A stretch of DNA of 64,000 bases from Leisingera methylohalidivorans DSM 14336 (GTDB lineage: Bacteria; Pseudomonadota; Alphaproteobacteria; Rhodobacterales; Rhodobacteraceae): assembly GCF_000511355.1 (NCBI RefSeq), contig NC_023146.1:156702-220701 (forward strand), read 5' to 3'. Shown piece after piece: positions 1 to 64,000 of the stretch (positions are counted from its first letter, which is position 1; every line of letters starts with the position of its first letter). The notes under the pieces are model-generated. The model saw only the letters and a list, made by a program, of their open reading frames with translations. It was not told the origin of the DNA and did no database searches. Both the position numbers and the translations under genes were made by a program.

Positions 1-531
1 GGGTTCCAGCGGGATTCCGCCCTCGGGCGCGTGGGCCAGATAGGAGTAGACCGCCACGTCGGCGATTGTGGGGGTGTCGCCGGCCAGGAAGCCGCGGCCC
101 TCCATATGGGCATCGATCTTACCCAGCACACGGGCGGCGACGGTGGCGCAGAACTCCGCGTCCAGCGGCGCGTTGAAGACGGTGATCAGCCGTGCTGCAG
201 CCGGGCCGAAGGCAATTTCGCCCGCCGCCAGGGTCAGGAATTTCTGCACTTCCGCCTCCAGAACCGGATCGGATGGCAGCCAGGACGGCGCGTATTTGCG
301 GGCGAGATAGACCAGGATGGCGTTGGAATCGGACAAGACGGTTGCGCCGTCCTCGATCACCGGAACCTGGCCTGCGGGGTTCAGCGCCAGAAACGCGGGC
401 AGTTTGTGTTCACCGCTGGCAAGGTCGACGTTGATCACCTCATGGGCGATGCCGGCGAGACTGGCGAACAGCTCCACCCGGTGGGCGTGGCCGGAGAGGG
501 GGAAGCTGTGAATGCGGATGGAATGCGGCAT
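1..531 (-). CDS. glutathione S-transferase family protein (3' end cut by window edge)
   Basis: Translating the minus strand from the ATG at 531 gives about 177 residues that run off the left edge without a stop. It starts MPHSIRIHSFPLSGHAHRVE, followed by a thioredoxin-like N-terminal domain with the cis-Pro segment NPAGQVPVIEDG and the glutathione-contact DSNAILVYLA. The helical C-terminal domain carries the N-capping segment AGDTPTIADVAVYSYLA. These are standard GST features; members conjugate glutathione to electrophiles or reduce them in the cytoplasm. The normal length is about 200-210 residues, so roughly 30 are missing. It is divergent from the LysR gene at 676, a usual arrangement for a regulator and its target. 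The substrate is unknown. Confidence 0.9.
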   Translation of the reverse strand, partial: MPHSIRIHSFPLSGHAHRVELFASLAGIAHEVINVDLASGEHKLPAFLALNPAGQVPVIEDGATVLSDSNAILVYLARKYAPSWLPSDPVLEAEVQKFLTLAAGEIAFGPAAARLITVFNAPLDAEFCATVAARVLGKIDAHMEGRGFLAGDTPTIADVAVYSYLAHAPEGGIPLEP

Positions 532-631
532 GTCTGGGATCCTTCTGTACGGCATGTGCCGTGCGTTATTGATGACACCGGCAAGATAGTGGCCGAACAC
601 GGGGGCGATAATACTCCACTTCGGCGAATGA

Positions 632-652
632 TTATGTATGCTGTGTTCATAA
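632..652. promoter_or_regulatory. candidate LysR operator in the GST/LysR divergent region
   Basis: TTATG and CATAA form 5-bp inverted arms separated by 11 bases, 24 bp upstream of the LysR ATG. An interrupted dyad in a divergent LysR intergenic region is the usual place for the regulator's binding site. This is inference from position and symmetry only. Confidence 0.4.
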
Positions 653-675
653 CATAAGGCACCGGGAGGGGCGCG

Positions 676-1563
676 ATGGACAAATTGGACTGCATGCGCG
701 CCTTTGCGGCTGTTGCGGCGCAAAGCTCCTTTACCAGCGGCGCCTTGCAGCTGGGGATCAGCACCAAACTGGCCAGCAAATATGTGGCCCGGCTGGAGGA
801 ACAGCTGGGTGCGCAGCTGTTGAACCGCACCACCCGCAAGGTAACCCTTACCGACACGGGCCGCGCCTATCTGGAGCGCTGCCTGCCGCTGCTGGATCAG
901 TTCGACGAGCTGGAGGACGTGGTGCAGCTGCGGCAGCAGGAACTGGGCGGCCCGGTCCGGATCACTGCACCTACCGGCTTTGGCAGCCGGGAGCTGGTCG
1001 AAGCCTTGCAGCCGTTCCAGCAGATGCATCCTAAGGTGGCGGTTGAACTGCTGCTGTCCGACCGCCACCTGCCTATCTTGGAGGAAGGCGTGGATCTGGC
1101 GGTCCGTTTTGGGGCCCTCAAGGATTCGACGCTGGTCGCGCGCAAGCTTTGTGCCATGCGGCTGGTGGTGGTGGCGTCGCCGGCCTATCTGGCGGCGCAG
1201 GGAACCCCCGCCGAACCCGAGGCGCTGGCTACCCGCAACTGCCTGCTGCAGATGACCTCGCTGCAGCCGGATGCCTGGACCTTCGGACGCAAGGACCGGC
1301 AGCGGACCATCAATGTCGGCGGCACCTTTCGTGCCAATTCACCGCGCGCTGTGGCTCATATGGCCGCCAGCGGCCTCGGGATTGCCCGCTGCCCGCACTA
1401 TACTGCACTGCCGTTTCTGCAGGACAGCAGGCTGCAAGTGCTGTTCGAAAAACAGGAAACCGATCCGATCACGCTCTACGCGGTTTATCCGTCCAGCCGC
1501 CATCTGACAGCGCGGATCCGCGCTTTGATCGACCATCTGGCAGAGTATTTCGGACCGCGTTGA
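676..1563 (+). CDS. LysR-family transcriptional regulator
   Basis: This 295-residue protein has the LysR layout: an N-terminal winged helix-turn-helix (about residues 1-60, MDKLDCMRAFAAVAAQSSFT, then SKYVARLEEQLGAQLLNRTT) and a periplasmic-binding-protein-like effector domain (about 90-290) with the FGSRELVEALQPF and GVDLAVRFG segments typical of the AaeR/DsdC-like 'LysR substrate binding' fold. It has the typical family length. It is divergent from the GST gene and so probably regulates it and itself. The inducer is not deducible. Confidence 0.93.
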   Translation: MDKLDCMRAFAAVAAQSSFTSGALQLGISTKLASKYVARLEEQLGAQLLNRTTRKVTLTDTGRAYLERCLPLLDQFDELEDVVQLRQQELGGPVRITAPTGFGSRELVEALQPFQQMHPKVAVELLLSDRHLPILEEGVDLAVRFGALKDSTLVARKLCAMRLVVVASPAYLAAQGTPAEPEALATRNCLLQMTSLQPDAWTFGRKDRQRTINVGGTFRANSPRAVAHMAASGLGIARCPHYTALPFLQDSRLQVLFEKQETDPITLYAVYPSSRHLTARIRALIDHLAEYFGPR

Positions 1564-1604
1564 TTGGTCCGCTCTGCACCGCCCGCGCCGGTTTGGAAAG
1601 GGGT

Positions 1605-1654
1605 GCTTCTTTCTGGGTGAAAATACTCCGGGGAGGGCGAGGGGCCGGCCCCTC
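1605..1654. repeat. intergenic element: GGTGAAAATACTCC box plus 16-bp perfect palindrome
   Basis: Between the LysR stop and the mttB remnant lies TTTCTGGGTGAAAATACTCC (1610-1629), directly followed by the perfect palindrome GAGGGGCCGGCCCCTC (1639-1654). The two genes converge here, so it could act as a transcript-end hairpin, although no T-tract follows. From memory, very similar boxes recur after genes in other Rhodobacteraceae; that recurrence was not checked here. Confidence 0.5.
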
Positions 1655-1666
1655 GTACCTGCCCTC

Positions 1667-2186
1667 TCAGGGGTCGCCGGAGCCGATTTCTTCCTTCCGC
1701 TTGGCCGCCTCCAGCCAGCCGGCCGCGTGATAGACGGTATTGGCGCCGCCCAGAACGGCCCCCCAGGTGGCCATCATGGTTTCATAGGCCGCCTGCAGGT
1801 CCACCGGGGTCATCGCCCCCATCAGGGTGAACGGCGTCACCGTCACCGGCTGCCCGTCTTCCGCCATGGCAATCAGCCCATTGCCCATCGCATCGTCAAA
1901 CAGCCGCGGCGAGTTCACCGAGTTGATGGTGATGATGCCCGGATCCTCCTTGATCTGGTCCGGCGCCTGGCCGCGGGAAATCGCCATCATGCCAATCCCG
2001 TCCAGCGCCCGGCCGCGGCCGATGGCAGAACAGTGGAAGGCCAGGTCCGAATAGGTCAGATTGGCCAGATAGGTGTCCAGATGGCGGATAGGTGTTCTTC
2101 ACCTGTTGCCACGGCAGCTGTTCGATGCTGCCGCCGGATCGGCTGGATTTCCCGCGGCGTCCGCCGCCGCGTCTGTCGCGTGCCAT
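1667..2186 (-). pseudogene. mttB: trimethylamine methyltransferase (MttB) family remnant, shortened by internal deletions
   Basis: From the ATG at 2186 the minus strand encodes an MttB N-terminus (MARDRRGGGRRGK, then GGSIEQLPWQQVKNTYP). It then jumps, out of frame near 2075-2080, into RHLDTYLANLTYSDLAFHC, a segment normally some 130 or more residues further on. The MttB reading continues through ITINSVNSPRLFDDAM and FTLMGAMTPV. That is joined in frame to DLQAAYETMMATWGAVLGG, which usually lies about 70 residues later, and GAVLGGANTVYHAAGWLEA is joined to a C-terminal tail AKRKEEIGSGDP. About 170 codons remain of the usual 500 or so. Both ends are kept, so this is deletion decay. It lies 30 bp downstream of the MmgE/PrpD gene, so it was probably cotranscribed with it. 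Such proteins move methyl groups from quaternary or tertiary amines to a corrinoid protein; this copy cannot be active. Confidence 0.85.
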
Positions 2187-2216
2187 ATCGTTCGCCTTTC
2201 AGGTTGGCTTGCAGGC

Positions 2217-3569
2217 TTAATGTTCCGGCGCGTCGTAGATCAGACGGCCGAGATCGGAGAAACTGCTGTCTCCGCTGGTGAACCCCAGCACTGCATCACG
2301 GATTTCGCCGGCCCGCGCATCCCCCAGCGAAGGCGCCGCGAACTCCATGAATTTGCCAACCACGCTTTCCTGAGAGAATGGCGCCTCGGGGCCGCCGCGC
2401 GCATGCACATCGCCGGATTCGATCACCCGGCCGTCGGTCAGCGTCACCACCACATCAGCCACCCGGCAGGCGGGGAAGCGCACCGAATGGCGCGCGGCTT
2501 CGGACACGGAGATCCGCTCGTGGATCGAGGCCACCAGCGGGTCGGCCAGACCTGCGCCCGAGATATGCCCGACCCCGATGCGGCCATAGGCGGCCTGCAC
2601 CGCCACCGCAAAGCCCAGTGAATACTGAGCCTGGCTGGTGGTCGAAGGCATGCCGGGGTAGAGGCAGGCGCTTTCGTGGAAGGTATTGATGCGGATCCTG
2701 GCAAGCTGTTCGTGGCTCAGATCGTGCTGCAGCATCACCTGCCGCAGCGCGTCGATCGGCGCATGGGCCCAGCGGCAGATCGGGTAGGGTTTCACATACT
2801 GATGCTCCATCTGCCAGAAGCTGCCGAGGTCCTCCCAGTGTTCCGCCACCCGGTCTTCCTCAAGGGTGATCGCCGGGGCGCCGGTGAAACCTTTCTCTGC
2901 CAAGACCGCCGCCGACATCCCAACCATCGCACCCCAGCCGGAGCCGTCATGCAGCATCGAGGGTTTGGCAATCTCGCGCATCATCTGGCTGCGCGGGCCG
3001 TGGAACTCGGCAATCCCCAGCGCCTCGCGCAATTGCGTCCGGCTGAGGCCGCGCATCCGGGCCGCCATCGCCGCCACCCCCAGCGCGTTCCATGCGCCCG
3101 AGGTGTGGTAATCGCTGACAGTGGCGTGCAGCGACAGGGCGGCGCGGCCCGCCAGCTCATAGCCCAGCGTGGTGATGGCCAGCGCTTCAGGTCCCGAAAA
3201 ATCCGGCACGGTTTCCGCCAGTGCGGCAATTGCCGGGATCACCACCACGCCGATATGGCCCTTGGTCGGGTAGTAACCGTCGTGGCCGTCGAGATTGTCG
3301 GTGGCGGTGGCGGCGGCATAGGCGGCACCGGCCACGCTGACCTTGCGGCCATCGAACAGCATCCGCGCAGCGTAGCTGTCCTCACCGCAGCCATAGAGCG
3401 CCACCGCGGTTTCGCGGGCGATACGGCCGGCCTCCATCGGGGTGGCGCCGATGGTGATCCCCAGGGTGTCGAGAAACATCAGCGCCGCGGCCTGGCGGGT
3501 GGTTTCCGGCAGGTCGCCGGGGGTAAGGCCGAAGGTGAAATCGGCGGCGCGGTCGAATGTGGCGGTCAT
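2217..3569 (-). CDS. MmgE/PrpD family protein (2-methylcitrate dehydratase-like)
   Basis: The start at 3569 (MTATFDRAADFTFGLTPGDL) has a GAGAG ribosome site 6-7 bases upstream; an in-frame extension to 3629 is less likely. The product is about 450 residues, the usual family length. It shows the family's all-helical N-terminal domain (LDTLGITIGATPMEAGRIA, DNLDGHDGYYPTKGHIGVVV) and the C-terminal swapped-hairpin domain (VKPYPICRWAHAPIDAL). Members include 2-methylcitrate dehydratase, cis-aconitate decarboxylase and iminodisuccinate epimerase, so the substrate is open. No prpB or prpC lies nearby, which argues against the propionate pathway. The downstream partner is the decayed mttB. Confidence 0.88.
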   Translation of the reverse strand: MTATFDRAADFTFGLTPGDLPETTRQAAALMFLDTLGITIGATPMEAGRIARETAVALYGCGEDSYAARMLFDGRKVSVAGAAYAAATATDNLDGHDGYYPTKGHIGVVVIPAIAALAETVPDFSGPEALAITTLGYELAGRAALSLHATVSDYHTSGAWNALGVAAMAARMRGLSRTQLREALGIAEFHGPRSQMMREIAKPSMLHDGSGWGAMVGMSAAVLAEKGFTGAPAITLEEDRVAEHWEDLGSFWQMEHQYVKPYPICRWAHAPIDALRQVMLQHDLSHEQLARIRINTFHESACLYPGMPSTTSQAQYSLGFAVAVQAAYGRIGVGHISGAGLADPLVASIHERISVSEAARHSVRFPACRVADVVVTLTDGRVIESGDVHARGGPEAPFSQESVVGKFMEFAAPSLGDARAGEIRDAVLGFTSGDSSFSDLGRLIYDAPEH

Positions 3570-3778
3570 GGCGGTTCTCTCGCAGGGCGGTTTCCGCAAC
3601 AGGCTAGGCTCGATGGCGGCAGGTGACACACAAATTAAAGGGGGTCTGAGGAGCGGAATATTTCGTGAATGCTGCGCTTGGCGTCGCTTTCTGACCTCTC
3701 CGGGCCGCTAACTTCTGGGAATTGCAGCCCATTCCAAAGCATGGGATCATGGCCCCGAAACCGCCAGCGGACCGTTCC

Positions 3779-4666
3779 ATGAAAAACCTGCCTCATCTGA
3801 CATTCCTGCGCTCGTTCGAGGCCGCGGCGCGCTACCTCAGCTTCACCTCGGCGGCGGATGAGTTGAACTGCACCCAGTCGGCGGTCTCCAACCATGTGCG
3901 CAGCTTGGAAGAATTCATCGGCCGGCCGCTGTTTGTGCGCCATCCACGGTCCTTGTCGCTGACAGATGTGGGCGAGGCCTATCTGCCCTCGGTGCGTCAC
4001 GCGCTGCAGGAGATCGACAGCGCCACCCAGCTCTTGATCTCGCAAAGCCACAAACGGGAAGTGGTGATTTCCTGCCCGGTCAGCCTGGCGGAGAAATGGC
4101 TGATCGACGTGATCGAGGATTTCACCAAGGCGCACCCCGATATCGATCTGACCATTCACAGCACCATCTGGGTCGATGTTGAGACCAACGTTTCGGACAT
4201 TGCGATCACCATCAACCATGTCGACGATGTGATGGGGCCGGCGGTCAAGCTGTGGGATGAAAAGCTGGCGCTTGTCTGCTCGCCGGAGTTCCGGGTAGCC
4301 GGTGAGCCGCTGAGCAGACCGGAACAGCTGGCGGAGGCCAAGCTGATCCACATCCTGGGCCGCCCGGTCTATTGGGAAAAGATCGCCAAGCATTACGGGC
4401 TGTCCGGGATCGAGCTGAAGGGCGGCTTGCAGACCAATTCGTCCAACATGGGGCTGGAATTTGCGGTCAATGCGCTTGGCTGTGTGGTGCTGCCGAAATC
4501 GCTGGTGCGTTCGCATGTGGAGGCCGGGCGGCTGATGGAGCCGTTCGACTTTGATCTAGATTGCCCCTGGACCTATTTCGCCACCTTCAAGGACAAGGCG
4601 GCGACGCCTTCGGTTAAGCATTTCAAGACCTGGCTGCTGAAGGCGGCGGCGGAGATGGAGCTGTGA
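3779..4666 (+). CDS. LysR-family regulator, GcvA-like
   Basis: The N-terminus MKNLPHLTFLRSFEAAARYL, with a helix-turn-helix containing FTSAADELNCTQSAVSNHVR, is the GcvA-type LysR pattern. An effector-binding domain follows (residues about 90-290). The ATG at 3779 has a weak AGCGGA site; in-frame starts at 3749 (ATG) and 3722 (TTG) are possible and would add 10-19 residues. It is divergent from the MmgE/PrpD gene across about 210 bp, so control of that operon is likely. The effector is unknown. Confidence 0.9.
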   Translation: MKNLPHLTFLRSFEAAARYLSFTSAADELNCTQSAVSNHVRSLEEFIGRPLFVRHPRSLSLTDVGEAYLPSVRHALQEIDSATQLLISQSHKREVVISCPVSLAEKWLIDVIEDFTKAHPDIDLTIHSTIWVDVETNVSDIAITINHVDDVMGPAVKLWDEKLALVCSPEFRVAGEPLSRPEQLAEAKLIHILGRPVYWEKIAKHYGLSGIELKGGLQTNSSNMGLEFAVNALGCVVLPKSLVRSHVEAGRLMEPFDFDLDCPWTYFATFKDKAATPSVKHFKTWLLKAAAEMEL

Positions 4667-4712
4667 GGGCAGGCGGAAACGGCAGTTCGCATTGATTTCC
4701 TGTCCGTCTGCG

Positions 4713-4734
4713 CGTATATACATGCATATATACG
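4713..4734. promoter_or_regulatory. palindromic operator of the AbrB-Doc toxin-antitoxin operon
   Basis: CGTATATA and TATATACG are perfect 8-bp inverted arms around a 6-base centre (CATGCA), just 5' of the ribosome site and ATG of the antitoxin gene. AbrB/MazE-fold antitoxins bind such AT-rich dyads and repress their own operon. The position and symmetry are seen; the binding is inferred. Confidence 0.65.
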
Positions 4735-4746
4735 GAAGGCGCATCG

Positions 4747-4971
4747 ATGATTGAAACCAAGATCAGAAAAGTCGGGAACTCTGCTGTCATCACCCTGACG
4801 ACAGAGATGCTCACCATGCTGGACGCCAAGGAAGGCGACACGCTGTTTGTGGTGCGCGGCGATGACGGCAGCCTCAGGGTCATGGCGCATGATCCCTCGG
4901 TGGCCGAGGCGCTGGCCGCGGCTGAGATTGTGATGGATGAGAACCGCGACCTGCTTCAGGCCTTGGCGTGA
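4747..4971 (+). CDS. AbrB/MazE-fold antitoxin
   Basis: A 74-residue protein whose first half is a swapped-hairpin AbrB DNA-binding domain (MIETKIRKVGNSAVITLTTE, then MLDAKEGDTLFVVRGDDG). The short C-terminal tail is acidic and helical (VAEALAAAEIVMDENRDLLQ) and would be the toxin-binding part. A GGAAGG ribosome site precedes the ATG. It overlaps the doc-like toxin gene by 4 bp, the usual antitoxin-first translationally coupled order. It should neutralise the toxin and autoregulate through the dyad at 4713-4734. Confidence 0.9.
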   Translation: MIETKIRKVGNSAVITLTTEMLTMLDAKEGDTLFVVRGDDGSLRVMAHDPSVAEALAAAEIVMDENRDLLQALA

Positions 4972-5354
4972 GCACATATAAATGGGTGCCGCTGGCAGCC
5001 GTGATTGTCTTTCATGACCGGCAGATTGCCCGCCATGGGGGCGCGGCGGGGATGCGGGACAAGGCGCTTTTGGAGATGGGCTGCGCCCGGGCGATGAACC
5101 TTGCGGCCTATTCGGACGCCGGCGTTGCCGAGGTCGCTGCGGCCTATGCGTTCGGGATCGCCAAGGCGCATGCGTTCGTGGATGGCAACAAGCGCACGGC
5201 TTTTGTGACTGCCGTCACCTTCTTGCGCTTGAACGGCTTTCAGTTCCGCCCCGATCCGGTGGAGGGTGTCCGGATGATGGAAGACCTCGCCACCGGAGAT
5301 GTGGATGAAGTGGCATTTGCAGCTTGGCTGACGGCTGGGATGCAGCCGGTATAA
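4968..5354 (+). CDS. doc: Doc-type toxin (Fic-fold, death-on-curing family)
   Basis: A 128-residue protein starting at a GTG that overlaps the antitoxin stop. Around residues 66-78 it carries HAFVDGNKRTAFV, the Fic/Doc core motif HxFxDGNKRT. Doc proteins have a short Fic fold and phosphorylate elongation factor Tu rather than AMPylating targets, and the length and motif fit Doc better than long Fic enzymes. Pairing with an AbrB-type rather than Phd antitoxin is a known mix-and-match variant. The catalytic His, Asp, Asn, Lys and Arg are all present, so the toxin looks intact. Confidence 0.9.
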   Translation: MSTYKWVPLAAVIVFHDRQIARHGGAAGMRDKALLEMGCARAMNLAAYSDAGVAEVAAAYAFGIAKAHAFVDGNKRTAFVTAVTFLRLNGFQFRPDPVEGVRMMEDLATGDVDEVAFAAWLTAGMQPV

Positions 5355-5371
5355 CTCTGCACTGACAGGAA

Positions 5372-5493
5372 AGCACCGCCCGGACCAAGGCCGGGCAGCG
5401 CCCGATCCTCCCGTCAAACCGCAGGTTTGCCTCTGGCAAACGTGGGAGGGCGCTTTCGCACCCACCCAGGACCGGGCGCTGCCCTTGGTGTTT
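5372..5493. repeat. GC-rich inverted intergenic repeat, copy 1
   Basis: The 5' part reads ACCGCCCGG, then GCCGGGCAGCGCCCGATCCT; the 3' part is GACCGGGCGCTGCCCTTGGT, nearly the reverse complement. An inner hairpin GTTTGCC-TCT-GGCAAAC lies between them. It sits between the convergent doc and flavoprotein genes and could end both transcripts. The same arms recur at 9560-9652 and, in part, at 8100-8160 and 18000-18045. Confidence 0.7.
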
Positions 5494-5516
5494 TGGTTTA
5501 CCTGACCCGTGTGGTT

Positions 5517-7934
5517 TCAGGCCCGCAGGCGTGTGCCCTTGGGGTCGAAGGGGGCCGCTTCCAGGATCCGTGCCTTGTGCGGTTTGCCGAGAATGAAGAC
5601 CTCGACCTCATCGCCCGGCTTGGCAACCGCCGGGTTGGCATATCCCAGCGCCAGCGACTTGCCGACCGAATAGCCATAAGCGCCCGAGGTGACCCGGCCT
5701 GCCGGCTGGCCGTCCGGGGTGAAGATCGGCTCGCCGCCGGAGGCATCGGCATCATTCACCGCGTCGATCTCAAAGGCCGACAGCATCTCGCGCGGGGCGT
5801 TGTCCTTTACTTTCAGATAGGCGTCCTTGTTGAGGAAGTCCTTGTCCAGCTTGATGAGCCCGGCCAGGCCAACCTCCTGCGGCCAGTATTCCTGGCTGTA
5901 TTCGCGGCCCCAGGAGCCATAGCCCTTTTCGATCCGCAAGGAGCCAAGCGCACGGCCGCCGACCGGACCGCCGCCGAACTCTTTTGCGGCTTCCAGAAGG
6001 GCCGCGTAGAGCTTGACCTGGTCCTCTTCGGCACAGTGAAGCTCCCAGCCCAGATCGCCGGTGAAGGACACGCGGATCGCCAGGCATTCCACCTCCGCCA
6101 CGTCGATGGTGCGCGAGCGCATGAAGCGGAAGGATTCGTTCGACAGATCGGCATTGGTCAGCCGCTGCAGCATGCCGCGCGATTTTGGACCGGCGACGTT
6201 GAAGCCCGCGATGCGGTTGGTGGCGACCTCGAATGTAGTGCCCTCCGGCAGCTCCACCATGTTGAAGAAGCGCTGGTGATAGCGTTCCGCCATGCCGGAG
6301 CCGACCATCATGTACTCGTCATCCGCCACCTTGGTGATGGTGAAGTCGCCGGCCACGCCGCCACGGACCGAGATCAGCGGGGTCAGGCAGGAACGGCCAA
6401 CCTCAGTGGGCACCTTGTTGGCGACCAGCTTGTCCAGCCAGTCAAACGCGCCGGGGCCTTTGATAACGTAGTTGGCGAAGTTCGAGATGTCGATCACGCC
6501 GACGTTTTCGCGCAGCATGCTGACTTCGCGGCCCACCGGCTCCCACCAGTTCTGGCGGTTGAAGCTGTTGGTGTCCTGGGTGCCGGGGGTGCCGGAGAAC
6601 CACAAGGGATGCTCCCAGCCGCAGTTCAGACCGAATACGCAGCCCAGTTCCTTTTGCAGCTCATACACCGGGCGCACACGGGCCGGGCGGCCGGCGCTGC
6701 GTTCCTCGTTCGGGAAATGGATGGCGAAACGGTGCGCGTACTGGTCCGCGACGCGGGATTTGGTGAACGCCTTGTCTGCCCAGTCGCCAAAGCGCGCCAG
6801 ATCCCAGGCGAACATGTCGTATTGCGGCTCGCCCTCGATCATCCACTGGGCTGCCAGCAGGCCAAGGCCGCCGGACTGCGAGAATCCGGGGATGATGCCG
6901 GTGCAGCAGAAGTAATTCTTCAGCTCCGGCACCGGACCCCAGATGGCGTTGGAGTCGGGCGACCAGATCATCGGGCCGTTGATGACGCGTTTGACACCCG
7001 CGGTTTCGGCGCAGGGCACCCGCTCGGTGGCGCGGATCACGTTTTCCATGATCCGGTCCAGATCGTCCGGGAACAGCTCATGGGCAAAGTCCAGCGGGGT
7101 GCCGTTTTCGGCCCAGAAGCGCATGTCTTTTTCATAGGCGCCGATCAGGAAGCCGTTGCCTTCCTGGCGGAAATAGTATTCGCCGTCGCGGTCGGCGATC
7201 GAGGGCAGGCGGCGGCCCAGATTGGCAACCTCGCTGATGGATTCGGTGACGAAATACTGGTGCTCGGTTGGCTGCAGCGGCAGGGTGAGCCCCGCCATCG
7301 CCGCCACCTCGCGGCCCCAGAGGCCGCCTGCGTTCACCACCCACTGGGTGTGGATGTCGCCCGTTTCGGTTTTCACGATCCAGCTGCCGTCAGGCTGCTG
7401 CTCGGTGCCGATCACCGGGCAGAACCGTTCGATTTGCGCCCCCATGGCGCGGGCGCCGGCCGCATAGGCCATGGTGACGCCCGAGGGGTCCACATTGCCG
7501 CCATCGGGTTCGAACATGATGCAGCGGATGTCGTCGAACTGGGCCAGCGGGTGCAGCTCCTTGGCCTGTTCACGGCTGACCTCATGGAAGTTCAGGCCGT
7601 AGTATTTTGCCTTGGCCTCCTGCAGGCGCAGCTGATGCTCGCGCTGTTCGGTCTTGGCAAGATACAGCGAACCCGGCTGGAACACGCCGCAGCCCTGGCC
7701 GGTTTCCTTTTCCAGCTCCTTATACAGGTTCATGGTATAGTGCTGGACGCGGGTCACGTTGTTGTTGTCGTGCAGCCCGTGGATGTTGGCCGCGGCGTGC
7801 CAGGTGGAGCCGGCGGTCAGCTCGTCGCGCTCCAGCAGGACAACATCGGTCCAGCCGAGTTTGGCCAGATGGTAGAGGATCGAGCAGCCGACCAGGCCCC
7901 CGCCGATGACAACTGCCTGTGCATGGGTTTTCAT
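5517..7934 (-). CDS. FAD-dependent dehydrogenase with GcvT-type folate domain (dimethylglycine/sarcosine dehydrogenase family)
   Basis: The 805-residue protein opens with a Rossmann dinucleotide-binding motif (AVVIGGGLVGCSILYHLAKL, residues about 7-26) and the covalent-FAD region AGSTWHAAANIHGLH, characteristic of dimethylglycine and sarcosine dehydrogenases. The DAO fold runs to about residue 380, followed by the GcvT/aminomethyltransferase tetrahydrofolate-binding domains (about 430-800; GDLGWELHCAEE, LRIEKGYGSWGREY). Such enzymes demethylate N-methylated glycine derivatives and pass the one-carbon unit to folate. Length and domain order are normal. The exact N-methyl substrate is not fixed. 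It heads no clear operon: its upstream neighbour is 240 bp away on the same strand. Confidence 0.93.
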   Translation of the reverse strand: MKTHAQAVVIGGGLVGCSILYHLAKLGWTDVVLLERDELTAGSTWHAAANIHGLHDNNNVTRVQHYTMNLYKELEKETGQGCGVFQPGSLYLAKTEQREHQLRLQEAKAKYYGLNFHEVSREQAKELHPLAQFDDIRCIMFEPDGGNVDPSGVTMAYAAGARAMGAQIERFCPVIGTEQQPDGSWIVKTETGDIHTQWVVNAGGLWGREVAAMAGLTLPLQPTEHQYFVTESISEVANLGRRLPSIADRDGEYYFRQEGNGFLIGAYEKDMRFWAENGTPLDFAHELFPDDLDRIMENVIRATERVPCAETAGVKRVINGPMIWSPDSNAIWGPVPELKNYFCCTGIIPGFSQSGGLGLLAAQWMIEGEPQYDMFAWDLARFGDWADKAFTKSRVADQYAHRFAIHFPNEERSAGRPARVRPVYELQKELGCVFGLNCGWEHPLWFSGTPGTQDTNSFNRQNWWEPVGREVSMLRENVGVIDISNFANYVIKGPGAFDWLDKLVANKVPTEVGRSCLTPLISVRGGVAGDFTITKVADDEYMMVGSGMAERYHQRFFNMVELPEGTTFEVATNRIAGFNVAGPKSRGMLQRLTNADLSNESFRFMRSRTIDVAEVECLAIRVSFTGDLGWELHCAEEDQVKLYAALLEAAKEFGGGPVGGRALGSLRIEKGYGSWGREYSQEYWPQEVGLAGLIKLDKDFLNKDAYLKVKDNAPREMLSAFEIDAVNDADASGGEPIFTPDGQPAGRVTSGAYGYSVGKSLALGYANPAVAKPGDEVEVFILGKPHKARILEAAPFDPKGTRLRA

Positions 7935-8099
7935 GCGTCTGTTTCCCTTGCCTGCGCCTCTGGCACGGCTCGCCCCGCAGGCTGGGGAGAGCCGCCAATT
8001 CTGTCGTGGCGACCCTAGCTGCGAGCGGATGGGATGACCCGTGAAGAATTCAAACCCAATGGCCCCGGATTCGATGGGTCATCGGAGCGCGGGGCACTT

Positions 8100-8160
8100 C
8101 CTGCTGAAAGAGAGGCCGGGCTGCGTCTGGCCCTCCCCTGGGAATGCGCTGCCCTCAGCA
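8100..8160. repeat. partial copy of the GC-rich intergenic repeat
   Basis: GGCCCTCCCCTGGGAATGCG followed by CTGCCCTCAG resembles the 3' half of the repeat at 9560-9652. It lies in the 240-bp gap between the flavoprotein gene and the class V PLP enzyme gene. It is divergent and shorter than the two full copies. Confidence 0.4.
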
Positions 8161-8173
8161 AAATTGGGAGACG

Positions 8174-9427
8174 CTAACCTGCAATCTCTTTCATCACGGC
8201 GAGGAACTTCGCCACTTCACCGATGCTGTTGTAGTGGCACATGGAGACGCGGACGCAAGCCTCCATGCCAAGCGGTGTCAGGATATTGCCCGAGTAGTGA
8301 TCCGCCTTGCGCAAATGGGTGCGGATGCCCTGCTCGTTCAGGCGCTTCACCACCTCCACCGATGGCACAGTATCCACAGCAAGCGATACCAGCCCTTCGC
8401 GCGCCGGGTTATCTGCGCCGCCCAGAATGGTGACGCCCTCTATCTCCGCCAGGCCGGGCAGGTTGCCGGTGCCATGGATCATTGCATCGGTCAGTGCCTT
8501 TTCATGGGCATGGATTGCTTCGCCCGCGGCCACGAATTTTTCGCGCCGGTCCGTGGCACCGCTGACTTCGCCGCCGAGCCATTCCAGGTAATCGGCCACA
8601 TCGGAGAGAGTTGCATAGCTGCCGGTGTCGCGGGTGCCCATTTCCCAGTTGTCCTCCGGTCCGTCGATCAGCGAATTGTGCGGCAGCTTGGTCAGCCGAT
8701 CGGAGATCCAGGCCAGCCCGTAGCCGTGGCGCGAAAACATCTTGTAGGGCGAGATCACATAGCCGTCGGCGCCGTAGGCCGTCAGGTCAATGCGGCCATG
8801 GGCGGCATGCTGGATGCCGTCGACGATGATCAGACAGTCCGGCGCCACCTCGCGGATGGCGGCGGCGCAGGCGGCAAGGTCGACGCCCATCCCCGTCACG
8901 GGGGAGGTATGGACGATGGTGGCGACAACCGTTTCCGGGGTGACCGCCTGGGCGTAGGCCTCTGCAGTGATGGTGCCGGTGGCGTTGTCATGCGGGATCA
9001 GCACATGGTTCTGCCGCGCCACCCCGGCCCAGCGGGCACAGGCGGAGCGGGTGGCCGGATGCTCCAGCGTCGAACCCAGAACGGTGCCGCCCTCAGGCGA
9101 GCCGAGACAGGCGTTCATGATCAGGCGGAACAACAGCTCGGTGCCGCTTTCGCCGGCAAAGAACTGGCCGCCCGCCGCGTTCATGAAAACGCGCATATCG
9201 TCCTTGGCCTTGGCGATGACCCGCACCAGCTCGTGGCTGCCGGGGTTGTCGCGGCCCTGGTTGTCGGCGATCGCGGCATAGCGGGCGGAGGTTTCCACCA
9301 CCGAGTTCAGCGTCAGCGCGCCGCCGGCGTTTTCAAAGAAGATGCGGCTGCCCTGCTGCGGGCAGGTGTCAACTTGGGTAAAGCGGGCGCGGATTTTGTC
9401 CAACAGGGTGTCGGTGATCTGGGTCAT
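8174..9427 (-). CDS. class V aminotransferase / cysteine-desulfurase-like PLP enzyme
   Basis: About 417 residues from the ATG at 9427 (MTQITDTLLDKIRARF); an upstream in-frame start at 9505 adds an unconvincing leader. Family signs are the early FFENAGGALTLNSVV segment, the cofactor-contact TVLGSTLEHPA, the Asp of IIVDGIQHAAHGRID and the Schiff-base lysine in VISPYKMFSRHGYG (about residue 235). The fold is that of SufS/NifS and related aminotransferases and lyases. No iron-sulfur cluster genes are near, so a catabolic role beside the DadA-like oxidase and racemase is more likely than sulfur transfer; that is inference from context. Confidence 0.88.
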   Translation of the reverse strand: MTQITDTLLDKIRARFTQVDTCPQQGSRIFFENAGGALTLNSVVETSARYAAIADNQGRDNPGSHELVRVIAKAKDDMRVFMNAAGGQFFAGESGTELLFRLIMNACLGSPEGGTVLGSTLEHPATRSACARWAGVARQNHVLIPHDNATGTITAEAYAQAVTPETVVATIVHTSPVTGMGVDLAACAAAIREVAPDCLIIVDGIQHAAHGRIDLTAYGADGYVISPYKMFSRHGYGLAWISDRLTKLPHNSLIDGPEDNWEMGTRDTGSYATLSDVADYLEWLGGEVSGATDRREKFVAAGEAIHAHEKALTDAMIHGTGNLPGLAEIEGVTILGGADNPAREGLVSLAVDTVPSVEVVKRLNEQGIRTHLRKADHYSGNILTPLGMEACVRVSMCHYNSIGEVAKFLAVMKEIAG

Positions 9428-9559
9428 AGCATGTCCAACCGGGCAAGAGTTCAATTTGCCGCTACAGTAGGGCTGTTGCGAGGCGGGAGCATGCAATAAA
9501 TTCACAGGCTGAGAAGCGGAAAATTCTGTGGCTGCCGCTTGAGCCTGCGATAGAGGAAG

Positions 9560-9652
9560 GAACCGCCCGGCGCCACCGCCGGGCAGCGCCCGACCCTCCC
9601 CAATGGAAGGCGCTTCGCCGGAGCCCTGGGTCGGACGCTGCCCTTGGTTGGT
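9560..9652. repeat. GC-rich inverted intergenic repeat, copy 2
   Basis: ACCGCCCGGCG, GCCGGGCAGCGCCCGACCCT and, after a short centre, GGGTCGGACGCTGCCCTTGG repeat the arms of the 5372-5493 element with few changes. It fills most of the gap between two minus-strand genes. The long dyad would form a stem in RNA. Confidence 0.7.
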
Positions 9653-9673
9653 GGAAACAATCCTAGCTCAAAT

Positions 9674-10402
9674 TTAGGTGATGAACCCTGGAAACGGCGC
9701 GCGCAGGGCCGCCCGGTGCACCATCTCCGACAGCGTGATGATGTCGAACACCGGCCGTTTCAGCTCGGCCTGCAGGGCATGGGCATAAGGCGGCAGATCG
9801 GTGCATTCCAGCACGATCGGGCCGATCTCCGGGTTGCGCGTGATCATACCCCTGGCTGCGGCCAGAAGCTCCGCTTCGACCTTGGCCAGATCCATCGCGG
9901 TGCGTTCATTGCGCAGGATCACGGTGGTAAACTCCTCAGCCTCATCCAGCCCCTGCACCACTATCGGCGTGTGTTCTGCACCCGCGCCTTGCAGGTGCGC
10001 CCGGGTCAGGCTGGCGGCGGAGGCGGTGATCACACCAACCGGGCGCCCGGTCATCTGATGCGCCAGCGGCACCTGGATCAGCGAGGAGACAAACACCGGC
10101 ACGTTCACCGCCGCCGCGATCTCCCGCTGGAAAATCGCCAGAAACCCGCAGGAGCCGGTGATCGCCCGCACGCCTTTGTCTTCCAGCCGTTTGGCGGCGC
10201 CGATCAGCCGGTCCTTCATCTCACCCGTCGGGTTGGCCAGAAGTTTCGGAACGGTGATCCCGTCCAGCATCTCATAAAGCGTGGTGAAGCCGAGGCTGGA
10301 GGGGTTCTTGATATGGCCGGGGGGTTTGGGGAAATAGCTTTCCAGCGCCAGAACGCCGATGGAGACGCCGCAGATATTCTGCCCGCCGGGGTGAATGGTC
10401 AT
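9674..10402 (-). CDS. aspartate/glutamate racemase superfamily protein
   Basis: A 242-residue protein with two cysteines in the positions used by cofactor-independent racemases of this fold: ITGSCGFLAIFQ (Cys about 84) and IVLECTDLPPYA (Cys about 199). Each lies at the end of a strand in one of two similar halves. The family includes Asp/Glu and hydantoin racemases and maleate isomerases. Its ATG overlaps the stop of the DadA-like oxidase gene by 4 bp, so the two are cotranslated. A racemase plus a D-amino-acid-type oxidase suggests interconversion then oxidation of an amino acid delivered by the TRAP system upstream. Confidence 0.88.
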   Translation of the reverse strand: MTIHPGGQNICGVSIGVLALESYFPKPPGHIKNPSSLGFTTLYEMLDGITVPKLLANPTGEMKDRLIGAAKRLEDKGVRAITGSCGFLAIFQREIAAAVNVPVFVSSLIQVPLAHQMTGRPVGVITASAASLTRAHLQGAGAEHTPIVVQGLDEAEEFTTVILRNERTAMDLAKVEAELLAAARGMITRNPEIGPIVLECTDLPPYAHALQAELKRPVFDIITLSEMVHRAALRAPFPGFIT

Positions 10403-11664
10403 GTCCTGATCCTTTCATACCGCCGCGTGCGGAACGGCGAGAGGTCTGCGTTGATTGCGGTGCGGCTCACGATATCCGCCACCAGCCGCCCGGTTTTCGG
10501 CGCCATCATCAGGCCATAGTGGCTGTGGCCGAAGGCGGCGATCAGATCGGGGAAGCCCTCCACCTCGCCGATGCAGGGCAGGCTGTCGGGCAGGCTGGGG
10601 CGCTGGCCGGACCAGGTGTCCAGATCGCCCGCCTGCAGATCAGGCAGCAGCGCGCGGGCCAGCTGCACCAGCCCGTCCAGCCGTTTCTGGTTCACGGGCT
10701 GATCGAGGCCTGCAAATTCCGCAGTACCGGCGACCCGAAGACCTTCCAACATCGAGGAGGCCACGAATTTCATATCCATATCCATGACCGAATGATTGAG
10801 CGCGACCCCCGGGTTCCGGAACGACACATGGTAGCCGCGCTCGGATTCCATCGGGATGCTGATGCCAAGCGGTTTCAGCAGCTCACCGGACCAGACCCCC
10901 ATCGCCAGCACCAGCTTGGGCGTCCATTCCTGGCCCGCGCCGGTGGTGTAAGTCCAGCCGCCGGTCTCGGACGGCAGGATGCCCCGCACGGTCCGGGTCA
11001 GGATTTCGCCGCCGATGGACTGGAACTTTTCCGCCAGAACAGTGCCGATCCGCCCCGGTGACGTCGCCCGTGCCTGGCCTTTGATCAGCACCGCGGCCTG
11101 GAACTCAGGCGTCAGCGCCGGTTCCAGTGCGCGTAGCTCGGCGGCGCCGATGCGTTCCATCTCCGCCCCCTGTGCCGCCCGCAGCCGGTTGCCGGTGCTG
11201 TTCAGATCAGCCTCTTCCGGATTGCGGGAGGCGTGGATGTAATAGCTGTCCTGCACCAGATCCTCATGGCCGGTGCCCGCCAGATGCAGACGGTAGCTGT
11301 CCACGCAATCCCCGCACAGGAACCCCATCGCCTCCGAGATCCGCTGGATCCGGCCCGCGCGCCCCTCCGACAGGAACCGCAGTCCCCAGGGCGCCATCTT
11401 GGGCAGGTAGCCGGGCTTCACCGTGACCGGCCCCAGCGGGTCCAGCAGCCAGCCCGGAACTTTCTTCCACAGCCCCGGCATCGATTGCGGCACCACCGAC
11501 CAGGGGGAGATGATCCCGGCATTGCCGTAAGAGGTCGCCTGACCGGGTGCGTCCCGGTCGATCAGCCGGACCCGCAGGCCCCGCCCGGCCAGGGACAGGG
11601 CCGAGCAGATGCCGACGATCCCCGCCCCCAGGACCGTCACATCGGGGGTGGCTGAAGTGCTCAT
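10399..11664 (-). CDS. DadA-like FAD-dependent amino acid dehydrogenase
   Basis: 421 residues with an N-terminal FAD motif (VTVLGAGIVGICSALSLA, residues about 9-26), the DadA-type GQATSYGNAGIISPWS segment and a C-terminal GHSHYGLMMAPKTGRLVADI flavin-contact region. DadA enzymes oxidatively deaminate D-amino acids and feed electrons to the respiratory chain from the membrane face. The ends overlap the TRAP permease gene (4 bp, upstream) and the racemase gene (4 bp, downstream), which makes a tight operon. The substrate is unknown and could be a secondary or N-methyl amine. Confidence 0.92.
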   Translation of the reverse strand: MSTSATPDVTVLGAGIVGICSALSLAGRGLRVRLIDRDAPGQATSYGNAGIISPWSVVPQSMPGLWKKVPGWLLDPLGPVTVKPGYLPKMAPWGLRFLSEGRAGRIQRISEAMGFLCGDCVDSYRLHLAGTGHEDLVQDSYYIHASRNPEEADLNSTGNRLRAAQGAEMERIGAAELRALEPALTPEFQAAVLIKGQARATSPGRIGTVLAEKFQSIGGEILTRTVRGILPSETGGWTYTTGAGQEWTPKLVLAMGVWSGELLKPLGISIPMESERGYHVSFRNPGVALNHSVMDMDMKFVASSMLEGLRVAGTAEFAGLDQPVNQKRLDGLVQLARALLPDLQAGDLDTWSGQRPSLPDSLPCIGEVEGFPDLIAAFGHSHYGLMMAPKTGRLVADIVSRTAINADLSPFRTRRYERIRT

Positions 11665-13886
11665 CGCGCCGTCTCAGTCTGCAGTTTGCGCTGCTGGCCC
11701 AGCTGCTGCACCAGCACTGGCGCCATCACCACCAGGGCCGTGAGGTCGGAACCGCCAGAGGGCGCCACCAGCAACAGGCCGCCGATGGCCATCAGCAGCC
11801 GCCAGATGCCGCTAAGCGGGGCCAGGAAGTAAGCCGACACGGCGGTGGCGATGGCAAAAACGCCAGCCGCGCAGGTCACTGTGACCTGGGTGAAGCTCAG
11901 CAGGGTGAAATGCTCCGGCAGCACGATCAGCATGGTGGGCGCATAGACAAACACCATCGGAACCATCAGCTTGCCCAGCCCCAGAGTGAAGGCATTGAGG
12001 CCGGTGCGGAACGGGTTGGAGCCGGCAATCCCCGCCGCCGCATAGGCCGAGGCGCAGACCGGCGGGGTGATCTCGGAAATCACACCGTAGTAGAGCACGA
12101 ACATATGGGTCGCCAGCGGCGGCACGCCCAGCTGGCTGAGGGCCGGCGTCGCAACCGCGACCAGCATGATGTACAGCGCAGTGGTCGGCAGGCCGGCCCC
12201 CATCAGGATACAGGCCATTGCGATCAGCACCAGCGACAGGAACTGCTGGATCGACGGCTGGCTGAACGCCCCGATGCTGGTCCAATCCAGCAGCGGCGCA
12301 ATCGCCGTTGCCATATCCTCGGCTCCACCGGTGACCATGAAGCCGAGGCGGAAGCCGACGCCGGTGGTGTTGATCACACCCACCACGATGCCCACAGCAG
12401 CCGAGGCCGCGCCGACCGCCAGCGCGTATTGCACGCCGACATGGAAGCTGTCGAACAGGTCGCGGAAGCTCTGCCGTTCGTTGCGGTGCAGGCAGCCGAT
12501 GAACGTCAGCGCCGCCAGCATCCCGGCCATCACCGGTGTGTAGCCCTCGCCGGAATAAGGCGAAGCCTTCCAGAATATGAACCCGAGCAAGGCCAGCGGC
12601 ACCAGCAAGGTTGCCGGTTTGTCAAAGGCGCAGAACCCGACCACGACACACAGACTGAGGCCGATAAAGGCCGCCATGTTGGGCGAATATCCCGAGAACA
12701 GCACCAACAGCAGTGCTATCAGCGGCACAATAGTGTACCAGCCGTCTTTCCACACGGCCAGGAACTTCGGCAGCTGTTCCTTGGGATAGGCGGTCAGGCC
12801 CAGCTTCTTGGCAGTGAAATGCACGATCGAGATCACCCCGATGTAATGCATCATCGCCGGCACAATCGCTGCAATCACGATGGTTGTGTAAGGCACCTCC
12901 AGATACTCGGCCATCAGGAAAGACGCCGCCCCCATGATCGGCGGGGTGATCTGCCCGCCTGCCGAGGCCGCGGCCTCGACCCCGCCTGCGAAATGGCCGG
13001 GATAGCCCATTTTCTTCATGTTGGGGATGGTGAGCGAGCCGGTGGAAACGGTGTTGGCAATCGAAGACCCCGAGATCGTGCCGAAGAAAGCCGAGGAGAC
13101 AACCGACACTTTGGCCGGGCCGCCGGTGTAGCGGCCTGCCATGATCATCGCATTGTCGACAAAGAACTGCCCCAGCCCCATCCGCTGCGCCACCACGCCG
13201 AACAGCACAAAGTGGAACACCACGGTGGACACCACCCACAGCGTCACGCCGAATATGCCTTCGGAGGGGAAGTACATGTTGTTGACGAACTGCTGCCAGT
13301 TGACGCCCGGATGCTTGAGGATCTGCGCCGGCATATAGGGGCCGAACAGCGCATAGACCATGAACACCAGGATGATCAGCGGCAGCACAAAGCCGATGGT
13401 GCGCCGCGCGATCTCCAGCACCGTCAGGATCAGCACCGAACCAAAGAACACATCCAGGCTGGACGGGTTGCCCTGCCGCAGCGCCTGTTCGGCAATGTCG
13501 AACCCGAACATGTCAAAACCGCGCCAGCTGACCCACAGGAACAGTGCGGCAGCCATGCTGAAGCCGGTCAGTGCCCAGTCATACAGCGGCACGTTGCCGG
13601 GGCGCAGCGGGTTGGGGCCGCGCCATTCCAGGCTGCGGGCGGACCTGATCAGCGGGAAGCCGACAAAGATGAACAGAAACAGCCCTGCTAGGTGAATGCC
13701 CATATGCACATGGTCCACCGGAGTGCCGAACCCGGCCGTCCACAGGTGATACAGCGCAAAGGCAATGCTGGCCCAATAGATGAACCCCGTCAGCCTGGGT
13801 CCGTTGCTGCGCGTGTTCAGAGCGGAGTCATACTGTTTCTCCAGCTCTTCCAGCGCTTTAGTGTCAAGGTGAGTGTCCAGTGACAT
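11661..13886 (-). CDS. TRAP transporter fused permease (TAXI type, DctQM fusion)
   Basis: About 741 residues from the ATG at 13886 (MSLDTHLDTKALEELEKQYD), preceded by GGAAAC. The N-terminal quarter has four membrane segments of the DctQ type; the rest is the large DctM-like subunit with many segments and family motifs such as SSAFFGTISGSSIANTVSTG, GGQITPPIMGAASFLMAEY and MGAGLPTTALYIM. Fusion of the two membrane subunits is usual in TAXI-type TRAP systems. It moves its substrate across the inner membrane with a cation gradient. The partner binding protein is just upstream (14027-15037). Confidence 0.94.
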   Translation of the reverse strand: MSLDTHLDTKALEELEKQYDSALNTRSNGPRLTGFIYWASIAFALYHLWTAGFGTPVDHVHMGIHLAGLFLFIFVGFPLIRSARSLEWRGPNPLRPGNVPLYDWALTGFSMAAALFLWVSWRGFDMFGFDIAEQALRQGNPSSLDVFFGSVLILTVLEIARRTIGFVLPLIILVFMVYALFGPYMPAQILKHPGVNWQQFVNNMYFPSEGIFGVTLWVVSTVVFHFVLFGVVAQRMGLGQFFVDNAMIMAGRYTGGPAKVSVVSSAFFGTISGSSIANTVSTGSLTIPNMKKMGYPGHFAGGVEAAASAGGQITPPIMGAASFLMAEYLEVPYTTIVIAAIVPAMMHYIGVISIVHFTAKKLGLTAYPKEQLPKFLAVWKDGWYTIVPLIALLLVLFSGYSPNMAAFIGLSLCVVVGFCAFDKPATLLVPLALLGFIFWKASPYSGEGYTPVMAGMLAALTFIGCLHRNERQSFRDLFDSFHVGVQYALAVGAASAAVGIVVGVINTTGVGFRLGFMVTGGAEDMATAIAPLLDWTSIGAFSQPSIQQFLSLVLIAMACILMGAGLPTTALYIMLVAVATPALSQLGVPPLATHMFVLYYGVISEITPPVCASAYAAAGIAGSNPFRTGLNAFTLGLGKLMVPMVFVYAPTMLIVLPEHFTLLSFTQVTVTCAAGVFAIATAVSAYFLAPLSGIWRLLMAIGGLLLVAPSGGSDLTALVVMAPVLVQQLGQQRKLQTETAR

Positions 13887-13979
13887 CGGGGTTTCCAGTC
13901 TAGTAGTGTCAACGGCGCGTGCCGCATGCATCCGCGCCTTTTCAGGTTGCAGGCGGGCAGGGGAGCCGGGAATCAAAGG

Positions 13980-14007
13980 GCGGCAGCATGGCGGACCTTG
14001 CTGCCGC
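13980..14007 (-). promoter_or_regulatory. intercistronic stem-loop after the TAXI binding-protein gene
   Basis: GCGGCAGCA and TGCTGCCGC are perfect 9-bp arms with a 10-base loop, 20 bp downstream of the binding-protein stop and before the permease gene. There is no T-tract, so a 3'-end stabiliser or partial terminator that keeps binding-protein mRNA in excess is more likely than a full stop. Confidence 0.5.
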
Positions 14008-14026
14008 AGTTCAGGGGGGGGAGGCG

Positions 14027-15037
14027 TTACTTCAGCATGCCAACTTCGCGGTAAAACCGCTCCGCCCCCGGGTGCAGCGGCACACCGATGCCCTCCACGC
14101 CTTCCAGCGCGGTTTCCAGGGTGATCGCCTTGCCTTTGGGGTGGCCGTTGTCCAGCAGCTTACGGGCCGTGTCGGACCACATCGCCTTGGTGATGCCATA
14201 GATCAGCTCTTCATCCATATTGGCATTGGTGACCAGCATGCCGGAAACCGCCACGGTGTTCACGTCATAGTCCACACCCGGATAGGTGCCTGCCGGAATG
14301 GTCGACGGGATGTAGTAGGGCACAGTGGTGTTGGCTTGTTTGATCTCTTCCGCCGACCAGTTGTGCAGCTCCATCCCCTTGGTGTTGTCCAGCTGGATCA
14401 TCGCCGCAATCGGGGTGCCGCCAGCATAGAAATAGGCGTCCAGCTGACCGTCGGCGATACGTTCGGCGGATTGGGCGTTGTTCAGTTCGGCCTCGTCGAT
14501 GTTGTCGCGGTTGACACCGTGGTCGTCCAGGATCAGCTCCACCGCGATCTGGGTGCCGGAACCGGCCTGGGCAATGCCCACGCGCTTGCCCTTCAGGTCG
14601 GCGAGACCGTCCAGCTTGTGGCCGTCGGGCAGCACCAGATGCAGGTCTTCCGGGAACAGGTTGGCAATGACCCGCAGATCGGGCTTGGCGTTGCCTTCGA
14701 ATTTGCCCGTACCGTGATAGGCGAAATGCAGGGTTGCAGCACCGGAGAGGCCCGCTTCCATCTGGCCTGTTTGAATTGCGTTCACATTATGGGCCGAGGC
14801 ATTGGTTGACTGCGCCATCGCCACCAGGCCGGGCACGCCGCAGTTGCCGCCCTCGTCACAGGCGCGCGAGCCGGGCGGGTTGGAAATCGCGTTGGCGATG
14901 ATGCCGCCGATCGGGAAGTACGTGCCGCCCGCGCCGCCAGTGCCAATGCGGAAAAAGGTCATGTCCTGCGCCACCGCGGCGCCAGTCAGCATGGTGCAGG
15001 CCAATGCGGCCCCGGTCAGTTTCTTGAAAATTCCCAT
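14027..15037 (-). CDS. TAXI-family TRAP transporter substrate-binding protein
   Basis: 336 residues. Residues 1-23 are a clear signal peptide (MGIFKKLTGAALACTMLTGA, cut after AVAQ), so it is periplasmic. The mature part shows the TAXI signature MTFFRIGTGGAGGTYFPIGG near the start and GKRVGIAQAGSGTQIAVELI later. It captures the ligand and hands it to the fused permease encoded downstream. Ligands of characterised TAXI proteins include glutamate and other carboxylates; the DadA-like and racemase genes in this operon suggest an amino acid or N-methyl amino acid. A LysR gene is divergent. Confidence 0.94.
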   Translation of the reverse strand: MGIFKKLTGAALACTMLTGAAVAQDMTFFRIGTGGAGGTYFPIGGIIANAISNPPGSRACDEGGNCGVPGLVAMAQSTNASAHNVNAIQTGQMEAGLSGAATLHFAYHGTGKFEGNAKPDLRVIANLFPEDLHLVLPDGHKLDGLADLKGKRVGIAQAGSGTQIAVELILDDHGVNRDNIDEAELNNAQSAERIADGQLDAYFYAGGTPIAAMIQLDNTKGMELHNWSAEEIKQANTTVPYYIPSTIPAGTYPGVDYDVNTVAVSGMLVTNANMDEELIYGITKAMWSDTARKLLDNGHPKGKAITLETALEGVEGIGVPLHPGAERFYREVGMLK

Positions 15038-15137
15038 TGTCTCTTCCCTTGGTTTGCCGGCTGCGGCGTTTCCCCGCAGCTCTCTCCTCTGATGCTTGCA
15101 TCATGGGGAAGGAAAAACATAAGAGCAAATTTAAAAA

Positions 15138-15152
15138 TATACGGTATGTATA
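15138..15152. promoter_or_regulatory. candidate LysR operator, TATAC-N5-GTATA
   Basis: Perfect 5-bp inverted arms in an AT-rich stretch between the TAXI gene (ATG at 15037) and the LysR gene (ATG at 15190). Symmetry and position fit a LysR binding site that serves both directions; binding is inferred. Confidence 0.5.
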
Positions 15153-15189
15153 GACTGAATTTATATATCTTTGCGCCGGGAGCCCGAAA

Positions 15190-16113
15190 ATGAATTCTCA
15201 CCAGCTTGCGGTTTTTCATGAGGTCATGAAGACCGGCTCCGTCAGCCAGGCGGCGCGCAACCTGCACCGCACCCAGCCTGCCATCAGCGCTGCGATCAAG
15301 ACGCTGGAGGAGGAACTGGGCCTCACCCTGTTCCTGCGCGAGGGCCGCCGCCTGGTGCCGGTGCCCGAAGCGCAGTATCTGATGGAGGAGGCGACAGAGA
15401 TCCTGTCGCGGATGGAGACCGCGCAGCAGAACCTGGCCAACATGCGCGACCGGGTGCAGGGCTCGATCCGTATCGTGGCGATGCCGGGGCCGTCGACCTA
15501 TCTGCTGCCGGAGTTCATCAGCCGCTTTGTCGGCGGCAAGCCGGAGGTGCGGGTAACACTGGCGACGCGCTCCTCGCCGCAGGTGCGCAGCCTGGTGGCG
15601 GCCGGCAGTTTCGACATCGGTTTCTGCGACATGTCCCGGTTCCGCGGCGACCGTAAGCTGTATACGGCAGAGGAGCTGCCCAGCAATTGCCTCTGCGCAG
15701 TGCCGGCCGGCCATCCGCTGGCAGAACGAGCGGTGATCACCGCTGCCGATTTGAACGGGTTGCCGATGGGGGCGCTGCAGCCGGATCACAACACCTATCA
15801 GGCCACGTCGCAGGCGTTTCTGGCGGCGGGCGCCGAATTCAACCTGCGCTATGACGCGCAGTATTTCCTGCCGCTGTTCCACTTTATCGCAGCGGGACAG
15901 GCCTGTGCCGTGGTTGATGTGCTGAGTGCCGAAAGTTACCGCCGCAGCAACGCGGGCGCACCACGGATTCGGTTTCTGCCGTTCGACCCTCAGATCCCCT
16001 TCGGCTATTCGATCCTGACCCCCAGCGGCCGCCCATTGTCGCAGCTTGCGGCCAGCTTTGCCGAGGGGTGGCGGCGGTATGTCACTGATCTTCTGGCAGA
16101 AACCGCCAGGTAA
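15190..16113 (+). CDS. LysR-family transcriptional regulator of the TAXI/DadA operon
   Basis: 307 residues: helix-turn-helix domain MNSHQLAVFHEVMKTGSVSQ with ARNLHRTQPAISAAIKTLEE, then an effector domain (about 90-300; IRIVAMPGPSTYLLPEF). It is divergent from the operon made of the TAXI protein, permease, DadA-like oxidase and racemase, and the dyad at 15138-15152 lies between them. It most likely activates that operon when the transported substrate or a product is bound. Confidence 0.92.
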   Translation: MNSHQLAVFHEVMKTGSVSQAARNLHRTQPAISAAIKTLEEELGLTLFLREGRRLVPVPEAQYLMEEATEILSRMETAQQNLANMRDRVQGSIRIVAMPGPSTYLLPEFISRFVGGKPEVRVTLATRSSPQVRSLVAAGSFDIGFCDMSRFRGDRKLYTAEELPSNCLCAVPAGHPLAERAVITAADLNGLPMGALQPDHNTYQATSQAFLAAGAEFNLRYDAQYFLPLFHFIAAGQACAVVDVLSAESYRRSNAGAPRIRFLPFDPQIPFGYSILTPSGRPLSQLAASFAEGWRRYVTDLLAETAR

Positions 16114-16211
16114 CCGGATCTGGGTTAACCCGGAAACCCGACTGAACGAGGTCTGATGAACAAATGGCTGGCGGCGCTTGAAAATTTAGTCTTCACATCT
16201 GTCTGCAAAAT

Positions 16212-16219
16212 TGTATACA
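16212..16219. promoter_or_regulatory. TGTATACA palindrome upstream of the ThDP-enzyme gene
   Basis: An 8-bp perfect palindrome 65 bp 5' of the ATG at 16284. The same GTATAC core occurs three times in front of the ABC operon at 39.9 kb, beside a GntR gene. Short, so only a weak regulatory candidate. Confidence 0.3.
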
Positions 16220-16283
16220 GCTTAGAGCACAGACCCGGATATCAGCTCCGGACAGTTTTCACGACGGCTTGCAGGGGGCACCC

Positions 16284-17975
16284 ATGAAGAACACGATGAA
16301 CGGCGCCGAGGCGATGGTACGCTCTTTGGAGGCGCATGGCGTCACCCATATCTTCGGCCTCTGCGGCGATACCACTCTGCCATTCTATGATGCGATGAAC
16401 CGGCTGGAGCACGGCATCACCCACGTTCTCACTCGCGATGAACGCAGCGCGGCCTATATGGCCGACGGGTTTTCCCGGGTAACCGGCCGGGTGGGTGTGT
16501 GCGAGGGTCCGTCCGGCGGCGGCGCCACCTACATCCTGCCCGGGCTGATCGAGGCCAACGAAAGCTCTTATGCGGTGCTGGCGATCACCACTGACATTTC
16601 GGTGGGGTCCTACGGGAAATTCCCGCTGACAGAAGTGGATCAGGACGCGCTGATGCGGCCGCTGACCAAGTTCAACACGGTGATCAAGCGCGCCGACCAC
16701 ATCCCGCGCATGGTGCGCCAGGCGTTCCGCGCGATGACCACCGGGCGGTCCGGCTCGGCGCATCTGGGGCTGCCCTATGACATCCAGTATGACGACGTTC
16801 CCGCCGATGATATCTGGGGCGATCCAAAACATCACAGCTACCCTGCCTACCGCGCAGCACCTGAACCGGGCGCCGCAGAGGCTGCGGTGGAGGCCATCCT
16901 CACGGCCAAATCACCGCTGATTGTCTGCGGCGGCGGCGTGGTGATCGCGCGCGCGATGGAGGAGCTGGGCAAGATAGCCAGCCGTCTCGACATCGCTGTG
17001 GGCACCTCGATCTCCGGCAAGGGGTCACTTGCCGATACCCATCCGCAGTCGCTGGGCGTTGTCGGCTCCAACGGCGGCACCGACGAGACCTGGGAGATGA
17101 TGGAGGGCGCCGATCTGGTGGTCTTCATGGGCTGCCGGGCGGGGTCCACCACCACCTCGCGCTGGGAGGCGCCGAAGCCCGGCCAGCGCATCGTGCATTT
17201 CGACAACGACCCGATGACCATCGGCGCTAACTATCCGACCGAAGTGGGCGTGGTGGCTGATCTGAAACTGGCGCTGCAAGCGGTGAATGCCTGTCTTGAT
17301 GCCCGCAAGGGCAATCTGCCGTCCTTTGGCGGTGCTGCAAAAATCGCGGATATCAAGCAGCGCAAGTTCGCCAAGTTCGAAAAACTGGCGAATAGCAAGA
17401 CCGAACAGGTCCTGCCCGAGCAGATCATCCACGCGCTGAACCGGAACCTGCCCGATGACGCCATCGTGGTTTCCGACCCCGGCACCAGCTGCCCCTACTA
17501 CAATGCGTACTCGCAGCAGAAACATCCGGGCCGCCAATACATCACCAACCGGGCGCACGGCGCTTTGGGCTATTCCTTGTCGGCCTCGCTTGGCGCCTGG
17601 TTCGGGCGGCCCGGTGCCAAGGTCGTGGGGATGATGGGCGACGGCTCCTTCAACTTCACCTGCGGCGAGCTGGAAACTGTGGTGCGCTGCGCGGCCCCGA
17701 TCACCTATGTAGTGTTCTCCAATGCCAACTTCGGCTGGATCAAGGCCAGCCAGCGCGAAGATTGCGATAAGCGCTATTACAATGTCGACTTCAACCGCAC
17801 CAACCACGCCGCCGTGGCCGAAGCATTTGGAGTCAAGACATGGCGGGTTGAGCGGTCCGAGGATCTGGACCCGGCACTCACGGAGGCGTTTGCCCATGAC
17901 GGCCCGACCCTGATCGATGTGGTCTGCCAGGCGCTGGAAGACTCCGCGGCCCCGGTCCGCCGCTGGATGGGGTGA
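16284..17975 (+). CDS. thiamine-diphosphate-dependent enzyme (acetolactate-synthase-like family)
   Basis: The ATG at 16284 follows a strong GCAGGGGG site; a TTG 15 bases earlier is less likely. The 563-residue product has the three-domain layout of ThDP decarboxylases and synthases. The N-terminal pyrimidine-binding domain has the catalytic Glu in LTRDERSAAYMADGFSR (about residue 51). A central Rossmann-like domain follows (about 190-330). The C-terminal diphosphate-binding domain has the GDGS...N motif (MMGDGSFNFTCGELETVV). It is not a clear acetolactate synthase (no small subunit or ilv neighbours) and the reaction is open. The next gene is a cystathionine-lyase-like enzyme, 160 bp away. 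Confidence 0.9.
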   Translation: MKNTMNGAEAMVRSLEAHGVTHIFGLCGDTTLPFYDAMNRLEHGITHVLTRDERSAAYMADGFSRVTGRVGVCEGPSGGGATYILPGLIEANESSYAVLAITTDISVGSYGKFPLTEVDQDALMRPLTKFNTVIKRADHIPRMVRQAFRAMTTGRSGSAHLGLPYDIQYDDVPADDIWGDPKHHSYPAYRAAPEPGAAEAAVEAILTAKSPLIVCGGGVVIARAMEELGKIASRLDIAVGTSISGKGSLADTHPQSLGVVGSNGGTDETWEMMEGADLVVFMGCRAGSTTTSRWEAPKPGQRIVHFDNDPMTIGANYPTEVGVVADLKLALQAVNACLDARKGNLPSFGGAAKIADIKQRKFAKFEKLANSKTEQVLPEQIIHALNRNLPDDAIVVSDPGTSCPYYNAYSQQKHPGRQYITNRAHGALGYSLSASLGAWFGRPGAKVVGMMGDGSFNFTCGELETVVRCAAPITYVVFSNANFGWIKASQREDCDKRYYNVDFNRTNHAAVAEAFGVKTWRVERSEDLDPALTEAFAHDGPTLIDVVCQALEDSAAPVRRWMG

Positions 17976-17999
17976 GGTCTGCTGGTCTGACAAGGTCTC

Positions 18000-18045
18000 T
18001 TCCGTCCGTCCGCCCCCAATGGGCGGGCGCTGCCCTCGGTCTTTT
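18000..18045. repeat. partial copy of the GC-rich intergenic repeat
   Basis: CCGCCCCCAATGGGCGGGCG followed by CTGCCCTCGGTCTTTTCG matches the 3' arm of the copies at 5372-5493 and 9560-9652 (GGGCGCTGCCCTTGGT). The short CGCCC-CCAAT-GGGCG hairpin and the CTTTT after it could end transcription of the ThDP-enzyme gene. Confidence 0.5.
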
Positions 18046-18137
18046 CGTTCAAACCAATAAGTTTTACTGCGCCCGATTTTATTTTTCCGCCAAGCGGGTT
18101 ATCAACCCTGAAACCGGCATTCAGGAAAGGCGCCCCA

Positions 18138-19253
18138 ATGGAAAACCCTACCGCCCCCAAAGCCGGCGCCATGCTGCATCTGCGCGGCAACACGCTGTTT
18201 GAAGGCGACCCGGTGGCGCTGCCGCTGACGCAAAGCTCCATGTACCACCTGCCGGGCGACTGGACGGGCGGACCTAGCTATGGCCGGGTGGACAACGCCA
18301 CCTGGGAGCATCTGGAACATGTGCTGGCCTATCTGGAAGACGCGCCAACGCTGGCCTTCCCCTCCGGCATGGCGGCGATTTCGGCGGCGTTGTTCGCCAC
18401 CGTAAAAGCAGGGTCAAAACTGCTGATCCCCTCGGACGGCTATTACGTCACCCGGCGCCTCAGCGAGCGGTTTTTGCAAAACCTCGGTGTTGAGGTGGAG
18501 CAGCGCCCCACTACCAGCTTCGCGGACGGCGGGTTTGAAGGCTTTGACGTTGTTTTTGCGGAAACACCGTCGAATCCCGGGCTGGATCTCTGCGATCTGC
18601 GCGCCATTGCAGATGCGGTTCATGCGGCGGGCGGGCTGCTGATCGTCGACAACACCACCATGACACCTTTGGGCCAGCGCCCGCTGGAGCTGGGCGCGGA
18701 TGTGGTCGCGGCCTCCGATACCAAAGCGCCGGGCGGGCATTCGGATGTGCTGATGGGGCATCTGGCCACCCGCAACGAAGAAATCCTGCAGGCCGCGCGC
18801 GAATGGCGTCAGTTCGGCGGCGGCATCCCCGGCCCGCAGGAGGCCTGGCTGGCGCACCGGGGCTTGGAGACTTTGGAGATCCGCTTTGACCGGATGTGCA
18901 GCACGGCGCAGGTGCTGGCCGAACGGCTGGCGGCGCATCCGCGGGTGCAGGCGATCCGTTTTCCCGGCCTGGCGTCTGACCCGTCGCATGGACTGGCGAA
19001 ACAGCAGATGTTGCGGTTCGGGTTTTTGATCTCAGTCACTCTCGACAGCGCTGAACAGGCGGACGCGTTTATCAACAACTGCCCGCTGATCCGTGCTGCG
19101 ACGTCGTTTGGCGGGGTGCATACATCGGCGGAACGCCGCGCCCGCTGGGGTGATGCGGTGGCGCCGGGGTTCGTGCGGATCTCGGTCGGGACCGAGCCGG
19201 CGGAGGAACTGTGGAACGCCATGGCGGCTTCGCTCGCGGCGCTTGGCAGCTGA
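18138..19253 (+). CDS. cystathionine beta/gamma-lyase-type PLP enzyme (trans-sulfuration family)
   Basis: 371 residues, family-typical length. Signs include the substrate-side SYGRVDNATWEHLE, the cofactor-stacking region LAFPSGMAAISAALFATVKA, the Asp in LLIVDNTTMTPLGQRPLELG and the Schiff-base lysine in ASDTKAPGGHSDVLMGHL (about residue 200). The family cleaves or exchanges at C-beta or C-gamma of Cys, Met and related amino acids in the cytoplasm. Pairing with the ThDP enzyme suggests catabolism of a sulfur or substituted amino acid; that is inference. It faces a LysR gene that ends 15 bp beyond its stop. Confidence 0.9.
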   Translation: MENPTAPKAGAMLHLRGNTLFEGDPVALPLTQSSMYHLPGDWTGGPSYGRVDNATWEHLEHVLAYLEDAPTLAFPSGMAAISAALFATVKAGSKLLIPSDGYYVTRRLSERFLQNLGVEVEQRPTTSFADGGFEGFDVVFAETPSNPGLDLCDLRAIADAVHAAGGLLIVDNTTMTPLGQRPLELGADVVAASDTKAPGGHSDVLMGHLATRNEEILQAAREWRQFGGGIPGPQEAWLAHRGLETLEIRFDRMCSTAQVLAERLAAHPRVQAIRFPGLASDPSHGLAKQQMLRFGFLISVTLDSAEQADAFINNCPLIRAATSFGGVHTSAERRARWGDAVAPGFVRISVGTEPAEELWNAMAASLAALGS

Positions 19254-19267
19254 GCCGGGGCAGGGCG

Positions 19268-20167
19268 TCAAGTCAGCGTCTGATAGAGCGAAGCGATCCA
19301 GTTGCTGACGGCCTTCACCTCGTCGCGCTGACCTGCGCGGTCGTTGATCACCATGTAATGCGAGCGGCGTTTCGGCAGCGTGTATGCAGTTGGCGCAAGG
19401 ACCAGGCCCTGTTCGATATATTGCCGGGCAAAGCTTTCCAGCACCATCGTCACCCCGTGCCCTGCGGCCACCGTTTGCAATGCCAGCAGTGAAGAATCGG
19501 CCTTGAGCCAGTCGGTGGTCACCTGCAAGGTCAGCCCGTGCAGATCGGCCAAGCGGCCCCAGTCGGTTTCCGAGCCGATGATCTGCACCACATCAGCACG
19601 GGCGAGGTCAGCGATGGATGGGCTGCCGCCCAGGGCCGCGGCATAGGCGGGGCTGCAGACCGGAACGGCGCTTTCGTGGCCCAGATGCAGGATCTGGATT
19701 TCCTGCCAATCGCCGGAACCATAGCGGATATCAATATCCAGCGCCTGCTCATCAAAGCGGCTGGCCCAGACGGTGGTCGACAGTTGCACGAAGATATCCG
19801 GGTGTTCTGCCTGGAACCGGGCCAGTTGCGGCGCGATCACCAATGCGGCGCAGGAGATAGTGGCGCGCAAATGCACCACCCGCTTGCGCTTCCTGCTGAA
19901 CAGCCCGGTGGTGGCGCGCTGCATGTCGTCAAAGGATTTACGGATCGGCTGGGCGTAGGCCTGGCCGGTGTCGGTCAGTGCAACGCCGCGGGCCAGGCGT
20001 TTGAACAGCTGGGTGTTCAGATGCTTTTCCAGCAGCCGGATCTGCTGGCTGATGGCGGCGGGCGTCAGGCCCAGTTCCTCGGCGGCGGCAGAGAAACTGT
20101 TGAGCCGTGCGGCGGCCTCAAAAGCTTTCAGCCAGGTGACATGGGGCAGATCGGTCATGCGTGCCAT
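19268..20167 (-). CDS. LysR-family regulator, GcvA-like
   Basis: 299 residues starting MARMTDLPHVTWLKAFEAAA; a second ATG at 20158 is also possible. The GcvA-type helix-turn-helix contains FSAAAEELGLTPAAISQQIR, and the effector domain spans about 95-295. It is convergent with the PLP-lyase gene and divergent, across 94 bp, from the GMC oxidoreductase gene, so the GMC/enolase operon is the likelier target. Confidence 0.92.
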   Translation of the reverse strand: MARMTDLPHVTWLKAFEAAARLNSFSAAAEELGLTPAAISQQIRLLEKHLNTQLFKRLARGVALTDTGQAYAQPIRKSFDDMQRATTGLFSRKRKRVVHLRATISCAALVIAPQLARFQAEHPDIFVQLSTTVWASRFDEQALDIDIRYGSGDWQEIQILHLGHESAVPVCSPAYAAALGGSPSIADLARADVVQIIGSETDWGRLADLHGLTLQVTTDWLKADSSLLALQTVAAGHGVTMVLESFARQYIEQGLVLAPTAYTLPKRRSHYMVINDRAGQRDEVKAVSNWIASLYQTLT

Positions 20168-20261
20168 TAAGCATAGTTAGGCCTTAGGGGCAAAACCCAT
20201 TGTTTGATTTACGCCAAGGACGCTGCGCAAGGTCGCGGCAAACAAGCGGACTTGGCACGTT

Positions 20262-21920
20262 ATGGCGCAAACATTTGATTTCATTATTGTCGGGGCCGGA
20301 TCGGCGGGTTGTGTGCTGGCCGACAGGCTGACTGCGAATGGCCGGCACAAGGTGCTGCTGATCGAGGCGGGCGGCACCGACCGGCGGTTCTGGATCAAAA
20401 TCCCGGTGGGCTACGGCTTTACCTTCTCGGACCCGGCGGTGAACTGGCGTTACTCTGCTGCGGCGGATCCGGGGCTGAACGGGCGCGCGGCCTATTGGCC
20501 GCGGGGCAAGGTGCTGGGCGGGTCAAGCTCGATCAACGCGATGGCCTATGTGCGCGGGCTGCCGCATGATTTCGACGATTGGGAGGCCGCTGGCGCCGCA
20601 GGCTGGGGCTGGGCGGCCGTGCGCCGCAGCTATGAGGCGCTGGAGAGCCATGATGAATGCCACGAAGGAGCGCGCCGCCTGCGCGGGGCGGGTCCTGTGC
20701 GGGTCACGGACCTCAGCGCGCGGATGCATCCCTTTGCCCGCAACTTCCTGGCCGCGGGGCACGAGATGGGATGGCCGGTGCTGCCGGACATGAATGCGTC
20801 TGCCGATGCCGGCGCCAATACCCTGCCAAGCGAGGGCATAGGATTCGTGCGCAGCACTGTGAAGGACGGGCGGCGCTGGTCTTCGGCGGATGCGTTTCTG
20901 CGGCCTGCGATGAAGCGCGGCAATCTGACCGTGGTCAGCGGTGCACTGGTGGAGAAGGTGCTGACTGCCGGCGGGCGCGCCACTGGGGTGGCCTACCGGG
21001 TGAAAGGGCGGCAGAAGCAGGCGACGGCAGCGCGGGAGGTGATCCTGAGCGCAGGTGCGGTGAATTCGCCGCAGCTGCTGCAACTATCCGGCATCGGCCC
21101 GGCGGGGTTGCTGCAGCGGCACGGAATCAAAGTGGCGCAGGATCTGCCGCAGGTCGGGCAGGGGCTGCAGGATCATCTGGCGGTGTCGCATTTCTTTTGG
21201 GCCAATACCGCGACGCTGAACAACCGGCTGGGCAGCTTTGCCGGGCAGATGAAGGCCGGGCTGCAATATATGCTGACCCGCAAAGGGCCGCTGAGCGTTC
21301 CGGTCAATCAGTGCAGCGGCTTTGTCCGCACCAAGGGCGCGGCGCTGCCGGATGTGCAGGTCTATTGCAACCCGGCGTCTTATTCGACGCGTCCCAATGG
21401 CAAGCCGCAGATCGACCGGGACAATGGTTTCCTGCTGTGCGTGCAGCCCAGCCGGCCGACCAGCCGGGGGCAGATCAATATCCAGTCCGCGGACCCCGCG
21501 CAGGCGCCGCTGATTGAGCCGAATTCGCTGTCAACGGATGCGGACAAGGCAACAGCTGTGCGCGCAAGCCGCCTGCTGCAGGCCCTGGCGGCAATCCCGG
21601 CAATCACGCGCGTCACCCGCGAACGGCGGGCGCCGGATATCATCGGGATGGATGACAGCACTTTGCTGGAGAATTTCCGGGAACGCTCAGGCAGCGTGTT
21701 CCATGCCTCCTGCACCTGCCGGATGGGCAATGATGCCGCGGATTCGGTTCTGGATGCGCGCCTTAGGGTGCACGGGGTGGCGGGGCTCCGGGTGATCGAT
21801 GCCTCTGCCTTTCCGAATGTGACCTCGGGCAACACCAATGCTCCAACCATGATGCTGGCGGCGCGCGGTGCCGACCTGGTGCTGGAAGACAATGAAAACA
21901 GGCCCTTGGCGGCTGAATGA
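20262..21920 (+). CDS. GMC-family FAD oxidoreductase (choline-dehydrogenase-like)
   Basis: 552 residues with the N-terminal FAD motif DFIIVGAGSAGCVLADRL, the GMC signature region PRGKVLGGSSSINAMAYVRG (about residues 80-100), the second signature LSAGAVNSPQLLQLSGIGP (about 262-280) and the C-terminal catalytic region HASCTCRMGND plus ASAFPNVTSGNTNAPTMMLA. These enzymes oxidise alcohols to aldehydes. No betaine-aldehyde dehydrogenase or betI is nearby, so it is probably not BetA. Its stop is 14 bp before the enolase-family start, so the alcohol is likely a sugar or polyol acid related to that enzyme's substrate. Confidence 0.92.
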   Translation: MAQTFDFIIVGAGSAGCVLADRLTANGRHKVLLIEAGGTDRRFWIKIPVGYGFTFSDPAVNWRYSAAADPGLNGRAAYWPRGKVLGGSSSINAMAYVRGLPHDFDDWEAAGAAGWGWAAVRRSYEALESHDECHEGARRLRGAGPVRVTDLSARMHPFARNFLAAGHEMGWPVLPDMNASADAGANTLPSEGIGFVRSTVKDGRRWSSADAFLRPAMKRGNLTVVSGALVEKVLTAGGRATGVAYRVKGRQKQATAAREVILSAGAVNSPQLLQLSGIGPAGLLQRHGIKVAQDLPQVGQGLQDHLAVSHFFWANTATLNNRLGSFAGQMKAGLQYMLTRKGPLSVPVNQCSGFVRTKGAALPDVQVYCNPASYSTRPNGKPQIDRDNGFLLCVQPSRPTSRGQINIQSADPAQAPLIEPNSLSTDADKATAVRASRLLQALAAIPAITRVTRERRAPDIIGMDDSTLLENFRERSGSVFHASCTCRMGNDAADSVLDARLRVHGVAGLRVIDASAFPNVTSGNTNAPTMMLAARGADLVLEDNENRPLAAE

Positions 21921-21934
21921 CAGGGAAACCCTTG

Positions 21935-23143
21935 ATGAAACTCGACAAGATCGAAACCTTTGTGTTCGGCAATCCGCCGCCGCGCCACGGCGGGCGGTAC
22001 TTTATCTTTGTGCGCCTGACCACTGCCTGCGGCATCACCGGGGCGGGGGAGATCTATAACGCCACCTTTGGCCCGGACCTGTGCTGCGCGATGGCCGAGG
22101 AGATGTTTGCCCGCCAGTTCGAAGGCTGCGATCCGCATCATATCGAGAAACTGTGGCGCAAGTCTTATGGCGCGGGATACACGCTGCGGCCCGATGTAAC
22201 TGTTATGGGCGTCCTCAGCGGGCTGGAGATGGCCTGCTGGGACATCATCGGCAAGGCTGCGGGCAAACCGGTTTATCAGCTGATGGGCGGGCAGGTGCAT
22301 GACCGCCTGCGCAGCTATACTTACCTCTATCCGCCGGAAGGGGATGTGTATCCGGACCCGGACATGCCGAATGTCTACAACGATCCGGACATTGCTGCCG
22401 AGGTTGCGCTGCAACGGGTGGAGCAGGGCTTCACCGCGGTGAAATTCGACCCTGCCGGGCCTTATACGATCTATGACGGCCATCAACCGCGGCTGGAGGA
22501 TCTGGAGCGCAGCGAATTGTTCGTCAAACGCATCCGCGAGGCGGTCGGCACCCGGGCGGACCTGCTGTTCGGCACCCATGGGCAATTCACCGTTTCCGGC
22601 GCCAAGCGGATGGCGCGGCGGCTGGAGCCCTATGAGCCCTTGTGGTTCGAAGAACCCACAACGCCGGAGAATCCCGCCGATATGGCGGAGGTGGCGCGGT
22701 TCACCTCGGTGCCGATCTCGACGGGCGAGCGGCTTTGCACCAAGCACGAATTTGCGCGGGTGCTGGAGGCAGGTGCGGCCTCGATCCTGCAAATGGATCT
22801 GGGACGCGTCGGCGGCCTGCTGGAGGCCAAGAAGATCGCCAGCATGGCCGAAACCCGGCAGGCCCAGATCGCACCGCATCTCTATTGCGGGCCGGTGGTG
22901 GCGGCGGCGAACATCCAAATCTCCACCTGCAGCCCGAACTTTCTGATCCTGGAATCGATCGGCCGCTTTGAGGGGCCGTATATGTCCTGCCTGAAATCCT
23001 CGATCACCTGGGAAGAGGGCTATGTGATCCCGTCTTCCGAGCCGGGCCTGGGGGTGGAGCTGGATGATGAGGCCATTGCCGCCAGCCCCTATACCGGCAG
23101 CGCATTGCATCTGGATCTGGTGCAGGAGCCGGTTGTGCAGTGA
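21935..23143 (+). CDS. mandelate racemase/muconate lactonizing family protein (enolase superfamily)
   Basis: The start at 21935 (MKLDKIETFVFGNPPPRHGG) has AGGGA 8 bases upstream; an ATG at 21917 overlaps the previous stop. About 402 residues. The N-terminal capping domain is followed by the barrel with FTAVKFDPAGPY (Lys after strand 2), the Glu pair in PLWFEEPTTPEN and ISTGERLCTKHEF, and a possible catalytic His in QIAPHLYCGPV. At the usual place of the first metal-ligand Asp the text reads LFGTHGQFTVSGAK, with Gly where ManD-type enzymes have Asp. Sugar-acid dehydratase or epimerase activity would be typical; the actual reaction is unknown. Confidence 0.9.
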   Translation: MKLDKIETFVFGNPPPRHGGRYFIFVRLTTACGITGAGEIYNATFGPDLCCAMAEEMFARQFEGCDPHHIEKLWRKSYGAGYTLRPDVTVMGVLSGLEMACWDIIGKAAGKPVYQLMGGQVHDRLRSYTYLYPPEGDVYPDPDMPNVYNDPDIAAEVALQRVEQGFTAVKFDPAGPYTIYDGHQPRLEDLERSELFVKRIREAVGTRADLLFGTHGQFTVSGAKRMARRLEPYEPLWFEEPTTPENPADMAEVARFTSVPISTGERLCTKHEFARVLEAGAASILQMDLGRVGGLLEAKKIASMAETRQAQIAPHLYCGPVVAAANIQISTCSPNFLILESIGRFEGPYMSCLKSSITWEEGYVIPSSEPGLGVELDDEAIAASPYTGSALHLDLVQEPVVQ

Positions 23144-23164
23144 GGCTGCGGCCCTGAACGAACG

Positions 23165-23198
23165 GGCGGCAGGGGCTTATGCCCCTGCCGCCGCTTTT
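23165..23198 (+). terminator. rho-independent terminator after the GMC/enolase operon
   Basis: GGCGGCAGGGGC and GCCCCTGCCGCC are perfect 12-bp arms around a TTAT loop, followed by GCTTTT. It lies 22 bp past the enolase-family stop, between convergent genes. Confidence 0.85.
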
Positions 23199-23213
23199 CA
23201 GGCCTTGGGTGGA

Positions 23214-24299
23214 TCAGATCCCGGATTTCACCTTGGTCCAGGCGCGGCTGCGCTGGCGCAGGGCACGGGCGCCCAGGCTCTTGTCGGGGAACAGCCGGGC
23301 CAGGGTTTCGGCGTCCGGATAGATCCCCGGATCCGACAGGATCTCGGGCAGCACATGGGCATCGGCCGCCGCGTTTGCATTGGCAAAGAAGACGGTGTTG
23401 GAGACCTCGGCAATCACCTCGGGCTGCAGCATGTGGTCGATGAAGGCATAGGCTTCATCCACATTTGCGGCGTCCTCCGGGATCGCCATCAGGTCGATCC
23501 ACATCAGGGTGCCCTCCTTGGGGATGGAGTACAGGATTTCGACGCCATTGCCGGCCTCCAGCGCCCGCGCCTGGGCAATGCCCGCGTCGCCGGAATACAT
23601 CACCGCGAGGCAGACATTGCCGCCCGGCAGATCAGTGGCGGGTTTCTGGTTGCTGAAATAGGTGATGTTGTCAGCCGCTGACGCCAGCAGTGCCTGCGCC
23701 TTGGCGATTTCGGCCTTGTCTTCGGAGTAGGGGTCGGCGCCCAGGTAGTTCAGGGTGACCGACAGCATTTCAACCGGTGAATCCAGAACTGCAACGCCGC
23801 AGTCCTTCAGCTTGGCGGCATATTCCGGGTTGAACAGCAGATCCCAGCTGTCGACCGGCATGTCCCCCAGCCGCGCAGACACCAGCGCCGGGTTGTAGGC
23901 AAGACCGATGGTGCCCCAGGTATAGGGCACACCCAGCCCGCGCCCGCCCGGCAGCTTGTCCAGCGAGGCCAGGATTTCAAGCCGCAGATTGCCGTAGTTG
24001 CTGAGCCGCGCCGTGTCGATCGGCTGCAGCGCGCCGGCCTGCAGCTGGCGCTCGGCGTTGGAGGCGGCCGGGAACACCACGTCATAGCCGGAGCCGCCCG
24101 CCAGCATCTTGGTTTCCAGCACCTCGTTGCTGTCAAAGTAATCGAGCGTGACCTGGGTGCCGGTGGACTGCTCAAAGCCGGGGATCGAGTTTTCGCCGAA
24201 GTAATCCGCCCAGTTGTAAATGGCGAGCTCTCCGGCCGCAGCCGGCGCCGTCAGGGCGGCGGCCAGCAGGGGTGCTGCCAAAAGGCTGTTTCTAAGCAT
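23214..24299 (-). CDS. spermidine/putrescine-type ABC transporter substrate-binding protein (PotD/PotF family)
   Basis: 361 residues with a signal peptide at 1-22 (MLRNSLLAAPLLAAALTAPA), then ELAIYNWADYFGENSIPGFE, the classic PotD/PotF mature start including the polyamine-contacting Trp. Other family segments are YDVVFPAASNAERQLQAGAL and GVPYTWGTIGLAYNP. It should bind a polyamine or related cation in the periplasm. No ATPase or permease is adjacent, so it must use one encoded elsewhere. Agmatinase lies 24 bp upstream in the same direction, so agmatine or putrescine is a reasonable ligand. Confidence 0.92.
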   Translation of the reverse strand: MLRNSLLAAPLLAAALTAPAAAGELAIYNWADYFGENSIPGFEQSTGTQVTLDYFDSNEVLETKMLAGGSGYDVVFPAASNAERQLQAGALQPIDTARLSNYGNLRLEILASLDKLPGGRGLGVPYTWGTIGLAYNPALVSARLGDMPVDSWDLLFNPEYAAKLKDCGVAVLDSPVEMLSVTLNYLGADPYSEDKAEIAKAQALLASAADNITYFSNQKPATDLPGGNVCLAVMYSGDAGIAQARALEAGNGVEILYSIPKEGTLMWIDLMAIPEDAANVDEAYAFIDHMLQPEVIAEVSNTVFFANANAAADAHVLPEILSDPGIYPDAETLARLFPDKSLGARALRQRSRAWTKVKSGI

Positions 24300-24323
24300 G
24301 TTTTCCTCCCTGTTGTTTGCGCC

Positions 24324-25295
24324 TCAGCGCTGGCCGGATTTTCCGGCCGCGTAGAGGCAGAGCAGATCATTGGCGATGGTGGCGCCAGCGATGGCGGTGA
24401 TTTCCGAGATGTCATAGGCCGGGGCGACCTCGACCACGTCCATGCCAACGACATCAATGCCCGCCAGCCCGCGGATGATCTCCTGCGCCTGATAGGGGCT
24501 GAGGCCGCCAATCACCGGCGTACCGGTGCCAGGGGCAGAGGCAGGCTCCAGCGCATCGATGTCGAAAGTGACATAGGTCTTGCGGCCGCCGGTGATGGCG
24601 CGGATTTTCTCTGCCACAGCCTCAGGCCCGGATTTCTGCACCTCTATGGCATCGATGATGTTCATGCCCATCGGATCGGGGTTATGGGTGCGGATCCCGA
24701 CCTGGACCGAGCAGGCGGGGTCCACCAGACCCTCCCGGATGGCGTGCCACAGCATGGTGCCGTGGTCGATGCGGCCTTCCTCGTCCGCCCAGGTGTCGGA
24801 ATGGGCGTCGAACTGGATCAGGCTGAGGGGGCCGTGTTTCTCGGCATGCGCCTTCAGCAGCGGATAGGTGATGAAATGATCGCCGCCGATCGACAGCAGC
24901 GCCGTATCACTGGCCAGCACATCGCGGGCGGCCTGGGTGATCTGGCCCGGCACCTTGTGGGGATAGCCATAGTCGAACTCGCAATCGCCATAATCAACAA
25001 CCCGCAGCGCCTCATAAGGATCCGCCTCCCAGGGCCAGGGTTTCGACCAGGCGATATGGCTGGACCCTGAGCGCACCGCGCGCGGCCCCAGACGGGTGCC
25101 GGAACGGCTGGAAACCGACAGGTCAAAAGGCACGCCCATCACCGCCACATCCGCGCCGCTGAGGTCGCGGGTATAGCGGCGGCGCATGAAGCTGAGCGCG
25201 CCGGCATAGCTGGCCTCGGCAATCACACCGCGGTCGCTGGCGCGGGTAAAGGCGAGGTCGCCCTGTACGGGGTTCACGCTGGAGGTATCGGTCAT
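24324..25295 (-). CDS. speB: agmatinase / ureohydrolase family enzyme
   Basis: 323 residues with the three metal-binding signatures of the arginase/agmatinase fold: SIGGDHFITYP, QFDAHSDTWADE and TFDIDALEPASAPGTGTP. All Asp and His ligands of the two-manganese site are visible. Agmatinase splits agmatine to putrescine and urea, but the family also holds guanidinobutyrase and guanidinopropionase, which sequence alone does not separate. It is the first gene of a two-gene unit with the polyamine-binding protein and is divergent from a LuxR gene. Confidence 0.88.
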   Translation of the reverse strand: MTDTSSVNPVQGDLAFTRASDRGVIAEASYAGALSFMRRRYTRDLSGADVAVMGVPFDLSVSSRSGTRLGPRAVRSGSSHIAWSKPWPWEADPYEALRVVDYGDCEFDYGYPHKVPGQITQAARDVLASDTALLSIGGDHFITYPLLKAHAEKHGPLSLIQFDAHSDTWADEEGRIDHGTMLWHAIREGLVDPACSVQVGIRTHNPDPMGMNIIDAIEVQKSGPEAVAEKIRAITGGRKTYVTFDIDALEPASAPGTGTPVIGGLSPYQAQEIIRGLAGIDVVGMDVVEVAPAYDISEITAIAGATIANDLLCLYAAGKSGQR

Positions 25296-25393
25296 CTGGG
25301 GCTCCGTTAAGTTGAAAGTCCGGCTGGCCCCAGTTTGAAATCTGCGCTTATGCTAGTAAACTTAGCAAAGGACATATATCGATAGGTATAGGT

Positions 25394-26194
25394 ATGACCG
25401 CTGAGATACCCCATCCCCCGTTGGCCGCCGGCTGGGTGAGAGCCATGGCTGCCCTGGCAGAAACACTTGGTTCCGACCGCTTTCCCGCTGCGTTGCGGCA
25501 AATCCTGTCGCAGTGCTGCCGCTTTGATTCGATGATCATCTCACGCTATGAGGGCGCGCTGCCGCCCGTTTCCCTGTATCAGGATCTGGATGAGCTGCAG
25601 GCGGCGATTACCGTGGAATTCTACGCCAGCGGCCCCTATCTGCTGGATCCGCTCTATCAGGCCTGCCGCAACGGCTGCAGCCCGGGGGCCTACCGGCTGA
25701 TGGAATTGGCGCCGGAGGCGTTCTACCGGTCGGAATACTACCGCGCCTTTTTCCGCAAGATCAGTATCAGCGACGAGATCGGCGTCCTGGTGCAGGACGG
25801 GGCAGAGCGCTGGATCATTGTTTCGCTGGCCCGTTTTTCCCGCCGCCAGCGGTTTGAAGCGGCGGATACCGCACGGCTGAATGCAGCGTTCCCGGTGATA
25901 TGCGCTGCGGTCCGGCGGCAATGGGGGCAGGCAGAGACGCCGGCTGCAGGGTTCAAGCAGCCGGATTGGGAGGACCGGATGCAGACCTTTGGCAGCGGCG
26001 TCCTGAGCCCGCGGGAACGGGAGGTGGTGCAGCTGGTCCTGCAGGGGCATTCGACGCCCTCCGCCGCCGCATACCTTGGGATTGCCGAGGGCACGGTCAA
26101 AGTCCACCGGCATCACGCCTATTCAAAACTGGGAATTGCGTCGCAGGCAGAGCTGTTTTCCTTGGCCACCCGGCATCTCGCCGGGGCGGGTTAG
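25394..26194 (+). CDS. LuxR-family transcriptional regulator
   Basis: 266 residues. The C-terminal 65 residues form a LuxR helix-turn-helix (LSPREREVVQLVLQGHSTPS, then GIAEGTVKVHRHHAYSKLGI). The N-terminal 190 residues are unassigned and lack a clear autoinducer-domain or receiver signature, so it is not a response regulator. It lies divergent from agmatinase across about 98 bp, an arrangement that suggests control of the agmatinase/binding-protein unit by a small ligand. Confidence 0.9.
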   Translation: MTAEIPHPPLAAGWVRAMAALAETLGSDRFPAALRQILSQCCRFDSMIISRYEGALPPVSLYQDLDELQAAITVEFYASGPYLLDPLYQACRNGCSPGAYRLMELAPEAFYRSEYYRAFFRKISISDEIGVLVQDGAERWIIVSLARFSRRQRFEAADTARLNAAFPVICAAVRRQWGQAETPAAGFKQPDWEDRMQTFGSGVLSPREREVVQLVLQGHSTPSAAAYLGIAEGTVKVHRHHAYSKLGIASQAELFSLATRHLAGAG

Positions 26195-26956
26195 CTTGCG
26201 CCGCAGGGAGCTGGCCTTCCGGGGCTTTGCCGGACCGCACGGCCGCGCACCGGTAAGGGCGGCAGCATCAAGGGAACAGGGTTCAGCATGATCCATTCCC
26301 ATTCAGATTTGTCCGCAATGCAAATGGTTCAGGCAGCAGGGAACATCATGGATTAGGGCATCTTGCTATGGATGACGGAAACGGGCTCGCGGACTCGGTC
26401 ATGGGTAACAAGATCGGCCACATTCAGGCGGGCCAGGTCGCAGCCGTGCAGCTTGCTGCCGATCACGGGACTGAATAGCGCGAGATCTCTGAGATTGCCT
26501 GCAAGTTCGAGCCGGGCGCGGATTGCCTAGATTGGTTTCGGGAGCAGTGGGCGTTTCGGTTTGACGGCAGGAAGTTGGATTGTGGACATGAGATTTCTCC
26601 CATCCTCCCCTCCGTCTCCAGTTGCCGGCATCGTTCGGGCTGGCGGATTTTATCAATGTACGCAAACAACTGGTCACGAGCCTTATTTCAGCGAGCTGAT
26701 ACTGCACTGCGGCATGGAGCGCGTCTTACGGTTTTTCTGTGCTGCAACGAACGGCGGCTTTCCCAAAACGGCTTAGTGAGATTGAGGCGGTTCTTGTGCC
26801 GTTCCCGCAGGGAATGGCAGTGATTGCGTCACAAGCCGCCCAGTTCATTCTGACCGGTGCAATTTTGATAAAAATCTATCTGATAATTTGCCCGGTGTCT
26901 GGCGGTCCTTAACCATTATCAGCGCACACTTTCGTCGACGATCTGGGAGACGGTAA
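26195..26956. other. 762-bp stretch without a supported gene
   Basis: Only short open frames are present (for example one opening at 26369 and ending at 26479), none with a recognisable motif, a good ribosome site or codon use like the neighbours. Base composition drops towards AT in 26830-26950, just before the Hint gene, consistent with a promoter region. It may hold decayed coding DNA. Confidence 0.5.
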
Positions 26957-28107
26957 TTGCCAGGATATTTTTCGGAGATTGGCTACGACGGCAACGTACA
27001 CCAGGACTTCATAGAAGTCGCTGTGCCGACCGGCACAGATGTTTCGGGGTGGACCGTCCTCACATACCATACAGACGGGACGTTGCAAGAAACCTTCACT
27101 CTGGGCAGCTCAACTCAGACCATCGCTGGCAAGGATGTCTATGTTGTCAACAAAGACACGGCCGGTTTTGTAGATATTGGCGCCACCAGAGGCTACGCCC
27201 TCGTTGATGACACCGGGACCGTTCAACAATTCATCAGCTTTTCTGAAGCGATCACCGCCACCGAGGGCGCGGCGGCCGGGCAATCGGCTCAGCAGATGGG
27301 CGATTTGACCGGCCCAGGCGAATCGATGGAAACCACCGACGGCGGGGCGACATATCAAGCGCAATCTACGACCAGCAAAGCTCCATTGTGTGCTATGCTC
27401 CAGGCACGCTGATCGAAACGCCGCACGGCTCACGCGCGGTGGAAACCCTGCACCCCGGCGATCTGGTGCTGACCGCGGACCATGGCGCGCAGCCCATTCT
27501 TTGGACGCGCAGCAGATATCAATCCCTGGATGAGGGCGAGGACGAGGGAAAACCTGTGCTTATTCAGGCCAGGGCCCTGGGATCGGGCCTGCCTGAACAG
27601 GACCTGGTCGTGTCGCCTCAGCATCGCATTCTGGTTGGAGGCGGCGGGCAGTTGACCGACTATTTCAAGACCGAGGTATTTGCTCCAGCCAAATCCCTGA
27701 CCAAGCTGCCCGGCATCCGCCACATGAAGGGCAAGCGCGGCGTAAACTGGGTTCATTTCGCTTGCGCACGCCACGAAGTTGTTCTGGCCAATGGCTGCCA
27801 ATCCGAAAGCCTGCTTCTGGGGCCGATGGTGATGGACGGGCTAGGTTTCCTCGAACGTCAGAACCTGATCGATATCTTCGGCGCGGCCAAAACGCCGTGT
27901 GCGGCGCCAAACGGACCGCCAGCACGGGAATGCTTGACGGTTGGCACCGTGCGACGCCAGTTGAAAGGGCAGGCAAAAATGGCCTATCACCGGCGCGCAA
28001 GAAACATCCAGAAATGGGATGAGGACGCCGCGATGGAGCGGCACGAAGCGGAGATGCTTCATGCGGCGGAGCCGGTGGGAGAAGCGCGGAAACGGCGCAT
28101 GATGTGA
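26957..28107 (+). pseudogene. Hint-domain protein, broken by a one-base frameshift
   Basis: A TTG start at 26957 after GGGAGA opens a frame with the N-terminal domain common in Rhodobacteraceae Hint proteins (MPGYFSEIGYDGNVHQDFIE, LVDDTGTVQQFISF, ETTDGGATYQAQ), which ends at 27412. The Hint (hedgehog/intein) domain then runs in another frame to 28107, with the splicing-type Cys in IVCYAPGTLIETPHGSRAVE and the block-B-like LVVSPQHRILVGGGGQL. Restoring one G near 27380 (AAAGCTCC to AAAGGCTCC) joins them as TTSKGSIVCYAPG. About 383 residues if intact. Such proteins are thought to be exported and self-processing; their role is unknown. It could be real decay or a sequencing error. Confidence 0.8.
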
Positions 28108-28148
28108 CCCGGCAATTTTCCGATTGGTCCCCAGCGTTCAACTGCGCC

Positions 28149-28394
28149 CTATGAACTGGTAACGAAGGCCGGCAATAACGGACCTGCCTGCCATTGAGCG
28201 CTTCTGGGTTGTCCCATTTCGAAATAGTTTTCATCCAAGCGAACCTCGTCAGTGGTCAGTCGCCACAATTGAAGGCCGCCGTAGGTGCACAGGTAGCGAA
28301 AGATCACTATGTCGCGCATCTTTCCAATACATGCAGCACGCAGCGAATGGCCGGTGTTTACCATGTCATCTGATTGTTTTTCGTAACGACCCAT
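28149..28394 (-). CDS. possible small hypothetical protein
   Basis: An 81-residue frame from an ATG at 28394 (MGRYEKQSDDMVNTGHSLRA). No ribosome site, domain or neighbour link supports it. The residue mix looks more protein-like than the other frames in the 495-bp gap 28108-28602, but it may be chance. Nothing else was found in that gap. Confidence 0.25.
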   Translation of the reverse strand: MGRYEKQSDDMVNTGHSLRAACIGKMRDIVIFRYLCTYGGLQLWRLTTDEVRLDENYFEMGQPRSAQWQAGPLLPAFVTSS

Positions 28395-28602
28395 TATGCA
28401 CGTTTGGTCCAGTTGGGCCGCTTCGGGCCGGTGGCGAGTGCTTTCTAAACGGTGGCGGCTCCAGGTGTGTTTCCCTGCGGCCTGCGGTTGTTGACCTGCA
28501 AAGAACCTGCACCTGAACGCTAGAACCGCCCCTGCAAATGGCTGGTCCCGTTTGCAAGAGCGGTCTTCGCAAGCGGCCAAGGGAAGCCGCCCGCAGGGTG
28601 GG

Positions 28603-29103
28603 TCAGTCGTCGTCGCCGTTCTGGTAGGGCACCACCAGCGTCGGGATCTGCGACCGGCGCAGCACCCGTTTGGCCACAGTGCCCAGGAAGGTGTGGGAAA
28701 ACCCGTGATCATGGGCTCCAAGCACGATCAGGTCGCAGCCCAGCTCAACCGACCGGCGCAGGATCACTTCCGCCGGGTGGCCGTCGGTCACCTCGACCGA
28801 GGTGACCTGATCGCGGATCCTGGCATCATCGCCTTCCAGCGCCGCCCAGAACCGGGCCTGCCGTTCGGCAAGCACCTTTTTCACCATCTCGTGCCGCCGT
28901 TTGGCCGCGGACTTGCGGGTCTCGTCGTTCAGCACAAACATCTCGAAGGTGATCCTGGCATCGTCCGAGATCGGCTCATTCACGTGCAGCACGTGGATTT
29001 CCGCGCCCGTCGCCTGCGCCAGGCTGGCGGCATGGCGCAACGCATAAGGCGAGTTCTGCGACAGATCGGTGGCAAACAGGATGTTGGTGATCATCGGTTT
29101 CAT
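28603..29103 (-). CDS. universal stress protein (UspA family), TRAP-associated
   Basis: 166 residues from the ATG at 29103 (MKPMITNILFATDLSQNSPY), preceded by AAAGGA. It has the single UspA domain with the ATP-binding pattern near the C-terminus (LIVLGAHDHGFSHTFLGTVA, then LRRSQIPTLVVP), that is G-2x-G-9x-G(S/T)-like. It follows the TRAP large-permease gene by 16 bp. In Halomonas the ectoine TRAP operon teaABC is followed by teaD, a Usp that tunes transport by ATP binding; the same order here suggests the same role. Confidence 0.9.
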   Translation of the reverse strand: MKPMITNILFATDLSQNSPYALRHAASLAQATGAEIHVLHVNEPISDDARITFEMFVLNDETRKSAAKRRHEMVKKVLAERQARFWAALEGDDARIRDQVTSVEVTDGHPAEVILRRSVELGCDLIVLGAHDHGFSHTFLGTVAKRVLRRSQIPTLVVPYQNGDDD

Positions 29104-29119
29104 ATCAGATCCTTTCACA

Positions 29120-30460
29120 TCAATAGCCGAACAACCGCGGCAACCACAGGGAGATCTCCGGGAAGAAGGCGATGATGAAAATCGCAATCGTGTTCACCGC
29201 GGCAAAGGGCAGGGCGCGCAACGAGATCTGCTCGATCGAGATGTTCGATATGCCCGAAGCGATGAACAGATTCTCGCCCAGCGGCGGGGTCTGGAAGCCG
29301 ATGCCCAGCGTACAGACCATCACCACGCCGAAGTGGATCGGGTCGATGCCGACCGAATAGGCCACCGGCAGCATCACCGGCACCAGGATCAGAATTGTCG
29401 CCAGGGTCTCCATGAACATGCCGACGAAAAGCAGGAAGAAGATGATCAGCGCCCAGATCACATAGAGGTTCTGGGTGAAGCTCAGCATGCTGTCCGCGAT
29501 GATTGCCGGGATCTGGTTTTCCACCAGCAGACGGCCGAACACAGTGGCGGTGAACAGGATCAGCAGCACGCGGCCGGTCAGCCAGGTGGTGGCCTCCAGC
29601 GATTGGAACAGCGACGACCAGGTCAGCTCGCGGTAGATGAAGACACCAACCACCAGCGTATAGAAGATCGCCACGATGGCGGCCTCGGTCGGGGTGAAGA
29701 AGCCGGTGTAGATACCGCCCAGGATCACCAGCGGCGCCATCAGCGACCAGAAGCCGCGGTACATCTCGCAGCCGACATTGCGGAACGACCAGCCTTCGGC
29801 CATGCCCTTGTAGCCGCGCTTTTTCGACATGAAATAGTTCAGGATCAGCAGGCTGGTGGCAATCAGGAAGGCGGGCACAAACCCGGCGATGAACAGTTTT
29901 GAAATCGACACCGATTGGAAGGTGCCGAATTTCTCGACCGCTTCCGGCGGCGGCGCCATGCCAAGGGCCGCAATGCCGAAGATCACCATCGGAATCGACG
30001 GAGGGATGATGATGCCCAGACCGCCGGAGGATGCGGTCACGGCAGAGGCAAAGCCCTTTTCATAGCCGCGGTCGATCATTGCCGGGATCATCAGCATGCC
30101 GACGGCCGCTGTGGTGGCCGGGCCGGAGCCGGAGATCGCACCGAAGAACAGGCAGGCCATCACGGTCGCGGCCGAGATGCCGCCGGTGAACGGTCCGGCC
30201 AGGCTTTCGGCGACATTGATCAGGCGCTTCGAGATCCCCGCCGCCTCCATCAGCGCACCGGCCAGAATGAACGCAGGCAGCGCCATCAGCGGGAAGGAGC
30301 CGACCGAGGTAAAGGCGATCTGCACAAATTTGATCGGGTTTTCATCCAGGTACAGGAACGACACCAAGGAGGCGACGCCTAGCGCCACCGTGATCGGGGC
30401 GCCCATCAGCAACAGCACCAGGAACGACCCGAACAGAATTGAGACGATTTGAGTTTCCAT
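29120..30460 (-). CDS. dctM: TRAP transporter large permease (DctM family)
   Basis: 446 residues with about 12 hydrophobic membrane segments and DctM motifs: LMALPAFILAGALMEAAGIS, ATVMACLFFGAISGSGPATT, LGIIIPPSIPMVIFGIAA and FQTPPLGENLFIASGIS. It forms the ion-coupled translocation path in the inner membrane. The gene sits 20 bp after the small-permease gene and before the Usp gene. Length and motifs are normal. Confidence 0.95.
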   Translation of the reverse strand: METQIVSILFGSFLVLLLMGAPITVALGVASLVSFLYLDENPIKFVQIAFTSVGSFPLMALPAFILAGALMEAAGISKRLINVAESLAGPFTGGISAATVMACLFFGAISGSGPATTAAVGMLMIPAMIDRGYEKGFASAVTASSGGLGIIIPPSIPMVIFGIAALGMAPPPEAVEKFGTFQSVSISKLFIAGFVPAFLIATSLLILNYFMSKKRGYKGMAEGWSFRNVGCEMYRGFWSLMAPLVILGGIYTGFFTPTEAAIVAIFYTLVVGVFIYRELTWSSLFQSLEATTWLTGRVLLILFTATVFGRLLVENQIPAIIADSMLSFTQNLYVIWALIIFFLLFVGMFMETLATILILVPVMLPVAYSVGIDPIHFGVVMVCTLGIGFQTPPLGENLFIASGISNISIEQISLRALPFAAVNTIAIFIIAFFPEISLWLPRLFGY

Positions 30461-30480
30461 GTTTTTTCCCTGTCCGGCGC

Positions 30481-31017
30481 TTACTTGCCGCGCTCTGCTT
30501 CGGTGGCGGCCTTGATTTCATCAAGGTCGATCTGATCGGGGTCCGAGATATCCTCGCCCTTGATCAGCTTTTTGTAGTTCACCTGCAGAATACGGATGGT
30601 CATCAGGGTGAAGGCGATTGGCAGTACCATGTAGACGTATTTCATCTCGATGCCCAAGGTCTGGGATTTCCAGAACTTGTTCATCTTGTTGAAGACAAAG
30701 TCGTAGGCCAGCCAGATGAAATACACATTGAAGAAGATCCAGAACAGATCTGCAAAGGCTTCGATATATTTGATGTAGCGTTCGGGCAGGAATTTGAATT
30801 GAAACGTCACCCGGTTGTGGGCGCTTTTCAGCGCAGCATAGCTGGCACCGAAGAAAACAAACCAGACGAACATGTAGACCGAAAGCTCCTCGATCCATGA
30901 AAACGAATGGCCGAACACTTCGCGCGAGACGATCTGCACAAACAGCAGAATGACAAAACCGGACAGCAAAAGCCGGCAAATATAGCTTTCTATATTGTCC
31001 AGGAATTTCCAGAACAT
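30481..31017 (-). CDS. dctQ: TRAP transporter small permease (DctQ family)
   Basis: 178 residues with four hydrophobic segments, including FVILLFVQIVSREVFGHSFS and WIEELSVYMFVWFVFFGASY, the latter holding the E-x-x-x-Y/W pattern shared by DctQ proteins. It pairs with DctM encoded 20 bp downstream. The gene is separated from the binding-protein gene by 71 bp containing a stem-loop. Confidence 0.93.
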   Translation of the reverse strand: MFWKFLDNIESYICRLLLSGFVILLFVQIVSREVFGHSFSWIEELSVYMFVWFVFFGASYAALKSAHNRVTFQFKFLPERYIKYIEAFADLFWIFFNVYFIWLAYDFVFNKMNKFWKSQTLGIEMKYVYMVLPIAFTLMTIRILQVNYKKLIKGEDISDPDQIDLDEIKAATEAERGK

Positions 31018-31036
31018 GATATACTTCTCCCCTGTG

Positions 31037-31063
31037 CAAAGCAGCGCACGTGGCGCTGCTTTG
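31037..31063 (-). promoter_or_regulatory. intercistronic stem-loop between dctP and dctQ
   Basis: CAAAGCAGCG and CGCTGCTTTG are perfect 10-bp arms with a 7-base loop, 26 bp past the binding-protein stop. No T-tract follows on the minus strand. A structure here would protect binding-protein mRNA and lower permease expression, as is common in binding-protein operons. Confidence 0.6.
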
Positions 31064-31088
31064 TTATTCCTTATTATGTGCCAGAGGC

Positions 31089-32102
31089 TTATTGAACCGG
31101 GTCACGGCCGATGGTGGTCAGCACTGTGTTCAGTTTGTCGACGCCGCCGATGGAGTCATAGAACTGCGGCCACACGGCTTCGGTCGCCAGCTTGATGAAT
31201 TCAGCCTCATCGTTGGCCGGATCGTCGATCTGCATGCCCTTGGCGAGCAGGCTCTCTTTGATCTCGGCTTCGATGTCGCGCAGGTACTGGGCCGATTTCA
31301 CGGTCGCTTCCTTGCCCGCTTCGATCAGGATCTGCTGGTCCTCTTCGGAGAGGTCCTGGAACACGGCCTCGGACACGATCAGCGGCTCGATCGAGAAAAT
31401 GTAGCGCAGGTTGGTCACATACTTCTGCACTTCATAGAACTTCATCGCGTTGATGGTGGTGTAGGGGTTGTCCTGACCGTCGACAACTTGGGTCTGCAGG
31501 CCGGTGAAGGTCTCGGACCAGGCCATCGGGGTCGGGTTGATGCCCCAGGACTTGTAAGTCTCGATCATGATCTCATTCTTGGGAACGCGGATGACCAGAC
31601 CCTGCAGGTCGGCAACCGTGGTAACCGGCTTCTGGGAGTTGGTGAGGCGGCGGAACCCTGTGTAGGTCCAGGCCAGGATGCGCACGCCGGCATCGCGGAT
31701 GGTGTTCTCAGTCAGCTCCTGGCCGATCGGACCCTGGGTCAGTTTTTCGGCATCTTCCAGTGACAGGATCACGTAAGGCAGCGTAAAGACGCCAACAGTC
31801 GGCGAAAACGGTGTGACATTGTTGATCGCCAAAAGCGACATGTCCAGGGTGCCGATGGCGGCTTCGTTGACGGTGTCCTGCTCCGAGCCCAACTGGCCGT
31901 TGAGGAACATGGTGCCGGTATGTTCACCGCCGGATTTTTTTTCCAAAGCTTCAATGAAAAACTTGCCGGTGCCTTCCTGCGAGCTGCCGGCGCCGTCGCC
32001 TACAGCAATTTTAAAGTTTTTCGCGGATACTGCGCCGGTGGTCAGCATCGCAGCTGCAGAAACGGCTGCGGTCAGCGTGCAGACCTTTTTGAGAAATGAC
32101 AT
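31089..32102 (-). CDS. dctP: TRAP transporter substrate-binding protein (DctP family)
   Basis: 337 residues from the ATG at 32102, after a GGAGGG ribosome site. Residues 1-27 are a signal peptide (MSFLKKVCTLTAAVSAAAML, ending GAVSA), so it is periplasmic. DctP signatures include MFLNGQLGSEQDTVNEAAIG and the substrate-carboxylate Arg region DLQGLVIRVPKNEI followed by PMAWSETFTGLQTQVVDGQD. It binds an organic acid or zwitterion; ectoine is suggested only by the Usp-containing operon. A LysR gene is divergent. Confidence 0.94.
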   Translation of the reverse strand: MSFLKKVCTLTAAVSAAAMLTTGAVSAKNFKIAVGDGAGSSQEGTGKFFIEALEKKSGGEHTGTMFLNGQLGSEQDTVNEAAIGTLDMSLLAINNVTPFSPTVGVFTLPYVILSLEDAEKLTQGPIGQELTENTIRDAGVRILAWTYTGFRRLTNSQKPVTTVADLQGLVIRVPKNEIMIETYKSWGINPTPMAWSETFTGLQTQVVDGQDNPYTTINAMKFYEVQKYVTNLRYIFSIEPLIVSEAVFQDLSEEDQQILIEAGKEATVKSAQYLRDIEAEIKESLLAKGMQIDDPANDEAEFIKLATEAVWPQFYDSIGGVDKLNTVLTTIGRDPVQ

Positions 32103-32267
32103 AACTTCCCTCCGTGTTGTCATCTTGTACCAAGGCGCGCGCTGGCATGCCCTCCATAACGCCGGTGCCAGTACGGTCCTGCCTTGCTGGCGAAAGGCTA
32201 CATTGCGCTTCATGTTTCTGGAATGTAAACTTATGATATCAAGGTTTCACATTTATCGAACTTTAGG

Positions 32268-33203
32268 ATGAACCGTAAAACACATGTAAAGCATATTGCC
32301 GATGCCGATCTGAAACTGCTTAGGGTGTTCAAGGCAGTGGCCGAAAGCGGCGGGCTGGCAGCCGCCGAAACCGAGCTTAACATCGGCAAATCGACCATCT
32401 CGAAATACATCGCCGACCTCGAGCTGCGGCTGGACCTGAAGCTGTGCAATCGCGGCCCGGCGGGATTCTCGCTGACAGACGACGGCATCAAAGTGCTGAA
32501 GTCCGCCGAAGAGCTGCTGACCTCGGTGTCGGATTTCCGCGCCGACGTGAATGAGATCAAGAAGCAGATGGCCGGCATTATCCGGATTGCCCTGTTCGAC
32601 CAATGCGCCTCAAACCCCGAAGCCTTTGTGCCCGGCGGAATCCGCGCCTTCAACAAGGCCGCGCCTTCGGTGGAGATCGAACTGTCGCTGGAGCCGCCGA
32701 ACGTAATCGAAACCAAGGTGATCGGGGGCCAGCTCGACATCGGCATCCTGGCGCTGCACCGGCCAGTGCCCAGCCTGGACTACATGCCGCTTTATGGAGA
32801 GAACATGTTTCTCTATTGCGGCAAGGGGCACCCGTTCTTTGACTGCGATCAGCAAAGCCTGGGTCTGCAGGATGTGCAGGCCATGAATTATGCAGGCATC
32901 CGGGTAAGCTCGCCTAATCTGCATGTGGGGCAAAAACTGGGCTTCCGCCGCTCAGCCAAAGTGCAGAACGAGCAGGCGCTGGCGATTCTCATCATGTCAG
33001 GCAGTTATCTGGGGTTCTTGCCGGACCACCTGGCCGCCGGGTTTGTCGGCAGCGGCCAGATGCGGAAAGTGCTGCCCAGGGAGGTGTTCTACCGCAGCCA
33101 ATTCGCTGCCGTCACCCGAAAACGCCCGGCGGTGAACCGTATCACCAAACTGTTTCTGGATACCCTGGTTGCCGCTCACTCCGGGCAGATAACAGAGGCG
33201 TAA
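32268..33203 (+). CDS. LysR-family regulator of the TRAP operon
   Basis: 311 residues with a LysR helix-turn-helix in the first 70 (DADLKLLRVFKAVAESGGLA, then NIGKSTISKYIADLELRLD) and an effector domain (about 100-305). It is divergent from the dctP gene across 165 bp, so it most likely controls the TRAP-Usp operon. The inducer would be the transported compound or a derivative. Confidence 0.92.
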   Translation: MNRKTHVKHIADADLKLLRVFKAVAESGGLAAAETELNIGKSTISKYIADLELRLDLKLCNRGPAGFSLTDDGIKVLKSAEELLTSVSDFRADVNEIKKQMAGIIRIALFDQCASNPEAFVPGGIRAFNKAAPSVEIELSLEPPNVIETKVIGGQLDIGILALHRPVPSLDYMPLYGENMFLYCGKGHPFFDCDQQSLGLQDVQAMNYAGIRVSSPNLHVGQKLGFRRSAKVQNEQALAILIMSGSYLGFLPDHLAAGFVGSGQMRKVLPREVFYRSQFAAVTRKRPAVNRITKLFLDTLVAAHSGQITEA

Positions 33204-33264
33204 CGCAGCACACAGATTTCCGGAACGAAGCGGCATCGAACTAAACGCACACCTGATGCACCGC

Positions 33265-33714
33265 TTAAATGATGTCCAGCGACACCTTGACCCGGTCCAT
33301 CACAACCGCAGAGGTAAAGCGGCTGACATTGGATTCATCAAAGAAATACTCCTGCGTGAACGCCTCGTATTCCTTGATATCCCCGACGATGACCACAAGG
33401 ATGAAATCAGCCTCGCCGGTGGTGTAATAGCATTGCTGAACCTGACTGGCCTGGCGTATCTTGCGTTTGAAGGCGTCCAGGTGCATCCGGCTTTCGCGCT
33501 CCAGAACCACCTGCACGATCACGGTCATTTCCCGCCCCAGCCGGGCCGGTGAAAGGATGGCAATTTCCTTTTCGATCACTCCGGTATCGCGAAGTTTCTT
33601 CAGCCGCTTCTGCACAGCCGGCGCGGAGAGGCCGATCTCATGGCTGATAGCTTCGGCGGTCAGTTGCGCGTTGGACTGTATCAGCCGGAGGATATCGTGG
33701 TCTTTTTCATCCAT
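33265..33714 (-). CDS. Lrp/AsnC-family transcriptional regulator
   Basis: 149 residues from the ATG at 33714 (MDEKDHDILRLIQSNAQLTA), with AGGGGA upstream. The helix-turn-helix (AISHEIGLSAPAVQKRLKKL) is followed by the RAM ligand domain (VIVQVVLERESRMHLDAFKR, then CYYTTGEADFILVVIVGDIK). Such proteins sense amino acids and act as octamers or hexadecamers. No divergent target is adjacent: the 567 bp upstream of it lead to a chemoreceptor gene. It is convergent with the LysR gene. Confidence 0.93.
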   Translation of the reverse strand: MDEKDHDILRLIQSNAQLTAEAISHEIGLSAPAVQKRLKKLRDTGVIEKEIAILSPARLGREMTVIVQVVLERESRMHLDAFKRKIRQASQVQQCYYTTGEADFILVVIVGDIKEYEAFTQEYFFDESNVSRFTSAVVMDRVKVSLDII

Positions 33715-34281
33715 AGCTGGTTTTTCCCCTGCTTCGGCCGGATTGACAACTCGAATCCGCAAGGCACCGGAAGCACAGGGTCATGCGCTCCGGGGCCGCC
33801 GCCATCGGACCCGCGCGGGCTTCAGTGTTAAAGCCGGGTTCGCCGCCAAGCCGGACCCAGGCCTGCTAGGCGCGCGCCACCAGCCGCGGCCGGGGAGGGT
33901 GTGCTGCTTCAATCCCCAGCAAATGCGCCACGCGAAAAGTTACCTGCTCTCTGACGAAGCTTAACGCAGAGGGCACCTTCAAGCAGGCGCAGCCTTTGCA
34001 GGATCGCCAAATGTGAATGATTTCCTACCTGACGGTTTGCGCCACCCCAATGTGCGCCATTGAAATATTCTCGGCGGCGAACGCCAGTGTAATAAGGGCG
34101 AAGCAGCGTATTCTGCCCTATGGAAAGAAAATTCAAATTTGCGGCATAAAATCATAGGATTTCCGGAAAACTTCATCTGCGGCGGCCTTGCAGTACACAT
34201 TTTTTCAGGACTTTCCTGATTAACACTCCTACAGGCCCCGGCTGCAACCGGTGCGCCGCCGTTAGCAGGAGACCTTCGCCA
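33715..34281. other. 567-bp intergenic stretch, no supported gene
   Basis: The region contains promoters for the divergent Lrp and chemoreceptor genes. No open frame carries a known motif. A small dyad TCAGGA-CTT-TCCTGA lies near 34205-34220, about 60 bp before the chemoreceptor ATG. Confidence 0.5.
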
Positions 34282-36540
34282 ATGCCCCGGACCACGAAAC
34301 TGCCGCTCAAGCTGAAACTGCCGCTGATCATGGTGGGGCTGACGGGGGCCTTCCTGGTCACCGTGTCGCTGCTGATTTATTCAATGGCCGAGCGCAGCAT
34401 CCGGGAGAACGCCTTTGCCGCGCAAAAGATCGAAGCCAAATCCGGTGCCCAGGCCCTGGAATTCCTGATCAAAGCGGCCCGGTCCGATGTTTCCAGCTTG
34501 GCCGGCCAGCCCGCGGTGTTCCGGGCCATCGGAAATTTCGAACGGGTGATCGGCATGGTCGAGGAAGACGACCCCATTGCCTACCTGAGACAGACCTACG
34601 CCGCAGAAAACCCCAACCCAGCGCAGCAGCGCGAGGAGCTGACAGACGCAGGCGACGGCAGCTATTACAATCAGTCGCATGTCACCTATCACCCCACTTT
34701 CCTGCAAAGCCTGCGCCTGAACGGCTATCAGGACCTGTATCTGATCAGCGCCAAGGGGCAGGTGGTCTACTCGGTGAAAAAGCGGGATGATTTCCTGACC
34801 GAAATCGCGCCTGAAGCCGGCAACGGACTGGCCCGAGTCTTCCAAGCTGCCCTGCAGGCAGAGGCTGGCACGGTTGTTGCCGCCGACTTTGCCGCCTACA
34901 GCCACAGCCCTGATGGCGTTGCTGCCTTCATGGCCGCGCCTGTTTTCTCCAAACGCAAACAAGTGGTCGGTGTCATCGCCGTGCAGCTGGGCACCAAGGG
35001 CATCGTCAATGCGCTGACCAGCAATCTGTCGGGCGGCACTCATCAGAACATCTTTGTCGCAAGCAGCGACGGCCTGGCCCGCAGCCCGTCCTCGGTTGAG
35101 GGCTTGTTCCCGGTGCTCCAGAAGATGCCGGACACACCGCAGATTCAGGCCGCCAAGGCGCGCGAAGCGGGCCAGTTCGAGGCGGTTGCCTCCTCGCTCG
35201 GCGAACGCGCCATTGCCCTGGTGATGCCGCTGGAGCTGCCCGGCTTTGACTGGTCTCTGGTGCTGGAAACCGACGAGGACAACGCTTTTGCCGTGGTCGA
35301 GCGCATCCGGCTTATTGCCGCCGGGCTGATCGGCGCCGCGCTGCTGGCGGCCATCGGTGTGTGCTGGCTGGCGGCGCGCAGCGTCACCCGCCCGATCCAT
35401 GCCCTGCGCGAGGCCACCAATGCGCTGGCAGACAGCAACTATGACACCGACATTAAGGGTCGCGACCGCGGTGATGAGCTGGGCGACCTGGCCCGCAGCC
35501 TCGACAGCTTCCGCGGCAAGCTTATTGAGGTCGACGCCGCGGCCGCGCGTGAGGTGGAGGCCGCCCGCCACACCGCTGCCGTGGTCGACAGTATGAGCGC
35601 AGCCTTGTCCGAGCTGCAGCGCGGCAACCTGACCTGCGACATCCAGGCGCCGTTCGACGGGCATTACGAGACCCTGCGGGAAAACTTCAACCGCAGCCTG
35701 GACCGGCTGCGCGGATCTATGAGTGACGTGGCGGAGGCGGCGGAAAACGTCGGGCGCTTTTCCGAGGAACAGCGCGGCGCGGCCACCGAAATGGCCCATC
35801 GCACCGAAAGTCAGGCGGCGACGCTGGAAGAAACCGCAGGCGCCATCCGCGAGCTGACCGGCGGTATCCGCGACACCGCGGCCCAAGCGGGCCGGATGGA
35901 CAAAACCATGCGCGGCGCCCGCGATGAAGCCGAACAAAGCACCGATGTGGTAACATCTGCGGTCGCCGCGATGGATCAGATCCAGGAAGCTTCGTCGGAG
36001 ATTTCAAAGATCATCAACATGATTGACGACATTGCCTTCCAGACCAATCTGCTGGCACTCAATGCCGGGGTTGAGGCTGCCCGCGCAGGTCCCGCCGGCG
36101 CAGGCTTCGCCGTGGTCGCCTCCGAAGTGCGCGCCCTGGCGCAGCGGGCGTCCAATGCGGCCGGGCAGATCAAAGGTCTGACCTCCGCCAGCGAGGAGCA
36201 TGTGGCAAATGGCGTCGCCATGGTGGGCCGCGCAGGCGATGCGCTGACCAGCATCATCGAACAGGTTTCTGCGGTGTCCGGGCTGGTCACCGACATTGCC
36301 GACGGCGTGCGCACCCAATCGCGCGGGCTGCAGAAAATCGACGGTGCCATGCATCAGCTGGACAACATGACCCAGCAGAATGCCGCCATGTCCGAGGAAG
36401 CCGCGGCCGCCAGCCAGCTGCTGCAAAACGAATCGCACAGCCTGACAGATATCATTGGCCGGTTCGATCTGGGCCGCGGCAAAGCAGCCCCCGCCGCCAG
36501 CCAAGGCGTCAACAGAGGCCGCCCCCGCATGAGCGCCTGA
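34282..36540 (+). CDS. methyl-accepting chemotaxis protein
   Basis: 752 residues. A membrane segment at about 14-33 ([18 protein letters not shown]) and another at about 342-366 enclose a periplasmic sensor of some 305 residues, large enough for a double-Cache domain ([32 protein letters not shown]). A HAMP domain follows (about 366-420; [20 protein letters not shown]), then the methyl-accepting signalling domain (about 480-730) with the hairpin tip [20 protein letters not shown]. No C-terminal pentapeptide for CheR/CheB docking is seen. The ligand is unknown. Confidence 0.95.
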
Positions 36541-36589
36541 CGTAATACCTGACTGGCTGAGGCTCCGTTTCCGCCAGTCAATAGTCAGC

Positions 36590-36603
36590 CTGCAAATTTG
36601 CAG
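36590..36603. repeat. 14-bp perfect palindrome CTGCAAATTTGCAG
   Basis: It lies 50 bp after the chemoreceptor stop, at the border of the insertion-sequence remnants. A related GATTTGCA-N-TGCAAATC dyad occurs inside the IS3 remnant at 37284-37300. Function unknown. Confidence 0.5.
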
Positions 36604-36716
36604 TGCGATTGCTTAACTTACACCTGATTGAACGACATTCAGGTGGGTAGCGGGGTCCATTCTGGATTGGGTTGCGACAATTCCCCTATGTTGCTGTAAA
36701 GCAAGGAGACTGGGAG

Positions 36717-37095
36717 ATGGCCTATACAGAGCTTGATTTGCATGAAAGGCGTGCAATCGAGGATATGCTGAACGCAAAAATGCCTGTGAGCAAGATCGCA
36801 GCCGCGCTATGCACGCAGGCCGCGCGGCCTTTTTTTCCTGCCGGAGCGCTCCATCCATCAGCGCCCGGAGCGTGTGAAGTCCCGTGAGACATTCGGTGAA
36901 TGGGCAGGCGATCTGATGATCTTCGAACGCGCCCAGGGCAATGCCAACGTCGCCATGCTGGAGCAACGCAAGACGCCGTTTGCCGTCTTGTTCAGAAACC
37001 ACGACGGAAGCACCACACCAGAACGGAGGCGTGGTTCTGCGATCCCCAGGCCCTGGACCTGCACCGTTTCCGTTCCGGTGTGTTGCTCATGTTAG
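36717..37095 (+). mobile_element. IS30-family transposase remnant
   Basis: The frame from the ATG at 36717 starts like IS30 transposases (YTELDLHERRAIEDMLNAKM, PVSKIAAAL) and then breaks near 36815. A second frame restarts with the catalytic-core segment SRETFGEWAGDLMIFERAQG and KTPFAVLFRNHDGSTT, holding the first Asp. Another jump leads to WFCDPQA, normally near the third catalytic residue. About 125 of some 330 codons remain, with internal deletions. It is inactive. Confidence 0.8.
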
Positions 37096-37676
37096 GCGGC
37101 GGTCTTTTCGAAAGCCACGGGTGATTTCCAGCCGATGCCCGAATGCCGTCGGTGCGAGTTGTAAAAACCATTGATGCATTCGAAGACGGCCAGCTCGACC
37201 TCGCGGCGGGTCTGCCAGGTCCGACGCCGGATCAATTCGGCCTCCAGTGACTTGTAGAAGCCCTCGACCGTTGCCCGGCAGGCGATTTGCAATGCAAATC
37301 TGCTGATAGAGGCCGGCTTTTCAAAGCAATTGCCCTTACCGCTCATCGACGGCGCCAGTTCGTGCTTGCGTAAAGGCTTCTGATATTCGCGGGCACAGTA
37401 TTGCGCACCGTGACCGGTGTGGTGAATGCAGCCCGGAGGCGGCCTGCGGATGGCCACGGCCATGTCCAGGGCGCGCAAGGCCAGATCCTGTTTCATCCGG
37501 TTGCTCAGCACCCAGCCGATGACGCGTCGCGAATACAGATCCAGGGTGACAGCAAGATAGGCCCATCCCTCGCGGGTCCAAATATAGGCTATATCTCCCG
37601 CCCATTTCTGGTTTGACGCATTGGCGGTGAAATCCTGACGCAGCGGATTCTGCGCGATATTGAAGCTATGGTCGCT
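37092..37676 (-). mobile_element. IS3-family transposase (OrfB) 3' remnant with a 39-bp insertion
   Basis: The minus strand reads as the C-terminal part of an IS3 OrfB integrase: NQKWAGDIAYIWTREGWAYL (first Asp), then SMSGKGNC, TVEGFYKSLEAELIRRRTW (Glu) and FYNSHRRHSGIGWKSPVAFE. HHTGHGAQYC stands where HSDRGSQYC is usual, so the second catalytic Asp is lost. About 13 extra codons (37272-37310) split the NC...TVEG region without breaking the frame, and they contain the dyad at 37284-37300. The 5' part of orfB and all of orfA are missing; the frame runs directly into a Fic-like fragment. Confidence 0.8.
37284..37300. repeat. GATTTGCA-N-TGCAAATC dyad inside the IS3 remnant
   Basis: Perfect 8-bp arms with a single central base, within the extra 39 bp that interrupt the transposase sequence. 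It may mark a tiny palindromic insertion. Confidence 0.5.
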
Positions 37677-37862
37677 TTCGGGGAGAGCAGCACGCAAGCC
37701 AGCGGAGGCCATTGCCAGCTCGACAGCCAGATCATTCAGGGCCGGGCGGTGTTTGGAGGCCTCCTCGGGGATCAGAGGTTCGATGATGGTGAAGTGTTCT
37801 CCAGCATCAGCCGGTCTAATCGCCCTATATCTTCCCCGGTCAGGTTTCAGGTGTTGAAGGCC
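37674..37862 (-). pseudogene. Fic-family protein N-terminal fragment
   Basis: In the same minus-strand frame, upstream of the IS3 remnant, the text reads RYRAIRPADAGEHFTIIEPL, then IPEEASKHRPALNDLAVELA and SAGLRAALPES. This resembles the N-terminal helical region of Fic-domain proteins, which continue with an NLIEGH segment. Here the similarity stops exactly where the IS3 sequence begins (about 37674), so the gene appears cut by the element. The match is from recollection of the family; no catalytic motif is left. Confidence 0.45.
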
Positions 37863-38351
37863 GTATGTATACCTTTTCCTGTACGGTTTTCAGTTCCGTT
37901 TCTGGTTCCGCGTGAAGCCTGTGCTGCTATTGGTTTCATTTGCGGCAGCCAGCATCTCCGTCGGCGGTGTGGATCTGAAACGCCGCACTTCCGGAAGTTC
38001 CGCAGCTGTCGGCAAAGATGGTATCATCGACGAAGAGCGGCAAGGTTTCCGTCAATCCGGAAAGACCGTGTGGCCAAGGCACAGCGCTGAGGTCCTGTTT
38101 CAAGTGTTTTTACACGTTTTCTGAAACGTCATGGCGTTTCCTGCCCTGTCGGCGCCCACGGGTGGACGCAAGGTCTGACGGCATCGGTGAATAAGCTCTG
38201 ATGCGCGGATTGACTACCGCATGACCGATTGTGCCTCTCGGGGCTATTCCTGTCTTACAACGGGCGTCAACTTGCGTTGGCCACAAAGCGAGTGCCGGAT
38301 ATTCCCTTGCCGGGGACCTCGCGCCCGCCACTGGGCGCATGTGGATTTTTC
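37863..38351. other. 489-bp stretch between mobile-element remnants
   Basis: No gene can be supported. A plus-strand frame at 37912-38124 starts with a signal-peptide-like stretch (MKPVLLLVSFAAASIS) but the rest has no motif, and the region lies among decayed elements. It is probably more degraded insertion-sequence or flanking DNA. Confidence 0.45.
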
Positions 38352-38814
38352 TCAGTGCGCGGGCATGGTGCGTCGCGCGATGCCCCACATGAAAGCCTTC
38401 ATCTCGCGAACGATGGCCGTCGCTATGACGATGTCTTCTTCCCGTTCCGGCGGAGCGCCCGGTAGAGAGCCGTCAGCTGGGACTGCGCCTTCCAGGCGAT
38501 GTCCTGAACGACGGGAGATTTTGCACGCAGGAAATAGAGTTCTCTTGCTTCTGGCCGGGCCTGATAGTGCCATGTCCAAGCCCCATCGATCAGCTTGTGG
38601 CGGACGCAACCGTTGCCTTCCCGGGTGATCCCATTGCGCCGGGTCGTCTTGCCGGTAGAGTACTCGCTGGGCCCGAGCCCGGGATATGCCATCAGCTTCA
38701 CCGGTGTTTCAAACGGCGGACATCGCCGAGCTTGGCTATGAACGTGAGGGCACTGATCAACGCGATGCCGTGCATGGCCTGAAGAGGATTGACGACCAGG
38801 GCCAATGGCCACTC
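38352..38814 (-). mobile_element. IS110-family transposase C-terminal remnant with two frameshifts
   Basis: The minus strand reads in three successive frames as the C-terminal half of an IS110 transposase: ALVVNPLQAMHGIALISALT and AKLGDVRRLKH, then VKLMAYPGLGPSEYSTGKTT and GITREGNGCVRHKLI with IAWKAQSQLTALYRALRRNG, then DIVIATAIVREMKAFMWGIA. Each jump (near 38703 and 38450) is explained by one lost base. The N-terminal RuvC-like half is absent. It is a dead remnant. Confidence 0.8.
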
Positions 38815-38952
38815 GGCCACCAGCGCTTTCAGACGGGGCTTGAGGTTCGCCAGACCGTGCCGCAGCCACACCGGCCGGACGCCGGATGGCGAGACAAAGA
38901 CGCCCAGCTTGCGAAACCCGTTGGGCGAGCGGGCCTGACCATAAGACGGGAA
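38815..38952 (-). mobile_element. IS481-type transposase fragment fused to the IS110 remnant
   Basis: About 46 codons read PSYGQARSPNGFRKLGVFVS and PSGVRPVWLRHGLANLKPRL, which matches the helix-turn-helix part of IS481-type transposases (NELRKRG-VFVSPSGVRSVWLRH pattern). The frame runs without a stop into the IS110 sequence, so one element was joined to or inserted in the other. The family assignment is from recollection. Confidence 0.55.
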
Positions 38953-39046
38953 ACCGGTGGCGTTTTTGGTTGCCGCCCTCGTGTGAATGGCACCCGCTGT
39001 GCGCGGGCCTGCCATCTGGGTGTGCTCTGCCATAGATCTGCTTGAG

Positions 39047-39775
39047 CTAGGCAAAACCAAGGCTGTGTCGCAGGTCGCTTTCCGGCTCGCCTTTGCGGTT
39101 CAAATCCAGGCGGTCCTCAATTCCTTGCAGATGCCGGTCCATAAGTGCGGCGGCCTCATCGGCGCGGCCGTTCAGGACATATTCAGACAGAAGGTTGTGC
39201 TCTTCGACTTCGCAATCGTCTGGCTTCGATTTTTCGTAGATCGCGACAATCAGCGATGAGCGGGCGATCAGTTCGCGGATAAAGCCGGCCATGATGGGGC
39301 TGTCGGCCTGATCGGCAAGTAACTGGTGGTACCGGCTGCAGCGGCGGATCACCTGGGCGGTGTCGCCCGCTTCCCGCGCGGCATGTTCGCCATGCAGGTG
39401 TTCGGTAAGCGCGTGCTGCATCGGCGGATCGCGCCGTTCGGCAGCGCGGCGGATAAGGTGCCCCTCAATGACCCGCCTGGCGCGGAAGACCTCGCGGGCC
39501 TCCTCGACCGATGGCCGGGCAACAAAGGCACCGCGGTTTGCGACCAGCTCGATGACATGGTCCGCCGCGAGCCGCGATAGGGCCGAGCGCACCCGTGTCC
39601 GGCCGACGCCGAACAGGTCGCAGAGCTCATCTTCCTTCAGATGTGTTCCCGGACCCAGCTTGTGATCAACGATGGCGTCGAAGATGCGCGAGTAGATCAG
39701 ATTGCTGTCAACGCGGGCAGGGCTGCCCGAATCTGCTGCTCCACCGTCCGGTTCCGTCCCGATTCGAGCTTTCAT
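39047..39775 (-). CDS. GntR-family regulator (FCD subfamily) of the adjacent ABC/amidohydrolase operon
   Basis: 242 residues from the ATG at 39775 (MKARIGTEPDGGAADSGSPA), with AAGGA upstream. The winged helix-turn-helix (about 25-90) contains LKEDELCDLFGVGRTRVRSA and ELVANRGAFVARPS; the C-terminal FCD domain (about 100-225) keeps the metal-site pattern with D and H residues (RYHQLLADQADSP, EEHNLLSEYVL). FCD regulators usually repress catabolic operons and release DNA on binding a small acid. It is divergent from the ABC operon, with GTATAC dyads between. Confidence 0.93.
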   Translation of the reverse strand: MKARIGTEPDGGAADSGSPARVDSNLIYSRIFDAIVDHKLGPGTHLKEDELCDLFGVGRTRVRSALSRLAADHVIELVANRGAFVARPSVEEAREVFRARRVIEGHLIRRAAERRDPPMQHALTEHLHGEHAAREAGDTAQVIRRCSRYHQLLADQADSPIMAGFIRELIARSSLIVAIYEKSKPDDCEVEEHNLLSEYVLNGRADEAAALMDRHLQGIEDRLDLNRKGEPESDLRHSLGFA

Positions 39776-39851
39776 GGCCTGTCCTTTCTGACGGGATGCC
39801 GTGAAACGGGTCACGGGGTTTTGCCCCAGACATCGCACCATCCGCCAGAAA

Positions 39852-39913
39852 CGTATACCTTTTTTGTCCGAAAACAAAAAGGTTGAATGTATACGATGAT
39901 TGTATACGATGAT
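39852..39913. promoter_or_regulatory. GTATAC repeat cluster, candidate GntR operator
   Basis: ACGTATACC at 39851-39859 and the tandem direct repeat TGTATACGATGAT (39888-39900 and 39901-39913) bring three GTATAC cores into 60 bp. CCTTTTT and AAAAAGG form inverted arms between them. The site lies between the GntR gene and the binding-protein ATG at 39966. FCD-type GntR proteins often bind TNGTNNNACNA-like dyads, which these cores resemble. Confidence 0.6.
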
Positions 39914-39965
39914 TGTTAGCACTGTCGCAAGAAACAGGCAAACTCAGTACAGCATGGAGATAGAA

Positions 39966-41546
39966 ATGACCTTTACATCCCGACTCAAAGCAGGACTGGC
40001 GGCGGGCGCCCTGGCAGCTGTCCTTGCCAGCGCCGCAGGCGCCAATACGCTGCGGATGGCAGATTCAACCGACATCGCGGCGATGGACCCGCACTCAATG
40101 ACCGAAAGCAACACCATCGGTTTCCTCAACCACGTCTACGAGGGGCTGGTGCGTTACAATCAGGATCTTGAGGTCGAGCCGGCGCTTGCGACTTCCTGGG
40201 AATTCATCGAGCCGACGCGCATCCGTTTCACGCTGCGTGAGGGTGTGACTTTCCATAACGGCAATGCGTTCACGGCTGACGACGTTGTCGCCTCTCTGGA
40301 ACGTGCAGCGCATGACAGCTCGCCGGTGAAAAGCAACATTCCCGGCATGAAAGCTGTCGAGAAGATTGATGACTATACTGTGGACGTGGTGCTGGCGGGG
40401 CCGGACCCCATCGTGCTGAACTACCTGACGAACATGCTGATCCTCGACCGGGAGTGGATGGAGGAGCATGACGCCCTGCTGCCTGCCGACATGCGCAGCG
40501 GCCGTGAAAACTATGCAGTGGCCAATTCCAACGGCACCGGGCCGTTCAAGCTGGACAGCCGTCAGCCCGATGCCCGCACCGTTCTGACCGTGCATGAAGG
40601 CTGGTGGGATGAGCCGCAACACAACCTGACCCGTATCGAATTTAGCCCGATCGGCTCAGATGCGACGCGCATTGCAGCACTGCTGTCGGGTGAGCTGGAC
40701 TTCATTACACCCGCGCCGCTGCAGGATATCGAGCGCATCGATCGTTCTGAAGGTGCATCCGTCATTTTGGCCCCGGCGTTGCGCACCATCATGCTGGGCA
40801 TGAACCAGACGGACAAACTGCACAACTCCAACCTGACCGACCGGAATCCGCTGCAGGACCGCCGCGTGCGCGAAGCCCTGTGGCGCGCGATCGACATGGA
40901 GTTGATCCGCAAGAAGATCATGCGTGACCGGTCCCGCAACGCGGCGCTGCTGGTGGCGCCGCCGGTGCCGGGCTACGACGAAGCGCTGGATGTGCTTGTG
41001 CCCGCGGATCCATCCGCGGCCAAGGCGCTGCTTGCGGAGGCCGGATACGCCGACGGGTTCGAGGTCGGCCTGGATTGCCCCAATGACCGCTATGTCAATG
41101 ATGAGGAGATTTGCCAGGCGATCACCGCCATGTGGTCGCGGATCGGCGTGACTGCCAAACTGACGGCGCAGACCAAGTCCAAGCATTTCGAGAAGCTGCT
41201 GGCGGGGTCCTCCGACATCTACATGATGGGCTGGGCAACGCTGCCGATGCTTGACAGCTACAGCGTGCTGTCGTCGTTGCTGCACACGCCGAGCGACCGG
41301 ATGGGTGCCTGGAATCCGGGCCGCTATTCCAACCCGGAAATCGATGCGCTGACCTCCAAGGTCGCGATCGAGCTCGATCCTGAAAGACGCACCGCCATGA
41401 TGAGCGAGGCGCTGAAGATCGCGCGGGACGACGTGGCGATAATTCCGCTGCACCAGCAGCCGCTGGCCTGGGCCGTGCGCGATGGCGTGGATCTGCCAAT
41501 CACCGCCGACAACAAACCCCGGCTCTGGTACGCGAAGATCAACTGA
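39966..41546 (+). CDS. ABC transporter substrate-binding protein (DppA/OppA family, SBP_bac_5)
   Basis: 526 residues from the ATG at 39966, with GGAG upstream. Residues 1-28 are a signal peptide (MTFTSRLKAGLAAGALAAVL, ending ASAAGA). Family marks: DIAAMDPHSMTESNTIGFLN, VTFHNGNAFTADDVVASLER and NGTGPFKLDS. It is the periplasmic receptor of the permease and ATPase genes that follow. This family binds peptides but also opines, glutathione, nickel and many amides. With three amidohydrolases downstream, a cyclic amide or ureido compound is a reasonable ligand. Confidence 0.93.
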   Translation: MTFTSRLKAGLAAGALAAVLASAAGANTLRMADSTDIAAMDPHSMTESNTIGFLNHVYEGLVRYNQDLEVEPALATSWEFIEPTRIRFTLREGVTFHNGNAFTADDVVASLERAAHDSSPVKSNIPGMKAVEKIDDYTVDVVLAGPDPIVLNYLTNMLILDREWMEEHDALLPADMRSGRENYAVANSNGTGPFKLDSRQPDARTVLTVHEGWWDEPQHNLTRIEFSPIGSDATRIAALLSGELDFITPAPLQDIERIDRSEGASVILAPALRTIMLGMNQTDKLHNSNLTDRNPLQDRRVREALWRAIDMELIRKKIMRDRSRNAALLVAPPVPGYDEALDVLVPADPSAAKALLAEAGYADGFEVGLDCPNDRYVNDEEICQAITAMWSRIGVTAKLTAQTKSKHFEKLLAGSSDIYMMGWATLPMLDSYSVLSSLLHTPSDRMGAWNPGRYSNPEIDALTSKVAIELDPERRTAMMSEALKIARDDVAIIPLHQQPLAWAVRDGVDLPITADNKPRLWYAKIN

Positions 41547-41559
41547 TCCTCCCCGCCTG

Positions 41560-41598
41560 GCGGGCTTGCGTGTTCCGGCGCGCAGGCCCGCGCTTTTT
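41560..41598 (+). terminator. terminator-like hairpin between binding-protein and permease genes
   Basis: GCGGGCTTGCG and CGCAGGCCCGC pair (one G-U) across a 10-base loop and are followed by GCTTTTT. It should end most transcripts after the binding-protein gene while some read through to the permeases. Confidence 0.65.
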
Positions 41599-41633
41599 AC
41601 GATGCCAAAAGCCGGCAAATGGAGGACCCTACA

Positions 41634-42602
41634 ATGATCGCTTTTGTTCTGAAGCGGCTGATCCAATCGATCATCGTGATGCTCGCCGTCGCCCTGATCG
41701 CCTTTTCCATGTTCCGTTTCATCGGTGACCCGGTGAACAGCATGCTTCCCGAAAACGCTTCCGCCGAAGACCGGCTGGAACTGCGCGAACAGCTTGGACT
41801 CGACCAGCCGGTCACGGTTCAATTCACGCGCTTCGTCTCCGGCGCCGTGCAGGGTGAATTCGGTATTTCCTACCGCAACAAACGCCCGGTCGCCGAAATG
41901 ATCGCAGAGCGGCTGCCGGCAACCCTGGAATTGGTGCTTGCCGCCGCCGTTTTTGCGCTGCTGCTTGGCGTGCCAATGGGCATCTATGCCGCACTTCATC
42001 CGAAGGGGGTGCTGAGTAACATGCTCAACGTCATCTCGCTGATCGGCATATCGGTGCCAACCTTCGTGACCGGCATCCTGCTGATCCTCGCGTTCTCGGT
42101 TTGGCTGAACTGGCTGCCGTCCTTCGGGCGCGGAGACACAGTTCAGATCGGATGGTGGAGTACCGGGTTCCTGACCGTCAGCGGACTGAAATCCCTGATC
42201 CTTCCGTCGGTGATGCTGGGCCTGTTCCAGGTCACGCTGATCATGCGGCTAGTACGCGCCGAGATGATGGAAGCGCTGCGTTCGGATTTCGTGCGGTTCG
42301 CCCGCGCCCGAGGCCTGACCAACCGGGCGGTGAACTTCGGCCATGCGCTCGGCAACACCCTGATGCCGGTCATCACCATCGTCGGCCTGCAGCTGGGGTC
42401 GATGATCGCCTTTGCGATCATTACCGAGACCGTCTTCCAATGGCCCGGTATGGGGCTCTTGTTCATCCAGGCTGTCAGCTTTGGCGATATTCCGGTGATG
42501 TCCGCTTACCTGGTGATGGTCGCGCTGGTCTTCGTGGCGATCAACATGATCGTCGATCTTCTCTACTTCGCAATCGATCCGCGCCTTTCGGTGCGGGCGT
42601 AA
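41634..42602 (+). CDS. ABC transporter permease (DppB/OppB family)
   Basis: 322 residues from the ATG at 41634 with a GGAGG site. It starts MIAFVLKRLIQSIIVMLAVA, the usual OppB/DppB first membrane segment, and has about six segments in all. The cytoplasmic EAA loop reads EALRSDFVRFARARGLTNRA. It forms half of the membrane channel with the next gene's product, which begins 12 bp downstream. Confidence 0.94.
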   Translation: MIAFVLKRLIQSIIVMLAVALIAFSMFRFIGDPVNSMLPENASAEDRLELREQLGLDQPVTVQFTRFVSGAVQGEFGISYRNKRPVAEMIAERLPATLELVLAAAVFALLLGVPMGIYAALHPKGVLSNMLNVISLIGISVPTFVTGILLILAFSVWLNWLPSFGRGDTVQIGWWSTGFLTVSGLKSLILPSVMLGLFQVTLIMRLVRAEMMEALRSDFVRFARARGLTNRAVNFGHALGNTLMPVITIVGLQLGSMIAFAIITETVFQWPGMGLLFIQAVSFGDIPVMSAYLVMVALVFVAINMIVDLLYFAIDPRLSVRA

Positions 42603-42614
42603 GGGAGACCCAAA

Positions 42615-43547
42615 ATGGCTCTTGAAGTATCCCCCCGATCCCGCCTCTCGGCGTTTCTGAAAAGCGACCTCTTCTATCGCTTCCGCACCTCATATGTCAC
42701 GGTGCTCGCGTCTGCCGTCACCCTGTTCATCGTCCTTGCGGCGCTGCTGGCCCCCTGGATCGCACCGCATGACCCTTTTGATGTCTCGACGCTGAGTCTC
42801 TGGGACAGCGAGCTGCCGCCGGTCTGGGCGGAAGGCGGTGATCCGCGGTTTATCCTCGGCACCGACAACCAAGGGCGCGATGTCCTGTCGGCCATTCTCT
42901 ACGGGTCGCGGATCTCGCTGGCCGTAGGGTTCGTGAGCGTGGCGCTGGCGATGGCAATCGGCATCGTGGTCGGTCTTGTCAGCGGCTATTTCGGCGGCGC
43001 GGTGGATGCGTTCTTCATGCGCATCGCCGATGTCATGCTGAGCTTTCCGACAATCCTGGTGGCGCTGCTGGTCAGCGGCATTGTCCGCGGCGCCCTGCCG
43101 CGCGAGATGCATGACAGTGCGGCTCTGATCGTGCTGGTCTTTGCCATCACCGTCACCACCTGGGTGCAATATGCGCGCACAGTGCGCAGCTCTACCATGG
43201 TCGAGCGCAGCCGCGAGTATGTCTATGCGGCGCAACTGGTGGGCCGGAAGCCCTTCGCCATCTTGTTCAGCCATATCCTGCCCAATGTGATGGGGCCGGT
43301 GCTGGTGATCGCGACGATCAACCTCGCCATGGCGATCCTGATCGAGGCGACTCTGTCCTTCCTCGGCGTCGGCATGCCGCCCACCAACCCGTCGCTTGGC
43401 ACGCTGATCCGCGTCGGCAACGAATACTTGTTCTCGGGCATCTGGTGGGTGGTGATCTTCCCCTCGCTGACGCTGGTGGCGCTGGTGCTGGCGGTCAACC
43501 TGCTGGGCGACTGGCTGCGCGATGCGCTGAACCCGAAGCTGCGCTGA
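42615..43547 (+). CDS. ABC transporter permease (DppC/OppC family)
   Basis: 310 residues with the OppC/DppC pattern: an N-terminal cytosolic stretch and first membrane segment (about 30-50), the ILGTDNQGRDVLSAILYGSR signature, then five more segments. The EAA loop is REYVYAAQLVGRKPFAILFS, and LEATLSFLGVG-type text (IEATLSFLGVGMPPTNPSLG) closes the domain. It pairs with the DppB-like permease. Confidence 0.94.
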   Translation: MALEVSPRSRLSAFLKSDLFYRFRTSYVTVLASAVTLFIVLAALLAPWIAPHDPFDVSTLSLWDSELPPVWAEGGDPRFILGTDNQGRDVLSAILYGSRISLAVGFVSVALAMAIGIVVGLVSGYFGGAVDAFFMRIADVMLSFPTILVALLVSGIVRGALPREMHDSAALIVLVFAITVTTWVQYARTVRSSTMVERSREYVYAAQLVGRKPFAILFSHILPNVMGPVLVIATINLAMAILIEATLSFLGVGMPPTNPSLGTLIRVGNEYLFSGIWWVVIFPSLTLVALVLAVNLLGDWLRDALNPKLR

Positions 43548-43558
43548 AAGGAATGACG

Positions 43559-44551
43559 ATGAATACCACGACCTTCCCCAATTCGCCGCTTCTGAGCGTG
43601 CGCGATCTGTCGATCTGCTTTGACACGCGGCACGGGCCCCTGCGGGCGGTGGACGGCATCACCTTCGACCTCGCCCCCGGCGAAATCCTCGGCATGGTCG
43701 GTGAATCCGGTGCCGGCAAATCGCTGACCGGCACCGCGATCACCGGTCTGCTGGAACGGCCCGGCCGCATCGACCGCGGCGAGATCCATTTTGAGGGGCA
43801 GCGCATAGACACGCTGTCCGCGGAAGAGATGCGGCGGCTGCGCGGGCGCAAGATCGGTGCGATCTTTCAGGATCCGCTGACCAGCCTCAATCCGCTGATG
43901 ACGGTGGGCCAGCAGCTGACCCAGACGATCCGTACCCATCTGCCCCTGGGCAAGGAGGCAGCGCGCAAGCGGGCCATCGAATGCCTTGCTGAGGTCGGCA
44001 TCCCCGCCCCGGAGGCCCGTATCGACCAGTATCCGCACCAATTTTCCGGCGGCATGCGCCAGCGGGTGGTGATCGCGCTTGCCCTTTGCGCCGAACCGTC
44101 GCTGGTGATCGCCGACGAACCGACCACCGCGCTGGACGTTTCGATCCAAGCGCAGATCCTGGATCTGCTCAAGCGGATGTGCCGGGAGCGCGGCGCGGCG
44201 GTCATTCTGGTGACCCATGACATGGGGGTGATCGCAGAGACCGCCGACCGCGTCGCGGTGATGTATTCTGGCCGGGTTGTCGAGATTGGGCCGGTGGAAA
44301 AAGTGGTACGCGATCCGCGCCACCCCTACACCAAGGGCCTGATGCAATCGATCCCGCGTGTCGGCTCCCGCGCTGAGCGGCTGACCCAAATCGACGGTGC
44401 GATGCCGCGGCTGACCGATCTTCCGCTAGGATGCGCTTTCCATCCCCGCTGCCCGCGGGCCTTTGCCGAATGCAGCAGCACCAAGCCGGCGCCTCGGCCG
44501 GTCGAGGGCGGCCATGTCGCCTGTCATCTCTACCAGGAGGAACCGGCATGA
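43559..44551 (+). CDS. ABC transporter ATP-binding protein (DppD/OppD family)
   Basis: 330 residues; the ATG at 43559 is spaced correctly from GAAAGGA, unlike the ATG 6 bases earlier. Walker A is GESGAGKS (about residue 42), the signature is FSGGMRQRVVIA and Walker B is LVIADEPTTALD. The C-terminal oligopeptide-transporter extension carries the cluster-type cysteines in GCAFHPRCPRAFAECSS. It energises the importer with the DppF-like partner, whose ATG overlaps its stop. Confidence 0.94.
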   Translation: MNTTTFPNSPLLSVRDLSICFDTRHGPLRAVDGITFDLAPGEILGMVGESGAGKSLTGTAITGLLERPGRIDRGEIHFEGQRIDTLSAEEMRRLRGRKIGAIFQDPLTSLNPLMTVGQQLTQTIRTHLPLGKEAARKRAIECLAEVGIPAPEARIDQYPHQFSGGMRQRVVIALALCAEPSLVIADEPTTALDVSIQAQILDLLKRMCRERGAAVILVTHDMGVIAETADRVAVMYSGRVVEIGPVEKVVRDPRHPYTKGLMQSIPRVGSRAERLTQIDGAMPRLTDLPLGCAFHPRCPRAFAECSSTKPAPRPVEGGHVACHLYQEEPA

Positions 44552-45642
44552 GCACAGCCACCGACACCCAACCGCTGGTCTCGCTGAAGGGCCTGTCCAA
44601 GACCTTTGATCTGTCGCCGCCGTTCCTGAACCGGCTGATTGAACGCAAGGGCAAGCGGACACTGCGCGCAGTTGACGGGCTCAACATCGACATTCCGCGC
44701 GGCAAGACTTTCAGCCTGGTCGGAGAGTCCGGATGCGGCAAGTCGACGGTCGCCAAGCTGGTGGTCGGGCTGCATGGCGCGACTTCGGGCGAGATTCGCT
44801 TTGATGGCACCGACCTGACCGCGCTGCCCGCTGCCGCACGGGGGGAATTCCGCCGCCGCATCCAGATGATCTTTCAGGACCCTTATGCCAGCCTGAACCC
44901 GCGCTGGCGGGTGCGGGACATCATTGCTGAACCGATGCGCAGCTTCGGCATCACCGAAAACCGCCAGGAGGAGCGGGCAGAGGTCGGGCGGCTGCTGGAA
45001 ATGGTTGGCCTTTCCGCCCGCGACGGCGAAAAGTTTCCGCATGAGTTCTCCGGCGGCCAACGCCAGCGGATCTCGATCGCGCGGGCAATCTCATCGCGGC
45101 CGGAGTTCCTGGTGTGCGACGAACCGACCTCGGCGCTCGACGTGTCGGTGCAGTCGCAGGTTCTCAACCTGATGCGGGACCTGCAGGATGAACTGGGGCT
45201 GACGTATTTGTTCATCAGCCATGACCTCGCGGTGGTGGATTTCATGTCGGACTACGTTGGCGTGATGTATCTGGGGCGCCTCGTGGAGGCGGGGCCGGCA
45301 GAGCAGATCTTTGCCGCGCCGGAACACCCCTACACGCAGCTGCTGATGGACACCGTTCCCGACATCAGTCTGGGACGGCGCGACCGGGCGGCCGCGATCG
45401 GCGAAGTGCCCAATCCAATCACCCCGCCGCCGGGCTGCTCCTTCAATCCGCGCTGCCCGCTTGCCAATTCGCGCTGCCGGGAAGAATCGCCTGGCCTCGT
45501 GGCGCGGAATGGGGGCACCGTTGTCGCCTGTCATGCCGTCACGGAAAACCGGGCCGTCGAGCATCGGGCTGGAACCGGCCACGCTGCCGGTAGCGGCACG
45601 GATAAGGGAGAGCGCCTAGAGACTCAAAAGGGAGTAGCCTGA
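44548..45642 (+). CDS. ABC transporter ATP-binding protein (DppF/OppF family)
   Basis: 364 residues from the ATG at 44548 after AGGAGGA. Walker A is GESGCGKS, the signature FSGGQRQRISIA and Walker B FLVCDEPTSALD. The C-terminal extension has GCSFNPRCPLANSRCREE. The last 40 residues are a low-complexity tail beyond the usual end. The stop overlaps the start of the flavin reductase-like gene by one base. Confidence 0.93.
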   Translation: MSTATDTQPLVSLKGLSKTFDLSPPFLNRLIERKGKRTLRAVDGLNIDIPRGKTFSLVGESGCGKSTVAKLVVGLHGATSGEIRFDGTDLTALPAAARGEFRRRIQMIFQDPYASLNPRWRVRDIIAEPMRSFGITENRQEERAEVGRLLEMVGLSARDGEKFPHEFSGGQRQRISIARAISSRPEFLVCDEPTSALDVSVQSQVLNLMRDLQDELGLTYLFISHDLAVVDFMSDYVGVMYLGRLVEAGPAEQIFAAPEHPYTQLLMDTVPDISLGRRDRAAAIGEVPNPITPPPGCSFNPRCPLANSRCREESPGLVARNGGTVVACHAVTENRAVEHRAGTGHAAGSGTDKGERLETQKGVA

Positions 45643-46265
45643 TGGAGTTCGATTTCGAGGCGCTGCCGCCGAAGGACCGCTACCGCTTGTTGTGCAGCTT
45701 CGTGGCGCCGCGGCCGATCGCGCTGGTGACCACCAACAGTGAAAGCGGCATGCCGAATGCGGCGCCGATGAGCTTTTTCAATGTCTTCTCGCAGGATCCG
45801 CCGATTGTGATCCTGGGAATCCAGGCCCGTCCCGACGGCACCGAGAAGGAGACAATGCGCAATATCCGGCGGTCGAACGAATTTGTCGTCAACCTGTGCG
45901 ACATGGCGATCGCCCAGCAGATGGTGGACTGCGGCATCAGTTTTCCGGATGATGTGGACGAGGTCGCATTGACCGGCCTCAGTCATGCGCCGTCGCTCAA
46001 GATCGGGCCGGAGCGGGTGGCCGAGGCGCCCGCCTCTATGGAGTGCCGAGTGTCGCAGATCATCGACTACCCGCACCGCGCCATCGTGCTGGGCGAAGTG
46101 GTGCAAATGCATGTGCGCGACACCTGTCTCGATGCGGCGGGGCGCTATGTCCGGCCCGAAGCCTACCAGCCAGTCGCGCGGCTGCATGCTGACAACTACA
46201 TCGTATCGGACCGGCAGTTCGAGCTGACCGCAACCGATTCACTGACTGCTGCAACGGGGAGCTGA
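45642..46265 (+). CDS. flavin reductase-like FMN-binding protein
   Basis: 207 residues with the flavin reductase-like split-barrel: RYRLLCSFVAPRPIALVTTN near the start, NAAPMSFFNVFSQDPPIVIL (FMN-phosphate side) and SNEFVVNLCD. Relatives supply reduced flavin to two-component oxygenases or act on their own as flavoredoxin-type proteins. No oxygenase component lies in this operon, so either it works alone or its partner is elsewhere. Its ATG overlaps the DppF-like stop, and the CodA-like gene begins 7 bp after it. Confidence 0.88.
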   Translation: MEFDFEALPPKDRYRLLCSFVAPRPIALVTTNSESGMPNAAPMSFFNVFSQDPPIVILGIQARPDGTEKETMRNIRRSNEFVVNLCDMAIAQQMVDCGISFPDDVDEVALTGLSHAPSLKIGPERVAEAPASMECRVSQIIDYPHRAIVLGEVVQMHVRDTCLDAAGRYVRPEAYQPVARLHADNYIVSDRQFELTATDSLTAATGS

Positions 46266-46272
46266 GGCACGT

Positions 46273-47472
46273 ATGACCGAAGATATACTTCTGAGAAACC
46301 TGCGTCTCCTTGGTGCGGAACCGGCTGACATGCTGATTGAGGGCGGGCGTATAGCGCAAACCGGCCCGGATCTGCCATCCCGGCCCGGTGTGCCGGAGGA
46401 GGACTGCGGCGGCGCGATCCTGCTGCCCGGGCTGGTGGAGGCCCATACCCACTTGGACAAATCCCTGTGGGGCATGGGCTGGCGCCCGCATCAGGCGGGA
46501 CCCAGCCTGCGCGACAAGATCGATACAGAACGCCGCCTGCGCCAAGAGTGGAACATTGACCCCCACCGCCAGTCGACGCGCCAGGCGCTGCTGTCGCTTG
46601 GCCATGGCTCCACCGCAATCCGCAGCCATGTGGATGTGGATACCGAAACGGGCCTTGCTGGCATCGAGGGCGTTGCGCGCACCCGCAGCGAGCTGGCCGG
46701 GCTGGTGGACATAGAGATCGTTGCCTTCCCGCAGTCCGGGCTGATGACGCGTCCCGGCACGCTGGAACTGCTCGATGCCGCGCTGCGCGGCCCGGCGGAT
46801 GTCGTTGGCGGTCTGGACCCCTGCGGCATGGATGCCGATCCAAAGGGCCAGCTTGACGCCGTCTTTGCCCTTGCAGAAAAGCATGGAAAACCCATCGACA
46901 TCCATCTGCACGAACCTGGCGAGCTGGGGGCGTTCAGCATGGAGATGATCATTGAACGCACCTGCGCGCTTGGGATGCAGGGGCGGGTGACGGTCAGTCA
47001 TGCGTTTTGCCTGGGCATGCCTGACCGCGACCGTGCCCGGGCGCTGGTGGCGCAGCTGGCGGAGGCACAGATCCACATCGCGACGGTTGCCACCCCGTTC
47101 CGGCCGGTGCCGCTGGCCGAGGATCTGCGGGCGGCCGGGGTGACGCTCTGTGCCGGATCCGACGGGATCCGCGATACCTGGGGGCCCTATGGCAACGCGG
47201 ACATGCTGGAACGCGCCATGCTGCTGGGCCAGCGCAACAACATGCGCGCCGACAGTGATGTCGAACATGCCTTGTGGTGCTGCTCCTGGGGCGGTGCCAA
47301 AGTTATGGGGCTGGAGGATTACGGGCTTGAAACAGGCTGCCAGGCGGATCTGGTGCTGGTCGAGGCCGAGACCGTTGCCCATGCGGTGGTTGCGCACCCG
47401 CCGCGCAAGCTGGTGCTGAAGGCGGGCCGGATCGTCGCCCGCGAGGGCCGCAGTCTGAGGGAGGCGCCGTGA
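46273..47472 (+). CDS. amidohydrolase, cytosine-deaminase-like (CodA family)
   Basis: 399 residues with the CodA arrangement of metal and catalytic residues: the HxH motif in LVEAHTHLDKSLWG (about residues 57-59), DIHLHEPGELGAF (His and Glu), VSHAFCLGMPD (His) and the Asp in CAGSDGIRDTWGPYGNADML. CodA deaminates cytosine, but relatives hydrolyse isoguanine, creatinine, N-acyl and cyclic amides. The product acts in the cytoplasm on what the ABC system brings in. The next gene overlaps its stop. Confidence 0.9.
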   Translation: MTEDILLRNLRLLGAEPADMLIEGGRIAQTGPDLPSRPGVPEEDCGGAILLPGLVEAHTHLDKSLWGMGWRPHQAGPSLRDKIDTERRLRQEWNIDPHRQSTRQALLSLGHGSTAIRSHVDVDTETGLAGIEGVARTRSELAGLVDIEIVAFPQSGLMTRPGTLELLDAALRGPADVVGGLDPCGMDADPKGQLDAVFALAEKHGKPIDIHLHEPGELGAFSMEMIIERTCALGMQGRVTVSHAFCLGMPDRDRARALVAQLAEAQIHIATVATPFRPVPLAEDLRAAGVTLCAGSDGIRDTWGPYGNADMLERAMLLGQRNNMRADSDVEHALWCCSWGGAKVMGLEDYGLETGCQADLVLVEAETVAHAVVAHPPRKLVLKAGRIVAREGRSLREAP

Positions 47473-48962
47473 TGACCGCGGGCAAGGAGCCAGGCCGCAT
47501 ACTGATGACCGCAGACTGGGTGGTCGGCCATGAAAACGGCCAGCACGTGCTGCTGCCGCGCGGCGAAGTCGTGTTTGAAGACGGCGCCATCCTGTTTGCC
47601 GGACACGGGTTCGAGGGAGAGGTGGCGCGGCGCATCGATTGCGGCCGCGCGCTAATCGGGCCGGGCTTCATCGATCTTGATGCGCTTTCGGATCTCGACA
47701 CCACGGTTTTGGGTCTCGACAACCAGCCCGCCTGGAAGAAGGGCCGGATCTGGCCGCAAAGCTATATGGAGAAAGGCCCGCGCGAGATGTACGCGCCGGA
47801 GGATCTGCGCTGGCAGAAGCACTATGCCTTTACCCGGCTGATCCGCAACGGCATCACCACCGCGCTGCCCATTGCCTCGCTGTTCTATCGCGAATGGGGT
47901 GAGACCTGGGACGAATTCGCCGGTGCGGCGGAGGCGGCGGAGTCGCTTGGTCTGCGGGTCTATCTGGGCCCCGCATACCGCAGCGGCAACACCTATGTCG
48001 CCGAAGCGGGCAGCATTGCGTTCCATTTCGACGAGGAACGCGGCCTTGCGGGCCTCGCTGACGCGGTGCGGTTCTGCGAGCACTTCGAAGGCCGGGCAGG
48101 GGGGCTGATCCGGACCATGCTGGCCCCTGACCGGATCGAGACCTGCACTGGGGCGCTGTTGTCGCGGACTGCACAGGCGGTACGGGATCTGGATGTGCCG
48201 GTGCGGCTGCATTGCTGCCAGTCCGCCTTTGAATACGACAGTGTCGTGCGGATGCATGGCAAGAGCCCGCCGGAATGGCTGCGCGACATCGGTTTTCTGT
48301 CGCCGCGGGCGATCCTGCCGCATCTGACCTTCCTGTCAGGCCTCAACGGGATCGAATACGAGGCACCGGATCTGGACATTCTGGCAGAGGGTGGCGCGGC
48401 GCTGGCGCACTGCCCGCTGGTGATGGCGCGCAGCGGTGCAGTTCTGAAATCCTTTGCGCGCTACCGCGATGCGGGGATGACCATCGGAATGGGGACCGAC
48501 ACCCATCCCCCGGACATGATCCTGAACATGCAGCTGGGCCTGATCACCGCCCGGATGGCAGACAGCAACCCGCAAGCTGTCAGCGCTGCCGACATGTATG
48601 ATGCCGCGACACTGGGCGGTGCCAAGGCGCTGGGACGGAGTGATCTGGGCCGGCTTGCTCCGGGAGCGCGGGCTGACATTACCGTCATCAGCCTCGACGA
48701 CCCGGCCATCGGGCAGGTCATTGACCCGATCCAGACAATTCTGCTGAACGGTTCCGGCCGTGATGTGCGCACGGTGGTGATCGACGGCCGCATCGTGATG
48801 CAGGGCGGCGTCATTCCCGGTGTCGATCATGACGCGCTGCGTGTGGGTGCGCAAAATCGGTTTGACGGGCTGCTGGCGCAATACCCCGACCGGACCTTTG
48901 GCCACCCGCCGGTGGAGGAGATCTTTGCTCCGGCCTATCCGCTGCGGAAGGCGCCTGCATGA
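47472..48962 (+). CDS. amidohydrolase-family protein lacking the N-terminal HxH motif
   Basis: 496 residues; a GTG one codon earlier is an alternative start. Overall it follows the chlorohydrolase/cytosine-deaminase-like amidohydrolase fold: VRLHCCQSAFEYD (His), ILPHLTFLSG (His), ALAHCPLVMARSG and the Asp in GMGTDTHPPDMILNM. Where the family has PGFxxxHxH, this protein reads GPGFIDLDALSDLDTTVLG, so the first two metal-binding His are replaced by Asp-Leu-Asp. It may bind one metal or a different set of ligands. The C-terminal composite domain (ARADITVISLDDP) is intact, so it is not a decayed gene. Confidence 0.88.
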   Translation: MTAGKEPGRILMTADWVVGHENGQHVLLPRGEVVFEDGAILFAGHGFEGEVARRIDCGRALIGPGFIDLDALSDLDTTVLGLDNQPAWKKGRIWPQSYMEKGPREMYAPEDLRWQKHYAFTRLIRNGITTALPIASLFYREWGETWDEFAGAAEAAESLGLRVYLGPAYRSGNTYVAEAGSIAFHFDEERGLAGLADAVRFCEHFEGRAGGLIRTMLAPDRIETCTGALLSRTAQAVRDLDVPVRLHCCQSAFEYDSVVRMHGKSPPEWLRDIGFLSPRAILPHLTFLSGLNGIEYEAPDLDILAEGGAALAHCPLVMARSGAVLKSFARYRDAGMTIGMGTDTHPPDMILNMQLGLITARMADSNPQAVSAADMYDAATLGGAKALGRSDLGRLAPGARADITVISLDDPAIGQVIDPIQTILLNGSGRDVRTVVIDGRIVMQGGVIPGVDHDALRVGAQNRFDGLLAQYPDRTFGHPPVEEIFAPAYPLRKAPA

Positions 48963-50389
48963 CCAGCATCCTGATCCGTCACGCCACCGCCCTGACCGTC
49001 GACGCGGACAGGCGGGTCATTACCGACGCGGCCATCGCCATCGAGGGCAGCCGGATTGCCGCCATCGGGCGCGATGCGGACCTGGCGCCGCTGGCCGATA
49101 AAGCCGCCGAGGTCATCGACGCCACCGGCATGACCGCAATTCCCGGGTTGATCGATTGCCATGCCCATGCCGGGCACGGGCTTGTCCGGGCGCTTGGGTC
49201 CGGTGACATCGAAGCCTGGTTTGAGGCCTGCGAGGTGCTGTACGCAAGGGGGACGGATGTTGCGTTCTGGGCCGCCGAGGCGCGGCTGACGCTGCTGGAA
49301 AGGCTGATGGCCGGAGTGACCACCTGCGTCACTCTGCTGGGCGGCGGGGCGGATATCTACCGCAGCGATGATCCGGCCTTTGGCGATGCCTATTGCGCTG
49401 CGGTGCGCGAAAGCGGGCTGCGCACGATGCTGGCAGTGGGGCCGGGGCGCCCGCCATTCCCTCGCCGCTACCGCGATAGCAGCGGCACCGGGATCGACGT
49501 GGATTTCGCCCAACAGCTGGCGGTGAGCGCGGATCTGATCACCCGGCATGACAGCATTCTTGAGACCGGAACGGGTGTTTGTCTGGTGATGCCCGTCTAC
49601 GCACTTGGCGGCGATGATGCTGCAAGCGATGCGGACGTGCGCCGGATGGCAGGTGCGGTGGCGGCACTGCAGGAACAGCACGGTGTTTTGTTGACCCAGG
49701 ATGGGCACCGGAACGGCTCCGTTGCCTATGCCCGCGACCTTGGCCTTCTCGGCCCCCATGCGTTGCTGGCGCATTGCGTGGACCTTACCGATGCGGATAT
49801 CGCGGCGCTGGAGGAAACCGGTGCCGCAGTCGCCCACAATCCCAGCTCCATCATGTCCATTCTGGGCCGCTGCCCCGCGCCTGAGCTGATCGGACGGGGC
49901 ATCCGTGTGGCTCTTGGCTCAGATGCGGCGGCGCCGGACCGAGGCTACGACATGTTCCGCCATATGGCGCAGGCCATGCATTACCACCGCCGCCATTTTG
50001 CGGATCCTTCGGTGCTGCCACCGGGCAAGGTGCTGGAAATGGCAACCATCGATGCTGCCCGGGCATTGGGGCTGGAGCGGGATCTCGGTTCGCTTGAAGC
50101 GGGAAAGAAGGCCGATATCGTTCTGGTGGACATGCGCAAGCCGCATTTGACGCCGCCGGATATGCCGCTGCACGCCATCACCCATTTCGCGAATGCTGCT
50201 GATGCAGACACCGTTATTGCCAACGGGCGGGTTGTGCTGCGTGGACGCGTGTCTCAGACGCTGGATCCGCAGCCTGTCATATGCAAGGCCAACGAAGCCG
50301 CGCGGGCGGCAGTCAGCGGAGCTGGGCTTGAAGCGTTGCGGCTTGAACCCGGAACCCTGTGGGGCAATGATCAGAACCCAGAAGGATAA
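48959..50389 (+). CDS. amidohydrolase (AtzA/TrzN / 8-oxoguanine-deaminase-like subfamily)
   Basis: 476 residues, start overlapping the previous stop by 4 bp. Full metal set: LIDCHAHAGHGLVRALG (HxH, about residues 64-66), LLTQDGHRNGSV (His; Glu usual here not seen), LLAHCVDLTD (His) and the Asp in ALGSDAAAPDRGYDMF. AHNPSSIMSIL is the usual substrate-side loop. Relatives deaminate or dechlorinate N-heterocycles such as guanine derivatives and s-triazines. It closes the ABC operon. The C-terminal 40 residues form the returning beta-domain. Confidence 0.9.
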   Translation: MTSILIRHATALTVDADRRVITDAAIAIEGSRIAAIGRDADLAPLADKAAEVIDATGMTAIPGLIDCHAHAGHGLVRALGSGDIEAWFEACEVLYARGTDVAFWAAEARLTLLERLMAGVTTCVTLLGGGADIYRSDDPAFGDAYCAAVRESGLRTMLAVGPGRPPFPRRYRDSSGTGIDVDFAQQLAVSADLITRHDSILETGTGVCLVMPVYALGGDDAASDADVRRMAGAVAALQEQHGVLLTQDGHRNGSVAYARDLGLLGPHALLAHCVDLTDADIAALEETGAAVAHNPSSIMSILGRCPAPELIGRGIRVALGSDAAAPDRGYDMFRHMAQAMHYHRRHFADPSVLPPGKVLEMATIDAARALGLERDLGSLEAGKKADIVLVDMRKPHLTPPDMPLHAITHFANAADADTVIANGRVVLRGRVSQTLDPQPVICKANEAARAAVSGAGLEALRLEPGTLWGNDQNPEG

Positions 50390-50583
50390 TCCCGCAGTGC
50401 GCGAGGCTGGCACCGGTAGCGAGCGTTCATGCCGGTTGGAGACCGGACCACGTACTGTTGGGCAATAAACTGTCCGGACTTCAACTGTATTTGCCGCTGC
50501 TTCGGGAAGCCGAAGCATTGGACTCGCTAGCGGCAAAACCTCAATTGCAATCCTGATTTGAGCACTGCTTTGCAGAGACGCGG

Positions 50584-50611
50584 AAAAAGAGCCCCGCCAG
50601 CGGCGGGGCTC
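50584..50611 (-). terminator. rho-independent terminator of the permease/racemase operon
   Basis: Read on the minus strand, GAGCCCCGCC-GCT-GGCGGGGCTC is a perfect 10-bp stem followed by TTTTT. It lies 24 bp past the NCS1 permease stop and may also serve the convergent ABC operon. Confidence 0.9.
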
Positions 50612-50634
50612 TCCCTTGGCATTGCGCAGAAAGG

Positions 50635-51999
50635 TCAGTCCAGGAACCGCTTGGCGGCAGGCAGATGCTGCATCAGCAGGTAATAGGAGACGCCGGCCGG
50701 CAGCAGGCTGGCGTACCAGGAGATGCTGGAGAATATCAGTGCCGCCGCAACACCGATAGCCATGGCAATCACCGCGGCCCAGTTGACGCCCTGATAGGGG
50801 CCGGTCTCGTCATAAAGCTTGTCCAGATCCAGCTCCTGCTTGCGCAGAATGAAGTAGTCCACCACCAGGATCGCGAAGATCGGGCCGAGGAAGGCGGAGT
50901 AGGTCTGAATGAACAGGCTGAGGCCAGCTGCGGATTCATCCTTGACCAATTCCCAGGGGAAGGTGGCAAAGGCCAGCAGGCCCACGATCACCGCCGAGGT
51001 CTTGAAGTTGATCTTGAAAATATCCATCAGCGCATAGGCCGGCGGCACCACATTGTTCAGAATGTTGGTGGTGACCTGCGCAAAGGCAATGAACAGAAGC
51101 GTGATGACCAGCAGCGGTTTGTTGTCGACTGCGCTGGAGAACACCTTGATCGGGTCCACCTCGCCGGTTGCGCCAGACACCATCAGGCCGATCAGCCCCA
51201 TGAACAGGGTCGCGGGCAGGATCGAGTTGGCATAAATTGCAATCTGTCGGACAGGGCCTACATTGCGGCGCAGCTCGCGGGAATAATCCGACACGTTCAG
51301 CATCATGGTGCTGTAGATGCCTAGGAACAGCATGGTGGCTCCCCAGAACGGCGCGCCCCAGGTGCCTTCGACGTTGACCAGATTGGTGGAGATTTCCTCA
51401 CCGTATTTGCTGATAACGCTGAAGAACATGTAGACCAGCGAGCCGATGATGAAGACGGAACCAATGTTCTCCAGCCATTTGATGCCGTGAAAACCCAGCA
51501 CCGACAGGCCGATCTGCAACAGCTGAAAGCCGATGAAGAACACCACGATATTATCATAGCCGAACATCGTATCAGAGACGAGGTTCAGCGCCCCGGCGCC
51601 GATCCAGCTTTGGAAGCCGAACCAGACAATGGCGGGAACTGAACGCACCAGCGCTGGCAGGCGGGTGCCGGCAAAGCCGAAGGCGGAACGCGCCTGCACC
51701 ATGAAGGGGATGCCGTATTTGTGGCCCGCCTGGCCGTTGATCATCAGCGCTGCACCGATCACACCGCAGCCGATGGCAATCGCCACAAAGGTCTGCAGCA
51801 GGTTCAGTGTGCCCACCAGGCCTGAGCCGATGGTGAATGTGCCGATCGACACGCAACCGCCCAGCCAGGCAAACAGATAGGACCAGGGGTCCATGATCCG
51901 GGTTTGCTGCGGTGCAAGGCTCTCCTCCCCGATCCCCTTGCTGCTGTGGTCCTCAATGCCGCCTGCGGCGGCGGCTTCCATTTCTGCGTTCATGGTCAT
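50635..51999 (-). CDS. NCS1-family nucleobase/hydantoin-type permease
   Basis: 454 residues from the ATG at 51999 after GGAGG. It has about twelve membrane segments and NCS1 features: a WSYLFAWLGGCVSIGTFTIG first segment, GHKYGIPFMVQARSAFGFAG (the GxxxGIPF region), VWFGFQSWIGAGAL and TTNILNNVVPPAY. NCS1 proteins import cytosine, uracil, allantoin, hydantoins or thiamine precursors with Na+ or H+. The racemase gene directly upstream in the operon and the amidohydrolases next door favour a hydantoin-like substrate. Confidence 0.93.
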   Translation of the reverse strand: MTMNAEMEAAAAGGIEDHSSKGIGEESLAPQQTRIMDPWSYLFAWLGGCVSIGTFTIGSGLVGTLNLLQTFVAIAIGCGVIGAALMINGQAGHKYGIPFMVQARSAFGFAGTRLPALVRSVPAIVWFGFQSWIGAGALNLVSDTMFGYDNIVVFFIGFQLLQIGLSVLGFHGIKWLENIGSVFIIGSLVYMFFSVISKYGEEISTNLVNVEGTWGAPFWGATMLFLGIYSTMMLNVSDYSRELRRNVGPVRQIAIYANSILPATLFMGLIGLMVSGATGEVDPIKVFSSAVDNKPLLVITLLFIAFAQVTTNILNNVVPPAYALMDIFKINFKTSAVIVGLLAFATFPWELVKDESAAGLSLFIQTYSAFLGPIFAILVVDYFILRKQELDLDKLYDETGPYQGVNWAAVIAMAIGVAAALIFSSISWYASLLPAGVSYYLLMQHLPAAKRFLD

Positions 52000-52022
52000 T
52001 GTCTTCCTCCCTGACGATACCA

Positions 52023-52721
52023 TTATTTCGGGTTGGGGCGCGCATAGGCGTTGATCTTGCTGGTCTTCAGGCCGCAGCCTGCCAGCGCCTCGATCATCCG
52101 CGTTGCCACGCTGACCCCGTCGATGACGGGGATGCCTGTCTCTTCGCTGAGCCAGGCCGTGAGATCGGCCATGCCTGCACAGCCCAGCACCACCGCTTCA
52201 CAAAGGTCCTCCTCGATGGCGCGCAGGATCTCGGCGCGGATCTTTTGGCGCGCGTCTGAGCCTTCCTCCTCCAGCGCCAGCACCGGGATCGCGGCTGAGC
52301 GCACCCGGCGGCACTGATGGCTGAGGCCGTAGCCGTGGATCAGATGCTCGATCACCGGAACCGAGCGCGGCAGCGTGGTCACCACCGAGAACGAGGTCGC
52401 CAGCATGCTCGCCGCCTTTACAGCCGCTTCGCAGATCCCAAGCACCGGGCCGGTCGCCAGTTCGCGGCAAGCGCCGATGCCGGGATCGTCGAAACAGGCG
52501 ACGACGATGCCATCGATGCCCTGTTCTTCTGCCGCCGCGACCCGTGCCAGCAGGCCGGGCAGCGACATCGCTTCGTCGAAATGGCCTTCGATGCTGGCCG
52601 GGGCGCCTTCTGCGGTTGCGCCCAGGATGGTCACGCCAGGGCTGGCGGCAGCCTCTGCGGCCTCGACGATCTTCGCCGTCATCGACGCGGTCGAGTTTGG
52701 ATTGACGACCAGAATTTTCAT
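52023..52721 (-). CDS. hydantoin racemase / Asp-Glu racemase family protein
   Basis: 232 residues starting MKILVVNPNSTASMTAKIVE, the typical opening of HyuE-type hydantoin racemases. The two catalytic cysteines are in GIVVACFDDPGIGA (about residue 76) and VVLGCAGMADLT (about 181). It has the normal length of the family. The permease gene starts 23 bp beyond its stop, and a GntR gene is divergent. It probably interconverts enantiomers of the substrate brought in by the NCS1 permease. Confidence 0.9.
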   Translation of the reverse strand: MKILVVNPNSTASMTAKIVEAAEAAASPGVTILGATAEGAPASIEGHFDEAMSLPGLLARVAAAEEQGIDGIVVACFDDPGIGACRELATGPVLGICEAAVKAASMLATSFSVVTTLPRSVPVIEHLIHGYGLSHQCRRVRSAAIPVLALEEEGSDARQKIRAEILRAIEEDLCEAVVLGCAGMADLTAWLSEETGIPVIDGVSVATRMIEALAGCGLKTSKINAYARPNPK

Positions 52722-52745
52722 GCGCTTCTCCTTTGTTATCAGAAA

Positions 52746-52755
52746 TTGTTAACAA
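52746..52755. promoter_or_regulatory. TTGTTAACAA palindrome, candidate GntR operator
   Basis: A perfect 10-bp palindrome in the divergent region between the racemase/permease operon (ATG at 52721) and the GntR gene. It fits the TNGTNNNACNA-like targets of FCD-type GntR repressors loosely. Binding is inferred. Confidence 0.5.
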
Positions 52756-52855
52756 AAAATGACAACAAGTCAAGCCTACCCGCCCGCGGCGCCATTGCAA
52801 AGCGGCCCGCCGGTCCTTAAGTTGCCCCGGTGCAAGAAAAAGTTTTCAGGGCCCG

Positions 52856-53551
52856 ATGAAGGATTCTCCCGAAGATCTGATCGTGAACGCGATTCTCGAC
52901 GCGATTGCCGAACAGCGCCTGCCGGCCGGCACCAAGCTGGGCGAACAGGCGCTGAGCGATCTGTTCGGCTGCAACCGCGCCAATGTGCGCCGGGCGCTGG
53001 CCTCGCTCGCGGCACAGCAGGTTGTGGAGCTGCGCCCGAACCGCGGTGCCTTTGTGATGACGCCCTCGCCGAAGGAGGCGCGCGACATTTTCCAGGCGCG
53101 CCGGGCTATTGAAAGCACTATCGCCCGGCATGCTTCCGGCCGGGCGTCGGCGGACGACATCGCCTTTCTGCGGGACAATATTCTAGAGGAAGCCGACGCG
53201 CGCAAAGCAGGCGACAAACCGGCGGAACTGCGTGCCTCTCGTCAGTTTCACATGCGGATCGCGCAGATTGCCGGCAATCTGGTGCTAGAGCGGTTCCTGT
53301 CGGAGCTGACCATGCGCAGCACGCTTATTCTGGGGCTTTATTCTTCCTCCGGAAATTCCTCCTGCGCCGAGGACGAACATGACCGGATTGTCGATGCGCT
53401 GGAGGCCGGCAGCACCGATGAGCTGGTCCGGTTGGCCGACGAGCATCTTCGCCATCTGGAGGCCGGGTTGAATTTTGAGGAGCCGCCCGCCGCCCCGATG
53501 GGCCTGAAAGAGCAGCTGATGACCCCGCGCAAAGCGCCTTCGGCCGAGTAG
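52856..53551 (+). CDS. GntR-family regulator (FCD subfamily) of the racemase/permease operon
   Basis: 231 residues with an N-terminal winged helix-turn-helix (about 10-75; LGEQALSDLFGCNRANVRRA, ELRPNRGAFVMTPS) and an FCD domain (about 85-215; ASRQFHMRIAQIAGNLVLER and EDEHDRIVDALEAG, with the metal-site His and Asp). It is divergent from the racemase gene. A GGCGGGCG/CGCCCGCC stem-loop follows its stop at 53552-53576 but has no T-tract. It resembles the GntR at 39047 in design, so both halves of the catabolic block have their own repressor. Confidence 0.93.
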   Translation: MKDSPEDLIVNAILDAIAEQRLPAGTKLGEQALSDLFGCNRANVRRALASLAAQQVVELRPNRGAFVMTPSPKEARDIFQARRAIESTIARHASGRASADDIAFLRDNILEEADARKAGDKPAELRASRQFHMRIAQIAGNLVLERFLSELTMRSTLILGLYSSSGNSSCAEDEHDRIVDALEAGSTDELVRLADEHLRHLEAGLNFEEPPAAPMGLKEQLMTPRKAPSAE

Positions 53552-53865
53552 GGCGGGCGGAGCGGATGCGCCCGCCAGGGCGGATAGATCGCACATTTTT
53601 GACTACATGCAATTTAGCTGCCGCAGCACAATAGGCCGCAGTCCTTAACACTGGGCCACACCGCCAAAACTGTCTCTGCCGCTTGGCGAATATCTTTGGC
53701 TGTCGATCTGGGACCTTTGTCGGCGGCGAACAATCGCCCCCTTTATGAACATGGGCCAGATCTGGGCGGATTCAAACTGTCGTCGCAACGGTTCAGGAAT
53801 GGAGGCCGCTGAGCCTCCCCCTTTGAAGTGGTCCGCGCCTATGTTTAGGAAACGGAGGACCAGCA

Positions 53866-54143
53866 ATGGCCAACAAGCGACCGAAGCCCGAAGAGATTGT
53901 TAAGAAGTTACGGCAAGTTGAGGTCCTGACAGGACAAGGCATGCCGCGTCTCGATGCGATCAGACAGATCGGCGTGACCGAACAAACCTTTTACGCTGGA
54001 AGAAAAAGTACGGTGGAATGGGCACAGAGCAACTCAAGGACCTGAAGCGGCTTCAGAAAGAGAACGAGCGGTTGCGTCGTGCGGTGTCGGATCTGACTTT
54101 GGACAAGCTGATCCTGAAGGAAGCCGCATCGGGAAACTTTTGA
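53866..54143 (+). pseudogene. IS3 orfA with a one-base deletion
   Basis: The ATG at 53866 after GGAGG gives MANKRPKPEEIVKKLRQVEV and a helix-turn-helix (GMPRLDAIRQIGVTEQTFY), then leaves frame at about 53996, stopping at 54045. Adding one C (TAC-GC to TAC-CGC) restores WKKKYGGMGTEQLKDLKRLQ and the leucine-zipper end DLTLDKLILKEAASGNF with a stop at 54143. OrfA is the DNA-binding regulator half of the IS3 transposase. Confidence 0.85.
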
Positions 54144-54991
54144 GCCTTTCACGCCGACGCGCTTGCACTGATCATGTGCGTAGCCGGTTCAAGGTATCTG
54201 AGCGACGCGTTTGCCGTGTTCTGGGCCGGCACCGGTCCACACAGCGTCGGACGCCACGAATGCGGGCTGACGAGGAGCGTTTGATCGCGGATATGATTGA
54301 GCTGGCACGGCAGCACGGTCGATATGGCTACCGCCGGGTTGCCGCCCTGCTGAGAGATGCAGGATGGCAGGTGAATGACAAACGCGTGGAACGCTTGGGG
54401 CGGCGTGAGGGGCTTAAAGTGCCAATGAAACAACCAAAGAAGGGGCGGCTCTGGCTGAACGATGGATCGTGCGTCCGTCTGCAGCCCGAGTATCGCAACC
54501 ATGTTTGGCCGTATGGCTTCGGGCATCATCGAACCGACGCTGGCAGGGCGTTCAGGACGCTCAACATCTTGAACGAGTACAGCCGGGAATGTCTGGCGAT
54601 CCGTGTAAAACGCAAGCTGAACCCGACCGAGGTCATTGATGCACTGACTGACCTGTTCATCCTGCGCGGCGTGCCAGGCTGCATTCGGTCAGACAATGGC
54701 CCGGAGTTCATCGCTGAGGCTGTCAGAGACTGGATCAAAGCGACCGGAGCAAAGACTGCGTATATCGAGCCTGGGTCACTCTGGGAAAACGGCTGCTGCG
54801 AAAGCTTCAATGGGCGGATGCGGGACGAATTGCTCAACGGTGAAATCTTCTACCCGCTGCGCGCAGCCCAAATCATCATCGAAAGCTGGAGAAAACACTG
54901 CAACACCAAGCGACCACACAGTGCATTGGGCTACCGCCCGCCAGCGCCCGAAGCCATCGTCTTGATGGACCGCAGGCCAATCATGCACTAA
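54140..54991 (+). CDS. IS3 OrfB transposase, first catalytic Asp replaced
   Basis: 283 residues starting at a TTG that overlaps the restored orfA end, as expected for programmed frameshifting. The HTH_21-type part (HGRYGYRRVAALLRDAGWQV) precedes the integrase core (about 115-270). The core has IRSDNGPEFIAEAVRDWI (second Asp) and WENGCCESFNGRMRDELLNG (Glu). The first Asp, normally in YDF, is Gly here (HVWPYGFGHHRTDAG). Loss of one of the three metal-binding residues should abolish transposition. Confidence 0.88.
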   Translation: MSLSRRRACTDHVRSRFKVSERRVCRVLGRHRSTQRRTPRMRADEERLIADMIELARQHGRYGYRRVAALLRDAGWQVNDKRVERLGRREGLKVPMKQPKKGRLWLNDGSCVRLQPEYRNHVWPYGFGHHRTDAGRAFRTLNILNEYSRECLAIRVKRKLNPTEVIDALTDLFILRGVPGCIRSDNGPEFIAEAVRDWIKATGAKTAYIEPGSLWENGCCESFNGRMRDELLNGEIFYPLRAAQIIIESWRKHCNTKRPHSALGYRPPAPEAIVLMDRRPIMH

Positions 54992-55064
54992 CTTTCAATT
55001 TGGACCACTCAAGTAGGGCTGCTCACCGGCCTTTGTCGAAATGACCTTGTTGCCAAGGGCAGCC

Positions 55065-55811
55065 TTACCCGGATCCGTACTTGGGACAGGTGATGAAAAT
55101 TATTGCGCATCCAGAAATCTCATGCTGAATTATGGTTTCCGAGAGCATGCTGATGCCACAAGACACTGTCCGTGCTCCCGGCTTGGAGACATCCACAGCT
55201 ATCGTGACAGGGGTGGCGGGAGGCATGCCTAGGCGGAGCAGCCCGTCGCGGACCCGGGGGGCCTGTCCCACCGACATGTAAAAGACAATTGTGGTTCCGG
55301 GCTTTGCATGCCGGGCGCAGTCGGGCAGAGGGTCTCCGGCCCTGCATCTGGCGGTGGTAAGCACGAGCGTGTCCGACACGCCACGTTCAGTCAGCGGCAG
55401 GCCCGTCTGCGCCGCGGCAGCGCAGGCGGCGGTGACGCCGGGTACGATTTCCGTTTCAATTCCGGCCGCGCGGGCGGCAGTCAGTTCTTCGGCAGCACGG
55501 CCAAAAATGCTGGGATCCCCCGATTTCAGACGCACGACACGCCGGCCCTTAAGTGCCTCTGCCACAATGACCGCGTTGATCCTGTCTTGCGGCCAGGCGT
55601 GGGCGCCGACGTGTTTGCCGACAAAGACCCGTTTGGCCGAAGCCGGGGCCAGTTCCAGGACCTCCTCATCAACCAGGCGGTCGTAGAAAACCGTGTCGGC
55701 CTGCTGCAGCCGTTGCATCGCGCGCAGCGTCAGCAGGTCGCGTGCGCCGGGGCCTGCGCCGACCAGGGCAAGCGACCCCGGTGCGGTTTGATTTGCCGGA
55801 GAATCTTTCAT
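55065..55811 (-). CDS. cobA: uroporphyrinogen-III C-methyltransferase (siroheme synthesis)
   Basis: 248 residues with SUMT motifs: LALVGAGPGARDLLTLRAMQ (AdoMet binding), VFYDRLVDEEVL, VRLKSGDPSIFGRAAEE and IETEIVPGVTAACAAAA. It methylates uroporphyrinogen III at C2 and C7 to precorrin-2, the first step to siroheme needed by the NirB subunit. It is the last gene of the nitrate operon, and its ATG overlaps the nasA stop by 4 bp. The IS3 element lies 52 bp beyond its stop and does not seem to have cut it. Confidence 0.93.
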   Translation of the reverse strand: MKDSPANQTAPGSLALVGAGPGARDLLTLRAMQRLQQADTVFYDRLVDEEVLELAPASAKRVFVGKHVGAHAWPQDRINAVIVAEALKGRRVVRLKSGDPSIFGRAAEELTAARAAGIETEIVPGVTAACAAAAQTGLPLTERGVSDTLVLTTARCRAGDPLPDCARHAKPGTTIVFYMSVGQAPRVRDGLLRLGMPPATPVTIAVDVSKPGARTVSCGISMLSETIIQHEISGCAIIFITCPKYGSG

Positions 55812-58456
55812 TCGGAACCGTCCTTTTCTGCAGCCTGTCGGAACGGGCGCCGTGCCAGCAAGTCAGCGATGTCAGGGCGGCAGGAACCGCAGTTCGTGCC
55901 CGCCTGCAAGGCGGCGCCGACATCTGAAACGCTCATCAGCCCGCCGTTTTCGATGGCGTGCAGAATGGTTTTGGCCCCGACGCTAAAGCAAGCGCAGACC
56001 ACCGGGCCGGGGTCGGGCTGGTCCGCAGCGGGACGGCCGGTCAGAACGCCGGCCGCGCCGATGCCCGGCAGGCCGGCCAGGTAGTCCCGGCTGACCGCCA
56101 CCGGTTCCGGCGCGGTGAACAGTGCGGCCATGACCTTGCCATCCTGAATCAGGGCCAGCCGGGCAATGCCCTTGCACCTGTCTGTCATTATTTGCACCTC
56201 GGCCTCCGGAAGGGCGAACAGATCCCGCGCGGCGGCCTCCGGTTCCGCAAGGGAGGCCAGCCCGGCGAGTTCTGCACGGTATCCGGTTTTGGTGCGTGCC
56301 ATGGCCCAGTAGTCTGCCAGCGGCGTCATCGGAAGGCTCGAGACTGCAAACCCGTACCAAGCTGGCTGCCAGCGTTCCGCCGCAACAACTGTGGCCTTGC
56401 TTTCAGGCTGTCCCGAAACCGGATCAACGGCAGCGGCGACAAGTCTATCAATGCGCGCAGAGGGGGCGGTTTCGCCGGTCCAGTGGATCGGCACGAACAG
56501 GTCGCCGGGCTGCACATCTGCCGTGATCCGGGCGCGCAGGATGGCCTGCCCGTGCGGGCTGCTGAGCCGTAGCAGACCCGCAGGTTTCACCCCGAGCGTC
56601 CGGGCGTCCTGAGGATGGATGTCGGCAAAAGGTTCTGCCAAGTGCCCCGACAGGCGCGGCGCCAGCGCGGTGCGGGTCATCGTGTGCCACTGGTCCCGGA
56701 TGCGGCCGGTGTTCAGGCGGAACGGGTAGCGGCGGCCCTGCGCGGCCGCCGGAGGGCAGCAGCGGACTGGCAGCATGCGGGCCTTGCCGTCCGGGTGAAA
56801 GAACTGCCCGTCTGCAAAGAAACGGCCGCCCAGGCGGCTGCGGCTTACCGGCCAGCGCTGCGGCGGCAGATCGTCGTAGTCCTGGCCGGAGATTGCGGCG
56901 AGGCCGGAGATGTCGAAGTCCAGCCCGAAGCTGCCGGAAAGGCCGGACAGCGCTGCGTGCTCGCGGAAGATCTCTGCTGGTGCCTGATAGCCGAACGCCT
57001 CGCCCCAGCCCATGCGCCTGCCTGCGTCTGCCAGAATGTCCCAGTCGGCGCGGGCCTGGCCGGGCGGCGGCAGAACGGCACGCTGGCGGCTGATTGTGCG
57101 GTCCGAATTGGTGACAGTGCCGTCCTTTTCCGCCCAGGCGGCGGCGGGCAGCAGCACATCCGCCAGCCGGGCGGTGTCGGTTGCGGCGGTGATGTCGCTG
57201 ACCACAGTGAAATCGCAGGCTTTGATGGCGGCGGAGACGGCATCGGCTTCTGGCATGCTGACGGCGGGGTTGGTGTGGATGATCCACAACGCCTTGAGCC
57301 GCCCGTCGCCCGCGGCGCGGAACAGGTCGACTGCCTTCAGGCCCGCCCGGTCCGGCATTGCGGGAGCGCCCCAGAATTCCTGCACTGCCGTGCGGTGGCT
57401 TTTATTTTCCAGATCCATGTGGCAGGCCAGCATGTTGGCCAGCCCGCCCACTTCGCGCCCGCCCATCGCGTTGGGCTGGCCAGTGACCGAGAAGGGCCCG
57501 CAGCCGGGCTTGCCGATGCGGCCGGTTGCCAGATGGCAGTTCAGGATCGCGTTCACCTTGTCGGTCCCTGAGGTGGACTGGTTGACCCCCTGGCTGAAAA
57601 TGGTCACCACTTTTTCCGTGCGCATCCAGAGGCTGCAGAATGCTGTGATTTCGCTGTCAGACAGCCCTGTCACCGCGGCATCGGAGGCAAAGGCGGCTTC
57701 CAGCGCCTCACCAAGCCCATTTACGTTACTCAGGTAGTCCGCATCCAGCGCGCCGCCTTCGTAAAGGTCAACCAAGAGCCGGTTGAACAGCGCCACATCG
57801 CTGCCTGCCCGCAGTTTCAGATGCATGTCCGCCTGATCGCAGCTCGCTGTGCGGCGCGGGTCGATCACCACCAGTTTGGTGCCGCGGCTTTCGCGGGTGG
57901 CAAGGATGCGCTGGTGCAGCACCGGGTGGCACCAGGCGAGGTTGGAGCCGACCAGTACGATCAGGTCCGCTTCCTCCAGATCCTCATAGGTACCTGGAAC
58001 GGTGTCGGTTCCGAAGGCGCGTTTGTGCCCCGCAACCGTGGAGGCCATGCACAGCCGCGAGTTGGTGTCGATATTGGCGGAGCCAAGAAAGCCCTTCATC
58101 AGCTTGTTGGCAACGTAGTAGTCCTCAGTCAGCATTTGGCCCGACAGGTAAAACCCGACGCTGCCCGGGCCGTGTCGGTCCACCGCCTGGCGGAACCTGC
58201 TGGCAACCAGATCCAGCGCGATGTCCCAATCGGTTTCGCACCCATTCACCTGAGGTGCCAGCAACCGGCCTTCCAGCCCCAGGGTTTCGCCCAGTGCCAG
58301 CCCCTTGGAGCAGAGCCGCCCGCGGTTGGCCGGGTGGTTCGGGTCGCCGCGCACCGCCAGCCCGCCCATGCCGTCCGGGCGCAGCAGCACGCCGCATCCA
58401 GTGCCGCAGTAGGGACAGGTGGAGCGGGTTTCCTTGCAGCCGGCGCCTGTCATCAC
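55808..58456 (-). CDS. nasA: assimilatory nitrate reductase catalytic subunit with C-terminal BFD-like [2Fe-2S] domain
   Basis: 882 residues. The N-terminal cluster motif CPYCGTGCGVLLR, with a later Cys in NRGRLCSKG, binds a [4Fe-4S] cluster. The molybdopterin oxidoreductase body follows (GRIGKPGCGPFSVTGQPNAM, LADVLLPAAAWAEKDGT) with the molydopterin-dinucleotide domain (about 590-700). At about 815-870 a bacterioferritin-associated-ferredoxin-like domain has CACFSVGAKTI and NCGSCRPDIADLL. This is the NasA layout of nitrate-assimilating proteobacteria. It reduces nitrate to nitrite in the cytoplasm. It overlaps nirD and cobA by 4 bp each. Confidence 0.95.
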   Translation of the reverse strand: MMTGAGCKETRSTCPYCGTGCGVLLRPDGMGGLAVRGDPNHPANRGRLCSKGLALGETLGLEGRLLAPQVNGCETDWDIALDLVASRFRQAVDRHGPGSVGFYLSGQMLTEDYYVANKLMKGFLGSANIDTNSRLCMASTVAGHKRAFGTDTVPGTYEDLEEADLIVLVGSNLAWCHPVLHQRILATRESRGTKLVVIDPRRTASCDQADMHLKLRAGSDVALFNRLLVDLYEGGALDADYLSNVNGLGEALEAAFASDAAVTGLSDSEITAFCSLWMRTEKVVTIFSQGVNQSTSGTDKVNAILNCHLATGRIGKPGCGPFSVTGQPNAMGGREVGGLANMLACHMDLENKSHRTAVQEFWGAPAMPDRAGLKAVDLFRAAGDGRLKALWIIHTNPAVSMPEADAVSAAIKACDFTVVSDITAATDTARLADVLLPAAAWAEKDGTVTNSDRTISRQRAVLPPPGQARADWDILADAGRRMGWGEAFGYQAPAEIFREHAALSGLSGSFGLDFDISGLAAISGQDYDDLPPQRWPVSRSRLGGRFFADGQFFHPDGKARMLPVRCCPPAAAQGRRYPFRLNTGRIRDQWHTMTRTALAPRLSGHLAEPFADIHPQDARTLGVKPAGLLRLSSPHGQAILRARITADVQPGDLFVPIHWTGETAPSARIDRLVAAAVDPVSGQPESKATVVAAERWQPAWYGFAVSSLPMTPLADYWAMARTKTGYRAELAGLASLAEPEAAARDLFALPEAEVQIMTDRCKGIARLALIQDGKVMAALFTAPEPVAVSRDYLAGLPGIGAAGVLTGRPAADQPDPGPVVCACFSVGAKTILHAIENGGLMSVSDVGAALQAGTNCGSCRPDIADLLARRPFRQAAEKDGSE

Positions 58457-58785
58457 GCCGCGCTCCGCTTGCCGATTGCATCGCCGTCGATCAGTAGGCG
58501 GCCACCGTCCACCCGCACCGGGTAGGTGCCGATCCTGCCTTCATCCCCGCCCTGTGCCTCGCCGGTGTTCAGGTCAAAGACCCAATTGTGCAGCGGGCAG
58601 GTCACGCTTTGGCCATGCACGATGCCTTCGGACAGCGGACCGCCCTTGTGCGGGCAGCGGTCGTCAGCAGCAAGGACTTCATCCTCCCCGGTGCGGAACA
58701 GGGCGACGCAGCCTACGGGTGTTTTCACCACCCGCGCGCCGTGGAGCGGGATGTCGTCGATATGGCCAATGTCGATCCAGCTCAT
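58453..58785 (-). CDS. nirD: nitrite reductase (NADH) small subunit
   Basis: 110 residues from the ATG at 58785, which overlaps the nirB stop. It has a Rieske-type fold with both halves of the cluster motif: DDRCPHKGGPLSEG and VTCPLHNWVFDLNTG (C-x-H...C-x2-H). In the NirD family many members lack the ligands; here all four are present, so it probably holds a [2Fe-2S] cluster. It partners NirB in reducing nitrite to ammonium. Confidence 0.93.
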   Translation of the reverse strand: MSWIDIGHIDDIPLHGARVVKTPVGCVALFRTGEDEVLAADDRCPHKGGPLSEGIVHGQSVTCPLHNWVFDLNTGEAQGGDEGRIGTYPVRVDGGRLLIDGDAIGKRSAA

Positions 58786-61223
58786 TCGGCAGCCTCCAGT
58801 GTGAGATTGGCAAGCGGGGCGTATTGCGCCCGCGTGGTGCTGTCCTGCGCGTGTTCGGCCCAGGGATCCTTGCGGTAGACGGATTGGGAAAGCTCGAAGC
58901 GGGCGGCCAGCGCTTGGCGGTTCTCCAGATCGTCCACGATCTGCTCCCTGACCCAGTCGAGCCCCACTTTGGCGAGCCATTTGTAGATCCGGTCCAGATA
59001 CTTGGCGTTTTCGCGGTAGATCTGGGTCATGGCCGAGATCACTTCCATCGCCTCGCCCTCTGTCGCCACTTTGCACAACAGCTCGGTGCCCTTGATCTCC
59101 ATGCCCGCGGCACCGCCGACGTGGATCTCGTAGCCGCTGTCAACACAGACCACGCCGATGTCCTTGCAGGTGGCCTCGGCGCAGTTGCGCGGGCAGCCGG
59201 ATACCGCCAGTTTCAGCTTGTGCGGCGTCCAGGAACCCCAAAGGTGTTTTTCCAGCTTGATGCCCAAGCCGGTGCTGTCCTGGGTGCCGAACCGGCAATG
59301 GTCGGTGCCGACGCAAGTTTTCACCGTGCGCAGCCCTTTGGAATAGGCATGGCCCGAAACCAGCCCGGCCCCGTTCAGGTCGGCCCAGATACCGGGCAGG
59401 TCTTCGCCCTTTACGCCCAGCAGGTCGATGCGCTGGCCGCCGGTGACCTTAACCGTGGGCACGCCGTATTTGTCGGCGGCGTCGGCAATGGCGCGCAGCT
59501 CATCCGGGCTGGTGATGCCGCCCCACATGCGCGGCACCACGGAAAAGGTGCCGTCTTTCTGGATGTTGGCGTGTTTGCGTTCGTTCACGAAGCGGCTTTG
59601 CGGGTCGTCGCGGTATTCCAGCGGCCAGTCGGCCAGCAGGTAGTAGTTCACCGCCGGGCGGCAGATGTGGCAGCCGTTGCGGGTGCTCCAGCCAAGCTCC
59701 TGCCAGACTGCGGCCTGGCTTTTCAGCTCCCGGCTTTTGATCAGGCGGCGGACGTCCTCGTGGCTGAGGTCGGTGCAGCCGCAAACCGGCTGCGCCTGCG
59801 GCAGCTGGAAGTCATCGCCCAGCGTGACCTGCAACAGCTGTTCAACCAGCCCGGTGCATGTTCCGCAGGAAGCGGCGGCCTTTGTCATAGTCCGGATCGC
59901 GCCGGGATCGGTGGCGCCGCCTTCGATGGCGCTGGTGATCTGCCCTTTGCATACGCCGTTGCAGCCGCAAATCTCCGCCTCAGGCGGCAATGCTGCAACG
60001 GCTGACAGAGGGTCCGCAGAGGCGCCCCCCTGGAAAGCCGGGCCGAAGATCAGCGTCTCGCGCATCTCCTCGATTTCGGTGCCGTCCTTGATCAGCCCGA
60101 AGAACCAGCTGCCGTCGGCGGTGTCGCCATACATCACGGCGCCGAGCAGCCGGCCGTCTTCGATCACCAGCCGCTTGTAGATGCCACGGGAGGGGTCGCG
60201 AAAGACAATGTCCTCGCGCCCCTCGCCCTCGGCGAAATCCCCGGCGCTGAACAAATCGCATCCGGTGACCTTCAGCTTGGTCGCCAGCTCTTTGACCACG
60301 AAGGCACTCGGCTCGTCCAAGAGGCTGTCCGCCAGCACCTTGGCCTGATCGTAAAGCGGTGCCACCAGCCCGAACAGGTGGCCGTCGAACTCCACGCATT
60401 CGCCGACCGCATAGATATCCGGGTCCGAGGTCTGCATCTGCGCGTTCACCTCAATGCCGCGCGCCACATCAAGATGCGCATCGGTGGCAAGGCGGGTTTC
60501 CGGGCGGATGCCCACTGCCATCACCACCAGATCAGCGCCCAGCGTCTCGCCGCTTTCCAAAAGCACCGCCTCGGCGCGGTCCCCGCCGAGGATCGCCTTG
60601 GTCGAGGCTTGGGTCTTCACGGTGATACCGCGCGTCTCCAGATCCTTGCGCAGCAGGTATCCTGCGGCTTCGTCCAGCTGGCGCTCCATCAGGTGGCCCA
60701 TCAGGTGCAGCACGGTGACATCCATGCCGCGTTCGGCAAGGCCCGCCGCCGCCTCAAGTCCCAGCAGGCCGCCGCCGACCACCACCGCCTTGCCGCCTTT
60801 CCCGGCCGCTCCGATCATCGCATTGGTGTCGTCCAGGTCGCGGTAGCTGATGACATTGGGCAGGTCATGGCCCGGCACCGGAATGATGAACGGCGCAGAG
60901 CCGGTGGCAATGATCAGCTTGTCGTAAGGAACATGCCCGTTCTCACCCTCGATCACCTTCGTCTCGCGGTCGATATTCACCACATGCTCGCCAAACCGGC
61001 AGGTCACCCCCTGCTGGGCGTACCACTCATCGCTATGGGTGACGATTTCCTCATAGGTCTTTTCGCCCGACAAAACCGGGCTGAGCATGATGCGGTTGTA
61101 GTTGCCGCGCGGCTCGGCGTTGAAAAGGGTGATGTCATAGGCGTCAGGGTCCGCATCGAGCAAATGCTCGATTACCCGGCCCGAGGCCATGCCGGCCCCG
61201 ATGATGACGAGTTTCTGTTTCAT
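58782..61223 (-). CDS. nirB: nitrite reductase (NADH) large subunit
   Basis: 813 residues in the NirB order: FAD/NAD-binding reductase (KLVIIGAGMASGRVIEHLLD, then VVVGGGLLGLEAAAGLAERG, about 1-320) and two BFD-like cysteine sets (CGCNGVCKGQIT, SCGTCTGLVEQLL; CGCTDLSHEDVRRL, NGCHICRPAVNYYL, about 415-540). Next come the siroheme half-domains with VTGGQRIDLLGVKG and the siroheme/[4Fe-4S] cysteines TDHCRFGTQDS, VSGCPRNCAEATC. It uses NADH to reduce nitrite to ammonium in the cytoplasm. It starts 4 bp after the nrtCD stop. Confidence 0.95.
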   Translation of the reverse strand: MKQKLVIIGAGMASGRVIEHLLDADPDAYDITLFNAEPRGNYNRIMLSPVLSGEKTYEEIVTHSDEWYAQQGVTCRFGEHVVNIDRETKVIEGENGHVPYDKLIIATGSAPFIIPVPGHDLPNVISYRDLDDTNAMIGAAGKGGKAVVVGGGLLGLEAAAGLAERGMDVTVLHLMGHLMERQLDEAAGYLLRKDLETRGITVKTQASTKAILGGDRAEAVLLESGETLGADLVVMAVGIRPETRLATDAHLDVARGIEVNAQMQTSDPDIYAVGECVEFDGHLFGLVAPLYDQAKVLADSLLDEPSAFVVKELATKLKVTGCDLFSAGDFAEGEGREDIVFRDPSRGIYKRLVIEDGRLLGAVMYGDTADGSWFFGLIKDGTEIEEMRETLIFGPAFQGGASADPLSAVAALPPEAEICGCNGVCKGQITSAIEGGATDPGAIRTMTKAAASCGTCTGLVEQLLQVTLGDDFQLPQAQPVCGCTDLSHEDVRRLIKSRELKSQAAVWQELGWSTRNGCHICRPAVNYYLLADWPLEYRDDPQSRFVNERKHANIQKDGTFSVVPRMWGGITSPDELRAIADAADKYGVPTVKVTGGQRIDLLGVKGEDLPGIWADLNGAGLVSGHAYSKGLRTVKTCVGTDHCRFGTQDSTGLGIKLEKHLWGSWTPHKLKLAVSGCPRNCAEATCKDIGVVCVDSGYEIHVGGAAGMEIKGTELLCKVATEGEAMEVISAMTQIYRENAKYLDRIYKWLAKVGLDWVREQIVDDLENRQALAARFELSQSVYRKDPWAEHAQDSTTRAQYAPLANLTLEAAE

Positions 61224-61227
61224 GGGA

Positions 61228-62910
61228 TTACTCCGCAGCTATGGCCTTGGCGGCCGGTTGCGACTTGGGGGATTTGCCGTGCTCATACTCCTCGAGGAAA
61301 TCGAGCACCTCCTGCCGGTAGGTGTAGTAATCCGGATGCTCCAACAGAGCCTTGCGGGTGCGCGGGCGGGGCAAGTCCACGTCGGTGATCTTGCCGATAG
61401 TGGCCTGCGGGCCGTTGGTCATCATCACCACCCGGTCGGCGAGCAGGATCGCCTCGTCCACGTCATGGGTGACACAGATGGCCGTCACTTTGGTGCGCGA
61501 CCAGACCTCCATCAGCACCTCCTGCAGCTCCCAGCGGGTGAGGCTGTCGAGCATGCCAAAGGGTTCATCAAGCAGCAGCAGTTTGGGCGACAGCGCAAAG
61601 GCGCGGGCGATGCCAACCCGCTGCTGCATACCGTTCGACATCGCATGCGCGGGCTTGTCCATCGCATCCGCCAGACCGACGCGTTCGAGGTAGTATTCCA
61701 CCACGTCCTGCCGTTCGGCCTGGCTGGCCTTGGGGTAGACCTTGTCGACGCCAATCGCGCAGTTTTCCCGTGCCGAGAGCCAGGGGAACAGGTTGGGCGA
61801 CTGGAACACCACTGCGCGCTCCGGGTCGGCGCCCTCGACATGGCGGCGGTCCAGCTTGATCGCGCCCCTGGAGATCGGATTCAGCCCCGCCGCCATCGTC
61901 AGCACCGTGGACTTGCCGCAGCCGGAATGGCCGATCAAGGAGATGAATTCACCCTTGTTGATCTTGAGATTGAAATCCTCGACGACCGTCAGCGGCCCCT
62001 TTGGGGTCGGGTAGATCTTGTGCAGCTGCGAGAAGTCAAGAAAACGCTCCTCGGTCAGCGATTTGGAAGCCTCGGCCACGGCTGCGGGCAGCCCATGGAC
62101 CGGGATCACATCCGGCAGGGTTCTGGTGCTTTCGATTTTCGCCTCTATCCCGGCATCCATCAGGCAGGAGGTCACCTCTTTCCGCAGGCGCTTGAAGGTC
62201 TCGTCACTGTTTATGGCAGACCGCTCGCGGGGGCGCGGGATGTTCACCTTGAACTCCTCGCCCAGCGTGCCGTCGGGGTTCAGCGCGATGATGCGGTCGG
62301 CCAGCAGGATGGCCTCGTCCACGTCATTGGTGATCAGCACGCAGGTTTTCTGGTCCGCCTGCCAGATCATCTCGATTTCATCGGCCAGATTGGCGCGGGT
62401 CAGCGCATCCAGCGCTGACAGCGGTTCGTCCAGCAAAAGCACCTCCGGGTCCATCGCCAGGGCGCGGGCCACATTGACCCGCTGTCGCATGCCGCCCGAG
62501 AGTTCCGCCGGGCGGCGGTTTGCGGCGTGGCCCAAGCCCACCATCTTCACGTAATGGTTCACCTTGGCCTGTTTCTCCGCCCGGCCCATGCCGGGAAAGA
62601 TCGTGTCCACTGCCAGCGACACATTGCCGTTCACCGTCAGCCAAGGCATCAGCGAATAGCGCTGAAAGATCACGCCGCGCTCCGGGCCGGGGCCTGTGAT
62701 CTCTTTGCCGCGGTAGGTGACGGAACCCTTGGAGGGCCGGTCCAGCCCGGCCATCAGGTTGATCAAGGTCGTCTTGCCAGTGCCGGAGAAGCCCAGCAGG
62801 ACAAGAAACTCGCCCTCCTCAACCTCCAGGTCGATGTTGCTCAGGACTTCGGTGCGGGCGGTGCCTTCACCGAAGCTCTTGGAAACTTTTTTGAACTCAA
62901 GAACACTCAT
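61228..62910 (-). CDS. nitrate ABC transporter ATPase, two ATPase domains in one chain
   Basis: 560 residues made of two complete nucleotide-binding domains. Domain 1 (about 1-245): Walker A GFSGTGKTT, signature LSGGMRQRVNVA, Walker B VLLLDEPLSALDA. Domain 2 (about 290-540): GHSGCGKST, MSNGMQQRVGIA and LLLLDEPFGMLDS. Each is of the NrtD/SsuB/TauB type. In cyanobacteria NrtC and NrtD are separate chains and NrtC carries an extra binding domain; here the two ATPases are fused without it. The first signature has Gly-Gly, the second Asn-Gly, so the two sites may differ in activity. Confidence 0.93.
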   Translation of the reverse strand: MSVLEFKKVSKSFGEGTARTEVLSNIDLEVEEGEFLVLLGFSGTGKTTLINLMAGLDRPSKGSVTYRGKEITGPGPERGVIFQRYSLMPWLTVNGNVSLAVDTIFPGMGRAEKQAKVNHYVKMVGLGHAANRRPAELSGGMRQRVNVARALAMDPEVLLLDEPLSALDALTRANLADEIEMIWQADQKTCVLITNDVDEAILLADRIIALNPDGTLGEEFKVNIPRPRERSAINSDETFKRLRKEVTSCLMDAGIEAKIESTRTLPDVIPVHGLPAAVAEASKSLTEERFLDFSQLHKIYPTPKGPLTVVEDFNLKINKGEFISLIGHSGCGKSTVLTMAAGLNPISRGAIKLDRRHVEGADPERAVVFQSPNLFPWLSARENCAIGVDKVYPKASQAERQDVVEYYLERVGLADAMDKPAHAMSNGMQQRVGIARAFALSPKLLLLDEPFGMLDSLTRWELQEVLMEVWSRTKVTAICVTHDVDEAILLADRVVMMTNGPQATIGKITDVDLPRPRTRKALLEHPDYYTYRQEVLDFLEEYEHGKSPKSQPAAKAIAAE

Positions 62911-62916
62911 GACGGA

Positions 62917-63990
62917 TCACCTGTTGTTCGAGAAGGTAAAGAACGATTGCAGCGCGTACATCACCCGGTCCAGCAGGAAGCCGATGATGCCGATGGTCAG
63001 CACCGCGACGATGATCTTGGCCAGCGATTTCGAAGAGCCGTTCTGGAACTCATCCCAGACGAACTTACCCAGACCGGGGTTCTGCGCCAGCATCTCGGCC
63101 GCGATCAGCACCATCCAGCCCACGCCCAGCGATAGCCGCAGCCCGGTGAAGATCAACGGCAGCGCCGAGGGCAGCACCAGCTTGGTGATCTTGGTCCAGG
63201 TGTTCATTTTCAGAACCTTGGAGACGTTGACCAGATCCTTGTCGATGGAGGACACCCCCAGCGCGGTGTTGATCAGCGTCGGCCATAGCGAACACAGCGT
63301 GACGGTGATTGCGGAGACCAGGAACGATTTGGAGAACAGCCCGTCGTTGCTGGCATAAAGCGCCGAGACCACCATGGTCACGATCGGCAGCCAGGCCAGC
63401 GGCGACACCGGCTTCATGATCTGCACCAGCGGGTTGATGGCAGAATTGGCCACCGGCGACAGACCGGCCAGGATGCCCAGCGGGATAGCCACTGCCGAGG
63501 CGATCAGGAAGCCGAAGAACACCGTCTGGATCGAGGTCCAGATCTGCTGATAGTAGGAGGGCGCGCCGGTATAGGGGATGTCTTTCACCCGCTCCGGCTG
63601 GCCACGGTCGATGAAACGCTGGTTGCGGGCCTCGACCTTCTCGTAATGGGCGCGCTCCTTTATGGCCTTGGCCTGGGCGTCCTGGTGCAGGTTGACGGCC
63701 TCGGCCCAGACCGCGGCGGGACCGGGAATGGCGCCGAGCGAAGTCTGCACCTTCGGCGCCAGGCTGCCCCACAGCAGTAGAAACGCGGCGATGGCGATCA
63801 GCGGCACCGCCAGCAGGCGCCAGAATTCCTTCATCTGCGCCTTGGGATTGTCGCCCGCGGCGGCTTTCATAACGGGGGTGATCCAGGCTAGGCCAAAGAC
63901 CTGAAACCAGGCATCCAGCTTGTTGATCCGAGTAAACAATCGCGCGCGGCGGGCTTCGGAGCTGAGCGTGTCGGGGTCGACGGTGGTCAT
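62917..63990 (-). CDS. nrtB: nitrate ABC transporter permease
   Basis: 357 residues, complete, with the ATG 10 bp inside the right edge. A 60-residue cytosolic N-terminus is followed by a membrane segment (LIAIAAFLLLWGSLAPK) and the binding-protein-dependent transport domain (about 150-350) with VSPLAWLPIVTMVVSALYAS and LPSALPLIFTGLRLSLGVGW (EAA-like loop). The insert at about 100-150 (KAIKERAHYEKVEARNQRFI) is typical of NrtB. It is 6 bp upstream of the fused ATPase gene. The binding protein NrtA is expected just outside the window. Confidence 0.93.
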   Translation of the reverse strand: MTTVDPDTLSSEARRARLFTRINKLDAWFQVFGLAWITPVMKAAAGDNPKAQMKEFWRLLAVPLIAIAAFLLLWGSLAPKVQTSLGAIPGPAAVWAEAVNLHQDAQAKAIKERAHYEKVEARNQRFIDRGQPERVKDIPYTGAPSYYQQIWTSIQTVFFGFLIASAVAIPLGILAGLSPVANSAINPLVQIMKPVSPLAWLPIVTMVVSALYASNDGLFSKSFLVSAITVTLCSLWPTLINTALGVSSIDKDLVNVSKVLKMNTWTKITKLVLPSALPLIFTGLRLSLGVGWMVLIAAEMLAQNPGLGKFVWDEFQNGSSKSLAKIIVAVLTIGIIGFLLDRVMYALQSFFTFSNNR

Positions 63991-64000
63991 GGTGGGATCC

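Follow-up and report, generated by a model that had tools for sequence, protein, structure and literature searches.

Among described systems, bacterial allantoin catabolism (hpx/puu/all), hydantoin utilisation (hyu), the Rut pyrimidine pathway and the AtzC/cytosine deaminase family come closest to the locus described here, which lies on a plasmid-sized replicon in a window (the whole stretch of DNA analysed) of 64,000 nucleotides from Leisingera methylohalidivorans DSM 14336. Allantoin catabolism shares with the locus its racemase family and FCD-type GntR regulators, and PuuE, AllA, UGlyAH (ureidoglycine aminohydrolase) or AllB adjoin some related loci, whereas the 13 genes of the window locus include no allantoinase or allantoate hydrolase and add a flavin protein, three amidohydrolases and an ABC importer. 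An NCS1 permease and an Asp/Glu/hydantoin racemase are common to hyu systems and the locus, but neither a hydantoinase nor a carbamoylase was found above cut-off among its proteins (13 scanned with Pfam, 10 with NCBIfam). The Rut pathway likewise includes a Flavin_Reduct-domain protein; here, however, no RutA-like oxygenase is present among the 13 genes and the flavin protein (flaR) matches no RutF model of NCBIfam, so that its identification as RutF was rejected. The lack of a carbamoylase, RutA and classical hydantoinase, as claimed in the original prediction, is thus borne out within this scope. Full-text searches of the open-licence literature (titles and abstract openings) yielded no paper on the gene set, and the hydantoinase genes in the excerpt of PMC3546935 are different from it.

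Open reading frames and family scans (Pfam for 13/13 proteins; NCBIfam for 10/13, all except DppB, DppC and DppF, with the best 25 models per protein) resolve the locus into a run of nine co-directional plus-strand genes (39966-50389), a convergent minus-strand NCS1-racemase pair (50635-52721) and two FCD-type GntR genes. The run begins with a substrate-binding protein of the SBP_bac_5 family (Dpp/Nik/Opp class; 39966-41546, plus strand; Pfam 271.5 bits). Its best PDB match reaches 119 bits, with peptide, nickel, haem and opine binders all among the matches, and the comparison with PDB entries gave no ligand hint. After 87 bp, given a dppB start at 41634, follow two plus-strand ABC permeases whose order is kept in relatives, DppB-like (41634-42602; BPD_transp_1 123.4 bits) and DppC-like (42615-43547; BPD_transp_1 93.7 and OppC_N 31.7 bits), and two plus-strand ATPases, DppD-like (about 43553-44551; ABC_tran and oligo_HPY, scanned from 43544) and DppF-like (44548-45642; ABC_tran 113.2 and oligo_HPY 68.5 bits). 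The run is completed by flaR (45642-46265, plus strand; Flavin_Reduct 92.9 bits) and amidohydrolases A (46273-47472), B (47469-48962) and C (48959-50389), all on the plus strand, and overlaps of 1-4 bases occur at four of its junctions. GntR1 (39047-39922, minus strand; FCD 58.7 and GntR 49.2 bits) is divergent from this operon; its start codon is uncertain and probably annotated too far upstream, with the HTH starting at about residue 76. The convergent pair consists of the NCS1 permease (50635-52023, minus strand) and the racemase (52023-52721, minus strand), from which GntR2 (52856-53551, plus strand; assigned by Pfam and tree) diverges. This layout agrees with the overlapping or nearly touching run, single 87-bp gap, convergent pair and divergent regulators described earlier.

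Conservation was assessed in the best 80 of 232 loci similar to the flaR protein, so that all gene counts are conditional on flaR. Among the 56/80 loci with more than 9 kb on either side, amidohydrolases A, B and C are present in 50, 48 and 28, respectively, a racemase in 45 and importer parts in 43-44. B directly follows A in 62 of the 66 loci encoding both, and a racemase adjoins flaR in 53/80. In nine of the 80 loci (L051, L064, L077, L089, L092, L098, L099, L104 and L109), a Pot-like importer replaces the Dpp-type system. Hosts belong to the Rhodobacterales and Hyphomicrobiales, and a relative of the module is found in Pantoea. The nine genes hence form a module conserved by more than chance, and the suggestion of a conserved and undescribed catabolic gene set stands. 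Some flaR relatives occur with only C or a racemase and with neither A nor B, six loci without C encode a CDA-type deaminase, and in Sulfitobacter plasmids a xanthine-dehydrogenase-type enzyme adjoins C.

Pfam and NCBIfam scans place the three amidohydrolases in distinct subfamilies, as originally proposed. Deaminases of this superfamily use an HxH motif, a strand-5 His with HxxE, a strand-6 His and a strand-8 Asp. Only A retains this full metal site; across 56 aligned sequences, the His and Asp residues are conserved to at least 97% and the Glu to at least 85%. A belongs to the PRK05985 group (NF004636, 540.8 bits, cut-off 408) and in a PDB search is nearest to N-isopropylammelide aminohydrolase-type structures (6nbo, 402.9 bits) and cytosine deaminase, a likeness by sequence to the AtzC/cytosine deaminase family, from which it differs in operon context. 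In B (PRK06151; NF004801, 723.1 bits, cut-off 416), D71-A72-L73 stands in place of HxH. After removal of ten loci that duplicated the window or one another, the first His is present in 0/119 rows with at least 46% identity and the position covered, some of which still represent one place twice, while it is kept in 13/13 distant homologues with at most 33% identity and the position covered; the nine of these 13 that were inspected have the full HxH. A profile alignment agrees on the loss. C (COG0402-like; Amidohydro_1 128.7 bits; none of its best 25 NCBIfam models at cut-off) keeps HxH but not the strand-5 His with HxxE: strand 5 reads QDGH without exception in the 25 sequences compared, and D248 aligns with the His of the template. 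Hydantoinase models remained below cut-off for A, B and C among the best 25 NCBIfam models each, where carbamoylase models were absent. The earlier idea of a ring opened and deaminated stepwise by the three enzymes is consequently supported only in part: A alone has an intact deaminase site, and those of B and C are altered. That a single clade within a large hydrolase superfamily has strictly lost HxH poses a direct and testable question of enzyme evolution, and it calls for caution with the labels 'chlorohydrolase' and 'cytosine deaminase' that automatic annotation gives such genes.

The best solved relative of flaR is the 2-nitrobenzoate nitroreductase 4z85 (135.7 bits, residues 9-201), again a likeness by sequence, whereas no nitroaromatic genes were recognised among the window genes scanned. 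A role as oxygenase partner was rejected, as scans of 14 of the 26 non-core clusters of neighbouring genes revealed no oxygenase. In the four plasmids examined, homologues of flaR with 41-45% identity have different gene surroundings, and flaR alone is therefore no marker of the pathway.

The NCS1-racemase-GntR2 unit is an autonomous cassette. In 10/10 regions examined, with hosts including Paracoccus, Leisingera thetidis, Limimaricola, Ponticoccus, Kocuria and three further relatives, it occurs without the module, so that a single fixed system made up of both operons, as in the original prediction, was rejected. These module-free cassettes, together with integrase-core transposase genes at 37092-37712 and 54140-54991, would also suit an assembly of unrelated neighbours by mobile elements, with no racemase step in the window's module. 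However, 7/7 close module relatives with a contig extending past C (L039, L041, L042, L044, L045, L140 and L141) encode their own racemase directly after C, the place taken by the cassette in the window, and we consider such an assembly somewhat unlikely. A simple composite transposon was rejected, since comparing the two transposase flanks gave no significant match.

The racemase (Pfam 204 bits) resembles 3qvj (226.5 bits) and the 'allantoin racemase' 5lfd (166.9 bits); for the racemases of the window, L041 and L066 (n=3), the top match is 3qvj, followed by its sister entry 3qvk and then by 5lfd. Both motifs containing the functional Cys residues, CF and LGCAGM, are present in the window racemase and conserved over 50 sequences. 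This combination of similarity and Cys motifs is common to allantoin and hydantoin racemases and does not tell them apart. Entry 3qvj, which we take to be the Klebsiella allantoin racemase, was deposited as a 'putative hydantoin racemase'. A paper on Klebsiella allantoin racemase is cited in a passage of PMC5270733. The NCS1 permease belongs to its family (PF02133, 215.4 bits) and scores below the NCBIfam allantoin permease equivalog cut-offs (137.2 bits against a cut-off of 620, and 103.8 bits against one of 800). GntR2 falls into a clade (100/99 support) including a Roseovarius GntR divergent from a PuuE-AllA-UGlyAH operon.

An association with ureide genes, which the original prediction did not notice, recurs in a minority of related loci. 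UGlyAH was found near 11 of 114 (a set with six overlapping pairs), in three lineages: PuuE, UGlyAH and AllA lie beside the Roseovarius loci L041 and L044, PuuE and UGlyAH beside that of R. aestuarii (L104), and UGlyAH beside eight Ensifer/Sinorhizobium-type loci. AllB adjoins the locus of S. meliloti HM006. Replicon C2 of the window's own genome encodes guanine deaminase, xanthine dehydrogenase, urate oxidase, PuuE, AllA and UGlyAH. The own-genome guanine deaminase, XdhA, XdhB and urate oxidase had no match of at least 35% identity in the 114 loci, which fits an entry below urate. Genome-wide co-occurrence of UGlyAH and the module was discarded as evidence because UGlyAH is nearly universal in the family (175/198 genomes above cut-off).

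Our preferred reading, with a probability of roughly 0.4, is that import and deamination or hydrolysis feed racemic allantoin or a close ureide, for which the cassette supplies the racemase; the cyclic ureide of the original prediction is a plausible intermediate on this sequence evidence. The Dpp-type importer of the first unit (39047-50389) would take in an amino-substituted N-heterocycle or ureide, from which A would hydrolytically strip an amino or amine group. B and C, with their altered metal sites, may perform further hydrolysis or assist A, and flaR may reduce the substrate or an intermediate directly, given the lack of an oxygenase partner. These steps would most likely yield allantoin or a closely related compound, with incomplete stereocontrol. 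The autonomous second unit (50635-53551) would provide uptake and racemisation of allantoin-type hydantoins, replacing the racemase of close module relatives, and the ureide genes on C2 would complete breakdown to glyoxylate and ammonia. Several observations argue against allantoin: the few UGlyAH-bearing loci and the absence of UGlyAH from a group of 20 regions (18 with a B-clade protein), nine cassette regions free of ureide genes in tblastn searches, flaR relatives with C or a racemase alone, and the deposition title of 3qvj. The Sulfitobacter enzyme beside C could also indicate a different chemistry.

Alternatively, the module might import 5-substituted hydantoins, dihydropyrimidines or cyclic imides unconnected to allantoin, with the racemase epimerising and one amidohydrolase opening the ring. 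The permease resembles the hydantoin transporter Mhp1 (149 bits), hydantoin racemases share the Pfam family of the racemase, and in Pantoea a PuuE-related deacetylase precedes the module (79.2 bits against an allantoinase cut-off of 424.6); yet the hydantoinase and carbamoylase results for A, B and C, the deaminase-like nature of A, and PuuE, AllA, UGlyAH and AllB as the recurrent identified neighbours (14/26 non-core clusters scanned) make this unlikely. Allantoin-unlinked breakdown of N-alkylamino or amino heterocycles (s-triazine, creatinine, cytosine-like or pterin-like), with the racemase acting on a later intermediate, agrees with the nearest structures of A, the CDA-type deaminase in six loci lacking C and the COG0402 enzymes acting on pterins reviewed in PMC5270733, but likewise appears unlikely given the frequent adjacency of racemase and flaR and the recurrence of ureide neighbours across separate lineages.

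A further and highly improbable reading is that guanine in oxidised or nitrosated form (e.g. guanidinohydantoin/iminoallantoin or 8-nitroguanine) is salvaged from the environment by the module and converted to racemic allantoin via the nitroreductase-like flaR and the deaminases, bypassing urate, with B either working without canonical His metal ligands or serving A as a non-catalytic partner. A general proposal that oxidised or nitrosated guanine or pterins may be substrates of COG0402 enzymes is made in PMC5270733; the possible tie to this module is our own. The gene set occurs across marine and plant-associated bacteria and is often plasmid-borne, and if it feeds allantoin, it would constitute a new entry to ureide catabolism and a source of nitrogen in marine and rhizosphere settings.

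A GTATAC-type candidate operator was observed upstream of the substrate-binding protein gene in the window. Sites of this type, found in 0/22 GntR-flaR gaps, occur in 8/42 GntR-SBP gaps (13 sites vs 2.83 expected), a minor lead on how the module may be regulated.

All 13 genes named in the original prediction are present in the window, which forms the final 64 kb of contig C3 (220,701 bp) in a genome of three contigs. The plus strand carries nine of them, overlapping or separated by short gaps (39966-50389), which encode a binding protein (SBP), the importer components DppB, DppC, DppD and DppF, a Flavin_Reduct-domain protein (FlaR) and three amidohydrolases of distinct subfamilies (A, B and C). 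The nearest named relatives found belong to Leisingera, with FlaR 94% identical to that of L. daeponensis and the racemase of the neighboring cassette 93.5% identical to that of L. thetidis. The gene set is conserved and real, and is undescribed in the open-licence papers searched in full text, the enzyme families themselves being known.

A flaR similarity scan identified 232 related places, the best 80 of which served as the locus set. ORF clusters in these 80 loci contained flaR in 75, GntR in 67, B in 65, A in 63, DppD/F in 63, racemase in 58, DppB in 55, SBP in 52, DppC in 45 and C in 31, in counts for which the ORF caller overlooks some genes and many contigs are cut. Among the 56 loci with more than 9 kb on both sides, A was found in 50, B in 48, racemase in 45, C in 28 and importer parts in 43-44. 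B lies directly 3' of A in 62 of the 66 loci having both (best 80 of 232), and a racemase gene is located next to flaR on the same strand in 53/80. The gene order is borne out by annotated plasmid relatives, and importer, A and B are consecutive in Pantoea, but the order is not universal: in some loci (L047, L054, L059 and L096 among them), flaR and racemase accompany a different importer and A/B are lacking, and others (L053 and L113) contain flaR and C without A/B. B homologues at E 1e-60 or better were present in 26 of 198 family-sample genomes (19 of these with at least 46% identity), and at E 1e-100 or better in 6/385 class-sample and 9/398 phylum-sample genomes, the own genome counted in each. 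Sinorhizobium meliloti pSymA (L127) encodes a reduced form of the module, in which racemase, flaR and GntR are divergent from a different Dpp-type importer and A/B are absent within the 22.6-kb stretch.

The HxH, strand-5 and other metal-site residues of the amidohydrolases are read here in their usual roles. A retains the full deaminase motif set (56 aligned sequences). B contains PGFIDLDALS where homologues at no more than 33% identity have PGLVNIHSHP, and the first His of HxH is kept in 0/119 B-clade rows versus 13/13 outgroup rows covering the position (the N-terminus is missing from one B row, the alignment has gaps here in two distant rows, and ten repeat loci had been removed); the full HxH is seen in all nine of these 13 outgroup loci whose motif was read. 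Pantoea B has GFIDLDAL at this position, the register is backed by profile alignment, and residues 65 to 100 of the window's B include no histidine. H248, H285 and D344 are kept in 30/30 aligned B sequences. Across 61 sequences, 105 of the 497 positions of B are at least 97% conserved, so strong selection acts on this protein and its gene is not decaying. C keeps HxH, but at the strand-5 position occupied by His in the template it shows an invariant QDGH.

The importer would take up a substrate that A could deaminate, with B and C hydrolyzing intermediates or giving support. FlaR, whose best solved relative is a nitroreductase, may catalyze a reduction, and a racemase step would precede transfer to enzymes encoded on replicon C2, which carries guanine deaminase, xanthine dehydrogenase, urate oxidase, the allantoinase PuuE, ureidoglycolate lyase (AllA) and ureidoglycine aminohydrolase (UGlyAH). 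We tentatively propose allantoin or a close ureide as the product, with a probability of about 0.4. Gene swaps among relatives suggest heterocycle deamination, without naming the heterocycle. A CDA-fold deaminase gene occurs in six loci where C was not found, called by Pfam in L143 and L146 and by annotation or similarity in L122, L125, L147 and L155, and a three-subunit xanthine-dehydrogenase-type enzyme adjoins C on Sulfitobacter plasmids. A Pot-like importer replaces the Dpp-type in nine of the 80 loci and is also found in three loci from a single genus not belonging to the class (L144, L145 and L150, with the scan covering parts of the first two).

An NCBIfam scan of genes beside module loci called PuuE in L044 (510.8 bits) and L104 (524.7 bits; cut-off 424.6) and ureidoglycine aminohydrolase/allantoicase in L079, L041 and L104, over all four cut-offs. 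Ureidoglycolate lyase in L041 scored 160.1 against a cut-off of 160 for one subfamily model and fell under those of the other models, and an S. meliloti plasmid encodes the allantoinase AllB 3' of B, with a score of 529.5 (cut-off 357.85). Among 114 loci longer than 7 kb, six pairs of which overlap, similarity search found UGlyAH in 11, PuuE in three, AllA in two and AllB in one, while guanine deaminase, XdhA, XdhB and urate oxidase of the own genome had no match at 35% identity or above in these 114. The 11 UGlyAH loci compare with about 0.4 expected by simple proportion (assuming ~1.1 copies per genome, 18.4 kb mean length, 4.5 Mb and 80 loci). Two of them come from Roseovarius, one from R. 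aestuarii, where the importer differs, and eight from the Ensifer/Sinorhizobium type, making three lineages. UGlyAH was absent from every one of a set of 20 regions (18 of which encode a B-clade protein, including two that repeat named loci), which counts against the module-ureide link. C3 itself has PuuE-like deacetylase matches at contig positions 49625-50371 (48.9/29.6 bits) and 57718-58440 (72.1 bits), compared with the cut-off of 424.6. In Pantoea, a PuuE-related deacetylase far under the allantoinase cut-off is encoded upstream of importer, A and B (L219:3781-4689), and is perhaps the ring-opening enzyme of that module version.

The cassette of NCS1 permease, racemase and divergent GntR (50635-53551) also occurs in regions that lack the module. 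NCS1 matches were found in 12 plasmid records, nine with >80% identity, and all nine of the latter contain the racemase at 73.7% identity or more. In the ten cassette regions examined (plasmid records L212-L218, and L225-L227), racemase and NCS1 are always neighbors, and nine of the ten also have a divergent GntR; A, B, C and flaR are absent from all ten (nine by tblastn, a 4.5-kb Kocuria record by annotation), and no ureide genes were found in the nine scanned. Racemases of 65/80 flaR loci share 43-57% identity with the window's, whereas in nine close relatives the identity of flaR, A and B to their window counterparts is 74-96%. A racemase follows C in seven close relatives whose sequence extends that far; L038 stops ~200 bases past C and is uninformative, and L040 has its racemase 3' of B. 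These positions and the identity contrast suggest that the module in the window has lost a racemase of its own and acquired the cassette. In a GntR tree of 43 rows, two Roseovarius GntRs divergent from PuuE-AllA-UGlyAH fall inside the cassette clade (support 100/99, inner fork 99/95; long branches are flagged, including L218, L185 and those joining the GntR1 group). This is a more direct tie between cassette and allantoin than the permease similarity provides. In Kocuria flava (L217), the racemase-NCS1 pair (NCS1 68.9% identical) fills much of a tiny circular actinobacterial record of 4520 bases, a sign of wide transfer or else of an anomaly in the assembly.

The region is flanked by integrase-core (rve) transposase genes at 37092-37712 and 54140-54991, which we take to be IS3-like; no significant similarity was detected between the two flanks. 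The interval separating GntR1 from the SBP gene contains repeated GTATACGATGATT sites (39889-39915), a candidate operator that has similar counterparts in several close relatives. Further along, a tetrapyrrole methylase adjoins a molybdopterin oxidoreductase that contains Fe4S4 and BFD-like domains (55065-58456), as in assimilatory nitrate reduction, and ABC transporter genes follow at 61228-63990. Near the module lies a chemoreceptor gene (34282-36540) whose product has HAMP and MCP domains as well as a Cache match below threshold, and could sense the module's substrate.
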